A stretch of 64,000 nt of DNA from Ulva prolifera. Lineage: Eukaryota; Chlorophyta; Ulvophyceae; Ulvales; Ulvaceae. The notes beneath the pieces were generated by a model. The model saw only the letters and a program-made list of their open reading frames with translations. It had not been told where the DNA came from and made no database searches. Of this stretch, positions 1 through 64,000 are shown in pieces; position 1 is the first letter of the stretch; each line of letters starts with the position of its first letter. The stretch is from the NCBI GenBank assembly GCA_023078555.1, contig CM041202.1, positions 806,001 through 870,000 on the forward strand, written 5' to 3'. The translations under genes were made by a program, and so were the position numbers.

Positions 1-371
1 CTTGGTATGGGATAGCGGTCGTGGGGGTTCTATGTGTTGTTGACACGGCTCTGAAGGGTGACGGGATGAGTCGCAGAGACAGCCCTAGCTAGAGGGACTG
101 CATGATGTCGATGTGTGAGCTAGGGATGTGAGTGATATATGCTGGAAAAGCGATACCCTTCTTCCGAAAGCTTGGAGTTTGGTCATTGTGGCAATGATGA
201 CAATGAATGGCCAGGAAGGGCCAGCGGAGTGGATGAGTAGTGACTGCATGTTGATGTGTGGCTATTGCGCAGACGCTGCTTCACCAGTGGTAGCCTGATC
301 CGGCAGTGCTGTAGGAGGAGACTGAACTACTGCCGGACTGCGCAGGCGCAGGTAGCAGGGTTGATGCACAC

Positions 372-919
372 CTGGGGATGGGTTTGTCGGGTGCGTTGAT
401 CTCGTCGACGCCCAGGCGGAAGTCAAAGTAATCGTTCACGACGACGGAGCTGACTGCTATGGCTGTGGATATAATGGCCATGATCCAGACGGTGGGTGTC
501 ATGAGGACACTCCAGGACTTGACCGCCCCGAAGGCGCCAACAAAGACGAGCATGAACGACGGAGCCACGTTCACAAGGCGGGCCATCTTGATGTATGCCC
601 GCACTTGCTCAACATTCTTCGTCAGAGCTGATTTGAATGATCCAGGCCACATTGCGGCCAAGAAGACGCTGTTCCATTGTCCTTCTGGGAGTGGTTCCAG
701 CTCGCTTTCGCCTCCAGACGCTGCCAGCTCAGCTCTGCGGGCGACTTTACACAAGCCATCCCGAGAGACGTGTTTACGGCATGGGAAGATGGAGCCTGCA
801 TCAACAGGGCATGTGTGAGAGCTCCGACCACTGCAGGCGGACCCGCATGACGATGATGGGCCGAGAGTGCTCGACCTGCACACGGCATGGACTCCGATCC
901 ACAAACACATCGCAGGCAT
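372..919 (-). CDS. UbiA-family prenyltransferase, 5' part (partial gene)
   Basis: Reading leftward from an ATG at 919, one exon gives about 182 residues. The first 90 or so are rich in Ser, Arg, Cys and Ala, like a plastid transit region. A hydrophobic segment follows (NVAPSFMLVFVGAFGA), then a second (VWIMAIISTAIAVSSVVV) running into NDYFDFRLGVDEINAPDKPI. The Asp-rich NDxxDxxxD motif followed by NxPxKPIP is the prenyl-diphosphate/Mg2+ site of UbiA membrane prenyltransferases, the family that makes prenylquinones, tocopherols and chlorophyll. The exon closes at a GTGTGC donor right after the motif (codon phase 2). No convincing next exon is visible in bases 1-371, so the remaining six or seven helices probably lie off the left edge. 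Upstream exons before 919 are possible, so the start is uncertain. Substrate cannot be assigned from this fragment. Confidence 0.6.
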
Positions 920-2522
920 GTCAAAATCACTTCAATTCTTGAGTAGTCTGGCAGGCCGGGCTCGCGATCTTGCAGTCGACACGCCCGGACCGGCCGATGG
1001 GACATCGGACATCGGAAGGTCGCCAATGACACACCGCGCTGCCACGCACATAAGCCACGCAGAGATACACGATACTAGTCGCAAAAAGTCCCTGGATGAG
1101 TACGTCAATGCACTTGAGCAATCAGCGATGTAGCGGCGCTGTGGATATAGCCCCCGTAGACGCGAGTGCCTGTCGCAGCGTTGGTCAAGCATCGCTGTAG
1201 ACGTGTGTACGGGAACCAGGACCAAAAGATGCCTTACACTTCGAGGCAAACGTATCGAGATTAATCGCCATGTCAGCTGCATGTTGGCAGATCGCACATT
1301 CGGCACCTGGAACATATGTTCGCGTGCGGTGAGATGCGTTCGAAGTGCTGGCGATGCAACGGGAACAACCTGCAACAAACATGTCGACACAAGCGATGCA
1401 GCAGTCTATCCGATGATCTGCTATCTGTTCAATCTGTCGTGGATGTCCGGGCGAGAGCACGAGTCCAGCTATGCAGTGTCACTGCCGCTCGCAAAGCACT
1501 GAATAGCAATCGCTCCTGCTCCCACCATACAAACATGCACATGCTATAGCACGCTATAGCAGCTTCACCCTCTTGCGTGCGGACACGGGTTGCCGCTCTG
1601 TTTCTTTTTATGCAATGCATGCCTGCGTGCTGACTCACCTCGCAGGCTCTCCGGAGGACCAACTGCGGATCGCGGGCATGGCGCTCAGCGAGGATTGGAC
1701 GTAAAATCATAGATCGCATCAGCCGCATGGGAAGGCCTGGTGCGCATGCGCGGCAGGCTTGCTGAGGTTGAATGTGACCATGGACTTGCCAGGCATGCAG
1801 GGAAGCTGTGCAGCACAGCTATGTCTACCCGAAAGGAAGTTCGCCGATTCACAGGTACTGCGTACGTCATGAATGATGCTTATTTATCGGTGCCGGGTCC
1901 TGGCCAGGGAAAATACGTGGAGAAAGAATGCAACACAGCAACGCCCCGACGGAACTGCACCTCCGGCCCTGACTGCACGAGCCTGGACAAGGCACTTGCA
2001 GCAGATGCCAACAGTATTGCCTGGCTTGCATCTCTTATACACACCTTGGATCTCGAGCGCGGGCATGCAGCTGTTCTGCTCTCGCGGAGACATCGACGCC
2101 TGTGACTGACCTCCCACAACAGGTTGCTCACTCCAGCCTGCTGCACCTCAACGTGACATGCAACAACACCCAGACACAGTTGATGCGATGCCCAGCTTCC
2201 TCTATAGTCCATGACTGATGTGGAGCCACCAGGACGGCAGTCAAACGCGAAACTGGCACTCACCAGTCCTCGAGCGACGCTGCCGCCAACCTGCTTTGAC
2301 TCCGGCACAGACAGCATTCAGCAACACCCACATCAGCGACATGATCTCATGCACGAAAACCCACCGATCAAGATCCGGATACATGAAACGGCACCTTCCG
2401 GGGACGATCAACCTGCAGCGGGAGCGCCTCTGCACCACCAGCCACCGCTGGCCGCGCTGTGATGAATCAAAACGGCGACGGGCCCAGCCGGCGGAACTCC
2501 CGCAAACCCCGCCCGCGGCGGC
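920..2522. other. Intergenic stretch without a recognisable gene
   Basis: Only short overlapping open frames on both strands, none resembling a known family and none with a coherent exon chain. It may hold upstream exons of the UbiA gene and the 3' UTR of the TPR-like gene, but nothing here can be supported. Confidence 0.4.
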
Positions 2523-4887
2523 CTACTGCTGCCCCGGCAGCTTCCGCACGATCTCGTTGCGGAAGGTGATGGCGCCGATGATGTACCAGCCCGGCCAGCG
2601 CACGCCGCGGCCCCACGCAAACTCGCGCCGGTTGTCGCGCGCCGCCGCCTCCCGGTCGCCGACCGCCAGCAGCGCGTCGCGGCGGCCCAGCAGGCTCTTC
2701 ATGCACAGCGTGTACTGCGTCGGCGCGGCCGCGATGACGGCGGTGAAGCCGGAGATGGCGGCTGAGTACTCCCCCGCCGCGAGATCTGCCTCCGCCTGTC
2801 GCAGCAGCTCCTGCACAAAGCGCACACGTGGGGCCAGGCGTACATAACAGGATGCTGCAAGATGGTTGTGTTAGCATTCGCAGCTCACCAAGAAGCATGG
2901 CTCTTGAAAGTTTCCTGTTTCACGCGGCGGCCACTGAATGGTGGCATGTACATGCTGTGTAGTGGACATGTGCCGTCTCATTTGGTCGGGTCACGTTCCA
3001 GGTGCTTCGCCTGACGGCGGGGGGCTGCCTGAACCCAGACCAGACAGTTGCCCGACAGCCATCTTGGAAGCAGCGTGGCCATGTTCTAGACCTCTAAAGG
3101 TCGTAATGGCATTAAGAACATCAACAAGATTGAGTGCAGAAGAAGGATAGACTGCAAAAGAACACATGACCGCAGAGGGACGAGTGACTGCGACATGTGG
3201 TGTCTCCATGTGCGGTAGACCGGATGAGCCCAGCGATGGGCGCATCATCGCTTTGTTTCTTTGCTCTCTTCCGTGACTCCAGTGACTCACAAGGCGGAAT
3301 GGGCAGGTCAAAGTCTTGTTGTCGCACGAGCAAGGGTGTACGGCTACTGAATGGTAAATACGCATGGTTGCACTTGGTCGGGTGCAGCAACAGGAGCCCT
3401 GACATGATGTGTAATACATTTGCTATATGCTGGATCTACTCTGATTCAAGGCCACCATGCCCGGCAGCATCTGAACACTCTGACTGTCAGCATGTGTCAT
3501 TTACATGGAAATTCAGCCAGATAGGTACTGACAGTGATGCAAAACGGCGTGCCACATTTGTCACAGCAACCCTGTGTATGAGATGGAGGTAACACTGCAG
3601 CATCGAAAAAACATCATGTCCATGCGCAAATTAGATATGTTCTGCAGGTGCTACGGTAAGCCTTTCACTCACAAGCCCGTTGTAGATCTTTTGGCAGTGC
3701 GTGGGCCAGGCTCGCCCTTACACGATGAAGTGCTCCCAGACAGCATCCAGCACCTGCATAGTGCTGGATGCTGTCACACTGGCGCTGGCAGGCACCACTG
3801 AGCAAGGTGCCGCAGGGAGAAAGCACCCCAGCGTGCAAGGTGGCGCATGGCTCATGTGGTTCACCCGCCATGTGGCCAAAGCATGCAGCCATGCAACGCA
3901 TTTTCAACGCAATGGATGACCTCGCTGCGTTGGCCAGGTGGACGGAAATATGCGGTTGCATGGAACATCTTGTCGGGACTGAATCATATCGACAGATTCG
4001 TTTAGGAGTTATTTAGGTGCTTCGGAGTCAGTGTTAGTGGTGTACAGTGCAAGAATGAGTGCCCAGGCACCCAAACATACGAGTCTGAAAGGCCAGGAGA
4101 ATAGTTCGGTCAACATCAGATGCAATGATGGCGCTCGTGAGTGAATGGAGCTGGCTGATGGGGCAAGCTAGAGCGGGGGTGTCAAGCAAGCGGACGAACA
4201 GCAACTTCCAGGCACATCTGAACAGCAGTGCATCGCAGCATCGCAAAGGACTGGATCGCATGGAAGCAAGTTCAACAACAGTAGATACGCTCATATAAAG
4301 TATAGTTGTGAAAGGGATATGTCACCTTTGCTTCTGCGATTGTCTCCTGTGGATTGTCCTGCAGCCGTTCTGCTGCATTTGCGGATACTTCGGGTTTGAC
4401 CGCGGTCTCGATTGCTGCGCCTGCTCCGACTGACAACAGGGCCACGGCGCATCCCCTGGCGATCCTTACACCTAGAAGCAAATGCTGCCAACATTTATTA
4501 ACCCTCGGCGAACCCTCGGTCACCAATTGCTGCGAGAGAGAGCGCCGGTGGCGAAGAGGTCATGCATCCCGTGCTTTGTCTGCCGTCCTGGGCCTCCAGC
4601 GACGCAGCATATTGACTGTGCCTACCTAAGCAGCGGCTCAATAGCACATAAGCAACCATATTGGAGCTGCCGTGCATTATGTGTCGCCAGCGAACCTCTT
4701 GCTTGTTTTGTAGACATGGTCGGGGGTGCGTTGGTATCGAAGATTTCGGATACGCACCAAGACTGCGACGTGTGACTGAGGTAGCATCAAGGTCTTTCTT
4801 TGCTCGTGCGGCACACGGTCGTGCAGTGGTCGAGGTCCTCTGTCGTCCAGCCCACGCTGGAGCCGAACTGACAGCCAGCGCAACCAT
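2523..4887 (-). CDS. Plastid-targeted TPR-like protein, probably thylakoid
   Basis: Three exons join in phase: 4887-4758 (donor GTGCGT, phase 1), 4471-4326 (phase 0) and 2810-2523 (stop TAG), giving 187 residues. Residues 1-43 are Ala/Ser/Arg-rich, like a chloroplast transit peptide. Next come a twin-arginine pair (TRRSL), then VRIARG and a hydrophobic stretch (CAVALLSVGAGAA), which resembles a lumen-targeting signal. The mature part is helical, with a TPR-like core: EAKELLRQAEADLAAGEYS, then AAISGFTAVIAAAPTQ, and a second helix pair LLGRRDALLAVGDREAAARD. The C-terminus (WGRGVRWPGWYIIGAI) is aromatic. The 1.5-kb intron between exons 2 and 3 could hide a further small exon. Function is not known; binding a photosynthetic assembly partner is only a guess. 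Confidence 0.5.
3739..3775. repeat. Perfect 15-bp hairpin in an intron
   Basis: GACAGCATCCAGCAC (3739-3753), a 7-base loop CTGCATA, then the exact reverse complement (3761-3775). It lies inside the long second intron of the TPR-like gene. It could be a small structured RNA or a chance or transposon-derived palindrome. Confidence 0.75.
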
Positions 4888-5422
4888 AGCGCAGAGCTAA
4901 ACAATAGTTGATTCACTGCAGGCTGACAGAACTATAAACCTGCAAAAATACACTCCTGACTGTATAGTCAGAACTTGCAGATGCTGCGATGAATAAGGAA
5001 ATTATGCGACGGGCGCCAGTAACGATTGCGCTCGCTAGCGCCATTTCACCTATAAGGGGTATGGACATGAACTCGCTCTTTGCCGCACATCAACGCCGAA
5101 TATTTTAAGCGCCTAGTATTGTTTCTACGGAGATTGCGGGCTGTGATATCGCATACTGTTGCTCTCCTCCGTGCAGATCACTGGTAACCACACCGTGTGG
5201 ACCGCAGAAGATGATTTGTATCGGTCCAATGCGTTCGATGCAATGATACACCTGGCATTACATGCGACACTCAACGCTATCTACTCTGACACATAGAGAT
5301 TTGACACCGCCAGTCGTATTGCTGACACTCTAGCCAGAATCTTGCCCTGATCAGCCAGTCTGTTCGTCATTTTCCGGCCATTCCCAAAATCTTGCAACGC
5401 CTTTTGTCGTCTGTTCAATGAA
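4888..5422. other. Spacer between the TPR-like and dynein genes
   Basis: The dynein stop lies at 5423-5425 and the TPR-like start at 4887, both on the minus strand. The spacer must hold the dynein 3' UTR and the promoter of the TPR-like gene. A TTACA at 5258-5262 reads TGTAA on the transcribed strand, about 160 bases past the dynein stop. TGTAA is the usual polyadenylation signal in green algae. Nothing else is recognisable. Confidence 0.35.
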
Positions 5423-8400
5423 TTAAGCTAGCTCGTCCTGCAGCAAGAGGGCGACTGACGCCAGGACCCATTTTGACTCGGGATGCGCAGTCTTCAGCGT
5501 GAACATCGACACGATCGCCGAGTACACGTTTGCCCGCTGCATGTTGACGTACACAGGGCATGGGTAGTACCCATCCAGGCTGTAGTTTTCGATCACCACC
5601 GGTCGAACCCTCAGCACGGGCAGAACCGGATGCAGTTCGTTGGGATTGCTCTCCGCCAGTGCACCCGTCTCTGCATCCCACCGAGCGCCCTCCAGCACGA
5701 GCCCATGGATGAACTTACTCTCCCCTCCATCTTCCGTCACTTCCTCTGCCGACGTCATCTCCGTGACGTCCGTCATGAACCTCATGACATCCAACGGCAA
5801 CCCGTTGGTACGTGCGTACGTCTGCATCACGGCCGTGACGAACGCCTTGGCATTGAACAGACCCGGCAGCCATACGCACAGCGGCGTGACCACCGTGCCC
5901 GCTGTCCACGCCTCAAGCTGCGCGTGGCGCTTGACCACGTCCGCGAACCACGCCGTCATGGTGTAGACTTCCTGGATGCGCGACGACATCTGGGCCATCC
6001 ACCGCGCCGGCACTGTGTTCGCACGGATGCCCGCGGCCAGCGCCTCCATGGCAGCGCTCATGTTCAGGGAGCCGTCGAGGCCCAGCGTGAGCTCCTCCAT
6101 CGATTTCTTCATCTCGCCCAGCAGCGCATTCATGCGGCCCGCCTCCTGCAACAATTTGCACTGTCATGGTGGTGCCCGTACTTCGCCACAGCAGGACATG
6201 CGTGCAAACTACATTCACATACACAGGATCCCAACGAGTGGCCTCACTGGCATGCTCTGTACAGCGCAGCCCCCACAAGTGACAGCGCGCACACAGCAAA
6301 CTGCAACACCTGTCAGCAAGAACTGCCTCCGGACATCATAAAAATGCACGCCGAGCCAGAAGGCCGCCCCTGTTTGGCCTCGAGTCCAGCGGATTGTGAA
6401 AAACGGCCGGCTGCAAGTGCCGGGGGTAATGCACCCTGCCAGATCGTGCAAATCATATGTACATACCATCTCATGCCACACTTTGAACCCACTACCACAT
6501 CACGGAAGCCGCAAAGGCGACGCTGCAAGCCCTGTTGCAAGCCCGCATGGCACGCACCTGCAGCGCCACGACGACATAGGGCGTCTTGTCCACGACGCGG
6601 GCCTCGATCTCCACCATGATGAAGGGCTCTGGCAGGGTCTCCATGTAGCGCTCGAGCTCGGTGCGCACACGGTCACTGCTGCCGCCCGCTCCGCCGCCAC
6701 CGCCGCCACTGGCCACGTTGAAGATCGTGCGGAACAGCGTCTCGCCCTCCGCGGTGAGCAGCGACAGCTCGGCGTTCGGGTGCATGCCGTACACGATTGG
6801 TGATTCGCTCGGCAAGCTGGAGGCGATGTAATTCGCGATCGATGCAAAGTCCTGCAACGGCCGTCACCATGCAGTGATGTTGGAGGTACCAGTTTGTGAT
6901 GTCATGCAGGAACTTGACAGAAATCGAAACCAAGAGTTTAGTGACGACATCTCGCATCAATTTCTAGACCGAGCGCCGGCCGAGCACCGTCCAATTGGCC
7001 ACAGTACGACGGGCAACGCTGCGCGTCAGCCGGGCTGAGTCCCACATGCGTGCCCAGGACTCCCAAGGGCGCCAAAACCGCACCGTTGGCACTGGAGGAT
7101 GGAAGCTGGGAGACAACTCGATCACCGGCTGCTCCCAGGATGCTGGGTTGTTGATGTCTCCAGTCGGCAGCAGCTCTGGAATGATGAGGACGTCCAGGTA
7201 AGTCGTGCAGCAACGGCGGTCCATGTTGTCCGTGATGTGGCCACCGTAGAACACCTCGCCAAACATGTACCGTAGGTCCGCCCAGGGGACCTCCTCATAC
7301 GTGTTCAGGTAGTTGATGAGCACGTCGCCACAGGTGCTCAGATCACCCATGTTGAAGGAGTAGCCACGGCAGAAGCCGAGGCCACTGCCGGCACCGACGC
7401 CGATGCCAACGCCAAACTTTTTCCGCCCGAGCAGTAGGGAGTGGTAGAAGCACAGGCCAAAGAGGATGCTGCGGAAGCAAGAGCGCTTCTTCTCCGTGGC
7501 GAGTCGCTCCTGGAGGCTCTCGTCAAATGCCCCAAAGGCACGCAACATATTCGATTTCATGTCAGATGGTGGCTCGTTTGCCACCTTGATCGATACCTGC
7601 AGCCCACACCAACGTCTGGATCTCTTGAACGTGTCGTGATGGGACACAGATTTCTACATGCAAGAGATGCAAGCCCACACTACATCAGACTTGCTGTCAA
7701 ACAGCTTCAGAGCAGACGTGCAACCACGCAGCATGCTCGGTCGGACTTGCAATCAATTGACTGCGCTGCTGGTGACGGCGGGTGACATCATGGATGTGCA
7801 GTGCACACCTGGAGGATCGATTCGGGAATGATCTTGGCAAATGGAGCCCCATTGATCGGCTCTGCTGAGAAGAAACACCGGAAGTCCTTGTGGGCTGTCT
7901 CAGCTGCAATCTCAAGCTTCCTCTCCAATCGTGGCACCCAGCCCTGCAGAAAAACCCAGACAATGTGAAGGTACAGCACGCCTCATAGACCTGCACTGTC
8001 CAAGGTCCAAGCGTGACAGGATAGCTGCATGCACATTGACAGTGCAAAATCCTAGTTTAAGCTCCACAGCCCTGAATGTGCAACCCCCCAGGTCCAACTT
8101 GGTCCATTGACTGATTTTTTTGCTGATCCAATGAGTGCTCCGGAAGCTGTGTGACAATCCATACATGTATGAAGCTGGCAGCAGACCAGCCGGCTTCTAA
8201 TCCCAGAGAACGTGCCTGCATAAGATGCACGTTGTCCAGGAACACCCATCCCCCCTCCTGCATGTACTTGTCCAGTGTCGCTTCCGCAGGCTTCTCCTGG
8301 CCCTGTCCCATTGAAATCAGCGTAAGGTTGCCTGCGTCCACACTGTATCCAACCTTATTTGCATACTTCTCCAAATCTTTCGACGGTGAGTACCCCGGGA

Positions 8401-11400
8401 ACAGAATGAAGAACAGCGGCGTCTGGAACGTCGACTCGGGCATCATCGCCTCAAATGTGAACGCTGGCTGGTTGACATACTCCGTGCCCATCACGAAGGA
8501 ACAAAACTTGTTCAGAGCGTTCGTGATTCGGTCCGGCCGCAGCGCACGGATGATCAGTAGCTCCCGGAAGCGCCGCTTGATCTCCGCATCGTGCGATGTG
8601 ACCACCTTGCCCCATTCCCCAGGCATCTTGGCGTCTTCCGGCCGCTCATGCCCGCAGTACTTCTCCCAGTCGTCCGAGTTCTTGTCCATCTCCTTCGCCA
8701 TGTTGGTGAACACCGGAACTGTGCTGCACAGCACGTCGAGCGCGCCCCACTGGCCCTCCGCGATCCACCGGCTCAGGTCATTTGGCGCCGGCTGCGGCGT
8801 CGGATTCTTCTTGCCCTCTACCAGCGCCGCGTGTTCCACAACATCAATCATCTTACTCCGCAGCAGGATTGTGAACGTCAGCAGCGACGTGATGATCAGC
8901 TTGTCGCGGTCAAACAGGCCGCGGCGTGTGAAGTCAAACACCGTGAACGTCGCGCACTCCGTCAATGCCACCAGCCGCCGCTCCAGGTCCTCTGGCGACA
9001 TCGAGTAATCTTCTTCCTCATCCTCTTCCTCCTTTGCCTCGTCATCGGCTGCATCATCAGCTGCAGCCTTGCCCTCCACCAGAAGCGCATCAGCATTCGC
9101 CCTTTCACCGCCGTCACCCTCTCCGGAGTCTGTGGGAGCGGCGTCCCCACCGGCGGTGTCTGCAGCGACCTCCTCGACGGCCGCGACGCCCTTCTTCTTG
9201 CGCCCAAATGGCGCATTGTCGATGCCACGCGCAAACACAGCGACAAACGCGTTGAGGGAGAATTGGTAGAAGGCGTGGATCTTGTTCAGGGAGTTTAGCA
9301 GGAAGAAGAGCATGGCACCGCGGGCGGCGACGCCACGGTAGCGGTTGCGTGCGACCATGATCATTTTTTCCGTCTCCTTTGCCTCTGCCACCTACACGTC
9401 GGGTACCAAAATTGAATGGCGAATCGACAATGTCCATGCATGTGTGACAACACACCCATAACCCATGAGGACAAGCCTGTTCCGAACGACGGCCATCATG
9501 TGTTCCACAGGCTGGGTGTAGACAAAGCACAAAATGGCATTCTGATGTGCGGCTGTTTCACGATGGAGACATAGCTAAAGCTGGTCACTGGATTACTAGT
9601 GGACCCCCCCCCCTTGATGCATTGGCAGATGGATATATTGAAAGCTCATGTGGTGTGTTTGGCGCACGATGCTGCATGGCAGGTGCAGCAGCAGCAGCGG
9701 CGCCACACCTTGGCACTGATGTCGTCGGCGATGCGCTTGGACTCCTCCAGGCTCTCGATGAGCGCCACGTCCTCCGTAAGGTCGCCCTCCGCCGTCGACA
9801 GCCGCATCAGCAGGTCGTCCTCGAGCTGCTTCAGGCGGATCGTGAACTCAGTGTTCTGCTTTACAAGCGCCGTCTTGGTCGCCTCGAGGTCCGGGCGCTC
9901 CTTGTTGACCGCGAGCGCCAGCAGCTGGTCCTCGAGGCCGTTCTCCGTGACCGTGAAGTTAATGAGCGTCGTCTCGGCTTGGATCTCCGGGGGGTAGTGC
10001 GGGTTGGAGAGCTTCGTATGCAGCACGAGGCGGAACTTGGGGTTGTACTCGACATCCTTGTCACCAAGCTTGACGTAGAGGGAGCGGCCCTTCTTGAAAG
10101 TGGAGCGTGTGATGATTGGGTTGAGCACGGCATCGATACTCTCGCCCATGTTCTCGATGAGCACCGACGCGCCGGCCTCGATAGCGCGCTCCATCACCGT
10201 AATCTGTAATACAACGAAAGCCGCTCACCATGGACATGCAGTATTCGATCGTTTTGAATAGTCCTCAAGAACATTCATGCACACGGGCACATTGGCATGG
10301 TGAATGTGACGTGATGACTACGGTGTGGTTGCTGTGTTTCATGGAGCATCAAGCATGCTGTGCCACCAACTCGGTGTAAGGAATGGCAAATGGCTAAGTT
10401 TGCGAGTGGCTAAGTCTCCTCCCGCTTCAGCGGTGGGAGACAGAAGCAGTGCGGCGACAGGCAGATGAGGCAGCACCTTCTTGTCGTCCTCCATGCGCAC
10501 GACCTTGAGGTCATTCTTGGCCTCGCGCTCTTTGATCCAGACAATGCCTTGCAGCTGGGGGTCCATGATCAGTGGCCAGCGCTCTGAATTATTCAGGATG
10601 GTGCCATTCTGCACACTGGTTGGATCAGATGGCAGGCCCTCCTTCACCCAGGAGGCCACCAGCGCCTCGTCCACAAGAACCTGCACGGCCGCAGTCGCAT
10701 CGTGGTGGGTGCTGCGGCTCTGCCGTGATGGCCATGAACACAAACAGGATAGCGCAACCTGTACACAATCATGGCGGACGATGCCGCGACCAGGCCAAGC
10801 AGGCGGGGCGGCGCACCTTGAGAGGATCACTGAGGCCTGCCGTCATCGGCGTGCCTTTGCTGTTCATGAACGCCAGGAACTGAGTGTTGAGCTCCGCCCG
10901 GAAGGACGCCGTGAAGGGCCCGGCATACGACACGAACGCGCTCGCGAAGAGCATGTCGCCCGTGAGGACGTCGTAGTCGCCCTTGAGCTGCTCTACCGTC
11001 GCCGCCCAGCGCTCGCCCTCGCTAGAGAGCGCCGTGATGAGACGGTTTGCGAGGCTAAGCTTGAGGTCGCAGCGCTCCTGTTCGGCGATCGCGTCGTTCT
11101 TGTCTTTGTTGGCGGCGTCGAACTGCGCCTCGAGGTCGGCAACCATCTGGTTCAGCTCAGCCACCTGTAAAGTAACATGTGCTATAGCATTGGTCACGTG
11201 ATGTACTATTCTGCCTGACAGCTCAGCAACTCATGCAAATGCTCCTGGCGCCGGCCTTTCAGAAACGCTGGTCTGGCAATGCAGCTCAGGGATTTGCAAC
11301 TGGCGCATCGAGGCCTTGATGCCTAGGAACAATACGGCCGTGGGGAATGGCACTGCAGCTGTCCTGTGTGGCACTGCGCAGGATCACGGTTTTGCTCTTG

Positions 11401-13709
11401 CTTCAGGAACGACAGCCTGGGGGAGCAGCATACCTTTGACATCACAACTTCCAGGGTCTCATTGGCATCTGCAAGCTTGGCGTTGGCCTCAGCCAGCTCG
11501 GCCTTCTTTGGAGCTACATCAATGACAACATCGAAGTACTTCACGATGTTGATTGCCCAGTCGCACAGACCAGCAGCGGCCTTAGACTTATTTTGGATGA
11601 TATCACGGTTGAAGTGAGGCAGCTCCAGGTACGATCGCGTTGCTTCAACCACCTTCCTAGTCACACCGCCTTCATCGATGATGTCTGCATGTCCAGACTC
11701 CTGCCGTGCTGATACTGATTCATCAACAGCTGATGAGAAATGGAGAATGCCCAGTGCACATTCTGCTGCAACTCAAGTTGAGGCTGCCATTCAATGGTTT
11801 GCAACATCAGGCATCAGCTGAAAGTCTCTCCGGTGGATCAAAACGGAATTCATGCCGAACGGTCTGGATGCTGTGACTGTGATTCTGTGGCAGTCAAGGT
11901 CGCAAAAATAGCGTGAGGTCAAGAGCTCCCATATCATTGGGCTCAGCTATCCAAGATTCAGTCCAATCAATCGTCAATCATGGCAGAATGTGGAATCAGA
12001 TGACAAAGCACATACTCTTGAATGTCTTCAGGCGCTCGAGGAACTTGTCGACGTTGTTCATGAGCTTTGTCGCGGCCGCCCACGATTTGTCCTTGGGATT
12101 GCCCTCCAGCAGGATGATGACCACAGCAGTCACATCGTCGACACCCGCCGGTGGCTTCTTCAGTGACTTGGCCTCACCCAGATCCTTCTTGTTGAGCGTG
12201 TCCAGTGCAGCCTCTGCCTGCATGCGGAGGGTCAATCACCCCGACGCCCTCTGCAACTGCTGGCAAGTACACGCCACTCGCCCAATTCACGATGTGCTTG
12301 TTAAGTTTTAGGGCCCTTACGGAATGCGATCGTGCACCCACCGTTCACACCAAGTTCACACACGTCAGCGCTCACAACAAGACACCGCCTTCCTGCCGCC
12401 GACCAGCGACAAGGCCAAGAACCTGCTGTTTTGAATGCACTGCAATCATGCACAGCACTTGGAAAGGACCAGCTCGGCAGCGTGAACGACGGTGTGCATA
12501 TGGCCTCTGAACAGACCCCACATTCACGGGTTTACGCCAAGACAACTCAAGAGAGCGCAGGCACCACACGCACCTGCTCAACGAGCGGCAGGGCAGCCGC
12601 AAGGTCTCTCTCACAAGAGATCTGCTTCTCCGTGACCTCCACCGCGATCTGCTCGCACTTCTCCTTCTCGATCTGCGCCGCCTCGTTCTCCGCATTCACT
12701 TTGACCTTCTCCTCGCCGACCTTCTCGGCAAACGCGTCCGCATCTCGCACCTTCTCCTGCACCTGCACCGCCATGCGCTTCGCCTCCTCCACCAGCACGT
12801 CCACGTCCTTCTTTGTCTTGTGCAGCTTCGTGAGGCCCGTCTCAAGGCGGTCGATATTGTCGGTCGTCGCGCTGCGCTTACGCCCGAGCACGCCCTTGTA
12901 CAGCTTGATGAGCTCAAGGAAGGTCTTGGGCGTGGTGTAGTTGAAGCGCCGCTCGACGTTCATGAATTTGGTGGATGCGGCATTGACAACAGCGAATGAG
13001 TGGGGCATGAACTCCACGACGCCTTGCCTGACCTGCACAGAGCAGATGACGCATTGATCGCCTGTATGTGCATCAGAAGATGGCCGAACGACATACTATG
13101 CATCGCCCCACGTAGCCTGAACCTTGCAGTGGCCACTAGCTTAATTGCAATTCCCACCTTACCACATGTGCCAATACAAGTGTAAGAGCTATGAAGCAGG
13201 GACAGAAAACGACTGATCGGCTTTGTTCGCCAGCATACACAAGTGTCTTAAACATGCTGTCAGGTGGGGTGTGCGGCTGCACAGAATTGCCCAAGCAACA
13301 CGGTCCACGCTAGATGCTGCAGGCAAATGAGCCATATCGAGGTGCACACCGAGGCATCACCGAGGTCAACGTCCTTCAGGAAGCGCTCCGCCACCGACAG
13401 CAGCGAGGCCTCCGGCCACGGCTGGAACCAGTCGATGACTGTGGAGTTGATCGTCGCGAGGAAGCGCTGCGAGCGGACACGAAAGTTGTCGCCGACCGGC
13501 GACGCGGTGAACACCATATGCAGGTTCTCCTTGACCTTACGGATGAAGGTGGCCCAGCAATTCTCATTCGTGTCCAGCAGACCAGACGCCTTGGTCTCAG
13601 CGCGCATCGCGTTGATGATGTCGTCGCGGTCCTCCACCGGGAAGAGGTCCGGGATCTCACCGGAACTCAGCAGATCGTTGATGAACACAAGCATCTTCTC
13701 ATCAACAAC
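5423..13709 (-). other. Dynein alpha chain stalk, microtubule-binding tip, AAA5-AAA6 and C-terminal exons
   Basis: Exons 13709-13350, 13032-12574, 12217-12016, 11684-11434, 11164-10817, 10680-10477, 10203-9709, 9391-8216, 7943-7809, 7596-7084, 6851-6558 and 6145-5423. The 13032 exon is the first stalk coiled coil; 12217-12016 carries the tip region ([20 protein letters not shown]); 11684-10817 return along the second coil. The 9391 exon (AAA6) contains an acidic low-complexity insertion of about 75 residues between [12 protein letters not shown] and [13 protein letters not shown]. The 7596 exon has the Gly-rich [18 protein letters not shown] and a dynein signature [13 protein letters not shown]. 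The protein ends with the usual [14 protein letters not shown]. Confidence 0.87.
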
Positions 13710-16700
13710 CTGCAGCATCACGGCAGTGTGTTGCAACTTTGCTGCAAAAGCCCGTCAAGTTGGGCTTGCCGACTGGCATCCACTTGACGGTGTCCCTCTA
13801 CAGATTTCGAGTTCGACGGACAACTACACACAAATTGACCGTCGCATCAGACATGTAAACACGAAATTCAAGCCCGACCCCCCAGTCCCACATGCACCTT
13901 GATATCCTGACAAAGGTCAGTAGCTGGGCAGTGTGGAGCTCAATTGCTTGAGCTTCACATCTGCATGCAGCCTGATGTCGGCACGAGTACAGAAACGTGC
14001 CTGAGAGTCAGTGAAGAGGAACATGACGCCTTCTCCCTTCTGCCCCGCCTTCCGGTACATCTTCTGGAGGTCCTCCTTGAACGCATTCAGCCCGTATGAC
14101 CCCGAAATCACGATCATCATCGTCACAAAGCCGCAAATGTGCGCCGCAAGCCGCGCCAGCGACTGCTTACCCGACCCGCCGACGCCAACTAGCAGCGCGT
14201 GGCCGCTCGGGTTGGAGATGATGCGTGAGATCCGGCAGATGTGCTTCATCGCGTCCTCGAATAGCACGAGGTCCATCACCGCGTTCGTCTCGTTATACTC
14301 TGTCAGCGCCTCAATCAGCGTCTTGTACAGGCCGGTGTAGCTCTCTACCTCGTTGTAGTTCTTCTCGCCAAGGCCCTGTGCAAAGTGGCAAAAGATGAGG
14401 GGCTTCGGGTCCGTTTTCTTGTAGTAGTCGTCGATGTCGGGGATCGAGAAGTACTTCTTCGCGATCTGCGCGGCCTTCTTGTTGTACGCGTCGAGGTCGG
14501 GTGCCGAGACGAGGCGGTCGGCGTACACGCGCTCGCTCTCGTGCAGCCAGAGCCGTGCCATCTTCGTTGTGTCCGTGAACTGCTCTGGAGCAGACATGAG
14601 CAAACCCTGCACAGCCATGTCGGGTTGCTGGGATCAGGAACAGCGACTGGACGTACAAAAAACCAGTGATCGCACGGTGTCTACTGCACTGGTGCAACAA
14701 GCAGATTTACTGTATACGGGGCGCAGATTGCTGAACCAAGCAATGCAGGTGACCATGTTGTCAGGAACCGAGTAAACAGCGCCACCCAAGTGCACATGTG
14801 TACAGAAACACCCAACACGGTGTAGATGCAGTCTTATACAGTCACACAGATCCAGCCTACACATATTCATGGACCATCCCATACGCACCTAGATGTACAC
14901 AGTCACAGATCTATATGGAACTGTGCCGGACGCACCTGGAAGACGTTGGCAAGGTGGCGGATGGTGAATTCGTAGTGGAAGTTGATGGCGGTCTTGCGGA
15001 ACGTGCTGACAACACCCTCGTGCAGCGCCAGCGCCGCCTGCAGAATCTTCGTCTGCATGTCCTGGATGTCTGCCTTGAAGTGCTTGAAGTGGCCATGGAG
15101 GAAAGTGCCATAGATCTGCATAAGACTGTCCTGGCCGGGGAAGTCCATCGCGAGCGTCATGAACAGCCGCTGCAGCCGCGGGTTGACGACGAACGAGCCT
15201 GCTGTCGGGTTCATCGACGCGATGTATTGCGTGTTTGAGATCTCCTTCAGCGACAGTTTCACACGGTCATACCAATGCCCCCAGCCGAGGTGCTGCCGGA
15301 TCAGCGAGATCGGCATCGCCGTGTCGTAGGGGTCCAGCTTCGGCATGTTGAGATCGTCGATGAAGTAAAGCAGCTGCTTGGTGCCGGGGGGCCCATACTT
15401 CACGCCCGCCTTCTTCTCCAGCGCCGACTCCAGTACCCGCTGGAATGTGATCACGTCTGTGAAATAATTGAACGAGATCGTGAGGGATAGCTGCTCCTCG
15501 CTCAGCCCCGCAAGTTTCCCCTTCACAAGCTGCGTCTTCCCAACACCCGCTCCACCAACGAACATGATCGGCTTGCGCAGTGAGATCATCATGTCCAGGA
15601 AGTACCGCACTGACGCTGTCTCCGGAGTGGACACAAACATGCTGCCCATCGTCATGGTCTGGCTGTCAAACTCCGCATCTATCACGAGCTCGCTCCAGGG
15701 TGCAAACTTCCCGGTCTTGAAGTTGATGTAGTAGTCAAACACAGTGCCCTTGCCCGGGAACTTCACCGCTGTGAACGTCTGCTTGAACCACTTGTCAAAG
15801 TTGCGGCGGTAGTTGATGCCATCCTTCTCGTTCAGCCCGCCGCCGAACGCCCACACCATCGCAAACACAAACAGCATCTCAAACAGCGCGGCGTCCGCCT
15901 TGTTTGAGATCGCACCGTCAAGCATCAGGCACCCCTCGAGCACGTTGGTCAGTGATGTCACAAAGTTCATCGTGTTCAGCGGGGTGATGTGATCATACGC
16001 CTTCTTCATCTCAAAGATCGCAGTGCCGCAGTACTTCTCGACGAGCTCCATCACCCACTTACCTGGCTGCGTTGGGTCCTTCCACTTCGCCTTTGCCGCA
16101 TACTCCGGCATCACCCGCGCGACCCAAGAGTACACCATGTTGCTCCACTGCTGCCCCTCCGACACGTACAGGATGCCCGCACGCGTCGCTGTTGCCGGCG
16201 TCGCAAATTTCAGGTCCCGGATCTCAAATACGAGCTTCATGTGCGGCAGCAGCCGGATACGCTCGTTCGACGGCAGCGTCAGCAGCTTGTTGTCGTCCAT
16301 GACAGAGTTCATCGACTCGATCCAGTTCGCGTCGAGGTCACCATCGAGGAGGATCCACTTGGGGTTCGTGTCGGGGACGTTGGAGAGCTCGCGCATGTAG
16401 TACGACAGCAAGCCGTCCTTCCATTCGCGCGTCGCCATGTTTACGTAGCCGTACAGCTCCTGCGTGCTGACGGCCTTCGGATTTATGTCCTTGATTGTGA
16501 TCTTCTGGCGGTTCACCATCTTCAGGTAGTCATTCACAGGCTCATCTGTGCCGGTCATGAGGGCCTTCGCCAGCACCCTGAATATGTGCAAATGCATGTC
16601 AGCATGACCACCTGGGTGCAGTTACACAGGTGGGAACAAGATGCGATGCAAACAATTCCCTCAAGAGCAAGTAGTGACGCTTCACAGCAGGCAATGGCAA

Positions 16701-19700
16701 AAACACTAGACCTCAAACATGGAACTTTAACTAGATTAGTCAAGTCCAGCACAGGGACCGGAACAGTGGCGAGAGGCTCCTGCCGCTCAAAAGGAACAAG
16801 ATCAAGTAGACAAAGACCGGGCTGTAGCTCTCCTAAAGCTGTTGCGGAAGAAACACGATCACCTGTACACTTCAGTCCGGCCACTGCCAGTCGGACCCAT
16901 GAGGAAGACACAGTGACGAATTGCGAGAAGCTCAGAAAACTGGACCACCCGCAGGACAAAGTCATCCTCTGGGGTCAGGCCTGCCTTCTTGGTCTCTTCG
17001 ACAATGACCTCCTCAAAATTCTGATCACGTTTCCGTGGTGGGTCAGTGGAAGGGAAGAGATCGCTCAGAAGGCCACTGAAGATCACCAGGTCCTGCAAAA
17101 ATCAAATGGATGAAGAAATCAAATTGTACAAAACTGATATGCAAGTTTGTTTTATGACTGACAGGCAGCCTTTAAATGCAGTGGGTCGGGGGACCAGGCA
17201 TGTCAAATGTCCGAAGGCAACTGCAGCTACAAATGGCATTGCAAGTCTGTGTGAGACGGACCTGAAGAAGAATCTTGGGGATATTGAAGTCGCGCAGAGC
17301 ACGGAAAAGCACATCTGCTTCATCCTGGCCAGCCTCAGCTCGGAGAAGTGACCCAGCAACCACAAGGACTGACTTGATGGCACGGAGGCCCCAATCGTAA
17401 TGCTTTTGCGGCGATAGCAGATCCTCAAGCAAGTAATACAATGCCGCGAACTTCTTAGCAAGGACCTGCAAACAAACGACTGTGTGAGCGGTGACCATGG
17501 CACACCATAAGCACACATAAGAGGAGATGCAGTGCTGCATACAGGAACCAATACATGTTCAGGTCACACAGTTGAGGTTGGAAATGCCATACTCGAAAAC
17601 TTCATCTGGTTCTGGACCAGTTAGCAATTGGCTGGACATTGGAGCAACATGCGGTGGTTTGCAGAAGGGCAGGCAAGTAGGGCAGGACAAAAAGCAAGGA
17701 AATAGCAGAACAACCTCAACGCAGCACCAGCAAACACACCTTTGCAGTTTCAAACCCTTCAGCCATGAGCATATTCTCCATGATCAGCTGCCTGTCCGGC
17801 ACGACCACAGTGATGGGTCTGAACAGGGCCTTCAGCGACTCTGGCAGCTCAGCACGACCGATATAGCCAGGATTCATGGTGATAAAGGCAGATGTACCCT
17901 CCTCCAGGGGCATCTCAACGCCGTCCGCAGCAATGAAGCGCCACTGCATTCACCGTCAATTGTTCAGAGTAACAGTCTACGTGGGAAAACCTAGAATCCA
18001 GTCCAAAAACACGACGATGGGTGACCAAAATGGGTGCTCACATCAGCCATTGATCAGCAGAGTGTGATCAAACATGCAGATGCCCGAACGTTGGATGCAA
18101 GATACTGGGAGATGCTGTCTCAAGCTTGCTCATGCATTTGCAAGGCATCTACTTGTGCAACTCGAGCACTGTGTCTGGCACAGCACGTCCGGAACAGGGA
18201 AAAAAAGGGATGATGAAACGCACGTCTGTAATTGCAGACACAGCCTTCCCGGATGGGTCTGTGTAGTCCAGGCCACGGCCGGGCAGCAGACTCTTCTTCT
18301 TCTGCGAATCTGTGACACACTTGTACTGCACAGAACACACTGACAGCACCTCTGGCACAAGCCGGTTGAATTCGTCAAAGCAACCCCAGGAGCCGGATGC
18401 TGCAAGACCCTTGAAGATGTCACCCATGGTCCGGTAGTCCATCTCTGGCGCACAGTTGAAAACATAAATACTCTTTCCAAGCTGTGCAGAGAGGTCCTTC
18501 GTGGTTTCAGTCTTTCCTGTTCCAGCAGGACCTGCAGGAGCCGTGCCCAAGCAAAGCCAGCATGCCTGCACCCAAGCAGAGGTGTTTTGTGCATGAAATG
18601 CAAGACGACATGCTGACGTTGTCTTGATACGAGCTTGGCATTGGCTCAATAGATTGTTTCAGATACCTGTGCAGCAGGCGTTACCAAGACGTATTTCCAG
18701 TTTGGTACGCATCTGACCCCATGGGACTCCGGTGCAGCAGGACAAGAGCATCACGCAGAGCGCGGTCCAGGAAAGCACCTGGGTCGCCGTGATATAGATT
18801 CGGTCAGTGAGGGGTGTGATGACCAGGCGAGCGCCGTTCCCGAGATACTCGTATCCGTAAGGGAAGGATGCATCGCAGATGCGCACACGGCAGTCATCAA
18901 TGCTCTTGTCCCAGTATGTCCGCAGCTGGCAAACCCACTGGAAGCTCTCTACATCATCGCTACCGGTCTCTGCAACTTGCTCGATCATATCACGGGAATG
19001 TGCATCAATTGTGATCATATTCATCACCTGGAAACACATTTAATGCTTCAGCTGAGCTCAGAGCATTCCTCGGAATTGCACCCTCATGGCCGAGAGCCAG
19101 TGACACCATCTCTGCAAGCACCATAGCCAACACTTTGCTCCAAAGGTGGAGATGGGCTTTCCCTGGGATATGAACGAAGTACGACAGGGTCCACACAGAA
19201 GTTGCGCAACATGTACCATCAGGAAGGGGTTCAACTGTGGCCATGAACAGCACGGAATGGCCAGATTATCCTAGCAGTAGGAATGCAGCATAACAACTGC
19301 ACCGCCACGTCAAGAAACAACACACGCTGTCACCTAGGGAACACACCTTCTGTCGATCACACTTCTCCAGATCTGTCCGTGTAACTTGGATGAGGTCTGT
19401 GAGCTGTTGCACTTGCTGCTGGTTGTATTTGATCATCGCGTCCTTGTCCGTCTTCATCTTTGCAAATGCTTCTTCAACCTCTTGGCACCAGTATATCTGA
19501 TTCACAACCAGGATGACCTGCATGTGCGGACGGGATGATACACTGCTAAAGGAATTATCTGAGGCTTGTATGGTAGAGTTATTCAACAGTCTGCGGATAT
19601 TTAAGAGACAAGTCTTGCCGGAGGCTTTCGAGCTCAAATCCGTTGAGCTCGAAAGCCTCCGGCAAGACTTGTCTCTTAAATATCCGCAGACTGTTGACGA

Positions 19701-22700
19701 TATAAACAACGATCCAGCTGGATCTGGAGTGAAAGTGTGGGTATTGAAGAATAAGGGCCAACCTGCGATGGCCAGTCAAACAGCCATTCTGTGCGCGGCT
19801 TGGCAGGATAAGCCTTGACAGAATTGAGAAGAACGCTCTTGAGCTCAGAGCGCATCTTATCAATGATTCCATTCATGTACTGCTCGACTTTTCCATCGAG
19901 GAGCAATGGACTCGACCATTGACATGTCTCAGTCCCGACGCACGACACAATTCCACAGCCCTTGGGCCGCGCTCCGCTCTCATCCAGGATCAGGCGATCA
20001 ATAGCTTGGAAGCACTTGCTCAGATGGGTCATCACGCGTTGAGGATTATTGCCTGCAAATGCAGCATTGGAAGTGAAAGACCTTCTTTTGAAAGACCCAA
20101 GCAACAGCACACAGCTCACTGCCAGTCAGCACTCCTGCAGAACCCCAGCGTTTGCAGACAGCTGCAAGATGATGTCGAAGTGTATTCTGTCACTTGACAA
20201 ATCTGCAGTGCCTGCTCAGAGGACATACATATGCAGCAACTCTCCATCCATGGGCCATTACCACATAGATGTACTGCCATGTTTGTACGCTGGGCAGTGC
20301 ATTACATAAGGTGCTTCTGGGGACACACCATTTGAGAGGATGTCCAGCAGATCATTGGATGACACGAAGTAGAATCGGGGGAATGCGCGCCGCTTAGACT
20401 CCTTGAACTCTGCCAGAGCCTTCTCACAAACTTCCAGCTCTGACTGCTGTTCCTCCAGCCGCTTGAACAGGCCATCTTGGTTACAGGCTGAGACACAGTT
20501 CTTGAGTCCTTGGAAGGACTTCAGAATTTCCTGCACAAAAAAATCATTGCAATGACAGCCTGTCAGAAATTTTGCTTTGGGGCAGCATCGTAGATATTGG
20601 TCACACAACCATTGAAGGATACACCATGGCCACAGACGTCGCAAGTGCACGATGAAAAAGTATATTTGCAATGTGTGAGATCATCGCGTGGTGTGGCAGT
20701 GCTTCCCGGGTCATGCTGGGGGACCCATGGGAAACATGGCACCAAGCAGCACAGAACAAAAACTTGCAGACCTTGACGGCGATGTCGATGCGCTCAAATC
20801 GCTTTGTAGCCTCTGGCAATTCCTTCTTGACTTCATCCGAATGGATGAAGAGACTCTCGAGATACGCCCACGTTCGTTGGATCTCATTGAGCAGCTGGTA
20901 GTTGTCTGCGACACCGTTCAGGCGCTTGTTCCAGCCCATGATGCCAGGTGTCTTGCCCTTCAGCTTTTCTGTGCCCTTGCATCCGACGCTGTCTGGCTCA
21001 GCAAATGCAACGCAGAAGCGGTTGGCAATCATACCCTGCACACAAAAAACCAGCCATGGAAAACACACAAAAGCAGCCTACACTCACAACCGGAACAACG
21101 GTTTGGTCATCCAGTCACAGCAAGCCTTCTACATCAACAACTCACACATTCTAATCAACCGCATGACATTGCACCGAGCCTTCAACAGATGAAAGAGCTG
21201 CACTGACGAGTTTTACCACAAATCTGCAGTGCGGGTATAATACCACGTTGCTGGCGCACCACCTCAGGACATCGCCAGCACTGATGCCATGATGCACCAC
21301 TTCTGCAGGAGGAAATTTCAGATCGTCAGAGATGAGCCATGGCACACCTGCAGGAGGACTTGGTCATCCTCCAGAGCCTCAAAGTCCTCTTCCACCATTT
21401 TCACGGTGTACACTTGAGTCTGGCCATGCTGGATGAACTGGAATTCCATCTTGGCCCAGGTCTCACCCAGCCTTGCGAGCGCGGTCTCCATCTTCTCCTC
21501 TTTCTGTGCCTGATCGACAATCTCTCCCACCTCTTCCTCAAACTTGTGTAGCTCCAGGTCCAGCAAATGCTGCAATGAGAAGGTGGGGTCCTCCAGTCGA
21601 ATCTCTTTCTTGGTGGCCGCCATAAGCGCGTCCCAATGACGTGTGCGCATCGTCGGGGAGCGCAGCTCAGCAACAAGTGGAAGTGAAGTCGTGAAGGCCT
21701 TCACCATTGCATCGAGGCCCTTGTAGCAGTCCTCGTCGCGAATGCCCTTGTTGATGGACCTCACCTGCAGTAGCACCCGGCTACATGATTGTAGCATACA
21801 TTCAGCTAACCCACTGAAATTATACAGCCACGCAACTGATGTGTGCTCTGCTAGTGTTAGTGATGCAACATACGCAGTTGCAATGTCTGACCAGTCCCAC
21901 CAGCCTCTCCATAGTCGATGCATGTCGTCAGATGTACAAACCACAGACAGCCAGTTGCGTGGCTGCTGTGGTACAGCACGTCACCACCAAAGGCACTGTG
22001 AGTAACTGCACCACTAAAGGCACTGTGAACACAGACTCACTGCATGCCCGCTATAATCGAAGCTCTTACAGCAGGTGTAGATGCATCAAACTTGTTCAAA
22101 GCCGTAGTTGAGCAAAGACGCACACAGTGGCAGTGCGGTTCCACATTTTCTGGTTATTGCATGTAGATATGGCATGTTGTCACAGCACACCTCCTTAACA
22201 AATGCCTTAGATGCATCCTCCATGATGTCTGTATCGATGTCATTCCACAGCGTCTTCTTCCAGACCTCAAACTGCCTGTCACACAGCGCAACTGTATCCC
22301 ACACATCCTTTGCCATGCTGAGCTCCTCAAAGATATTTGAAATGCGGCCTCGAGCTTCAGTGGTGGCCTCAGAAAAGTCAAAAGTGTCCGCAAGCTCGCT
22401 CTGCTGGGCCAGCTGGTCACGGTATCCTTCAAGAACTTTTGCCTGCACAACAAAGGCACGGAATGGTGACCTGCATACGGACGGGAGCACACACATGCGT
22501 TGATGCCGATCAAAGACATCCTGATTCAAAGATGAGTCCATGGCAGACCACAAATAACCGATGGGCTCGGACTCAATGCATAAGAGAAAAAGCCTAGCAC
22601 AAAACAAATTGAATTGCAGTACCTCTTCGTCCATTGACAGGTATGAATCCTCCACCCCAGTGGCAAAAGCCAGGAAGGAGCACTTGCGGAATGCCCTTGC

Positions 22701-25700
22701 ATGAGCATTCACCCCATCTGTGAATGCCTGGATCTCATTGCGGATGCGTTTGCCCTCAACTTCTTGGACCGCAGCCACTGCTTCCTTCACTGCAGGGGCG
22801 GCATTCTTGAGCTCCTCCAGTTGCAGGCGCACACCATCAAGAGCATCGACCTGCTTGCGAGTGAAGACCTTCTGGGCGACCAGATCAGAAAATAGATCAG
22901 CAAGCTGGTCTACCATCAGCTCCTGAGAGGCACCAGCAACGCGAAGTCGATAAAGGGCAGCCATCGTCTCAAGCAATTTCTTAAAGTCTGCTTTGACATC
23001 GTCTATGGGGTGCGCCAGTCCATGTTGCTGCACAGAACATCCACACACATGAGAACCGCAGAACATTTTGCATCACTGGGGCATGCTGCCTGATGAGCTC
23101 ACTCTCCAACAATCACCACAAGTAGCAGGATTGCTGCAAATTGATGTCAAGTAATATGTGACACAGATGCACAACATGAAGCACATAATGTACCCCGTAA
23201 CACGTTTACCAGTGAGCATCTCAATAGCTGGGCAAACCTGCTCCTGCATCCATTCCTGCAAGCCTTCGAGGATTTCAAGTCCTGCAGCCTTCATTTTGCT
23301 GACAAAGTCTTGCTCTGCCTTCATCTCTGAAAAGTTAAGACTTGAGCAGATGTCCAGCTTGGTCGTGCCCGGTGTTGCATTCACAGCTGCAAGCCGGCCG
23401 TCAGACAGCACACTCATTGCACCTGCCGGCTGCGCCAACTCTGGGTGCCCGTTGAATACACATGTCCACACACAAGACGACGTGTTGAATGTCCAGGCAT
23501 CGAACATCGCCTTGCCATCCGCAGATGTACCTCCCAGCATCAATAAAGATTCCTTGTCAAAGTCCCGCAATGTGGCCCCGGCACGAGGCTCCGGCAAGAA
23601 TGTACCATGCTGCTCTAGAGCAGAGAACGTATACCCGACATTAGAGACCGCCAGTTCATACATCTCTGTAGTGGCAGTGTATCCGTTGTCGTCGTCAAAC
23701 GTTAGGCCAGAATACAGGTATATGCTCCTGCCCTTCTTGATGCCTGCCATGCCTTTCCTTGGCGCAGGAACCTGGGCATAGCCACCTTGCACTGGAGGCT
23801 CTTGCCAAGGCAATGAGCTGCCCGGGAAAGATGCCAAGTCAGCGACAGCAAGCTCATCGATCGCCTCGCCGGCACTATCACCACCAAACGTGATCAGCTG
23901 TGACTCGAACATCACCGCCAATGGTGCTGTCCGCCCGATTGGAGGTACAACTTCTGCTTCCACCTGCATGCCAGGCCTTGTTCATCAAGATGCCTCTGAC
24001 AGGCTCAGTCCCAACACAACCAGACTGGTACACAAAGTGCTGGCCTGCCTGTACCGTGTCAGACGAGATTCAATTGTCTGCCTGCCATGGCAGCGGTCAC
24101 CAACAGCTACAGAAGTTGTGTGTCATGGCCTGAGAACAAACTTTATGGCAGCAAGGAGCACACTTCTCCTGATGCTCCTTCAAGTGCCATGCCCACTTCT
24201 GTGAGGATGATGAGCTCATCACTTTCCGTAGAGGGTATGATTTGAGCACAGACAGACACCTCTCCAGCCTCAAACTCCCATCTTTTTGGCACACCTTCAT
24301 CATCAATACCCATGACGAACGGAGCTTGTGTGGCGACATGAACAGGCTCCGCTCCTTCATCAGATGGGCTTGTGTTCAAGAAGAATTTGACCTGCAAAGA
24401 CCAAAAACAATCATTTTGCCTGCTTCACTCAGAAGTTGGGGCATGAGGAGGATACAAAAGTCATAAGGGACCAGAGACCATCTCCTATCAATGGTTTGAT
24501 ACTCACTCTCCTGCAATGATTGTGGAGGCAGGTATATCAAGTTAATGCGAAGGCCACGGCATTGAAAATCAGTGCAGCAGCAGACCAGTGAGCAACGGAC
24601 ACAGCCACAATCAGACCGTCACGCAGACACATTGCCCAGATGAATTCAGGGGAACACACACCTCCTTCACATTATCCGGAGCAACGCCCATGAGCTCAAT
24701 GGCACAGGTTTCTGAAGAGTACCACCTATGGCCATGCAACCAGACTTTCTCTGCGTGAACATCGACCAGTGCAATATGTGGTGAGTCTGCAGGCACTGGC
24801 TGTGGCTCAGGAGGCCTTGTGTCCTCGAGAAGCTTCTGCCGTTTGAGGTTGCGCGCAAATGGTTCCCCATCGACACCTCCATCCCATGCCCATTTGTCGC
24901 CGACACATCGCAGCACCCAGACGTCATTGAGTTCGGTCTGGTCTGCAAGGCCAACGCCCGCAAACACGACTAGCGCATTTTCACCCCACAGCGCAGCCCC
25001 ATGGCCACCCCGATGGGGAGGCTCCGGTGCGCCCTCTACAAGAGGCAGGCTGGACCAGCGCCAGTCCGCCCCGTCCGTGTTGAGTGAAACTGGTGATGTT
25101 TTGTCCCCTCCATACAGCACGAGAGCTTCTGCCAAAGGTAGCAGTGAGCAGGCTTTTCGTGCAGAAGGAGGTGCACCCAGGACACGGTGGCGCGTCCATG
25201 GATCTGCTGCATGAACACGGAAAGGAGAGCCGCGAACGTGGGATTTGACCTCGCATCCCAGGTCAGCATGCATGACTGACACTTCATAGTCGCCAGGCAG
25301 GGGAACCGAGTACGTGCATGTGTATTGGCCTGTGCCAAGGTCCTCCAGGCCGACCCGCCCTGTGATCTCAGGACGCTCTGCCATGGCGACCGTGCATGAG
25401 AATCTGTCGCCACCCGATTGTTGCTTTTCGCATGCAGTATCGTACGCCTGCAAGATAGCATATGATAAGATGTTGGCCAGACATGGGTACTCACCACAAA
25501 GTGGTAGCGTATATCAAGCGAAAGTCGTTGCAAGTGAAGTCGTGATAGCGGAGACATGATGCACGGGCTCAGAATCTGGCTCCGGGCATTCAAGCAACAG
25601 TTTGCAACGTAGAAACAGGCAGAATCACATCTGGTAGGTCAATTGCAGCGTGCCAGGAAGGAATGAAAATGTCAAGCCATTGAAAAGGACAAATTCTGGG

Positions 25701-28089
25701 ACATACCTGGATGCGGAAACTTGTTTCCACTCCATAAATACCCTTTGGCAACAAACCTGGACCGTATGCCAGTGAATTACGACCGGCGGTGTTTGCAAAG
25801 TATGAGAATGTCTGCTTCTGCACAGTCCAGCCCTCCCCAGAGATCTGAACGACGATGTCGACTTGCTGCGGGCCAAAGGCCTCGAAGTTGGGCGTCTGCG
25901 CATGCACACGCATGCTGTCGACGAACACCCCCTCTGCAACCGCCTCATTCTTGCCGGCGGTGAATTTGACTTGTATGTTGCCGTCACGGAACCGCAGACC
26001 ACGGATCTCAACTTCCGTTGAACCAAACACTGGCCCAATGCTTGGCTCAACACCAACGCAGGCGTAAGGCGGCCCAATCACCGCAGCGGCATGCAGCCGC
26101 CAGGTATCCCCTAGCCAGCGGCTCGACCATCCGCCAAACAGAGTGATGGCACTGCGCCGAGAGTCATAAATCCAGGCGCAGTCTTCACGCGCAAGGGGGG
26201 GTGAACAGGCCAACTCCGGCCGCGGGTGTGGGATGATGGAGGGGGCACTCCAGTTGCCAGTGCCGGTGTCCAGGACTTCGACACCGTCAATGCACTCCAT
26301 CGGCCCGGTCTTGCCCCCAAAAGTGAAGACTTTGTGGTATGGCACACTCTCGATGGCGTCACAGCAACTGTTGCAGACAGCTGAACTGAACGGTGGCGGA
26401 GCATCTTCATCAGTCCAGCGCATCACGCCACTCTCAGGGCCCAGGTCCAGCACGTGCACGTCCTCAAAGTACTGCTGAAGGTCGCGACCGCCCATGATCA
26501 CCATCTTCTCAGGAACATCGGAGCTGGGCTGCACAGGATACATCAAGACGCTGTGGTCCATACGTGGCTCGGGAGCCTTGCCTTCAAGCTCCAGGAACTC
26601 CCACCTGCAGATCAGGCAAACTAATGTCTGTGGCACATACGAAATGATCTGCAGGAAGCAAAATCTCAAGTTTATAGCAGATGACAGTCGGGATTCATCC
26701 GGTATGAGAAATGTGCTGATGAAACACTGAAATCATGACTGAAAAAGCGCCAACCAAAAATAGGAGAAATCCAAGTACGCAAACTTTGGCTTAAGAAGTG
26801 TGCATTGATCATATGACTCCAGGACTTAGTCTCAGTGGTCAGCGCATGTGTACATGTGGTCAAGGCAGGTGCATGCAGACCCCAAGCACAAGCAGCCAGC
26901 TTGGTGTGTACACAGCTGTTCTGACAAGATTGGTGAATTGGTGATGTAATCTTTAGTGAGATGGAAGAAACCCTGCTAGAGGTACCAGTGATGACACAAC
27001 GTGGGTACCTCGTCGTTCGAGCATAGCAAATAACAAATACATACAGCAATGCGGCGCCCCAACAGACATGCAGGTAAGGACATAAATAAGTGAAAACAAT
27101 CCACCATGTTGATACCAAGCAGAATATATCGACGTGTTGACTTGCAAAACAAACTAGTCAATAATCCAATGACGTAGATCAAGACACATAAACCTATGCA
27201 CTCCACCAAATTTCATGTCAGCAGAATTGAGGAAGGCGTGAAAAGTGTCACACCTAAATTTGAAGTTGGAGTCACCATCGCATTCAACATGTAACACCCA
27301 GAGATCGCCATAGACAATCCCAGCTCCACCATACCCACCAAAAATGAAGATTCGATTAGACGCCTTTGCAGATGTGAAATGTGCCCGTGGGCCTGGGCTG
27401 ATAATGCTCTCGACTCCGCTCTCACTTACGTGGCTGCAGCCCTGAGCCTGAACTGTGGACCAGGATTTGCTTGGGCAATTGTAAATGCACAAATCATCGT
27501 ATCGGTCGCGCTTGTTCACTCCTCCAAACATGAGAAGATTTTCATTATCAAGAGCAAAGGCAGCATGCCGGGTTCGGGCAGCTGGGGGATTTGCAGCAGG
27601 GACAAGGGTCCATTTGGACTCATCATCGCCAGGCTCAAACTCGTACATGTCATTGAATGCTTGGGCCTTGCCATCTACAAAGAGCTGCCACGGTGAGTGT
27701 CAAGAGGATCAGTGCATACATGTTTGAGATTCAGCTTACTGTGAAGCGTACTTTGGCAACCCATTCCTCCAAAAAGCAAATAACGGGTCCCAACTTTGGT
27801 GAACGTGTGGCCTGACCGGGGAGCCGGCACATCTCCAATGGCCTTCACTTGCTCCCAGAACAGACTCTGCAAGCGCAGTGTTCATTTCATTGTCACATGA
27901 TTTCTCGGACAACTCATGACGAAGCGCGCCAGGCATGCCACACGGCCTCGCGAGGAAGTCGCAGAAGAGAAGAACCCCGTGCAGCAACGGATCATGAGGT
28001 TTCTGGCATATGCCGTCATAAGTTTACTCCAGACGATTGAACGCAGAACTGACGATGGAGCCCATGTACCGACTTGACGGACGCACCAT
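5423..28089 (-). CDS. ODA11: Axonemal outer-arm dynein alpha heavy chain (Kelch/filamin type)
   Basis: A motor ATPase of the ciliary outer dynein arm, about 4,600 residues over more than 30 exons. The order is: Kelch repeats, an IPT/TIG domain, a filamin-type Ig repeat, more Kelch, tail, linker, AAA1-AAA4, stalk with microtubule-binding tip, AAA5, AAA6, C-terminal domain ending LLLQDELA. An N-terminal Kelch/Ig module is the hallmark of the Chlamydomonas alpha chain (about 4,500 residues), which explains the assignment. Start: the ATG at 28089-28087 is followed at once by the donor GTGCGT, so exon 1 contributes only Met; the next exon begins SLFWEQ at 27866. The one unresolved junction is the 3' end of the exon starting at 23963 (about 23.2 kb). 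Introns are mostly 100-700 bp. Two donors appear to be GC rather than GT (after 14001 and after 8216). The gene shares a 590-bp divergent upstream region with the MED8-like gene. Confidence 0.88.
14001..18565 (-). other. Dynein alpha chain AAA1-AAA4 motor exons
   Basis: Exons 18565-18224, 17943-17740, 17465-17262, 17092-16863, 16577-14936 and 14606-14001. AAA1 has an intact Walker A ([13 protein letters not shown]) and Walker B (WGCFDEFNR), so the main ATPase site looks functional; [16 protein letters not shown] follows. AAA2 has [12 protein letters not shown]: the Walker A lysine is Arg (codon CGG). Its Walker [10 protein letters not shown] is intact. AAA3 has [13 protein letters not shown] and [14 protein letters not shown]4 has [13 protein letters not shown] and FLFTDSQ. 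The last exon is followed by GCACGT rather than a GT donor. Confidence 0.87.
18779..23027 (-). other. Dynein alpha chain tail and linker exons
   Basis: Exons 23027-22623, 22442-22191, 21764-21348, 21035-20772, 20530-20329, 20052-19763, 19517-19347 and 19027-18779, all joining in phase. The linker is recognised by [19 protein letters not shown] (exon 20530), the usual F-P-R-F-Y-F dynein signature, and by QVNQIYW-type text ([15 protein letters not shown]). The last exon carries [20 protein letters not shown], which leads directly into AAA1. The intron between 19763 and 19517 contains the large hairpin described separately. Confidence 0.85.
19583..19697. repeat. Perfect 55-bp inverted repeat with a 5-base loop, inside a dynein intron
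   Basis: Left arm 19583-19637 and right arm 19643-19697 are exact reverse complements over 55 bases. The loop is ATCCG (19638-19642). It sits in the intron between the dynein exons ending at 19763 and starting at 19517. There is no obvious target-site duplication. It may be a foldback/MITE-like element, a small-RNA hairpin precursor or, less likely, an assembly or amplification artefact. Confidence 0.95.
23200..28089 (-). other. Dynein alpha chain N-terminal module: Kelch, IPT/TIG and filamin repeats
   Basis: Exons: 28089-28087, 27866-27752, 27674-27254, 26604-25707, 25447-24662, 24391-24164 and 23963 to about 23200. Successive phases match. Kelch blades show as paired Gly runs such as [37 protein letters not shown] and ITLFGGW. 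A TIG/IPT fold follows ([16 protein letters not shown]). The exon at 25447 starts with a filamin-type Ig repeat ([21 protein letters not shown]), followed by more Kelch ([15 protein letters not shown]). The exon at 23963 adds [10 protein letters not shown] and SLLMLGG. In Chlamydomonas this part lies in the alpha chain tail. Confidence 0.8.
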
Positions 28090-28679
28090 GATTCCAAGGA
28101 AAATAGAGCAGCAGCAGACAGTTATGAATTATTCCAAGGTCATAACAAACAAACACAGTTGGACGTGTCTGGACGGTGTTCAAGGGCCTCCCGCTGAATG
28201 AGCCTACGAACACAGATCCCACCCCACATTACAGCATGAAGCATACACTATGCATAAGCGCATTGCGACATGCTCATGTACCACAGCTTACCCTGATGCT
28301 ACAGCGCGTCTTCTAGACACCTGTAATCATTTGTGCAGATGCGTTCAACCAGTACCGCACGGAGTGGCTTCAAGCGGTACGATCCGATCCCCGACATGCA
28401 ATATCAAACCTTCCCGTGTCGTAAACAGCCCTCACAATGGAGCTGCGGATAGAGAGGCTGTGCATGTACAAGCTAATTAGAGTTTGTCTCATCTACACAT
28501 CAGCGGCTGCGTGTTTTTAGCCTGGCTTGTCTACAATTTAAAGGCTTTCAACAGGCCACAAGTAGATCGGCAACAACATGATCAAGCGAACATGTAGATC
28601 AACGCTTTGAAGCTGCTTTACTGCATAGCTGAAGCATCTGCTTGGCATTGGTTCACTTAGTCGCCGGTGATCTGCATGG
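28090..28679. promoter_or_regulatory. Divergent promoter region between dynein and MED8-like genes
   Basis: The two start codons point away from each other with 590 bp between them, so both 5' UTRs and promoters must lie here. No clear TATA box is visible (only AATTTAAAGG near 28536). The call rests on position alone. Confidence 0.45.
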
Positions 28680-30131
28680 ATGAGTGTAGACAACGCCCCC
28701 GACGCCACTGACTTACAGCGGACCCTGTTGATGGGAGGTCAGCCGACGCAAATGAATCTCAACAAAGTATGTTCATGCTGGCTGCTGTCTGATACACTGA
28801 TCGGGAAAGGTTGCTCTCGGATGTGCACAAGAGCTTAACCACATGCAGCTACTGGAGTACTCGGACCAGCTTTGGCAGGAGCTGGAGACACTTCGAAAAG
28901 ATCTGGAATCTAATGCATCCAGCAAAACTTTTAGGCAGGTCTTGACACAGCTGGATGTTGCAGGCAGAAAGTTTTCCCAGCTGCAAAAGGAACTAAGGCC
29001 TCAGCTGCAGTATTATGTCTCGCATCCCATGTACATCACTGACCATCATGCGCAAGGTATGTCGATTATCAACATTGTGACAACTTCATGTCTTCCGTCC
29101 TGCTTCAGCATGCTTGTCGATGAAGGCGGCTCTGGCGCCACAGTTCATGTGCACCACGTCAAATTCAAGTCCAGATACATCATGTTGGTCAAGCGTCAGT
29201 GGTCTCAAGAAACTTGCGTACTACCTTTTGGTTAGTTTGTCAGCCGATTCCAGGTGTCGCTTGAGCTGCCGGAGTGTATCGTCGACAAGAGGCCATATGA
29301 GGCGAAGGACGCCTGTCCTAAGCGGGCAGGTTGACTTCACATGCCAAATATACTGCTATTCTCATATACATGTTTGATGCTGCAGTGATAACAGAACAGC
29401 TCTCTAACATGCCAATTCCTGAGATGCGCGAAGAGGATGCTCAATTGCTGGAGGGACTTCCAGATGCCACTCACGCGCCACATGCTCGCGAGGCAAGGCT
29501 GCGTCAAATTGCAAGCATCCCGCTACGCCATAATAAGAGTATAGCTGAAAATTGCAAAAATTCTGAGGTCTTACACGAGAAAGTGCGAATCCTAGGCGCA
29601 TGCGTGAGAGGCGGACGGCACAACGTGCTCTACATGTTACCAAGCTGTGCATGCACACACATTGAGGGCGTGGCGTTGTCCACTGCATTTACTTTCTGCT
29701 GGTGACAGGTGCATGATGCTGCAGACTTCACCATGACATTCTTCCCTCAGCATTCCATGTTGGCTTTGTGGCTAACAATGTGTTGATGTATGCTGTTGCC
29801 TGGTTGGGCTTGTTGCATTCTGAAGTCGTGCGCGAGTTTCGTCCCACACTGTGTCTCAGGATCATGATCATCTTCCTCGCCATGTCTTCGTGGACATAAA
29901 TTCAAGTCACATGTAAGAGCTACTCCATCCAAGGAAACACTCTTCGTGCAGAGTAAGATTCAGAAGGACATACGCAACAGCCGGCACAAGATTCAGCAGC
30001 ATGTAGTGCAGTTGTTGCGGCAGCGCATGGCCACGCACCAGTCTGTGTCGCATGGTGTTTCCCCGGCAGATCTTGGGCTAGATGCAACTGCTAGGCAAGT
30101 TCTGACCGCCTTGAAGAAAGGAGCCATATAG
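28680..30131 (+). CDS. MED8: Mediator complex subunit 8-like protein
   Basis: Four exons join in phase: 28680-28766, 28834-29056 (phase 1), 29386-29603 (phase 0) and 29952-30131 (stop TAG), giving 235 residues. The layout follows plant MED8: a helical segment with SSKTFRQVLTQLDVAGRKF, then LSNMPIPEMREEDAQLLEGL in the place of the LSSKLLPEMETDD block of plant MED8. A helix around HNKSIAENCKNSEVLHEKVR and a C-terminal helix (KIQKDIRNSRHKIQQHVVQL) follow. MED8 is a head-module subunit that links Mediator to RNA polymerase II/TBP in the nucleus. Plant MED8 is longer because of Gln-rich tails that are absent here. The open stretch 29115-29235 inside intron 2 has no family match and is treated as intronic. 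Donors are GTATG-type, unlike most neighbours. Assignment is by remembered family pattern, not alignment. Confidence 0.62.
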
Positions 30132-31405
30132 TTATTCAGCAGTGTTGTGTTATTGCTGCATTCTCATTCTCGGGCTGGGTAAATATGAGTGTACTTCCAA
30201 CAAGATACGGTTTTGGGCATGACCCTCCACTAGGAGGCGTTTCGGGGTTAGTCTCGGCACCGAGTGTGTTGTGTCACCGAGTAAGCATGGCATTGTGCGT
30301 CTGCCACAGTAGCTGTCCTGGAGCGTGCGCAAGACGATGGCAAATGGATACATCCCATATTTGTGCAGATCCACGACAGGCATGGGGGATATGCTGTGGT
30401 CATCGGCTGTACCAAGCCTATTCGCATGGAACGTTGTTTGCATTGTGTACACCCACGCTTGTTCAATTTTGCAGTCTCAGGACTCTTAGTGACTTGTTTC
30501 TTTTGCGTCCAGTCACACAGGCACAGCCCCGGTTCCACGGAGTCCGCAGATCACAGTGTATTGACGATGTACATGAGCATCATACGACGGTCGCTGGGAG
30601 AACTCGAACCTCGAATGCGATCATCAGGGCGCAGTCCGGTGGTCGTATGATGCAATCCGTGTGACACATGATGCTGCAGCTCCATCTCTCGTGTCTGAAC
30701 TGTAGCAGTAAATTCTCGACTCCCCACTGCTTGTCACAATGCTTGTTCAATATGCATTCATTTGAGCATATGTGAGCTAGTGTGCTCTAGAGGTGGGCTG
30801 TTTTTCGAATCACCGGCTCGAAACACTGCCATTCACGGGCGCACGTCCCCTTGAAGGAAACATCGCATTCCACGCATTCCCAGATAGCAAGACTGTGCTT
30901 TCGATGGTTACGTTTCGACGTCGAGACGTAGCCACACGCTCGATCGTATGTCAGATTTATATTACCGTTTGCGCACTGCATTAATGGCGGCACATTCGGG
31001 TCCTGTAACACGGATTACAATGACGAATGCATGTGCGGCGAGGCACGTGGCTGTCTGCACATACACAACGATCTATGACAGTGCAATAATCTGCAGTGAA
31101 TTTGCGCGCCATGGCAAGAGGGAGGACATGCTGGCCATGTATACCAGGCTGGCGTGCAGGTAGCGGCGCAGGCAGCCGCAAATTTAGCCGCGGTGGATGA
31201 CCGTGGCTACCTGGTACGTGGCAGTCAGGCCGGCCACACAGGTGTGGACCGTTTAGATTCCCTGGTGGATACGCCTTGGTCATCGCGACGCTGCGCAGAG
31301 CCGTAGTGATCAGCAGCGAAAAACGATCTTAGACCCGTATGGTACACGTTTGTGGATTGTCTATGATGTTTCTTATCACCAAAACTTCTTCATCGTCTAA
31401 GTATA
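30132..31405. other. Spacer between MED8-like and receiver-CCT genes
   Basis: No recognisable gene on either strand. It should contain the 3' UTR of the upstream gene and the promoter of the receiver-CCT gene. Some short open frames overlap but none is family-like. Confidence 0.35.
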
Positions 31406-33041
31406 ATGGCAGGTGCCAGCGCGAACTCTGGCGACAAGCCCAGCATTCTACTTGTTGAAGACGACCGGCTGACCCGTACGGTCCTTCGACATGATTTGAA
31501 GCTTTGTGGATTTGATGGTGCGCTGCATTGGTGTCTGTGGCCCGTGCCTCACCTCGTGGTTGCGTGAACATGCGAGTATCGGCCAACGGCGTGACTGACA
31601 AAGCTATACATACAGTGGACATAGCTGAGAATGGGGATGTAGCGTTGAAGAAATTGCAGCGGCCGTCCCGCCGTGGAACTCACGGATACGACCTCGTCCT
31701 CACAGACGTGTTCATGCCCAAGGTGAGGCTGCTGCAGCGTCGTCCCTGAACTGGGGCCATCCTTTTGTTTGTACGTTCTCGTTAGAGTCAATATTATCAG
31801 CTAACTGGTAATCTGGAACAGGTTGACGGGGAAGCACTCGTCAAGGCTATCCTGAACTCCGACTTTCGAAACATCCCGGTTGCCGGTGCGTACTTGCGGA
31901 ACAGGCCGACTCTACCTCCTGAAACGCAACTAGTGCAGCCAGTACCGAGCACTTGTGGAATTGAGATGCAAACACTGTAGGCTGTGATGTAAGTTTCAAC
32001 GGCTCCTCTGCGGAGCAGCTGGTTCCATGGAGTGACATAACTCGGCGTCCAATGTGCCGTCCATGTCGGTTTTCCTTTTCACACCCTTCGACATTTCAAA
32101 CGTGATGTTCATGCAGTCATGTCTGCCAACTGCGATGACGAGGCCGTGGAGCGTCTGCTGAGTATAGGCGCTGCAGACTACTTCTTCAAGCCGGTGCGCA
32201 CGAGCACGCTCACGCGTCTGAAAGGCCTGACGTCGAGACGGAAGCAGGTGACGAGTCCTCGACAAAAAGAAGCGACAAAGCCCCATCATTCACTTTTAAG
32301 CATAAGTCTTCTACAAGCGGCTCAATTGCTATCGTCTGACAGCCCCACGAACCACTGCGCAACTGCGCTGACCCAGCAACCCCCCTCTCCGCCATCTTCC
32401 ACCCCTTCCCCATCCCTCCAAGAGACAAGCTATGCAGTAGGAGGTCCCTCGCAAGGATCGACCGCAGCATGCTGTCGCCCTTTGCATGACGCAGGCGCAG
32501 CCGCGAACGCGGCAGGTAAAAGAAGAGATTCCGGCACAAACAGGCTGTCAAGCATACCTGTGTTCAACACCGCAACTTTTGCATCTACGGACGGACTGAG
32601 TGATTCATGTTCGAAGGTGCGTTGATCGGGTCTGGCTATCATCTCTTCCTCCTGTCAGCACTGCTCCCACTGCTCACCTGGGTCACTCAGCGACCAACTG
32701 TGCAGAAAGCGCCAAAGGGTCCTTCTCCAGGCATACAATGCGCAACATTCTTGGCTGCATCGGGTATCATTGCTCCACTTGCAACACGCAAGGCCGCTCT
32801 GGCCAGATTCCGGGCAAAGAAGGCACGAAGCCATTTTGCACCTAAGGTTCGATATCACGAACGCAAGAAGCTTGCCGAGGCACGTCCAAGGTACAAAGGG
32901 CAATTCATAAAGATTTCAGCACTCTCAAAGCAGATGCAGAATGCTCATGCATCTGCAGTGGATGTACAAGGGTCAGCAGCAGGGCAAAGTGATCTGGCAC
33001 GAAAGTCAAGTGACATGGAGTTGCTCAGTGGTCGGCCGTGA
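31406..33041 (+). CDS. Receiver-CCT response regulator, PRR/TOC1-like clock protein
   Basis: Five exons join in phase: 31406-31517, 31616-31722, 31822-31885, 32117-32616 and 32691-33041 (377 residues). Residues about 12-135 form a receiver domain: ILLVEDDRLTRTVL (acidic pocket), YDLVLTDVFMPKVDG (phospho-acceptor Asp), VAVMSAN (Ser/Thr switch) and ADYFFKPV (Lys). A Ser/Pro-rich linker follows. A C-terminal CCT domain reads RKAALARFRAKKARSHFAPK then VRYHERKKLAEARPRYKGQF, the basic DNA-binding and nuclear-localisation motif of CONSTANS/TOC1. Receiver plus CCT is the pseudo-response-regulator architecture of the green-lineage circadian clock. Higher-plant PRRs have Glu at the acceptor site; here Asp is kept, so the protein may still be phosphorylated. 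Donors are mostly GTGCG-type. Confidence 0.82.
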
Positions 33042-35207
33042 AGGTGCTCAGGTGAGACAGATGAGGGAGGGCACATGCAGTCGATCGTGGCAGCTTGCAC
33101 GGTCACCATCTGCAACCCTGCTGCAATGGTATGCAGGCAGGAAGGCTTTCGGTACAGGTCTGTTTCGGTCATGGGACACGTTCAGATCGTATTGGCATGG
33201 TTTTGTACATTCTGTTTATGATAAATGCATGAATGGCGCGCATGGCCGTTCTCTGCATGTGCGGGCATGCGCCAGGTGCAATAATAGGCTCTTCGTTAGT
33301 GAACTCGTGTGGAGCTGCTTGCAAGTGGTTGGTGGTGGCTGTCAATCACACGCTGGTGGGAGCAAGTGTAGCAGTCTGTCCACATCACTGCCGCACCTTG
33401 TCCGATTGCAGGGGTCGTGCAGTTCCAGGATGGGAGTAATATCGTGCAGTGCGGGGTTGACGCACGCTGCGCAGGTGTAAAAGCAGTCTGTGTCAACCTT
33501 GGAAAGCACTGTCGCTTCTCGTATTTGTGAGTTGCTCATAATTCTGGGATATTTAGTACCAGTAGCAGGTGAAATGTTTTATGCAGACGTGCACTAGTGT
33601 CAGCTCCAGCACTTGAGGCAAGCTGTGTTCTTGGAATTAGGTGCAGGTGGGCATGGGTTTGACATGAGCGGTGCGCAGTCGGGTATACAAGAGTAAATCA
33701 CCTGTGTCGGGTCACGTGCTGCTGCTGAGCATGTACACTGCAATGGTCTGACCAACATACCTGATCTTCATTAAAAAAGAAAGACTGAGTCTCTTCATAC
33801 GTGCTCCAGACTATATGTCGTATGATGCAATGCTCAGTACAATCATCCAACCAAAAGAGTTGTCCATATTTGTAACAGGCATCACAGGAAACGCTGTTCG
33901 GCATAACATAATATCTGTACAGAGGAGACGACTTGAATCTCGTCCTCGGACACAGGAGACCGAGGTTGATGACAACGCACAATAGTTTCCATGCATCGCG
34001 GGCGGTGTTGAATGGTTTGATTCCATAGAGCACCCAAACACTGCATAATTCGTCCAGCAATGCGTTCATAGCTACATTTGGGCCGATAAGTAGAGGAAGA
34101 CAAACTGAACCTGATTGGATCATGTGTAGAAGAGTCGATTGAGCCTGGTTGTAGGCGACTACGTAAAGTGGACTAAATTTGGAATCACTGAGCTGTATCC
34201 TAAAGAGGGCAATGACAACTCTGATGTATGGGGCCACATGCCGAACCACACCCAGTTGAAAAATGTAATATATGTTAGTAGAGGACCAGCACCCTGACTT
34301 TGATGAATATTACAAAGAACGCACAGTCATGCAGTTTGCTGTCCTGCGGCACTCAGCAGTTAGCTGTTGTGGTGTCTTTCTGCATAGGACTTCCTGAGCG
34401 GGAAGTTCTGACGGCAGCTGCATGATGCAGGCATGCCTTGCTGGATGGCTACCGTCGCTCGTCGTTAGGAGGCACGACCTGCCAGGTGGTGCCATACTCT
34501 TATATCTGTGACTGCAAGGCCACCAGACCTCTGGCGGTGAAATCTTGGTGCCACCCCCCGACTCTCAAGGCCCCTGCAGCTGCAATATCTTCACGCACCA
34601 GCGAGCCGCCAGTCGCACTACCCGGCGCACAGCCTCCTGCAATTGCGGTTGCAGCCCACAGCCTGAAGGCCGGATGGTTCGCAGTGTAAAGGCGATCCTG
34701 TGTGCATTGCGTGATGCAGCAACAATCGGCTACACTGACACACGAAAGTGCTGAATGTGTAACCTGAATGTGATGCGACTGTCTCAGTGCGCGTCACTGC
34801 CGTACGCCATATGTGCTGCACCAGTCTGGTACCTCCATGCATGCTATTCGCATGTGCCACAAGAGTGAGCATGTGTGCTGCATTCCACGGTCTTCACAGC
34901 CATGTCATCCATCTGAATGTTTAGCAAGGTTTACACTTGACCCCATACTTCACCACTCATCGCTGTACAATTCAGATGGATTCTTACAGCTGAAGGCCAA
35001 CATTGGCCATGATCACATAGGATTAGATATTCAAGGCCGGGAGATACAATATGCCTACAAAATCGCCAGCACTATAATAATTTTACAGCTTCATTTTCTT
35101 TGCATTGCGAAGGGCGGTGTTGTGTCGACGTTCCTGGAGGCCTAAGGATCGTGGTTGCAGGCTGCCCTGGAGAGCGCGTATGCGCAGTTTGAAGCCAGAA
35201 CAGTCAG
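33042..35207. other. Gene-poor spacer with one orphan open frame
   Basis: Between the receiver-CCT stop and the RPC9 start. The only long frame is on the minus strand at 33698-34249 (183 codons, from a region richer in A+T than its surroundings). Its product has several Cys and aromatic residues (CDACYKYGQLFWLDDC) but matches no family I recognise. A TGTAA near 33475 could be a polyadenylation signal of the receiver-CCT gene. Confidence 0.3.
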
Positions 35208-35780
35208 ATGAAAATGTACGAGGCCGCTATATTTTTTACTGTTACTGCTGTAGGTGCAATTGCTGTTTCAGCCAAGGCCGTGCCAGATGCGCAGTGTCCG
35301 AATGTATGTGTGCACCTGAAGGTGGCCTTCTCAGCAGCACAGGCAGAATAGGTAGGGCTGCATGGTAATTGTTTGACTTGCTGCAGTTTGGACACCAAAA
35401 GTACCGTCCTCTTGAATACTGAAGTGTATGAAGTGCTTCAAGACAGAGGCGGGTTCAGGAAAGACCGTTACAGCAGGGCGCTGCCTGTCGAAAAGCAGGC
35501 AGCGCAGTACCTCGGTGACGTGTTGAATACATCTCGCAACCTTGATGATGTGAACGTGAGATGCAAAGGTGCTTTGAAAGAGTTGCGGCTTGGCTCAGCA
35601 GAAGTGTTCCAAATCCTTAATTTGCGACCACGCTCCATGGTCGAAATGTATCTCATTATCGAGGATCTTGATGATAGGCTGGGAGATGAGGCAGATGCGT
35701 TCGTTGAACAGATCTTAGCCATTGTCAAGGAACACTATCCACAGCGCCAAGCTGGAACTGCTGCGACGGCAGATGAGTGA
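35208..35780 (+). CDS. RPC9: RNA polymerase III subunit RPC9 (C17/CRCP)
   Basis: Two exons: 35208-35215 (MK plus two bases, donor GTACGA) and 35387-35780, joining in phase 2 to give 133 residues that begin MKILDTKSTVLLNTEVYEVL. The protein has the HRDC-like fold of RPC9/Rpb4: YSRALPVEKQAAQYLGDVL, then KELRLGSAEVFQILNLRPRS, VEMYLIIEDLDDRLGDE, and a final helix FVEQILAIVKEHYP. The spacing of the NLRP/S-x-VE and LIIED-x-x-x-R blocks matches human CRCP and yeast Rpc17. With RPC8 it forms the stalk of Pol III, needed for initiation on tRNA and 5S genes. The length is typical. A TGTAA at 35860-35864, 80 bases after the stop, is a probable polyadenylation signal. The tiny first exon is inferred from phase and a good donor. 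Confidence 0.8.
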
Positions 35781-35859
35781 GGTAGCAGCAGTTACAAGCA
35801 GCGAGTGCCATCGTTTTTCTTGCAGTTCGTGTATGCATGCCATTCCCCTGTCTTCTGCC

Positions 35860-35864
35860 TGTAA
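35860..35864 (+). terminator. Putative TGTAA polyadenylation signal of RPC9
   Basis: TGTAA, the usual poly(A) signal of green algae, 80 bases past the RPC9 stop codon. Short enough to occur by chance. Confidence 0.35.
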
Positions 35865-36565
35865 TTTGGCATGGCTGTACTGTCAGACGGTGCTGTGCCA
35901 TCTATGCACGGTGTAGCTCCTGGACGTGCATCGCTTATTGCAATTGACAAATGAGCAACGTTGGTCACAGCTTAGACGCGCCCGCTGAGTATTGCTTTAT
36001 CAAGTGGTACACACTGTGCAGCCAAAAGTCACTGGGACAGCTCACATCCGATTACATGCATGGCAGGCATCAACGTCGCCCACACGTGGTAGCCACTCCA
36101 ACACTTGTTTTCAGATACATAGCGAGTCTCACGCTTGAAAGCTTGGGGTCCCGGATCCAGTTGTTACAGGTGACTCAACAGTCAAGCACTGTCCAATCAC
36201 AGAAGTTTGCCGTAAGCGGATCGGTAACGCGCGCAGTCACATACCAAACCGAGAGCTTAGCAGGTATGCAACGGGTCATCAACAGAACAAATTAGCGCAG
36301 GGTCCAGCACTCTAATTTATTGTTGCCGGCGCGACCGGCCGCATGCATGCGATCCCCGCTTGTCTCGAACATGAAACTGCCTCATGAACGTATCATGCTG
36401 TTTCAACAGAGGTTCTGGAAAAATTGTTTCGGAAGCCTCTAGCTGTGTCATCATTCTGTTGTCTGTGACCTTCTTCAACAATCTGAGATTGCAGACGTCA
36501 GCGCATGCTGTGACTTGTTCAAAGTTGTGTGGGTCCATCCACTCGCATTTCAACAATAGCTTACG
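35865..36565. other. Spacer between RPC9 and EB1
   Basis: About 700 bp without a supported gene. Both flanking genes read rightward, so it should hold the EB1 promoter. No TATA box was identified. Confidence 0.35.
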
Positions 36566-38383
36566 ATGGAAAATTCTGGAGCATACTTCGTTGGCAGGGC
36601 GGAGCTTCTGGCATGGATCAACAGCACGCTCGGCTTGCAGTACACTAAGGTCGAGCAGGTGCGATGTCCGGCATCGTTGCCGATGCCATTGGATTCCATG
36701 CCGCGGCTATTCAGCTAACAATACTCTGTTTACGCAGACTCACAATGGGGCAGTTGCGTGTCAGATTATGGATGCTCTGCACCACGGCGTGGTGCCGATG
36801 GGCAAGGTGACGCATCCCCGCAATCTGTGCTGCCGTACAAGGCAATTTTAACAGACTCTTGAGCACTGGAATACCACATTTTCCGTACTGATCGTGCTGC
36901 GTAGCTTCCCGGGGCGACGCGGAGTATCTGTGCCTGTTCTATCGGTTGACCTCGCGGGTAATGCAGGTCAAGTTCAGTGCATCAACGGAATACGACATGA
37001 TTAACAACTACAAGGTTCTTCAGTCTGTATTCAACAAACTGAATATATCTAAGGTATGGCTTGGCATCACTGGGCTTCGCGGATCTGTCAGTCATTCGCA
37101 TGTCTCTACCAACTGGCGTCCATCTGCAGTCAATAGATGTTAATAAACTCATCAAGGGTAAGCCTTTAGACAATATGGAGTTCATGCAATGGCTCAAAAG
37201 TCACTTTGACAAAGTCACAGCTGGTCAAGGAGTCCCTGATTACAATGGTCCAAGTAGAAGGTCGCAGACCAAAGGAGGCGCAGCGGCAGCGAGGGGCACA
37301 CAAGGTGCTCCGAATAGAGCAGTCAACACGAAGTACGATTCTTTCATCTTTTGTAGCCTGTGTGTGGCCGGTGCGCAGAGAATTGAACACTGTCTCTAGG
37401 GCACACAGACGCGAGGCCTAGGCTGCCAACTTCACTCCTTTGCCCGCTGCAATGACATTGGGCAGAGGCCGGCATGCTTCTTTCAATTTATATGTCTGTG
37501 GCTGGATCTACTGTAGCGTTGCAACTGCATCATTACATTAGAGTGTGCCGAAGCACTTGCCTCTACCATGCGTCAGTCCCCGCTAGTGAGCCATCGCTTT
37601 GAGATAGGCCCATCCATAGCTTGCATCAGTCCGTCACTGCTAGATTTTGATCACATATACTCACAGTCAGTCTTTTTCCTGCACAGATATCCATGCGTCA
37701 CATGACATGCTGTCACCAGTGAAAACGTCTGACTTGATTCTATTGTGACCAGGATGACATCACCAGCTACGCGCTCCGCAAGCGACCGGAGCTCAAGGAC
37801 CGGCGGTGCTCGTGCCCCAGCTCCGGCTCCAGCTGCAATGCCCAGCGGGCAGACCGTTGCGTCCCAAGATGACACAGCCTTGCATGATAAGATTCGGGAT
37901 CTGGAGAAGGGCCTGGCTGAGGCGTCTCAAAAAGAATCTGAGGTAACACAGGTGTGGTCATAATTTAATGGTTGTTGCACGACATGTATTCTGGCTATCA
38001 ATCTGGCTACTGTCGACAGGCACCCCAAAATGTGCATGGATGGCTTCATGTGCATGTTTTTTTCTGGGATAGAGACCTAAGTCTGAAGTAGTCTCTGACA
38101 TGTCGGAATCTATGAGGGCCTTATGTGCTCCTGTGTTGATCTGCGCCACGTTCAACAGATCTGTGCCACACTCAACAGCTGTGTGCAGGAACGCGACTTC
38201 TACTTTAGCAAGCTTCGAGAGATTGAGCTTCTATGCCAGCAGGATGGCATCAAGGAGGCATGGGACGTTATGCAGCATGTTGAGAACGTTTTGTACGCAG
38301 CCACAGAAGAGGAGGGAACACAGGCACGGTTAAGTGCGCTGGACGCGCTCAATGTTGCCACCGCAGTAGATGGCGCTGCGTAG
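36566..38383 (+). CDS. EB1: Microtubule plus-end-tracking protein EB1 (MAPRE family)
   Basis: Six exons join in phase: 36566-36658, 36738-36806, 36967-37053, 37130-37332 (phase 2, donor GTACGA), 37753-37942 and 38189-38383, giving 278 residues. Residues 1 to about 125 are the calponin-homology domain that binds growing microtubule ends: GAYFVGRAELLAWIN, VACQIMDALHHGVVPMGKV, EYDMINNYKVLQSVFNKLNI, VNKLIKGKPLDNMEFMQWLK. A basic Ser/Ala/Pro linker follows. Then comes a coiled-coil EB1 C-terminal domain (LHDKIRDLEKGLAEA, then ERDFYFSKLREIELLCQQ). The tail ends ATAVDGAA, with no EEY/F motif, so CAP-Gly partners that need a terminal aromatic residue should not bind. In Chlamydomonas EB1 also sits at the flagellar tip and basal bodies, in keeping with the dynein gene nearby. 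Confidence 0.93.
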
Positions 38384-40559
38384 GCACCTTGGGATGCCTG
38401 AGTGGCATCTGCCGCTGTCCACACACACATGCAAGTGGGCGCTTTGGCTGTTATGCCTCTAAATGCCTGCTCCAGTGCGCCATTGTCCGGCCTGTGCTGG
38501 GAGTGACATGTCTGGTCACACTTCGGACTGACAGCAGACGTACACCTCAAGCAGACTGCAGAGGGGAGAGACCTTGTGACACAATTCCAAAAGGTGGTGT
38601 GTATGTAGCCGATCATATGTGGCTTATGGGCCGATGGCAGATTTTCAGTGTTTTTTGCATGGGGCTGGTTGGGCTGTGACAGGGCATGTTGGCTGCATGG
38701 TCTGCTTTACATCAAAGATGCATATGACTAAGATGCACTTGCTTGTTTAGTGGTAGTCAAGCACGTTCAGCATGTGCATTTGTATCACCACTGCACAGCC
38801 ACACGTGAGCTTGTAGGCGAATCTGCCTCGGTGGTTCGCTCTCTTGCTTTATGCTGTGGTGTAGCATTCCCACTACCTGTCGGCAGCACATTGTCTGAGG
38901 GGATGGTGACTGCCAGATTTGGGGAAACTGTCGTTCGGCCGATGGTACATGCATGTCGCACCGGTGTCGCTTTAGTCACTGGGTAGGGGCAGGGGGTTCT
39001 AGGGGTAAGTGGGGCAAGGAAGATCTGAATAATGTAGTTTAGGATGCCGGTTCCCACATCATGGAGGGATAAGCTGACTCGAGCAGTTTCCATCTAGCGC
39101 TCGGGCCAGTGGGCCAGTGTGTCCGCCTCTGACCATTAATCCGATCTGTTGTTCAACTGACTTTTTGCTCTCTGTGTTGAATGTGTCATGACAAAACATC
39201 CGGTCTGCTTTTCATCTGACAGGACACACTGTCTGACATTCGGCTGCATGCAGCAACCTCCTTTGCAACCTTTGCCGCTGAACCTTGAGTATTTGTTAGG
39301 TATTGCGCTTCAAACAGAGTGGCATTGATGCCATTCGTTCAGCTGCTGCCAATTTACCTCGTTATCTCGAGGCCCTTCAGCTGTTCTATGCCAGCTGGCC
39401 TGGCATTGTCACCTGAGTATGTTTAATAAGGCACAGGGCAACGTCGGATCTCGACTCAGTAACTCTATTTGTTATCTCATGTACGCTTGACTATTTGATC
39501 CCTATTGCATCAGGCCTTGCGTCTTAGGTGAGTGAAGCACGGTTGTCTTAATGTTTGTGGCTAGCATCCGCGATGCTCTCAGTGACAAAGGAGTGTTGAA
39601 CGACAGTGTGGTATTGCGCAACTGTTTTGCAGTGTTCACAATGACATTCTTTCGATGTTGTAGGATCGTGATCGAATTGGTTTCAAACTATATTTACATG
39701 TGCCTCGAGCTGGCCTTGGCAATTTTGTGTGTGCATGTGTCGATTGCCAACAGCATGCTATGCCAGCCTCGGGTCTATGTGAAAGACCCGGCATGCACTT
39801 CCAGTTGGCTCATTGGTGGGCGCTACCTCCCGAGACCTTGCGTGCACTCCACTAAACTCAAAATTTTATATTACATAGAAAAGGGGGAAAATGGCAAGCT
39901 CAGCTAAGGAGGCACGGTACACACATTTCGCATGCTTCTGTGACACGCAGTCACCAAGCGTTCCCGCATTCAGCAGGAACATTGCTGGCATGCTCTTTAT
40001 GCATCACAGCCTCGACCACCGCATCGCTCACGCAATCCACTGACATACAATTCACGCCACGGCATGCACATGCATTGTCGCATCACTCCGCCAGCTGTGC
40101 CAGAGCCTGAAGAATCATGTAAAACCGCAGGCTCAGCCGGTTCGTACACTCTTGGGAGCCGCCAGCACCTCTGCCCGACGGGCCTGTGCCCTCTCAGCCC
40201 CCCTCCCACCCAGCCTCTGCCACTAGCAGCCACCCTCATTGTCCCCTTCAATCACGTGCCTCTCCCATGCATGCGCTGCAGCTATGCAGGACAGGTGTGG
40301 TTTATGCTGAGTCTACACACACCTCTTGCCTGCCCTCCCACACCACACCCGTGCACAGCCTTCACCTGCTTGTCCCTCCAGCCACGTCACACGCACGCAC
40401 CGCGGCTGTGTAGATCGTGTCTTCACCTTCGTCACTCACAGCCACGTCTGCTTTCAGCCCATGCGCGCATGGGTGTGCCTGTGGCCGCGCATGCACACAA
40501 CCGCAATCACGCCATGTGCAACCCGGCGGCCGAATCTCAGCCGGCTGATCCGGTCCGCC
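38384..40559. other. Gene-poor stretch
   Basis: EB1 3' region and the space up to the converging Ala/Cys-rich gene. Several open frames of 70-120 codons (for example 39551-39907, plus) have no family features or exon continuity. A G-rich patch lies near 38985-39020. No gene could be supported. Confidence 0.35.
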
Positions 40560-43364
40560 TCACGCGGCGGGGTTGTTGCAGAAGGCGATCTCGCCATCCC
40601 AGAAGCTCGGCGCCCTCCACAGCCTGTGCTTGCAGCGGTAGTCGCGCGAGTTGCGCTTCACGCAGCGGTAGTCGTCGTCGCAGCACGGCAGCACGGTGTC
40701 CATGCCGGAGCCGTAGCACTTGAAGTTGCTGACAACGCAGTTGCTGCTTGCAGAGGAGCACACGTCGAGGCTGACGCGACAGTCGCCGGTGCCTGTGGCC
40801 ACGGCCGATGCGATCGCCTCGGCGGTGACGACGATGATGCGCTCCTCCAGCGCCGTCTGGAAGTCACTGGCGAAATCTCCGCTGCCACCGACTGCACCCA
40901 CACCGTGCCCCGTCATGTAAGAGCAAAGCTTCTATGGCAATTGGCCCGCAACGGCCGGACTGCCCATGGCATGGCAATGGTGATGACGGGCACGCGCACG
41001 CACTGGCACGGCCACAGTGAACGTGTCGTGTGCACAACCCTGCCGCTGGCAAGTGTGACAGATCACCCTCACAGCAGCATACGGCAACCCACATTCTGGG
41101 GGTGGATGATGTTCACTTTTAACGGGGGGGGGGGGGGGGGGGTCGCACAGGCGCAGGTCTCAGCGTAGGCGTTCAGGCTCGCCTCGACCCAGATGGCGCC
41201 CCACACGCGCGCCTCAGCACCCGCCGCAACGTCGCAGTTACACGAGGAGGCCTCCGCCCAGGCGAAGGCAAAGGCCTCGGCCTGGGCTTCCGCGACCTCC
41301 TCGACGTCCGCCTGCGCCATGCCGCACGCCTGCGTATTCTCGCCGTTGGTGGCGCACCACACGTCAGCGGAGGCAAAGACCTCAACTAGCGCCGTGGCCG
41401 TGGCCTGCGCGATGACAGTCGTCTCGGCCTCCGCGATGTCGCCGTTGCATGCGTACGCGGCCGCATCGGCACCTGCGCACGAGCCAGAATGTTCACGTAT
41501 CTACCATGCTAAGTGTGCTTGCACCACGGTGTGACGCGTGGGGGTCTGTTGTGCGTTTGCGGGGAGTCGGGTCAGCTGACACCTGTTGGGAGGGGAGAGG
41601 TGTGGGGAGGCAGGAGAATCATTTAGATACTGCGGCAGGGTCGCTGAGGAGCCTACTCTGTGGTGGCTGATAGGCAGCGGGCGCCAATCGCGAGTGACGG
41701 ACAAACAAAGTCGATTCATGGAGGCATTTGGTGCAGGCAGTACGCAGGGCGATGGCTGCAGCAGGTGGTGGCGACAGGCGGGGGGCGCACCAGCCTGGGC
41801 GATCGCATCTGTCGCATAGGAGGTGGATTCCGTGAAGGCGAACGCGTCGCAGTTTGCGTACAGTTTGCCGACCTGCATCAGACAGCACAGAAGGTTGGAT
41901 TTCATGTCCGACCGGGACCACATATCTCCACGGGATCCTATTCACAGACGGCCATGCATGCACACCCTCTGCGCGGCCTTTTCGCGCAGCCTCCTGCGTG
42001 AGGTTGAGCCTTCCAGCTGGAGGATGGCCATAAACACCGCACTCAAAACCTGTCGCTCTCCGCTCAGAGCTGAAACAGTGCTGCATGTGCAAGCGGGCCT
42101 AATTCAAAGCAGCAGCGCAAGCCATGTATGGCCTGGGCACATGCATGAGTGCCAGTGCAAATGCAAATGATTCATGCAGGTTCCGGGGACAGGTGCCTGC
42201 ATGAGAGGCGTACATCTATCTCAGCGATGATACTGCCGGAGCAGCCGCCCTGCGCCTCGGCGTGTAGCGCCGTGGACAGCGTGACGATGATGTCTGCCAC
42301 CTTCTCCACAACTATGTCGCTCGTCACCTGCTTCAGATCTTGAGCCGAGGCGCCCGCGTCAGAGTACACATAGATCTACACAGTCAACGTCCACGGTGAC
42401 GCACTTCCGGATTCCGAATGGAACGGCATGGCACGGTGTCAGTCCGGCTGCTTACTGGCATGACTGCCAGATGAAAGCAGTGCTGCGGCAGCTATACGAT
42501 CGTGCAACAGGGCGCTGAGTTGTCAACACCAAGCCCGCGCTCTGAGCAAGGTTCCGGAGCCTGCGCGAGGGTGTGCACGCATGGGCACAGCTCCTTCAGG
42601 CTGCTTGGTACAAGATAATGCAGCGTGCAGTACCGCGAGGCAGCATGCGCCTGGGCCACAGGAGGGGGAGGCCCGCACGTCAGTCCACGCCTCTGCGACG
42701 GCGTCCGCGATGAGCAGGTTTGACACGCTGACAAACGTGTCTGCCACCACCGAGCAGCTGTCGCAGACTGTCACGTCCGCCCAGACGCCGGCGATCGCCT
42801 CGCCGAGCGCCTCGGCACGGTCCTGCGCGTACGCGTATGCCTGGGCGCGCGCGTCCGCCGACCCCTGCGTCTCGCACTGCGCCACGACCTCCGCGAAGGC
42901 CTCGGCGACGGCATACGCGACATCAGTCGCCTGCGTCGTGACGTCGAGCTCCACAGAGGTCGTGTTACCACACACCCTCTCAGAGATCTCCTGCCCTGTA
43001 TGTACGTTCCACCGTCAACGCCAGCCTGATCACGTGCTGTTGTCTGACTGCTTCTGCGGGCACCGGGATCCCCATGAATAAAGTATGCCTGCGGACCAAC
43101 TCCGACGATCGGCGGAGCAGCCGCGCCAGGGCTGTGCTAGAAGCGCAGGCTGCAGGGCACGCTGTGGTCGGCATCCCCGCTTGTCCACATGCATGCACAC
43201 ATTCACGCACGCACGCATGGCCACAGGGGCCTGGAAGACGCCGTGCAGGTGGCGGCCAGCTCTGCGGCTGCGCCACCGTCAGGGCTCTTGTCCTCTCTTG
43301 GGTTCATAGCAAGGTGGCAGAAAGTTCACCGGACGTCGAAGTGCACAATCAGGGGGGCATGAGT

Positions 43365-43401
<37 letters not shown>

Positions 43402-43532
43402 CGGCGTACATGCTTCAACGAATGCACTCTTGCTGTCAGAGGTTGCGAAGGACTTGGCCGTGACGCTGCAGTACGCCGACGAGAAGTTGACGTCGTTCGA
43501 GCTGCCGCCGCTGGACGACGCTGCCCACACCC
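40560..43532 (-). CDS. Ala/Cys-rich repetitive protein, probably secreted (5' end missing)
   Basis: Six exons join with perfect phase agreement: 43532-43410, 42995-42679, 42375-42214, 41872-41791, 41472-41149 and 40891-40560 (stop TGA), about 446 residues. The body is built of alternating Ala stretches such as AYAVAEAFAEVVAQC, AQAYAYAQDRAEALGEA and AQAEAFAFAWAEASSCNC, separated by regularly placed Cys. The last 70 residues are Cys-rich (CYGSGMDTVLPCCDDDYRC, CVKRNSRDYRC) and end FCNNPAA. Many Cys and no cytoplasmic motif point to a secreted or cell-wall protein. The exon carrying a signal peptide was not found upstream of 43532. Function is unknown; resemblance to alga-specific expanded families is from memory only. 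Two introns open with C runs of 37 and 19 bases, another with C6. Confidence 0.62.
41124..41142 (-). repeat. Poly-C run (19) just inside an intron donor
   Basis: On the minus strand the exon ends at 41149, the donor reads GTGCGA, and C19 follows directly. Confidence 0.9.
43365..43401 (-). repeat. Poly-C run (37) just inside an intron donor
   Basis: On the minus strand the exon ends at 43410 and the donor reads GTACGCCG, followed by C37 (36-38 given likely sequencing slippage). Confidence 0.9.
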
Positions 43533-46500
43533 CTGCACACCCGCTCAGCCATGAGGGCACATAAGAACGCACATGTGCATGTACCACAGCCGGTTACGGC
43601 AGGCCTGGCCATGGATGCGCGTGTCGGGCAGTTAAGAGGCTGCTGAGGGAGGTTTCGATGCTTGCGTGGCAGTTGCTCTACGCAGCGGGGTGTGATGCAG
43701 CCAAGCAACAGACACACGCTTCCACAGGGATGCCTGCACGGAGCATAGGCAGGCGCATGATGATTGATTGGCATGGCCGGATGCAGATATTTGAAATCAG
43801 AGTCTGTGTATCACTGTGCAGCTTTGCTGATTCATGTTCCCATGCATCCACTGCAGGCTGATACTTTAGGAAGGCACTATATCTCAAGCAGCCCACCACA
43901 AGCAGTGGAACCGGTGCTACGGCTGGCAAGGCATAGCGAGAGTTGTTGAAAATAATCTCAATGAATGAACATGTCTCCTGTGGCTATGCTTCCCGCATGT
44001 TACACCACACCGCCCATGAGGCCGCGTGCACGCAACGGGGCGCGACTCGCGCAACTGCGTGGAGAATCGAGGAGAAACTGCACTGCTGCACGTCAAATGT
44101 GATGTGTAATGATTGCTTGCATGCATATCCTGCTGATGACTGACATCTCGTGTGCATTGAATGCTGTTGGCGGAAGCCAACCGCCTCGATCCTACGATGC
44201 GATCGCAGCTGTATGTGTGCTTGCCAGGTAGACACAGCAGACAAGTGAAACAGGCGTCCGGCTGCAACATAGAAACTGAAGAGTGCAACGTGTGGCTGTC
44301 CACGCGAATCCAAACCCGTGTGTGGCTACAGGCTGTCACAGAGCTCTGCAGAGATGTGCCGTGTGCTGCATGCATCAGCAGGAGCCTTACAAATGCCGCA
44401 CGCGACGTGAGCGGCATGAGGTCACGCCAGCGACGCTGCATGCACACAGAGGCTGCACTTCGCTAGATCAACATAATATCCCGAACCTCGCGTATGTGTC
44501 CACGCGGGCGCTTTGCATCACGATGTTTGTCACGACAAGCCGTGTCGGCGTATCGAAGCGCTGACGTTCGACAGCGCGCACGCTTGCGCTGCGCGCATGC
44601 CGCGGGTAAGGAAAGGGCCCCATGGCGCAGTCACGCAACAAGGGTACTGTCGGACAACCGCGGTGTCTTTGGAGCAACGGGGCGCAGCGTGGAGGTTTTG
44701 GACCGTGTGTACGTACCGGTGCTGCTGGACACGATAGCCGCGGCAGCGCAGCCAAGGCTAAAGCGCTTCAGAGACAGCATGCTGAGATTTCCTCAGTCAG
44801 ACTCAACCAGGTCAGATGTTCTCCTGTCTCGTTCGAGCCCTGCACACCAGAGCCGCGGGTCACCTTACACATGCTGCTTCTGGAATTATGCCATCCCGCT
44901 TCACCAGCGTCATGCGAACGATGCTGCTGCAGCACAACCTCGAGCGGCAGCCTCGACGCGACCATATGAAAGCTAAAACATGGTGTATCGGTATCAAATA
45001 GGTCAGCATGGGACATGCGATGTGTCGAACTGCTGCATCGAGGCCGGCCACGTGTGATGCCGAAACGATGCCCGCTCGTCAGATCGCGCCACGCAGGTAC
45101 CCGCGTGAACAACTGCTGCAGCTGGCCATCACCAGCAATAGTTATACTAGAGTAGTATCAATTTGAAGCTACTCACCTGCAGGCTCTGGGTGACGCTGTG
45201 GAGATCTCCGGAATCGAAGAGTCACACGATCACGACTGGACCTCAAGCATGCACTGCTATGGAGCCTACAAAACTGGCTGTTTCATTCGCCGCACGGCAG
45301 CACTGGAAGGTTCGTTATGACTTTTCAGGCCGTTGAGCGAGTGGGCTACTTATATAACGCGCACGACGCCCATCACGGCTGCGGCTAGCGCTGTCCCGTA
45401 TGAATGGAGCATGCTCGTGCAAGCAGCATCACACATGGCCGCCATGCACGGAGAATGCTCAAATCCACTTCACATGCGTCAAGCTTGCTGCACAGCGAAG
45501 CATTATGGGCGGCATGGCATGGCGCGATGCGTGACTCCATGCTGCCCAGGAGTCGCGTTTCCTCGACCGCGCGCAGGTGCAGCTGCTTGGTGACGTGCCA
45601 TGGCGCCAGGCAGGCCCTCATCTTGTGCGAGAGGGTGCACAGTAGGCTGCGGAAGTGACAGCCTCCGCTATACTGAGGTATCTCGAGATCCGAATTTTAT
45701 CTGGGAAGTCGATGAACAACTTGATCAAGTTCGAACTGCTGCATGTCTGTGCTCCAGCTTGCAAGGGGCAAGGTTGTCTACAGTGGAGAGTGCTGAGTGC
45801 CAGTGGCGATGGTGCCTTGGGATATGTAATATTGCTCTGACTCGGATGGGGTGTGGCTTCATTGTTCTGGTTTCCTGCGAGGTTCCTGTGCTGCTACCTG
45901 CCTGTCCAACGTTGTTCTTGTACCACAAGCACAGGGACATGGCCATGGGTGCTTGCAGCCCCCCAGGCTCATGCCTGTGCCAACATGTGCACAAGTCGTC
46001 TAGCAGTGTACATGTCAGCAAGAAGTTGGACCTGGGCCATGTACATCGCCGCCAAACGTTTGAACCCCTGCAGCAACACCGCCAGTGTTGCAGCATGCTG
46101 CGCTGCGCTGATCATGAAGTTTTAATCAACATGTTATAACTAATTAGACGTACTGACGTCCAGTTCTTTGGAGACTGCGCCACTGACTGGAGCCGTCAGA
46201 GGCAGTTGAGCAGTTGTTGGTGCACCCTGACATAGCATGCAGCTTGTCCTCCATGCACGCCTCCGTTTTACAAGGACGCAGCGAGCGAGGTAGGTAGCAC
46301 CGCGGGCAACAACCAGGGGAACCGCACACCCACGCAACCAGAAACACGCAGCACATACCAACACACCCACGCATGTGATTGCGCAATCGCCCACTGTCAG
46401 CACCCGCCCTGGCCGCAGCCACAGACACACTGGCACAGAGACATGCCCCCATACCCCACACCCACAATCATACCCGCACGCCCACCCCCATCCGCAACCC

Positions 46501-47115
46501 TGTCCCACAGCCCGGCCCCAGAGCCCCGAAAGCACACGCAGCCCAGGCTGCAAAGGCAAACACACAGAGGCACGTACAACAGAGGCACAGCTGTCTAGAG
46601 GCACGTACAACAGTCACCGAGAATCCAAGACATTGCCTGTGCTAGGCAACGTCTACACAGGTCGTCGCTCATATGCCACTCATATTTACAAGCGTCCACG
46701 CTCATGCACGGTCGCTTACGCAGGCTCTTATTTACCCCCCCATTTTCCGCATATATATGAGCGGAAGATTTTCGATATGAGCGAGTTTGTTTTTCACGAG
46801 ATGTACAACTTTTGTATTTTCGGCACCAGCAGTGCGAGTTTGAATAGCACCATGTGCATTTGTGTAAGTGTGCTTGCCCGGGCAGTACCCCTGATTGTGG
46901 GGGGTATGCACCGTCATGTACGTGACTGCAGGCTGCAGCTTGGTGGCCAGCAGTCTACCCAGAACAGGCTGTATGCCATGCCCAACAGCAAAGCCACTCG
47001 TGGCCTTGCTGCAGGCGCATGGCACACCCCCCCTCTGCGTGGCCCTGCTCACTGCACCCGCCGCACGCGAGCTGCGTCTGTACGAGCTGCATTGGAGGTG
47101 GTCAGCCCCTCATGT
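43533..47115. other. Region without a supported gene
   Basis: It may hold the 5' exon(s) of the Ala/Cys-rich gene on the minus strand. On the plus strand, 44650-44815 reads EVLDRVYVPVLLDTIAAAAQ and on, faintly like a dynein-tail segment (see findings). Bases 46420-46560 are a CA-rich low-complexity tract (repeated CACACCC/CCCACA). No complete gene could be built. Confidence 0.3.
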
Positions 47116-47568
47116 GGCACAGCCCAAGCGGCTTCCGCCTGGGCTGTCACTAGTGGTGCATGCATATGCGTCATCGGCACAGCCCAAGCGGCTTCCGCCT
47201 GGGCTGTCACTGGTGGTGCATGCATATGCGTCATCGGCACAGCCCAAGCGGCATCCGCCTGGGCTGTCACTAGTAGTGCATGCATATGCGTCATCGGCAC
47301 AGCCCAAGCGGCTTCCGCCTGGGCTGTCACTGGTGGTGCATGCATATGCGTCATCGGCACAGCCCAAGCGGCTTCCGCCTGGGCTGTCACTGGTGGTGCA
47401 TGCATATGCGTCATCGGCACAGCCCAAGCGGCTTCCGCCTGGGCTGTCACTGGTGGTGCATGCATATGCGTCATCGGCACAGCCCAAGCGGCTTCCGCCT
47501 GGGCTGTCACTAGTGGTGCATGCATATGCGTCATCGGCACAGCCCAAGCGGCTTCCGCCTGGGCTGTG
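47116..47568. repeat. 60-bp minisatellite, eight tandem units
   Basis: Units start at 47116 and repeat every 60 bases to 47536; the eighth is cut short. The core is GGCACAGCCCAAGCGGCTTC followed by CGCCTGGGCTGTCAC. Units differ only at a few sites (ACTAGTGG or ACTGGTGG; CTTCCGCC or CATCCGCC). The period is a multiple of three, and five of six frames stay open, so long open frames across it (such as 46375-47646) are not evidence of a gene. Confidence 0.97.
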
Positions 47569-49004
47569 CCGCAAGCGTGCAAGGCTGTGAGGCTCCTACC
47601 TGCCATGGCTCCGAGTCCGTGCAATTGCTGTTTCGAGCTCGTCTGAAGCTGTTCGGGCAGGCTGCAGCCCCCTTGAAGAAAGTAACCTGTATGCATTGTT
47701 CCTTGTCAACCCATACAGCGTTGTAGCAGTTGCAATTGACAATTGTACACGTACCTGATGTGTCAATGACTCGACGCACGCTGTCGCATTGTCGTAGCTG
47801 ATGGGACAAACAGGTCATACTCAGGTCTCTCGATGCCAAACGCCGAACCATGTATGAACTGACCTGCACAAGTAGCTGGGCGACCTGGTCAACCGTCGAT
47901 GCCTGAACAAACAAACGATCTGCACAGCCGGTGTTACTGGACCGAAGCCTGAATGCATACGAGTAGGAAACATACTACCTTACTGATCATCGGTCAAAAT
48001 TGTGTTCTGTGTCTCTCCCATCCATTTGCGCTGAGATGTGTCGTCTCTGCCTCTTGATCGTCAGTGGCGGTTTCTCGTAACTGTCAAAAGTCAATCACCT
48101 GCATTGGCCTCACATTAGTCTGCTTCGTCCGCAGGTTCGTGCTTTCGCCGTTTGACAACCAACAGTTGCCTGCGTTGTTACGCCACGATACTACCGACGA
48201 CGCCTGACAACGCGATCTGGCACTGATGGATTATCATGACATAATCGCAGCCATTTAAATGCCATGTGATGGACGCTATATGCAAGGCGGGGGGCGCTCT
48301 ATGGCGCACCAGGTACCCCTTTCTCGTCATAATGAACGGTGCTAAGAGGACGGTATGACAATCACCCACACTTTATCCATCTGTCGAGTAGAAACGTACT
48401 TGTGAAGACATATATCCTCTGCAGCGATGGTACCTCCCTGCACTGCGGTGCAGCAGCGTTAACGATCAAAAAGGGCGCAATTCTTATCTTCCGGAGCGCA
48501 CACAACCGACGAAGTGGCATAATAAGATTATCCATGAGGATGCGGTTTGGAAGCTGACATGTACTGATCTGATTTCGTCATGGCTGCGTTAGGCGGAGCC
48601 TTCCGTTGACTCGTTTTGTGACAACGGGGCACTCGCGGCCCGTGTAGCCATGGCCACCGGTGTCGCGTGTGCGTTCTCCTGGGTACCCATCACATCTCTG
48701 CTAAAGTCCGTCTCGGCATATCATGTTGGTTTTGGCGTTTTCTTTGGAAATCACGCTCGTTTACTTCTTCTTCTGTGGGGCGGTGTTCACCACAAGGCCG
48801 TCAGACGTCACTTGTACTTTTTGCCTGCAGCAAAGCATCTGTACATATTCACGACGTTGATTATAGACGCCTCGTGACACCCCCTCCGGCGAGTACTCAG
48901 TTGGAAGAGTTACCGACCGGACTGCAGATGTGAAAAGGCCGCACGAGTAATCTACCAGTCCGTGCGCTAGCGATCCGCCCCGCTGCTGTTTCAAATTTGG
49001 ATGA
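47569..49004. other. Spacer before the transposon-like gene
   Basis: No recognisable gene. If the downstream transposon is complete, its left terminal inverted repeat should lie here, but none could be seen by eye. Confidence 0.3.
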
Positions 49005-49976
49005 ATGCAGCCAGCTATTGTATGTGACACGTGCGGGATGGCTATAGTGGGGGCGCCATGTAGAGGCGCGGCAGCAGCACACAGAAGGCATTGCAGGGGT
49101 TTCATCACGAAGCGGACCACAGCAGACCGGTCATACAATGAACGGGTACTTACAAAATTGACAAACAATCAGGCCGCTGCAAGCATTACCAACAGACTGG
49201 CTACCAGATCTGCAGAGTCTATGATACTCCCCAACAGTCCTCAAGCAGAAACAGCCCATGATCCAGCAGAATACAATCACACCACCAAGCCCCACCTCGC
49301 CCCAGCCCAGCCAGGCACCAACAAGGGTCTCTACGGACAGGATCTCGGTGAACCAGAATGTGAAACGGAGTGCAAGCCTGAGTGCAATACGGAGACACCA
49401 GACACAGGTTGGCCAACCTTTACTCTTCCAGACGCTACGAGTGAGGACAACTCCGAACCCGACAGTGATGGAGAGCAACCATCAGATGCATCTGTACCTG
49501 CATACGTCGAGAATATGTTGATAGCGAATGATATCATTGCATGGATGCTCAAAGACCTTACAGCAGTACAGCAAAGGAATTACTTCATGGGGGTGCGCCT
49601 GTTGGAAGTGCTGAGAAGGCAGACATCCCGACCTGAGCACGAGAGACGGCCCACGATCCATACAGTTGAAGCACTGAATAAATACCTGGATGACAAAGCA
49701 GACAAGTACCGATGCAAGATGACAGCCAGGGAAGTACCTATTGTATCAGATCACGCATTACTCAGGCAATTGGCCCCGGTCCCATTGTTCATCAGGCCAA
49801 TCGCTGAAGTGTTGAGCTGCTCGCTTCAGAATCCTGTCATCGAGAACTGCAACATACGCATGGATCCAGTCAGTACCTCTGAGGGCTCCCTCGACGCTGA
49901 CATGGCAGGCAGGGTCGTGAGTTTCATGCACGGCTCGGCTGTACGCCAAGCGAAGCAGGTTCCGCTCCCCTCGTAG
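49005..49976 (+). CDS. Transposase N-terminal segment with Cys/His finger
   Basis: An uninterrupted 323-codon frame from ATG 49005. Residues 7-30 hold a zinc-finger-like CDTCGMAIVGAPCRG...HRRHC. An acidic, Pro/Thr-rich disordered part follows (PDATSEDNSEPDSDGE), then a folded helical part (NDIIAWMLKDLTAVQQRNYF). The finger plus acidic linker at the N-terminus is common in alga and fungal Plavaka/KDZ transposases. The frame closes at 49976, but splicing upstream of this stop (for example at AGCAG-GTTCCG near 49957) is possible. Confidence 0.5.
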   Translation: MQPAIVCDTCGMAIVGAPCRGAAAAHRRHCRGFITKRTTADRSYNERVLTKLTNNQAAASITNRLATRSAESMILPNSPQAETAHDPAEYNHTTKPHLAPAQPGTNKGLYGQDLGEPECETECKPECNTETPDTGWPTFTLPDATSEDNSEPDSDGEQPSDASVPAYVENMLIANDIIAWMLKDLTAVQQRNYFMGVRLLEVLRRQTSRPEHERRPTIHTVEALNKYLDDKADKYRCKMTAREVPIVSDHALLRQLAPVPLFIRPIAEVLSCSLQNPVIENCNIRMDPVSTSEGSLDADMAGRVVSFMHGSAVRQAKQVPLPS

Positions 49977-50589
49977 AAGGCAGGGCGACTTTGTATGAGT
50001 TACAGTCATGCACCACAAACAGCTGATGGTGGGGCGACGTGCAGGCTCGGATTCATGCCCGGATGCAGGGCGGACTAGGGTTAGCAGAGTCCACAAGGCC
50101 CATTTTCGCAGTGGCAATATTCTTTGACAAGACCCTGATCAGCCCAATTGCCAAAAGGTGACCTCTCTTAAAAGGACAGTGGTTTGACAAGCCTGTGCTG
50201 CATGATCGACCACACCCTATCCGGCAGAGTCAACAGTAGCCTGGGACTGCAGCATATAGAGACAGATCTAGATAAGCCAATGCGTGCTGCTGCAGTGAGC
50301 TGTACCCTATATTTGTGGCACCGATGAATGTAGATGCCAGTCTGCGTCAGAATGCGATACAACTACTGTGCATGGTCCCAAATGTGAAGGAATGGGTACT
50401 TGCACAGAGGCCAAAAGGCCAAGAGCATGTACGCGTGGCAGACATCGACGCCGCTATAAGTGCCACCACCGCAGCGATGTGGAAGGAGATGCTCAGAGAT
50501 ATAGGGACGGCTACGCAGCCAGAATGCGGAGTGCGCTACCCCCGCCAATGTTGGGGGATGACGAATGGTCCAGATCCAAGAAGGGGAAT

Positions 50590-51294
50590 GGTATCCGGAC
50601 GGCATATGCACTCAGCATGTTACAACCATGCGTGCCTGATCTGGTGCAGGTATGGGTGAAATTTCACAAGGATAGAGAAGAATTGTTACGCCACAGCAGT
50701 GTCGAGCCGGCGTTTGATTCAAGAGGTCCCTACCTGACAGCCCATTGCGACGTAATGGTGGGTACATTGATTATGGACACCGTAGAGGCTGCAGCTACAA
50801 TGGGGCTGATGCAGCGATTCGCGTTTAGGCTTGACAGCGTCAATGGAGGCACAGATGCCGCCTGTTTGCTATGCCACACCTCTACATGCAAATTTGACCT
50901 CGCAGCACATGAGCTTTCCCCAGAAGACCGCAAACACCGAAGTCCCAGAGAAGCAGAAGCAATACGAGAGTCAGGGTCAAAGGCAGAGATGAAAAGACAA
51001 GGCAAGTCCCGGCACAGGAAGCCTACAAATCTGTAATTGTGGCATAGCAAAGGGTTCCACAAAACGAGTAACGAAGGATACGGCGACAGATCAAACTGGA
51101 CCTTATGAAGCGTGCCACGTCTGAGTCTTGACCACTCGTGTTGTGCAGGCATAAAAGCCTCTAGCCCAGCACTACAGAGCATATTCTGGGACTCGCAGTT
51201 TGAGTGGGGCGCCCTCCCAGAGTTGTGGGGGGTGGACCACCTGCATCACTGGACACTAGGCGTGATGAAGCGATTCGGGCTGGATCAACTGAAA
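50590..51294 (+). CDS. Transposase central segments
   Basis: Frame 50590-51034 reads YALSMLQPCVPDLVQVWVKF, GPYLTAHCDVMVGTLIMDTV, then CLLCHTSTCKFDLAAHELSP. After an intron-like gap, 51148-51294 reads GIKASSPALQSIFWDSQFEW, then WGVDHLHHWTLGVMKRFGLD. D-x-LHH/Q-x3-LGV-x-K is a conserved line of Plavaka/TNP2-type transposases just before the catalytic core ends. Upstream, 50324-50560 (MNVDASLRQNAIQLLCMV) may be another exon or part of the same one in a different frame. Exact joins cannot be fixed by eye. Confidence 0.45.
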
Positions 51295-51417
51295 GTATGT
51301 TGCATGCTATGTTGTATCATGCTCCCGCGACCCCCACCATGCCACACCGCTACAATTGTCCCACTCAGTCAAATCCGTAAGCTGGTGTAAAATGACTATT
51401 TCTCACAAGTGCAGAGC

Positions 51418-52042
51418 ATAATATCCCTACTGGCCGGGCTTGGAAAGGAGTTGGGGAGAAAAATCACAAAAGCAGAGCTCACCGATCGCCTTAATTATTT
51501 GTTTGACGAAGTAGCCGTCTTTGTGGTCCCACCCTTTGCTTCCCTTCCCCTGGCCTTCAAGGGGGGCTTAGTGGGACCAAGCGACACAGTGGGAGGCGGC
51601 AAGCTCCAAGGTGCCGAAATGAATCGTGTTCAGGCTGTGTTAACGTACGTTGTTGACGGACTGCCGGGCGCGGCACACACGGCGGCTCCACTGGCACTGG
51701 CACGGTAAGAACTCTCCGGCTCCATCCCCATAGTGGCCCATGAGCTCTGCAATGCCACCCTACATATTTTATGGGCATGATGGAGGAAGTCCAGGTCGGA
51801 TAGAATGCAGACTCACAGCCTTGGGGGCTTTGCTCTTGAGAGACAACCTTTCGTACGTGGGCTGGACTGAACAGGAAGCAGATGGCCTTCAAGATCACAT
51901 CGGACATGTGTTCCTCCCTATCATGCGCAAGTTTTTGGAACAACTTCATGACAGCAGTGAAGCGTTGACACAAGCAAGGGTACTGAAGACGCATCTGGTC
52001 GTGTCACACGCAACAGAAAAAATGATGACACATGGCGGATTA
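51418..52042 (+). CDS. Transposase C-terminal core segments
   Basis: Two segments. The first, about 51418-51704, reads IISLLAGLGKELGRKITKAE and FVVPPFASLPLAFKGGLVGP. The second, 51740-52042, reads IECRLTALGALLLRDNLSYV and VLKTHLVVSHATEKMMTHGG. The K-x-H-x3-H line resembles the K-F-H-x-L-x-H helix that precedes the last catalytic residues in this superfamily. The segment ends at a GTGCGA donor (52048). Confidence 0.4.
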
Positions 52043-52201
52043 CAGGTGCGAACACAAAATCATGTGCCTGCCCTGCAATCCACAACGATCAGTACTCTGG
52101 CATGCTATACTGCGGCAGCGGAACCGCAACAGCCCTGGCAAGGCCGAGGGGATTTCAGACACAACACCCCCCAGCGTCAGTCGGGATGAGCTATGGCGGA
52201 G

Positions 52202-52708
52202 GTAACATTCATGACGCTCGTGACCAGTTCACATGTGCAGGAGCACAACACGAACATATACGAAACTGTACACAAAGACCAGAAGAAAATAGTGAGGATG
52301 ACAAACATGGCACCGCAAACCTGGCGCGAAATGCATGCCATACATGCCAGTAGATGGCAATCGCTTGTACACGAGGCCTACATGAACCCGGGATTGGGTG
52401 CTTTATTGTTTGGGAGAATCACAGCCACCTCCATTGTGACCGAGCTGCACAACAGAGAGGACCCGGCACAGGGAACACGGCAAAGGATCATAGACAAAGA
52501 TCCCCCAAGGTCAATGCAGAAGAGAGAATCGGCGCTGATAGTCCGACACATTCAACTGGACCACGTCGCAGCGGTCCACCGAACCGGGAACGGCAGCACG
52601 TTCCGTACCAGATTATTTTACCTTGTAGTTCCCCCCACCCCGCCTCCCCTACCCCGGCCGGTTTTTAGCCAAGACTGTGTGAAAGACGTTGACCACAGGG
52701 ATGGTTGA
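52202..52708 (+). CDS. Transposase segment with NT-E-HK-K-TN signature
   Basis: After an acceptor at 52200 (GCGGAG) the frame reads VTFMTLVTSSHVQEHNTNIY, ETVHKDQKKIVRMTNMAPQT, then WREMHAIHASRWQSLVHEAY. The block N-T-x-x-x-E-x-x-H-K-x-x-K followed by T-N is typical of Plavaka/KDZ transposases. The end of the frame (52620 onward) is Pro-rich and may be intronic. Confidence 0.45.
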   Translation, partial: VTFMTLVTSSHVQEHNTNIYETVHKDQKKIVRMTNMAPQTWREMHAIHASRWQSLVHEAYMNPGLGALLFGRITATSIVTELHNREDPAQGTRQRIIDKDPPRSMQKRESALIVRHIQLDHVAAVHRTGNGSTFRTRLFYLVVPPTPPPLPRPVFSQDCVKDVDHRDG

Positions 52709-52735
52709 CTGTGAGACGCGCACTTACACATGCAG

Positions 52736-54150
52736 GTACTCCTGGCAATGGCAGAGGCACAGAGAGGGACACCAAGACAATTGCGTGGGAGCCCGTGCGC
52801 CGCTATAACGGAGGCGGCCGGGCTCGAAGGGGCTGGACGGCAACAAGCGCGGTGTCACAGCATTCGGATGGAAGCGATCAGGCGCCTTCAGGAGGGCGAG
52901 GTGAGTGCCCCGGTGCGGGCTGGACTAGAGACTGCGATCACAAACGGGGTTGTCGTCGATACGGCACAACAGGTACTGGAGTTGCCCGAGCTACTGTCAC
53001 TGCCGTACTGCTTGGAAAAGTATCTGGGGCAGCAGGTCGAAGAGAATCTTCGGACAACGGGAGGCTTGAAGCAGACACTTCTGAGGCTGTGTTTGGTGAC
53101 CAGCCCGAACATCAATGTGACGTACTACAACCACGGTGACGCAGGCAGTGCCCACCTACGGCAGGTGCGTTCCGAGAGGTACCAGGAGCCCCTCATGGGG
53201 TGCAGAGTTATGCAGGAGCCATCAGCACATGCGACGGGGCCACTGCCACAGGCCCAAAAGGCGGCCGAAAATGGATCTCGGAGATTCGGAGCTTGCAGGT
53301 GTCTTTCATGAACAGACCAAGCCACTTGAACTTTTTCTTGACGGACAGCGAAGTGCAAGAGACGACAGACAAGGAACTCGAGGCCAGACAGAACAGCATC
53401 AACTATCGCAAACAATTCAACGCCGTCATAAAGGGGGAGTCTTCCCTTCCACCCACTAAATGGGTGTTTCTATTATGTACAGGACTTACGATGCTGGTAT
53501 GCAGACCGGACGCAGCAGGGTCTGGGTTCACCGAGTTGCGGGTGGGAGACTCGGACACGAATCCGAAGGAGTGCACGGCTCAAGTCAACCTCCTGAGATG
53601 GTTACACCGCCTGCGCCCACAAAGACGACGAAATGTATCTTCTGTAAGTAGTCTGCTGCAGAGGGCAGACCCAAATGCCGAATTCTACGGATGCGACCGC
53701 ATGGTGTGGTCGCGGATTGGGGAAGCAGAATACCCAGCAGACATTAGACACCTGAATCAGAAAATTGCGGAAGCTGGACAAGAATCGAAGCTACGGAAAA
53801 CGGTACGTCCAGGTAGCAAACGGAAGGATACAGACATCGCCGCAGAAGCGGCTGCAGTCACAAAATGTCGAGGCGCACTTGATGGTTTCGGGAAAGATAG
53901 ACTAAGAAGTGATGATGCATACAAAGGTATTGCGTTTTGCGCGATCGCTGCACCGTGTCAGACTGCCACACCAGTCAGAGTCCTTCCAGTGCTTGGGACA
54001 GAGCGAGTGGACCAGTGGCGACCGGTGAGCGATAAAACTGTCGCAGGGAGGCGGTTTCGCGAGTTTGAGAGATCGCAGGGATACAAACTGAGTAGCTACT
54101 ACCAGTTTCGGGTGGATTTGACTGCCCAGCCGCGCGGATACGAGGTGTAA
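52736..54150 (+). CDS. Unrecognised two-exon reading frame, likely the transposon's C-terminal or second gene
   Basis: Exons 52736-53164 and 53299-54150 (stop TAA) join in phase 0 across a GTGCGT...TTGCAG intron, giving about 426 residues. The first part is helical (LELPELLSLPYCLEKYLGQQ; LKQTLLRLCLVTSPNINVTY). The second has WVFLLCTGLTMLVC and a Lys/Arg-rich stretch (KLRKTVRPGSKRKDTD), ending KLSSYYQFRVDLTAQPRGYEV. No family is recognised. Position suggests it belongs to the transposon, either as the transposase tail or as an accessory protein. It could also be an independent host gene. Confidence 0.4.
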
Positions 54151-57100
54151 TATTTGACGCAAGTGAGACCCGGTTACACCTGGTCGTGCACAATCGGCAC
54201 ATCGCTGGTGACAGGCAAGACCAACAGTCTGAGTCGTCAACGCATATCGCAGAACACACCATGTATCTGTGTATCGTATCGGAAGTAATGCTTCACGGGG
54301 TGGCGGTGAGACCGCCGACGCTGTCGGTGCACATGATCACGACGTGATCGTCTTTGCTATGCAGCCCACGAGGACGAGGCGTCGACCACAAACTGCTGTC
54401 ACAAAACATGCACCAGATGGTAGACTGTGCAGGCTTAACCTGTGCGCGCCCAGATGGGAGGACATTATCGAATGATAAACAGACCCGTACAGCTTTGTGC
54501 GCGGGCCTGGCCACAGGCGTGTAGTGTTTGATTTCTCCCGTGATCTCTTTTGTTATTATTCCATATTCGTCAGACTGCATTCCTGGTTCATCGCCGATCA
54601 CCCTCTGCGCCACACTCACATTCAAGCGCCAGAGCCGAAACAGACCACTCTCAGACCCGCGGTAACCGACCATGGTTACCTGAAGGCTGTTCGGCCATCA
54701 TGCCTTCATCATCATTCATCATTGATCAATCCATGTGCCTAGAATGGTGGTCTTCAAGTCGAAAGCCAGTCTGAATAAGAGCGAACCGGCCGGGTCCATC
54801 ACCGATGCTCGTGGTGCATAAAATCAGCAGATTGCACGTATGTAAAAGTTGCTAATGCAGACCTCGGGATCGTCGTGATAGCTTCCACCAGCACCTTTAC
54901 CAGCGGTCAGCGCGAGCGTCCCCGCGCAGAGCAGTCCTGCATGCTTTCGGCAACGGACTCTTCATCAAATGACGCAATCTGGCCAGGTACAGGCCTTGAC
55001 CATGAAATTGCAAGGCTATCCAACCGCACGAGCCGAATTTCGGTATGCTTCCAATGATGTCACATTCTCCAGGTCAGCGTTTCGACCCAAACATGGTGAA
55101 CTTACCGCTCATATTGCCGCTCATACGGAGGCGCTCATACGCATGAGCGACGACCTGTGTAGACGAATGTCTTGGTCCGGATTCTCTTGACGGCCCTTGT
55201 AACCACAGGTGGCGCACAGATGGACATCATGCAACAGGAACAGCATACAGCCCAGCCAGTTGCGTACCTCTACAGCATGCGGCCATTAGGACACAGCCAC
55301 GACTGCTATACCGGCTGCATTGGGCCATGTCGATTCACGAGTTCAGGCTACACACCAGGCATCGCACAGCTTCTGTTTGAACACGTACGTATCGACGTCG
55401 ATGCTGTTGATGCAGTGTGAGAACGCTCAACACAGGCAGTTCCTTGTGGCCGGGCCCCACTTTGTCCACACCCTGGCAAAGTGCAGTTGAGAATGCAGTA
55501 TTTCCTGCCAGGCAAGCAGTGACCAATGGCCGCAGCCGTTTCCACAGCTACACACACAACTATGAAGGAGCCACAGTCCAACCGCGACGATGCACCCCCG
55601 CAACAGTGGAGCTCGAGACGAGCTGTCTGTAAGGTATCTGCAGCCCTCCGAAGATGCCACAGTGACTGGGCTGTTTGCTCAGGCCACCCCATACGACCGC
55701 GTCTCCAGGAACGTGGCCAATGCTCTTGCAGTAGGACAAGGTACCCAAGTGGAAGCACGTTTTACCGAGTGTGTCTTGTAGCACTTGTTTCCAGCCACTC
55801 ATGTGAATAGCCACAGTCCAACCGCGACGCCACTCATATGAATAGATCACCGAAGGGAAGCATGTCCAACGCTGTACCGAAAGTGTGTGCCTTGTGTCCC
55901 AAGACAGCACTTGTTGCTTTCGGGTGGCCATGCATCTGGATACCTAGCAGATGCACTTCTGCCCACGATCCGCAGCGGCAAGCTGCACCCAGATGTTCAG
56001 ACAGAGAAGATCAAGTTTGAGGGCTCGAGGAGCTTGGTTTGAGACCGGGCTGCTGCACCACAGCATGGCCAGCACTGTGCTGCTGTGTGCTATGGACGAT
56101 GAAAAAATGTGTGTCAATTTATGTTCGACTTGCCTTGCCTTCACTTCTTTCAACGCCCGGACAGTGTGCTAGGAATGGGAGGTGCTCAGGCTTCTATTGG
56201 CACAATCAGGCAGAGAATAGGACATTTGGAGGAGAACTGCTGGAATAAATCTCAGGGACTGTTGAGGTTAACATTTCGATGAGCAGCTACATAAAAGTGG
56301 TGATTTCATTCCAAACTGGTCTCCTCCAGTAGACCGGGGTTGCATGTAGGTCAGCAAGGGGATGGGCGCGGAGGGGGGGCTCGTGCCTGGGCAGTGGGCT
56401 TGATCATGAGTCATGCGATTGATGCTTCGTATTCGACTCCCTGACTTCGCTGTTTCGAGCTATGGCTCCAGTTAGTGTCACAAACGCCGGACCAAAGCTC
56501 GTCAGCGGCGATCGCGATGCACAATTCACCTGCCTTTCAAACTATATCTTTTCAACACTATCTCGATGGCAGTAGTAGCTCACTGCGGCAAACGTCTCTC
56601 CCGTCCATGTTGGTATATCAGCGCTTGCATTACCTTGTACGCATCGTTCTGTGTCGCATGCCGCATGCATATCAAAGCACATCAACACACTCACGACGCG
56701 GTTCAATGCCTCCTACCCTTTGTGTGCTTTCTCGTCATTACATTCGCTGGAACGTGCGCTGATGTACCTTGCTACCAAATAATACTTCCATATACCACAT
56801 TCGACGTGGAAGTCGTTCACTGTCATGCTCATGCTCTCTCAGTATTACGGTCAGATCCACTAACGCTCCTCAGGGCATGTACTTGCATGCTGAAGCGTAA
56901 TTTGGATCGACGTATTCACATCGCGGTGTCACATCTCGGTGTCCCGTGCACACTGGTGCGGCTTGTAACCTTAAGGTCGTGGTTAGGTCGGGTCGTGCAC
57001 TGCAGCTGTCGTCTGCGACTTCCGATCGGTATCTGAACGCAGTTGGATAGATTGTTGCATGATATAACTTCTGAACGAAAATTTCAACGCGATGGCGGCC

Positions 57101-58911
57101 TGGGAGCGATGTGGTACAGGAGGCCCGAGGCCAGTCTTCAGTAGGGCCTTTGCCGACTGCGCATTCTTGCGATAACCCCAATCTGCAGTGTATACATACC
57201 ACATGAATATCATAGAGCTGTCTGCGTCGCCTTCGTGATCGCGACCCGTACCACTGCTGCACGCTTGATGTTTCAGGCAGAGCACGGCAGCTGCTGCCGC
57301 ATTAGTGGTGACACAGGAAGCCTGGCTTCAGACCGCGACCTGCACTGGATAACCCAGATTTTGATTTATGATCTCATACGATACGTATGGCTGTGTCATC
57401 TCGACGACGGGCCAGGTGCATGAGTGTTTGCCCCTTCCGAGCTGTAGCTCCACGGCGCCTTGCGCAACGGGATTCTACCCACGCAAGGAACTGCCCTGAT
57501 AACGCTACCTAGCAGTTCGCGACGGTGGCGGACTGTGTGTGCTGTGTTCCTGTTCCTGTGGTGCGCGAGTTTCTTGCGGTGCTACCTGCCTCCGACTGTT
57601 CCATAGCAACACAGCCAGTCGACATCCGCCCACTGCAGCCACAGCACCCACGGCGGACAAAGCAGTGTTGTATCGTCGAGCCCAATATCCATCGTGGTTT
57701 CTATGTTCTGGCTGTATCTTACAGAAGACACATCATGTGAGCTGTCCAGCTTTGTCACAAAGCAGGACTCCTTGTGCAGTGCCCGCATGCAGCACCTCCA
57801 CTAGGATCGTGGTGGCTGCAGCCACTGCCCAGGCGAGATGTTCAGTTGCAGTGCAACGCCGGTGCAGAGTATGAAAGAAATTTCACTTCCATGCTTCCTC
57901 CTGTTCTTGGAGTGGGGGTCGCTGCCCTCAAGACACCCCGCCCTCGAGCTACCCCTTCCATGCCACCTCGGCAAGGTAACCAGATGCTACCTTGTATTTC
58001 CTCATTCTGGGTGGCTGGAGGCATGCACAATGAGAGGCCAACCTCCAGTGGCTGTGTTGATCATTACTAGGAAGCAAAGAAGCGCCGGTGATGCGATTCA
58101 CTCTGCACTATGGAGACTCGCGTTAGGTGGGGCTCCCAGCTATAGTCGCGTGAGTGATACTCTAGAGCTCTGTCCAGTATTTAGCTAGGGCACAGCAGTA
58201 CTGTCGTCGGATTTGATCAGTGGTAAATAACACCTTATTGTCGTCTATATCATACTCGTATTACAAAATGTCTGCAGCCGGCATGCGACAGTGCACAGTA
58301 TTCATTCAGTGGCATGTGCGCCGGCAAGGTTGTGTACACACGCAGCCGTCTCCATGGAGGTTACACCCGCTTCACATATCTCCCAAGAAACAGGAATCAC
58401 ATCCACTGCCTCAGTCCCAAGCCGGCAAAGGCCACGGTCCTATGCAGAAACAATATCATTTCGTGGCTATGGTGCAAACTTGCACATCAGATGACCCTGC
58501 GCCCCCCCCCCCCCCCCCACCCCCGCCTTCTGTATGACTCACATGATATGATGGAGATGGGAGACTACAGGTGTCCTCACCATCCACCAAAACACCCGCA
58601 CGAGCATGCAGCGCCGCATGATCTTAGGTCTGCCGCCGTTGGCGCACCGCAGCAGGCTGCCCTGCCACACACAACTCCTTCGCAAGATCAGGGCGCCAGG
58701 GCCATTGTCCGCCCGCCACAGTTTCTGTGTCAGCGCAACTCTGTAGTTGTACAGTCACAATCTACATGCATGTGCATGTGTTCACAACCCAAGTGACGCC
58801 AGTGGCGCTTTTAAAGCTGCCCCCCCATGGGCGGGAAACAAAGGGGATGCACTGAACAAGGGTGGCTACCGGGGGAGTGAGGTGGCCACCGGTGCACTAA
58901 GATCCCATGCG
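54151..58911. other. Long gene-poor stretch
   Basis: About 4.8 kb with only short, family-less open frames. It contains a 19-base direct repeat (GCCACAGTCCAACCGCGAC at about 55571 and 55811), each copy near a CCACTCAT(G/A)TGAATAG word, and a C17 run at 58502-58518. The kinase 3' UTR lies at its right end (minus strand). No gene can be supported. Confidence 0.35.
58502..58518 (+). repeat. Poly-C run (17)
   Basis: C17 followed by ACCCCCGCC. Unlike the other long runs it is on the plus strand and outside any exon/intron structure I can define. Confidence 0.9.
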
Positions 58912-59252
58912 TCACTCGTCAGGGTGCTCCGCCATGGTCTCGAGCTTCTGCGAGAGGCGGGAGAGCATGATCTCCTGGCCTCGGTAAGGGTTGTCGCTCG
59001 CAGTCGTCTCGCACGCCTTTGCCACAACGGCGCGGATCGTGTCCTGCTGGCTCGTGAGGCCGCGCTCCTGCAGCACGCATCGCACATGTCTCATGCATCA
59101 TGACGCTGCCGGCCATACCGGCCCCGTACAGCAACACATCAGGATTGAATCGCAGGCTTCCCTCGACTCCCTGTATTTTGTACGCAACTCATACTGTCCG
59201 TTGGTGAGTTCGACAGGGTGCGCAAAGATCCCGGACACTCGTGCATGGACCA

Positions 59253-59289
<37 letters not shown>

Positions 59290-62017
59290 CGCGCACGGAG
59301 GCCATGCGCAGGTGTGCGGCGATCTCGGCCTGCTCGGCGAGTATCTCGGCCATCGCGCGCTCGTACCGCGGCGCGAGCGGCACGACGTACCAGGGGTGCT
59401 GCCGGATCTCCTCGATCTTGATGCGCTTTGCCTCGTTGATCTGGAAGATCTTGTTCAGCAGGTCAACACACTCAGGGGACATACTCTGCAGCACACGCGG
59501 GGCTTAGGCACGCAGGGTACGGCTCCATCAAGGGGGCCGCATGCATGAGGGTCTCAGGTGGGCGCCTGCCATGCGACATGCTCAGAAGGTTGGTGGCGGC
59601 ACAGAGGGCAGCCAGGGTGTTGAGCATCGTGTGCAGCACAGTGGCTGGTGCGTTGCACGTCACAGAGCGCTGATGCAACCCACACGCAGCAACATCACCA
59701 CATGCTCCAGCTGGACACACTGCTATTTGTCTGCAACACACGCAGCTGCGGGCCAGTACACACACGCATGCGACCGGCCCAGCACATGTTGTTGGCCTGC
59801 AAGAGGGAAGGCACCCATCGGAGACACCCGGACTCTGTGTGGTGCTTACACTAGAGTGTCTTAAAAGCAAGGAACATGTATCCATGCTGAGGTGTATAGG
59901 ATACACATGCAGGCGCTGCGCGAAGAGCGCCCGGAGATTGTTGTGTGACAGTTGAAAACACATGAAGAGTCAGTGGGGGGGGGGGGGGGGGGGGCACCTG
60001 CACGATGTCGCGGTTGCGCTCGTTCTCCGTCCAGTGGATGCGGATCTGCTCAAAGTGGACCTCGTTGAATGCGCGCTGCTCGTCCGCCGCCGACGACGTG
60101 GAGTGCTCAAACGGGAACGCCCCCAGCAGCATCACGAACAGCAGCACGCCGCACGCCCACACATCTGCGCCACCGCCACCGCCGTCAGCATGCATGCACG
60201 ACTCCGCAAGGTCACAGAAGAAGCTGTGAGGACAGAGCACCAGCACAGCACGAAGCAGGCCGGCCGGACGCAGGTGCGTCGGGTGTCTGGCCGATGAGGC
60301 ACACAGCAGCCTATGGAGACAGCCCGGGGCGGCGCTATGTGGCAGTAGAGAGAGTGTGTGTGTGTGTGGAGGGAATGAGGTGTAGGGGGTTGAGACGCGG
60401 CAGGTGTGTGACATGGCAACTACAGCACGGACTCCTGGCACAACGGGGAATGCTGGGGGTCCATGGGGAGATGGCCACGTCATGGAGCAGCATGCTTGCA
60501 AGGGGCAGAGGGAGGGGGGAGCCGCACCGGCGGCGCGGCCGTCGTAGCCCTTCTTGCCCTTCTGGATCTGCTGCGGCGCCATGTAGACCGGCGTGCCGAT
60601 GTTGGTCATGAGGTTGTTGCTGCCCATGAGCTTCGCGAAGCCAAAGTCGCAGATCTTGACGTGCGGGGGGTCCGCGCTGTTCAGCAGCGTGTTGTCCAGC
60701 TTCAGGTCGCGGTGCGCCACGTTCTGCTGGTGGCAATAGTCGACCGCCTCAATGCATTGCTGCATGCATGCGCTTCTTGTCTTGGCAATGCTCCACACAG
60801 ATGCATGGTGCTGCTTCTGACAGTGCTGTCTCACATGACACCAGTGCCGTGAGCTGTGTGTAACAAGAGACGGCCGAATGCGGGCATCGTGTGTGCAGTG
60901 GATGCTGAGGCTGTGTTGACCGGTGCTGTCGACCAGAAAGTGTGCCTGGATGTGGCGACACAAACTGATCGATTCTCAGGCGGCATGGCTAGGTGGGCAA
61001 GCCCGTACACACTGCGCCAGCAGGAAAGGAAGCAACGCAAGCGCAAGTCGGCATAAACTATGGGTCGACGATGACGTCGAATCAGGAGCCTTGCTGTGGG
61101 CAGTAAAGATGGCCGGCAATACCTGTGCCCTGCACGAGGCAAAAGTGTGGGCGATTGACGTGAGGCGTGTGCGGTGCTGCGGGCCCCGCTGCCACGCTGC
61201 TTGTGGCATATGCCACCACAGGCATTAGAACCAGAGGTGCAGCACACCATCTGATATATGCGCTACATGCGTGTGAGAGCTGGAAGCAGTGTATGCGGCG
61301 GCCAGGCAGCAGCCCCATGCTTGCCTGTTTGTGTGCCCAGCTGCCTGACTGACGCCACAGTGCGACAGGTGATGGCCAGCCAGGCGCACCTGGAACAGAA
61401 AACGAGCCTCGTCCTCGTCTAGGTAGAGTCCATGGCGCTGGTCTGCGGTCTCGCAGCGAGCGCTGACGTAGTCAGTCAATGTCCCGCCACTGATGTACTC
61501 CATGAACAGGCACAGATGCGTATCGGTGAGCATGAGCTCATGCGCGTTGACGATGTTGACGTGACCCTCGCCTAAGCTTGCCTGAAGAATGACCTCGTTT
61601 GTGATGAGGTTCTGGAGGACTAATGGTATGGGCCTCTTGATGACTTTTACGGCCTCCTCCTTCCCATTGTCGCGTCGCTTGCACAGGTACGTTTCTCCTG
61701 TCCCACCTACGCCCAGCGGCTGCACAAACAGCAGCATGATGGTGACGTCCACGTGCGATTGCGTAGTCGACATGCTCATGCCCGTGGCGGACGATGGCAA
61801 CTAAACACCGACACAGCTTAATAAATAGCACAAACAGCCAGGTTGCCGCAGCACCACGCACCCGAATTACGTCATGCTGAGTCATGCCAAAGTTGGCTGC
61901 CGCTTCCTTTTGTCGGGTTGGGCTGATCGGCGTTGCGTTGGTCCTGTCAGCGCCTGTGCCTGTGTTGGCTTGGCCATCGTGCAGCGTTTGCGCCGACGAG
62001 GATGCTCCACAGCCCAT
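58912..62017 (-). CDS. SnRK2-like Ser/Thr protein kinase with N-myristoylation motif
   Basis: Six exons join in phase: 62017-61862, 61719-61390, 60759-60528, 60164-59998, 59485-59297 and 59067-58912, giving 409 residues. The protein starts MGCGASS, a strong N-myristoylation site with a palmitoylatable Cys3, so it is probably membrane-anchored. Kinase motifs: GVGGTGETYL (P-loop), AVKVIK (ATP lysine), FMEYISGGTL (hinge), HRDLKLDNTLL (catalytic loop), PPHVKICDFGFAK (DFG), GTPVYMAPQQ (Glu of the APE motif is Gln), DVWACGVLLFVMLLGAFPF, RIKIEEIRQHPWY (end of lobe). The HRDLKLDN/PPxxKICDFG pairing is characteristic of plant and algal SnRK2 kinases (stress, sulfur and ABA-type signalling). The last 75 residues are helical and lack the Asp/Glu tail of land-plant SnRK2s. 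Introns 3, 4 and 5 begin with C-rich sequence. Confidence 0.82.
59253..59289 (-). repeat. Poly-C run (37) just inside a kinase intron donor
   Basis: On the minus strand the exon ends at 59297, the donor reads GTGCGCG, and C37 follows. Confidence 0.9.
59975..59994 (-). repeat. Poly-C run (20) just inside a kinase intron donor
   Basis: On the minus strand the exon ends at 59998 (GTGCAG), the donor is GTG, and C20 begins at the fourth intron base. Confidence 0.9.
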
Positions 62018-63041
62018 GGTCAATGACCAAAGGCTGCACATTAATACTTTCTGGTTCAGATTGCAGCACTTCAGGTGGCGCATGCAGCAATGTTCACAGC
62101 TGTCAACGGCGGGAAGAGCCTAGCTTTACGCAGCTGATCCAACAACACCTCACATATACCATAGGAGCGCAAAACAGGTTCGCTGCGCACCAAAAGTTGA
62201 ACCAGCAGCTCCTCCTGGCAGCTGTGTCCGCTAGGTGACCTCACAGCAGAAGTGCGCTGTCAAAACGTGTGACGTGCGGAGACTAGAGTTAACTACCGGA
62301 CACAGTGGCGCGAAGAACACTCAACGAACCGGCAGAATCGAGCGTTGGTTACCAATATGCAACGTATCGGGAGACAAGACTACGAATCTCGCCTGTTTGC
62401 ACGTATGGGCTAATGATATCTGTTGATCGTCTCCAGCAGACAATGGTCAAACAACACAATGAGATGCAAAGCATGTGGACACTTATGAAAGGCCTGCCCG
62501 TAGCGACGTGCAGTACAGCTCCGGAGACTTAGCCGGAAGCATGCGCTGATGCCTCCGCGCGGCTCACGCGCCATCATGCGCTTGGTCGATATGTTCGATG
62601 TGTTCCCAGACATGCAGTCTGTACACTTTCCGATCAAGTCAGCGAATTTGAGGAGCTTATATTGTATATAAAGCGCAATGATTACAGCACGGCCGGCCAG
62701 ATTCCTGCTACATGTCAGATAATGGCTAGGAGGGCCCCTTCACGTACACCAGAACGTTACCTGCTTGTGTAGGTTCACGTCACGTTCCTCGATCGCCGGG
62801 CTGCCACAAGATTTTGCGGTGAAAGCCGCAAGGCTTCCACACAACATGCCTGTGAGTATCTGACACAAAATAAAGCCCAATACCCGGTACACACACTGGG
62901 CATCCGGCTGTGACATTCAACGCTTTTAACTAGGATCAACTGCAACGTTCATCAGATCTAAAGTTGGGGTCCTCCTGCTGAATAACAATCTCCAGCGCAA
63001 TTCAATTGTGTTTATCGCGGTGATCACCGTTGAGCACAGCC
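62018..63041. promoter_or_regulatory. Divergent upstream region of kinase and HAD phosphatase genes
   Basis: The two start codons face away from each other over about 1 kb. On the plus strand TATATAAAG at 62665-62673 is a good TATA-box candidate for the phosphatase gene, 370 bp before its ATG. No matching element was seen for the kinase. Confidence 0.4.
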
Positions 63042-64000
63042 ATGACCATCACTAAACACCAGCGGAAGTTCGCGGCCGCAATTTTTGATCTCGATGACAC
63101 GTTATATCGTAACGAAGCAATTCCAAATCAAGTGAAACAGAACATCATTGGTGCGCTTCGGCGTTGTGGCCATTGCGAACCTGAGCGTTTGTTGACGTCA
63201 GACGCGAGAGGGCCCCAATCGCCGAACCACTTCTGATAGTGTGAATCGCGATTTGCAGACTACACTGTAAGGTACTTGGGAGTTCCGGTGGAGGAGGCGG
63301 AGGATCGAGCACTGAAGTTGTACAAGGAGTACGGCACAACAATGGCCGGACTGGTGGTGCGTTTGCAAAACGCATGGCTTGATGCACCGACAGCATCGTT
63401 TCCTTATGCAGACATTCAAACTGCTGGCGAACGTGTGCCTGTTTGTTGACAGAGCTCAATGCGGCATGGGGCTAAATATGCAGGCTTCTGGCCACAACAT
63501 CGACTTCGATCACTGGCATCGAGTGGTCCACGGGACTTTGCCGTACGACGCTCACCTAGCCCCTGACACTCGGCTGCGGGAAACGCTTTGCTCGATTGAG
63601 CTTCCACGTTATGTCTTCACTAACGCAGATCAGCGGCACGCGACCGTGTGTCTGGACAAGCTGGGCATTGCAGACTGTTTCCAGGTGAGCGCCTCAGCTG
63701 CACGCTTGGTTGTGCAAGCTCGCATGCACAATGTGTTTGCTGTCAATGAGAATTGCTGCTGTCAGTCATTTCGACAACGCAACTTCATACCGTGCAGGGC
63801 ACAGTCCACTTCGAAAGCCTGCAACACCAGGCAGCAGTTGACAGGGATAAGGTCCCTCACACAGGGCAGGTCCAATGCAAGCCTAGCTCATCAGCGTTCA
63901 TTTTGGCTCTGCACCAGCTTGGGCTGCAGCATGTATCACCACGTGATGTCATCTTCATGGACGACAGCGTCCGGAATGTGACAGCGGCCCACCGCTTAGG
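63042..64000 (+). CDS. SDT1-like HAD-family pyrimidine 5'-nucleotidase (3' truncated)
   Basis: Four exons join in phase: 63042-63150 (phase 1), 63259-63356, 63484-63684 and 63798-64000, where the window ends. About 203 residues are visible. Motif I is FAAAIFDLDDTLYRN (nucleophile Asp plus DDT). The cap reads RALKLYKEYGTTMAGL and FDHWHRVVHGTLPYD; KEYGTTMAGL is the signature of the yeast SDT1/plant pyrimidine-nucleotidase subfamily (HAD subfamily IA). Motif II is YVFTNADQRHA, the Lys motif lies near CKPSSSAFILALHQLG, and motif IV is VIFMDDSVRNVTAAHRLG. All catalytic positions are present, so an active cytosolic phosphatase that dephosphorylates UMP/CMP-like nucleotides is expected. About 30-60 C-terminal residues are probably off the edge. 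Confidence 0.88.

Follow-up and report, generated by a model that had tools for sequence, protein, structure and literature searches.

Long poly-C tracts behind the 5' splice sites of a minority of Ulva prolifera introns

In a minority of Ulva prolifera introns, a long sense-strand run of C begins a few bases past the 5' splice site, and this pattern extends beyond the window (the 64,000-nucleotide stretch of DNA analyzed here) to the genome as a whole. The proportion is about 3% of introns by extrapolation from 2 of 55 predicted donors, and the number of introns with long tracts is roughly 1,000, also an extrapolation. Homopolymers of such length generally count as noise scattered over non-coding sequence. 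In this genome, roughly one in four of the sampled tracts sits at one position in the gene and on one strand. The run at the intron head could be a splicing enhancer, with a genome-wide expansion of poly-C lengthening some of the runs. This reading is preferred tentatively, and the alternative that C-rich intron heads yield the runs as a by-product has nearly the same likelihood.

The window has four G runs of 19 or more bases, which the initial annotation listed with exact positions and with lengths of 19, 37, 37 and 20 (Table 1). That list is correct; a C17 run at 58502-58518 is off the pattern. The proposal that these runs are C runs starting 3-8 bases past intron donors of the transcribed strand stands for the placement, and three of the four donors are called by the gene finder. 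The fourth, at 43409, is not called and has the reading frame as its support. Both short C6 forms are present as described, and their donors are called, so that five of the six C-run donor sites in the window (41148, 59296, 59997, 41790 and 60527) have a gene finder call. The window also contains a C10 run at 9604-9613. In 100 dinucleotide shuffles of the window, homopolymers of G or C never reach 13 bases.

Table 1. Positions of the two tract-bearing genes and of the C runs discussed for the window
Feature	Position	Strand	Description
Gene 1, alanine-rich Cys-containing protein	40559..43532	-	predicted exons about 43532-43410, 42995-42679, 42375-42214, 41872-41791, 41472-41149, 40891-40559; 5' end uncertain
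C19 tract	41124..41142	-	begins at intron +7; donor GTGCGA from 41148; donor picked by gene finder
Short form C6	41780..41785	-	immediately behind donor GTGCG (41790-41786); gene finder donor
C37 tract	43365..43401	-	begins at intron +9; donor GTACGCCG from 43409; frame-consistent (codon split T/GG to exon from 42995); donor missed by gene finder
C17 tract, exception to pattern	58502..58518	+	G17 on transcribed strand, 393 bases beyond kinase stop
Gene 2, SnRK2-like Ser/Thr kinase	58911..61773	-	predicted exons 61773-61390, 60759-60528, 60164-59998, 59485-59297, 59067-58911; start codon uncertain
C37 tract	59253..59289	-	begins at intron +8; donor GTGCGCG from 59296; picked by gene finder; past the kinase domain, beyond the reach of homology
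C20 tract	59975..59994	-	begins at intron +4; donor GTG from 59997; gene finder, and SAPK10 alignment across junction with small gaps
Short form C6	60514..60519	-	behind donor GTGCGGCT (60527-60520); gene finder donor; SAPK10 alignment runs across junction

The product of gene 2 matches PF00069 (2.5e-62) and aligns with rice SAPK10 over residues 17-298 (7.6e-58). The SAPK10 alignment gives independent support to three junctions: it runs on past those after 61390 and 60528 and, with small gaps nearby, past the one after 59998. The product of gene 1 had no match in a Pfam search, and its first exon (43532-43410) was read by hand. Since CCC is an open proline frame, gene annotation may fail at tract donors, and the codon scan initially read through the tract at 59977. 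Clustering of C6 or longer heads by gene was considered and set aside (the 7 heads fall in 4 genes where 6.25 would be expected, p = 0.02, with four of the seven from the window that prompted the analysis); for runs of 9 or more the same comparison gives p = 0.33.

The 88.9 Mb genome contains 3,798 C runs of 14 or more bases. Of the loci behind a sample of 75 tracts, 60 are the first 60 listed on contig C1, a non-random choice, and overlapping loci were merged. A coding exon and a donor precede 19 of the 75 tracts (16 of 70 outside the window), compared with 5.8% of 6,000 random positions at equal score. An upstream coding exon lies within 240 nt of 20 tracts, 19 of them in the sense orientation with the exon ending no more than 32 nt from the tract; the other is near a strand tie. 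Just one of the 20 lies more than 30 nt from the exon end (32 nt), and 20 donor-side tracts begin at intron positions +4 to +25. By a crude measure, only 23 of the 75 tracts have a GTG at any point in the preceding 12 nt, compared with 11-15 in each of the next four 12-nt bins. The initial annotation would have taken C runs spread evenly over introns, or equally frequent on the two strands, as evidence against the pattern; this sample shows neither, so the repeated placement behind donors is real. For the remaining 55 of the 75, no coding exon lies within 240 nt upstream; therefore, tract growth needs no donor. Outside the window, 53 of the 55 predicted donors in 150 kb have no C run of 9 or more nearby.

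The gene finder is a custom-written codon-plus-splice-site model trained on 214 kb, made up of the window and of the 15 stretches of 10 kb that existed among 20 pre-fixed positions. It leans towards tract donors in two ways: the starting donor matrix was modelled on the window introns, and codons lying in a run of at least 8 received at most a slightly negative score. Antisense conflict removed 53 of the 106 predicted introns, and three of the four C12 or longer runs among those kept are the window tracts. The donor set went from 124 scored sites to 71 donor clusters and to 70 after the strand filter. The estimates of 33,000 donors and 9,000 GTGCG donors, and the fold over random, are extrapolated from the 55 donors in 150 kb and from 19 of 75 tracts.

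Counts across the genome show the same asymmetry. GTGCG is directly followed by C14 or longer at 110 sites, compared with 5 for the mirror image, by C9 at 19 compared with 1, by C6 at 270 compared with 49, and by C3 at 4188 compared with 4029. The excess over the mirror is 159 +- 91 for C3 and 221 +- 18 for C6. Strong upstream coding is found at 13 of 20 GTGCG-C14+ sites and at 15 of 20 sites with GTGCG-C6; among 656 GTGCG sites, the share is 17.4%. The mirror word is an imperfect baseline, because in the sample C1 (167 vs 90) and C2 (63 vs 28), not C3 (6 vs 6), also exceed it. In the gapped pattern counts for words that start in plain letters, the forward and reverse-control columns score once per site and the remaining two count long runs repeatedly; the count at distance 10-19 includes earlier-starting tracts and gives no usable number.

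The acceptor side has no such excess. C14 with TGCAG within 9 nt occurs 45 times on the clean strand and 23 times for the mirrored word, and beside C3 runs TGCAG is about eight times commoner than the mirrored word (141 vs 18 of 3,440). Since some 75 would be expected from the roughly 4% share of TGCAG, the count of 45 is taken as no excess, and an acceptor-side reading was rejected after allowing for word frequency. An association with sense G runs was also rejected: GTGCG then G14 occurs 69 times on the clean strand and 57 times mirrored, with GTGCG partly merging with the run, and one of 16 sense G runs passes the donor score. The idea that tracts compensate for weak donors came from an impression in the training matrix (-1 G of 65%) that was lost in a like-for-like comparison. 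For exon-side weakness, -1 G is present at 5 of 19 tract donors and 18 of 43 others, the 43 being an impure set (p = 0.27), and adding the C6 sites gives 11 of 34 (p = 0.48).

Run lengths are bimodal, and poly-C forms a separate long class, mostly of 13-37 in the sample; no A or T run above 11 occurs in 214 kb. Two near-identical copies of one locus (L024 and L025, 99% alike over 240 nt) differ in their tract, C32 and C22. Donor tracts are slightly shorter than the others (median 21 vs 25, p = 0.047).

It is possible that the excess of tracts at donors is a by-product of composition without function, in which C-rich intron heads start more C runs and slippage above about 9-10 bases expands them wherever coding allows. 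The share of C just behind donors is 32-43%, varying with the set and with whether long runs are kept, and intron interiors have 27-29%. From C6 to C9, the fall per base is about 0.41 behind GTGCG (270 to 19) and about 0.33 overall (about 34,500 to 1,239, the C6 total being scaled from 83 in the sample, as the genome-wide C3 total also is scaled), and a C content of 41% gives 0.41. The ratio of long runs to C9 runs is only about twofold apart (110/19 vs 3,798/1,239), and among 70 predicted donors a longest run of 3-5 C occurs at just 1.1 to 2.2 times its frequency in random windows. However, a smooth effect of composition predicts far more C3 than C6, and the excesses over the mirror do not follow this. 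About 2% of the estimated 9,000 GTGCG donors carry exactly C6, but independent letters predict 0.1-0.3%. The jump from C3 to C6 is steeper than the donor-side C content predicts under independent letters.

A mutational hot spot tied to the 5' splice site, where polymerase pausing, a G-rich template structure or an R-loop promotes the lengthening of sense-strand C runs directly past the donor, is unlikely. It would fit the sense orientation and the tight positioning of the tracts. The intragenic tracts reported for C. elegans have the same strand bias, with G mostly on the non-coding strand (84 vs 47) and therefore C in the sense strand (PMC2211496). However, that source reports the position of those tracts within introns as unbiased, and the tracts here that have no upstream coding exon suggest that growth is possible without a donor.

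An artefact of sequencing or assembly, such as false G tails, is highly improbable: long homopolymers are hard to read and the lengths may be wrong, but an artefact could not track exon ends and strand, and C6 and C9 forms also adjoin GTGCG. The most remote of the explanations is the suggestion of the initial annotation that a mobile element carrying the tract created the introns, which would fit tracts at one intron end but not their variable length and offset, and for which comparison gave no common sequence in 96 tract-locus flanks, except for one duplicated pair and within-locus overlaps, and no match to another locus in 214 kb for any of the four whole tract introns. This comparison covered 53 whole introns, including those four, and the 96 flanks, which in 320-base loci reach about 50-80 nt downstream of the run.

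A few per cent of introns open with a C run placed shortly past the 5' splice site. Under the preferred enhancer reading, about six or more C behind the donor may help the site to be recognized, as stretches rich in U or C can do at this position in human cells. A poly-C-binding protein could stabilise U1 at these donors. Runs kept at donors would seed long, unstable tracts, probably growing by slippage, and tracts of the same kind may arise elsewhere without a role. Extended pairing of the tract with U6 was rejected: a G run was sought upstream of ACAGAGA in two of the three U6 copies found, which have GATAATTACTGTGAACGAT and no G run there. A long G run can in principle fold, the candidate structures being a G-quadruplex or i-motif. 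A doubtful extension is that the C-headed introns (about 1,000 long ones by extrapolation, and the C6-C9 forms) form a class with a hypermutable, length-dependent splicing enhancer, through which slippage would tune the splicing of hundreds of genes between individuals. By extrapolation, several hundred natural sites bear both on whether poly-C just past a donor aids splicing and on how far splicing signals can create mutation hot spots.

Several known systems resemble the tracts in part. C. elegans has 396 poly-G/poly-C tracts in introns and intergenic DNA, rarely in exons (PMC2211496). As in Caenorhabditis, long G/C homopolymers are far above chance here, with 3,798 runs of 14 or more and none of 13 or more in shuffles, although the length cut-off used in C. 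elegans may differ. Unlike the unbiased intron positions reported there, 19 of 75 sampled tracts are directly behind donors. Introners occur in green algae among others (PMC9860276) and share with the tracts an intron-end feature that recurs across genes; the difference is that no common intron sequence was found in the comparison here. C-rich intronic motifs lie beside cassette exons whose inclusion PCBP/alphaCP proteins enhance, with the motif upstream at 644 of 686 exons, on both sides at 311 and only downstream at 42 (PMC4797308); unlike these mainly upstream motifs, the excess here is on the donor side only. The element of TIA1/TIAL1, whose binding is enriched behind 5' splice sites and not at acceptors and which recruits U1 (PMC2964331), is also a pyrimidine run behind the donor, of U there and of C here. 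In intron 7 of human SMN2, exon inclusion increases with the length of C runs placed after position 10, while poly-C at a second site, after position 15, gave strong suppression of splicing, an effect that the authors ascribe to a GCACC motif created by the insert (PMC8789036). The SMN2 case is a constructed reporter in human cells, whereas the tracts here are natural. As in the SMN2 enhancer, the C run lies about ten bases into the intron behind the predicted donor, whose use is indicated by coding and kinase homology, and the effect that grows with the number of C is that of SMN2. With this precedent, a role of the tracts at the RNA level is possible.

All four long G runs in the window (C7:806001-870000 of the 88.9 Mb genome) lie where the initial annotation placed them, at 41124-41142, 43365-43401, 59253-59289 and 59975-59994, and are C runs on the transcribed strand. 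Two are in a minus-strand gene (61773-58911) that encodes an SnRK2-like kinase, with rice SAPK10 and the plant kinase SRK2E as its top solved-structure matches. The protein match spans three junctions, 61389/60759, 60527/60164 and 59997/59485 (the last with small gaps nearby), and so supports the predicted donors at 59997 (C20) and 60527 (C6) fairly well. The other two are in gene 1 (40559-43532, minus strand), whose alanine-rich product contains several Cys, shows repeated stretches of EA/AxA type and matches no Pfam family at 0.001. A green-algal origin is suggested by the SnRK2-like kinase together with the genome's U6 genes and splice signals. The window also has a tandem array at 47116-47567 (60-base unit, 7.5 copies, 97% matches).

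Predicted donors preceding the other three of these four tracts, with the basis of each prediction
Feature	Position	Strand	Basis
C37 donor, kinase gene	59296	minus	predicted from codon use, frame and splice-site scores
C19 donor, gene 1	41148	minus	predicted from codon use, frame and splice-site scores
C37 donor, gene 1	43409	minus	predicted from frame alone

The genome contains 3,798 C runs of at least 14 (1,884 on one strand, 1,914 on the other). In a 214 kb sample (15 stretches of 10 kb plus the window), A/T runs do not exceed 11 and C/G runs reach 78, with seven C/G runs of 9-13. The 75 tracts of 13 or more with enough upstream sequence measure 13-37, except for a C45 and a C78. Two inverted copies of one segment, about 12.7 kb apart (C1:45688-46007 and C1:58226-58545) and 99% alike over 240 nt, differ in their C run (C32 versus C22), consistent with lengthening and shortening of the run itself. 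Four C tracts of 22, 15, 78 and 18 share one strand of stretch L013 and span less than 4 kb (5940-9838); two clearly follow donors, the other two follow GTG words, and the C78 is the longest run seen. A C25 and an opposite-strand C17, 28 bases apart at C1:492876-493427, form an inverted pair that could fold into a hairpin. The C19-AA-C32 at C1:723216-723535, with two letters splitting the tract, looks like an interrupted longer run.

Tract placement was scored with a codon model trained on the sample's open frames and then a gene finder that uses matrices for donors and acceptors. The resulting donor consensus is (C/A)AG|GTGCG with C-rich sequence behind it, and acceptors are TGCAG|G. Nineteen of the 75 tracts (16/70 once the window's five are left out) clearly lie 3-30 nt behind a donor that closes a coding exon; the rate is 5.8% for random positions and 1/16 for sense G runs. 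A cruder count finds GTG within 12 nt before 23/75 tracts, versus 11-15 in neighbouring bins. Twenty tracts have a coding exon within 240 nt upstream (18 sense at 30 nt or less, one sense at 32 nt, one strand near-tie) and 55 have none within that distance; random positions give 5.5% sense and 5.9% antisense. Downstream, no coding exon was found within 240 nt for the 14 tracts with that length readable, but the median intron is 318 nt, so that many next exons would be out of reach. Of 70 predicted donors assembled separately, five have a run of 9 or more nearby, all 13 or longer (2/55 outside the window), and C9+ occurs in 0.155% of random windows. Among 53 kept introns, all four C runs of 12 or more begin no further than 12 bases from the donor and none lies in the 19.5 kb of intron middle; as window tracts make up three of the four, this result weighs little. 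A C33 on the minus strand of stretch L020 (strand offset 8224), outside the donor-scored tracts, starts 22 nt past the end of a coding stretch and may mark a GC donor or a gene end.

Genome-wide word counts agree with the donor-side placement of the sampled tracts. GTGCG followed by up to nine letters and C14 occurs 163 times on the forward strand versus 22 in mirrored order, with about 30 expected from GTGCG frequency. On both strands, GTGCG directly adjoins C14+ 110 times (mirror 5), exactly C9 19 times (mirror 1), exactly C6 270 times (mirror 49) and exactly C3 4,188 times (mirror 4,029). Coding upstream is strong in 13/20 GTGCG-C14+ cases (contigs C2-C7) and 15/20 GTGCG-C6 cases (C2), compared with a baseline of 17.4% across the sample's 656 GTGCG sites. 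On the acceptor side, TGCAG lies within nine letters of C14 45 times and the mirrored word 23 times; TGCAG is far the commoner word and accompanies about 4% of short C runs, which predicts about 75, so there is no excess before acceptors.

Two ingredients seem to be needed. One is that poly-C beyond a certain length makes up a class of long runs, which is observed away from exons as well and requires no gene. The other is that donors contribute initial runs of roughly six or more C, exceeding the number predicted for independent letters with the donors' base composition, whereas C runs of three behind donors hardly outnumber their mirror image. This starting-run excess points to something favouring C runs there and, with the precedents below, leads us to prefer, tentatively and at somewhat under even probability, that the tract acts as a splicing enhancer, with slippage as the source of its length. 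The nearest experimentally tested precedent comes from human SMN2 intron 7 (PMC8789036): there, exon inclusion rises with the length of a C run placed after position 10, much as it does with U runs, and C runs after position 15 suppressed inclusion until a GCACC motif was broken. U-rich runs at the same spot act via TIA proteins and U1 (PMC2964331). Close behind the enhancer reading is a by-product of composition, since the fall from C6 to C9 behind GTGCG is about 0.41 per base, as 41% C would give, the mirrored order is not a perfect control at C1 and C2, and donors with tracts are not measurably weaker; against it stands the excess of starting runs over composition. A local mutation hot spot behind donors is possible. 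The earlier proposal that a tract-carrying element created the introns is unsupported: a comparison of 53 introns and 96 tract flanks found no sequence common to tract introns and hence no sign of introners of the kind outlined in PMC9860276. U6 pairing with the tract is rejected, since the two U6 copies read, of three found, have no G run able to pair.

Among the papers listed in searches of open-licence literature, none had a title or abstract opening that describes long poly-C tracts behind 5' splice sites as a genome-wide pattern. A tandem-repeat survey of 12 genomes (PMC3152781) reports hardly any mononucleotide repeats in the green alga Ostreococcus and finds poly-C densest in Daphnia pulex. 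Intron poly-G/poly-C tracts of C. elegans, as described in PMC2211496, are strand biased in the same sense as in the present genome. Their position is reported to be unbiased, and the donor-side placement seen for part of the present tracts is the new part.
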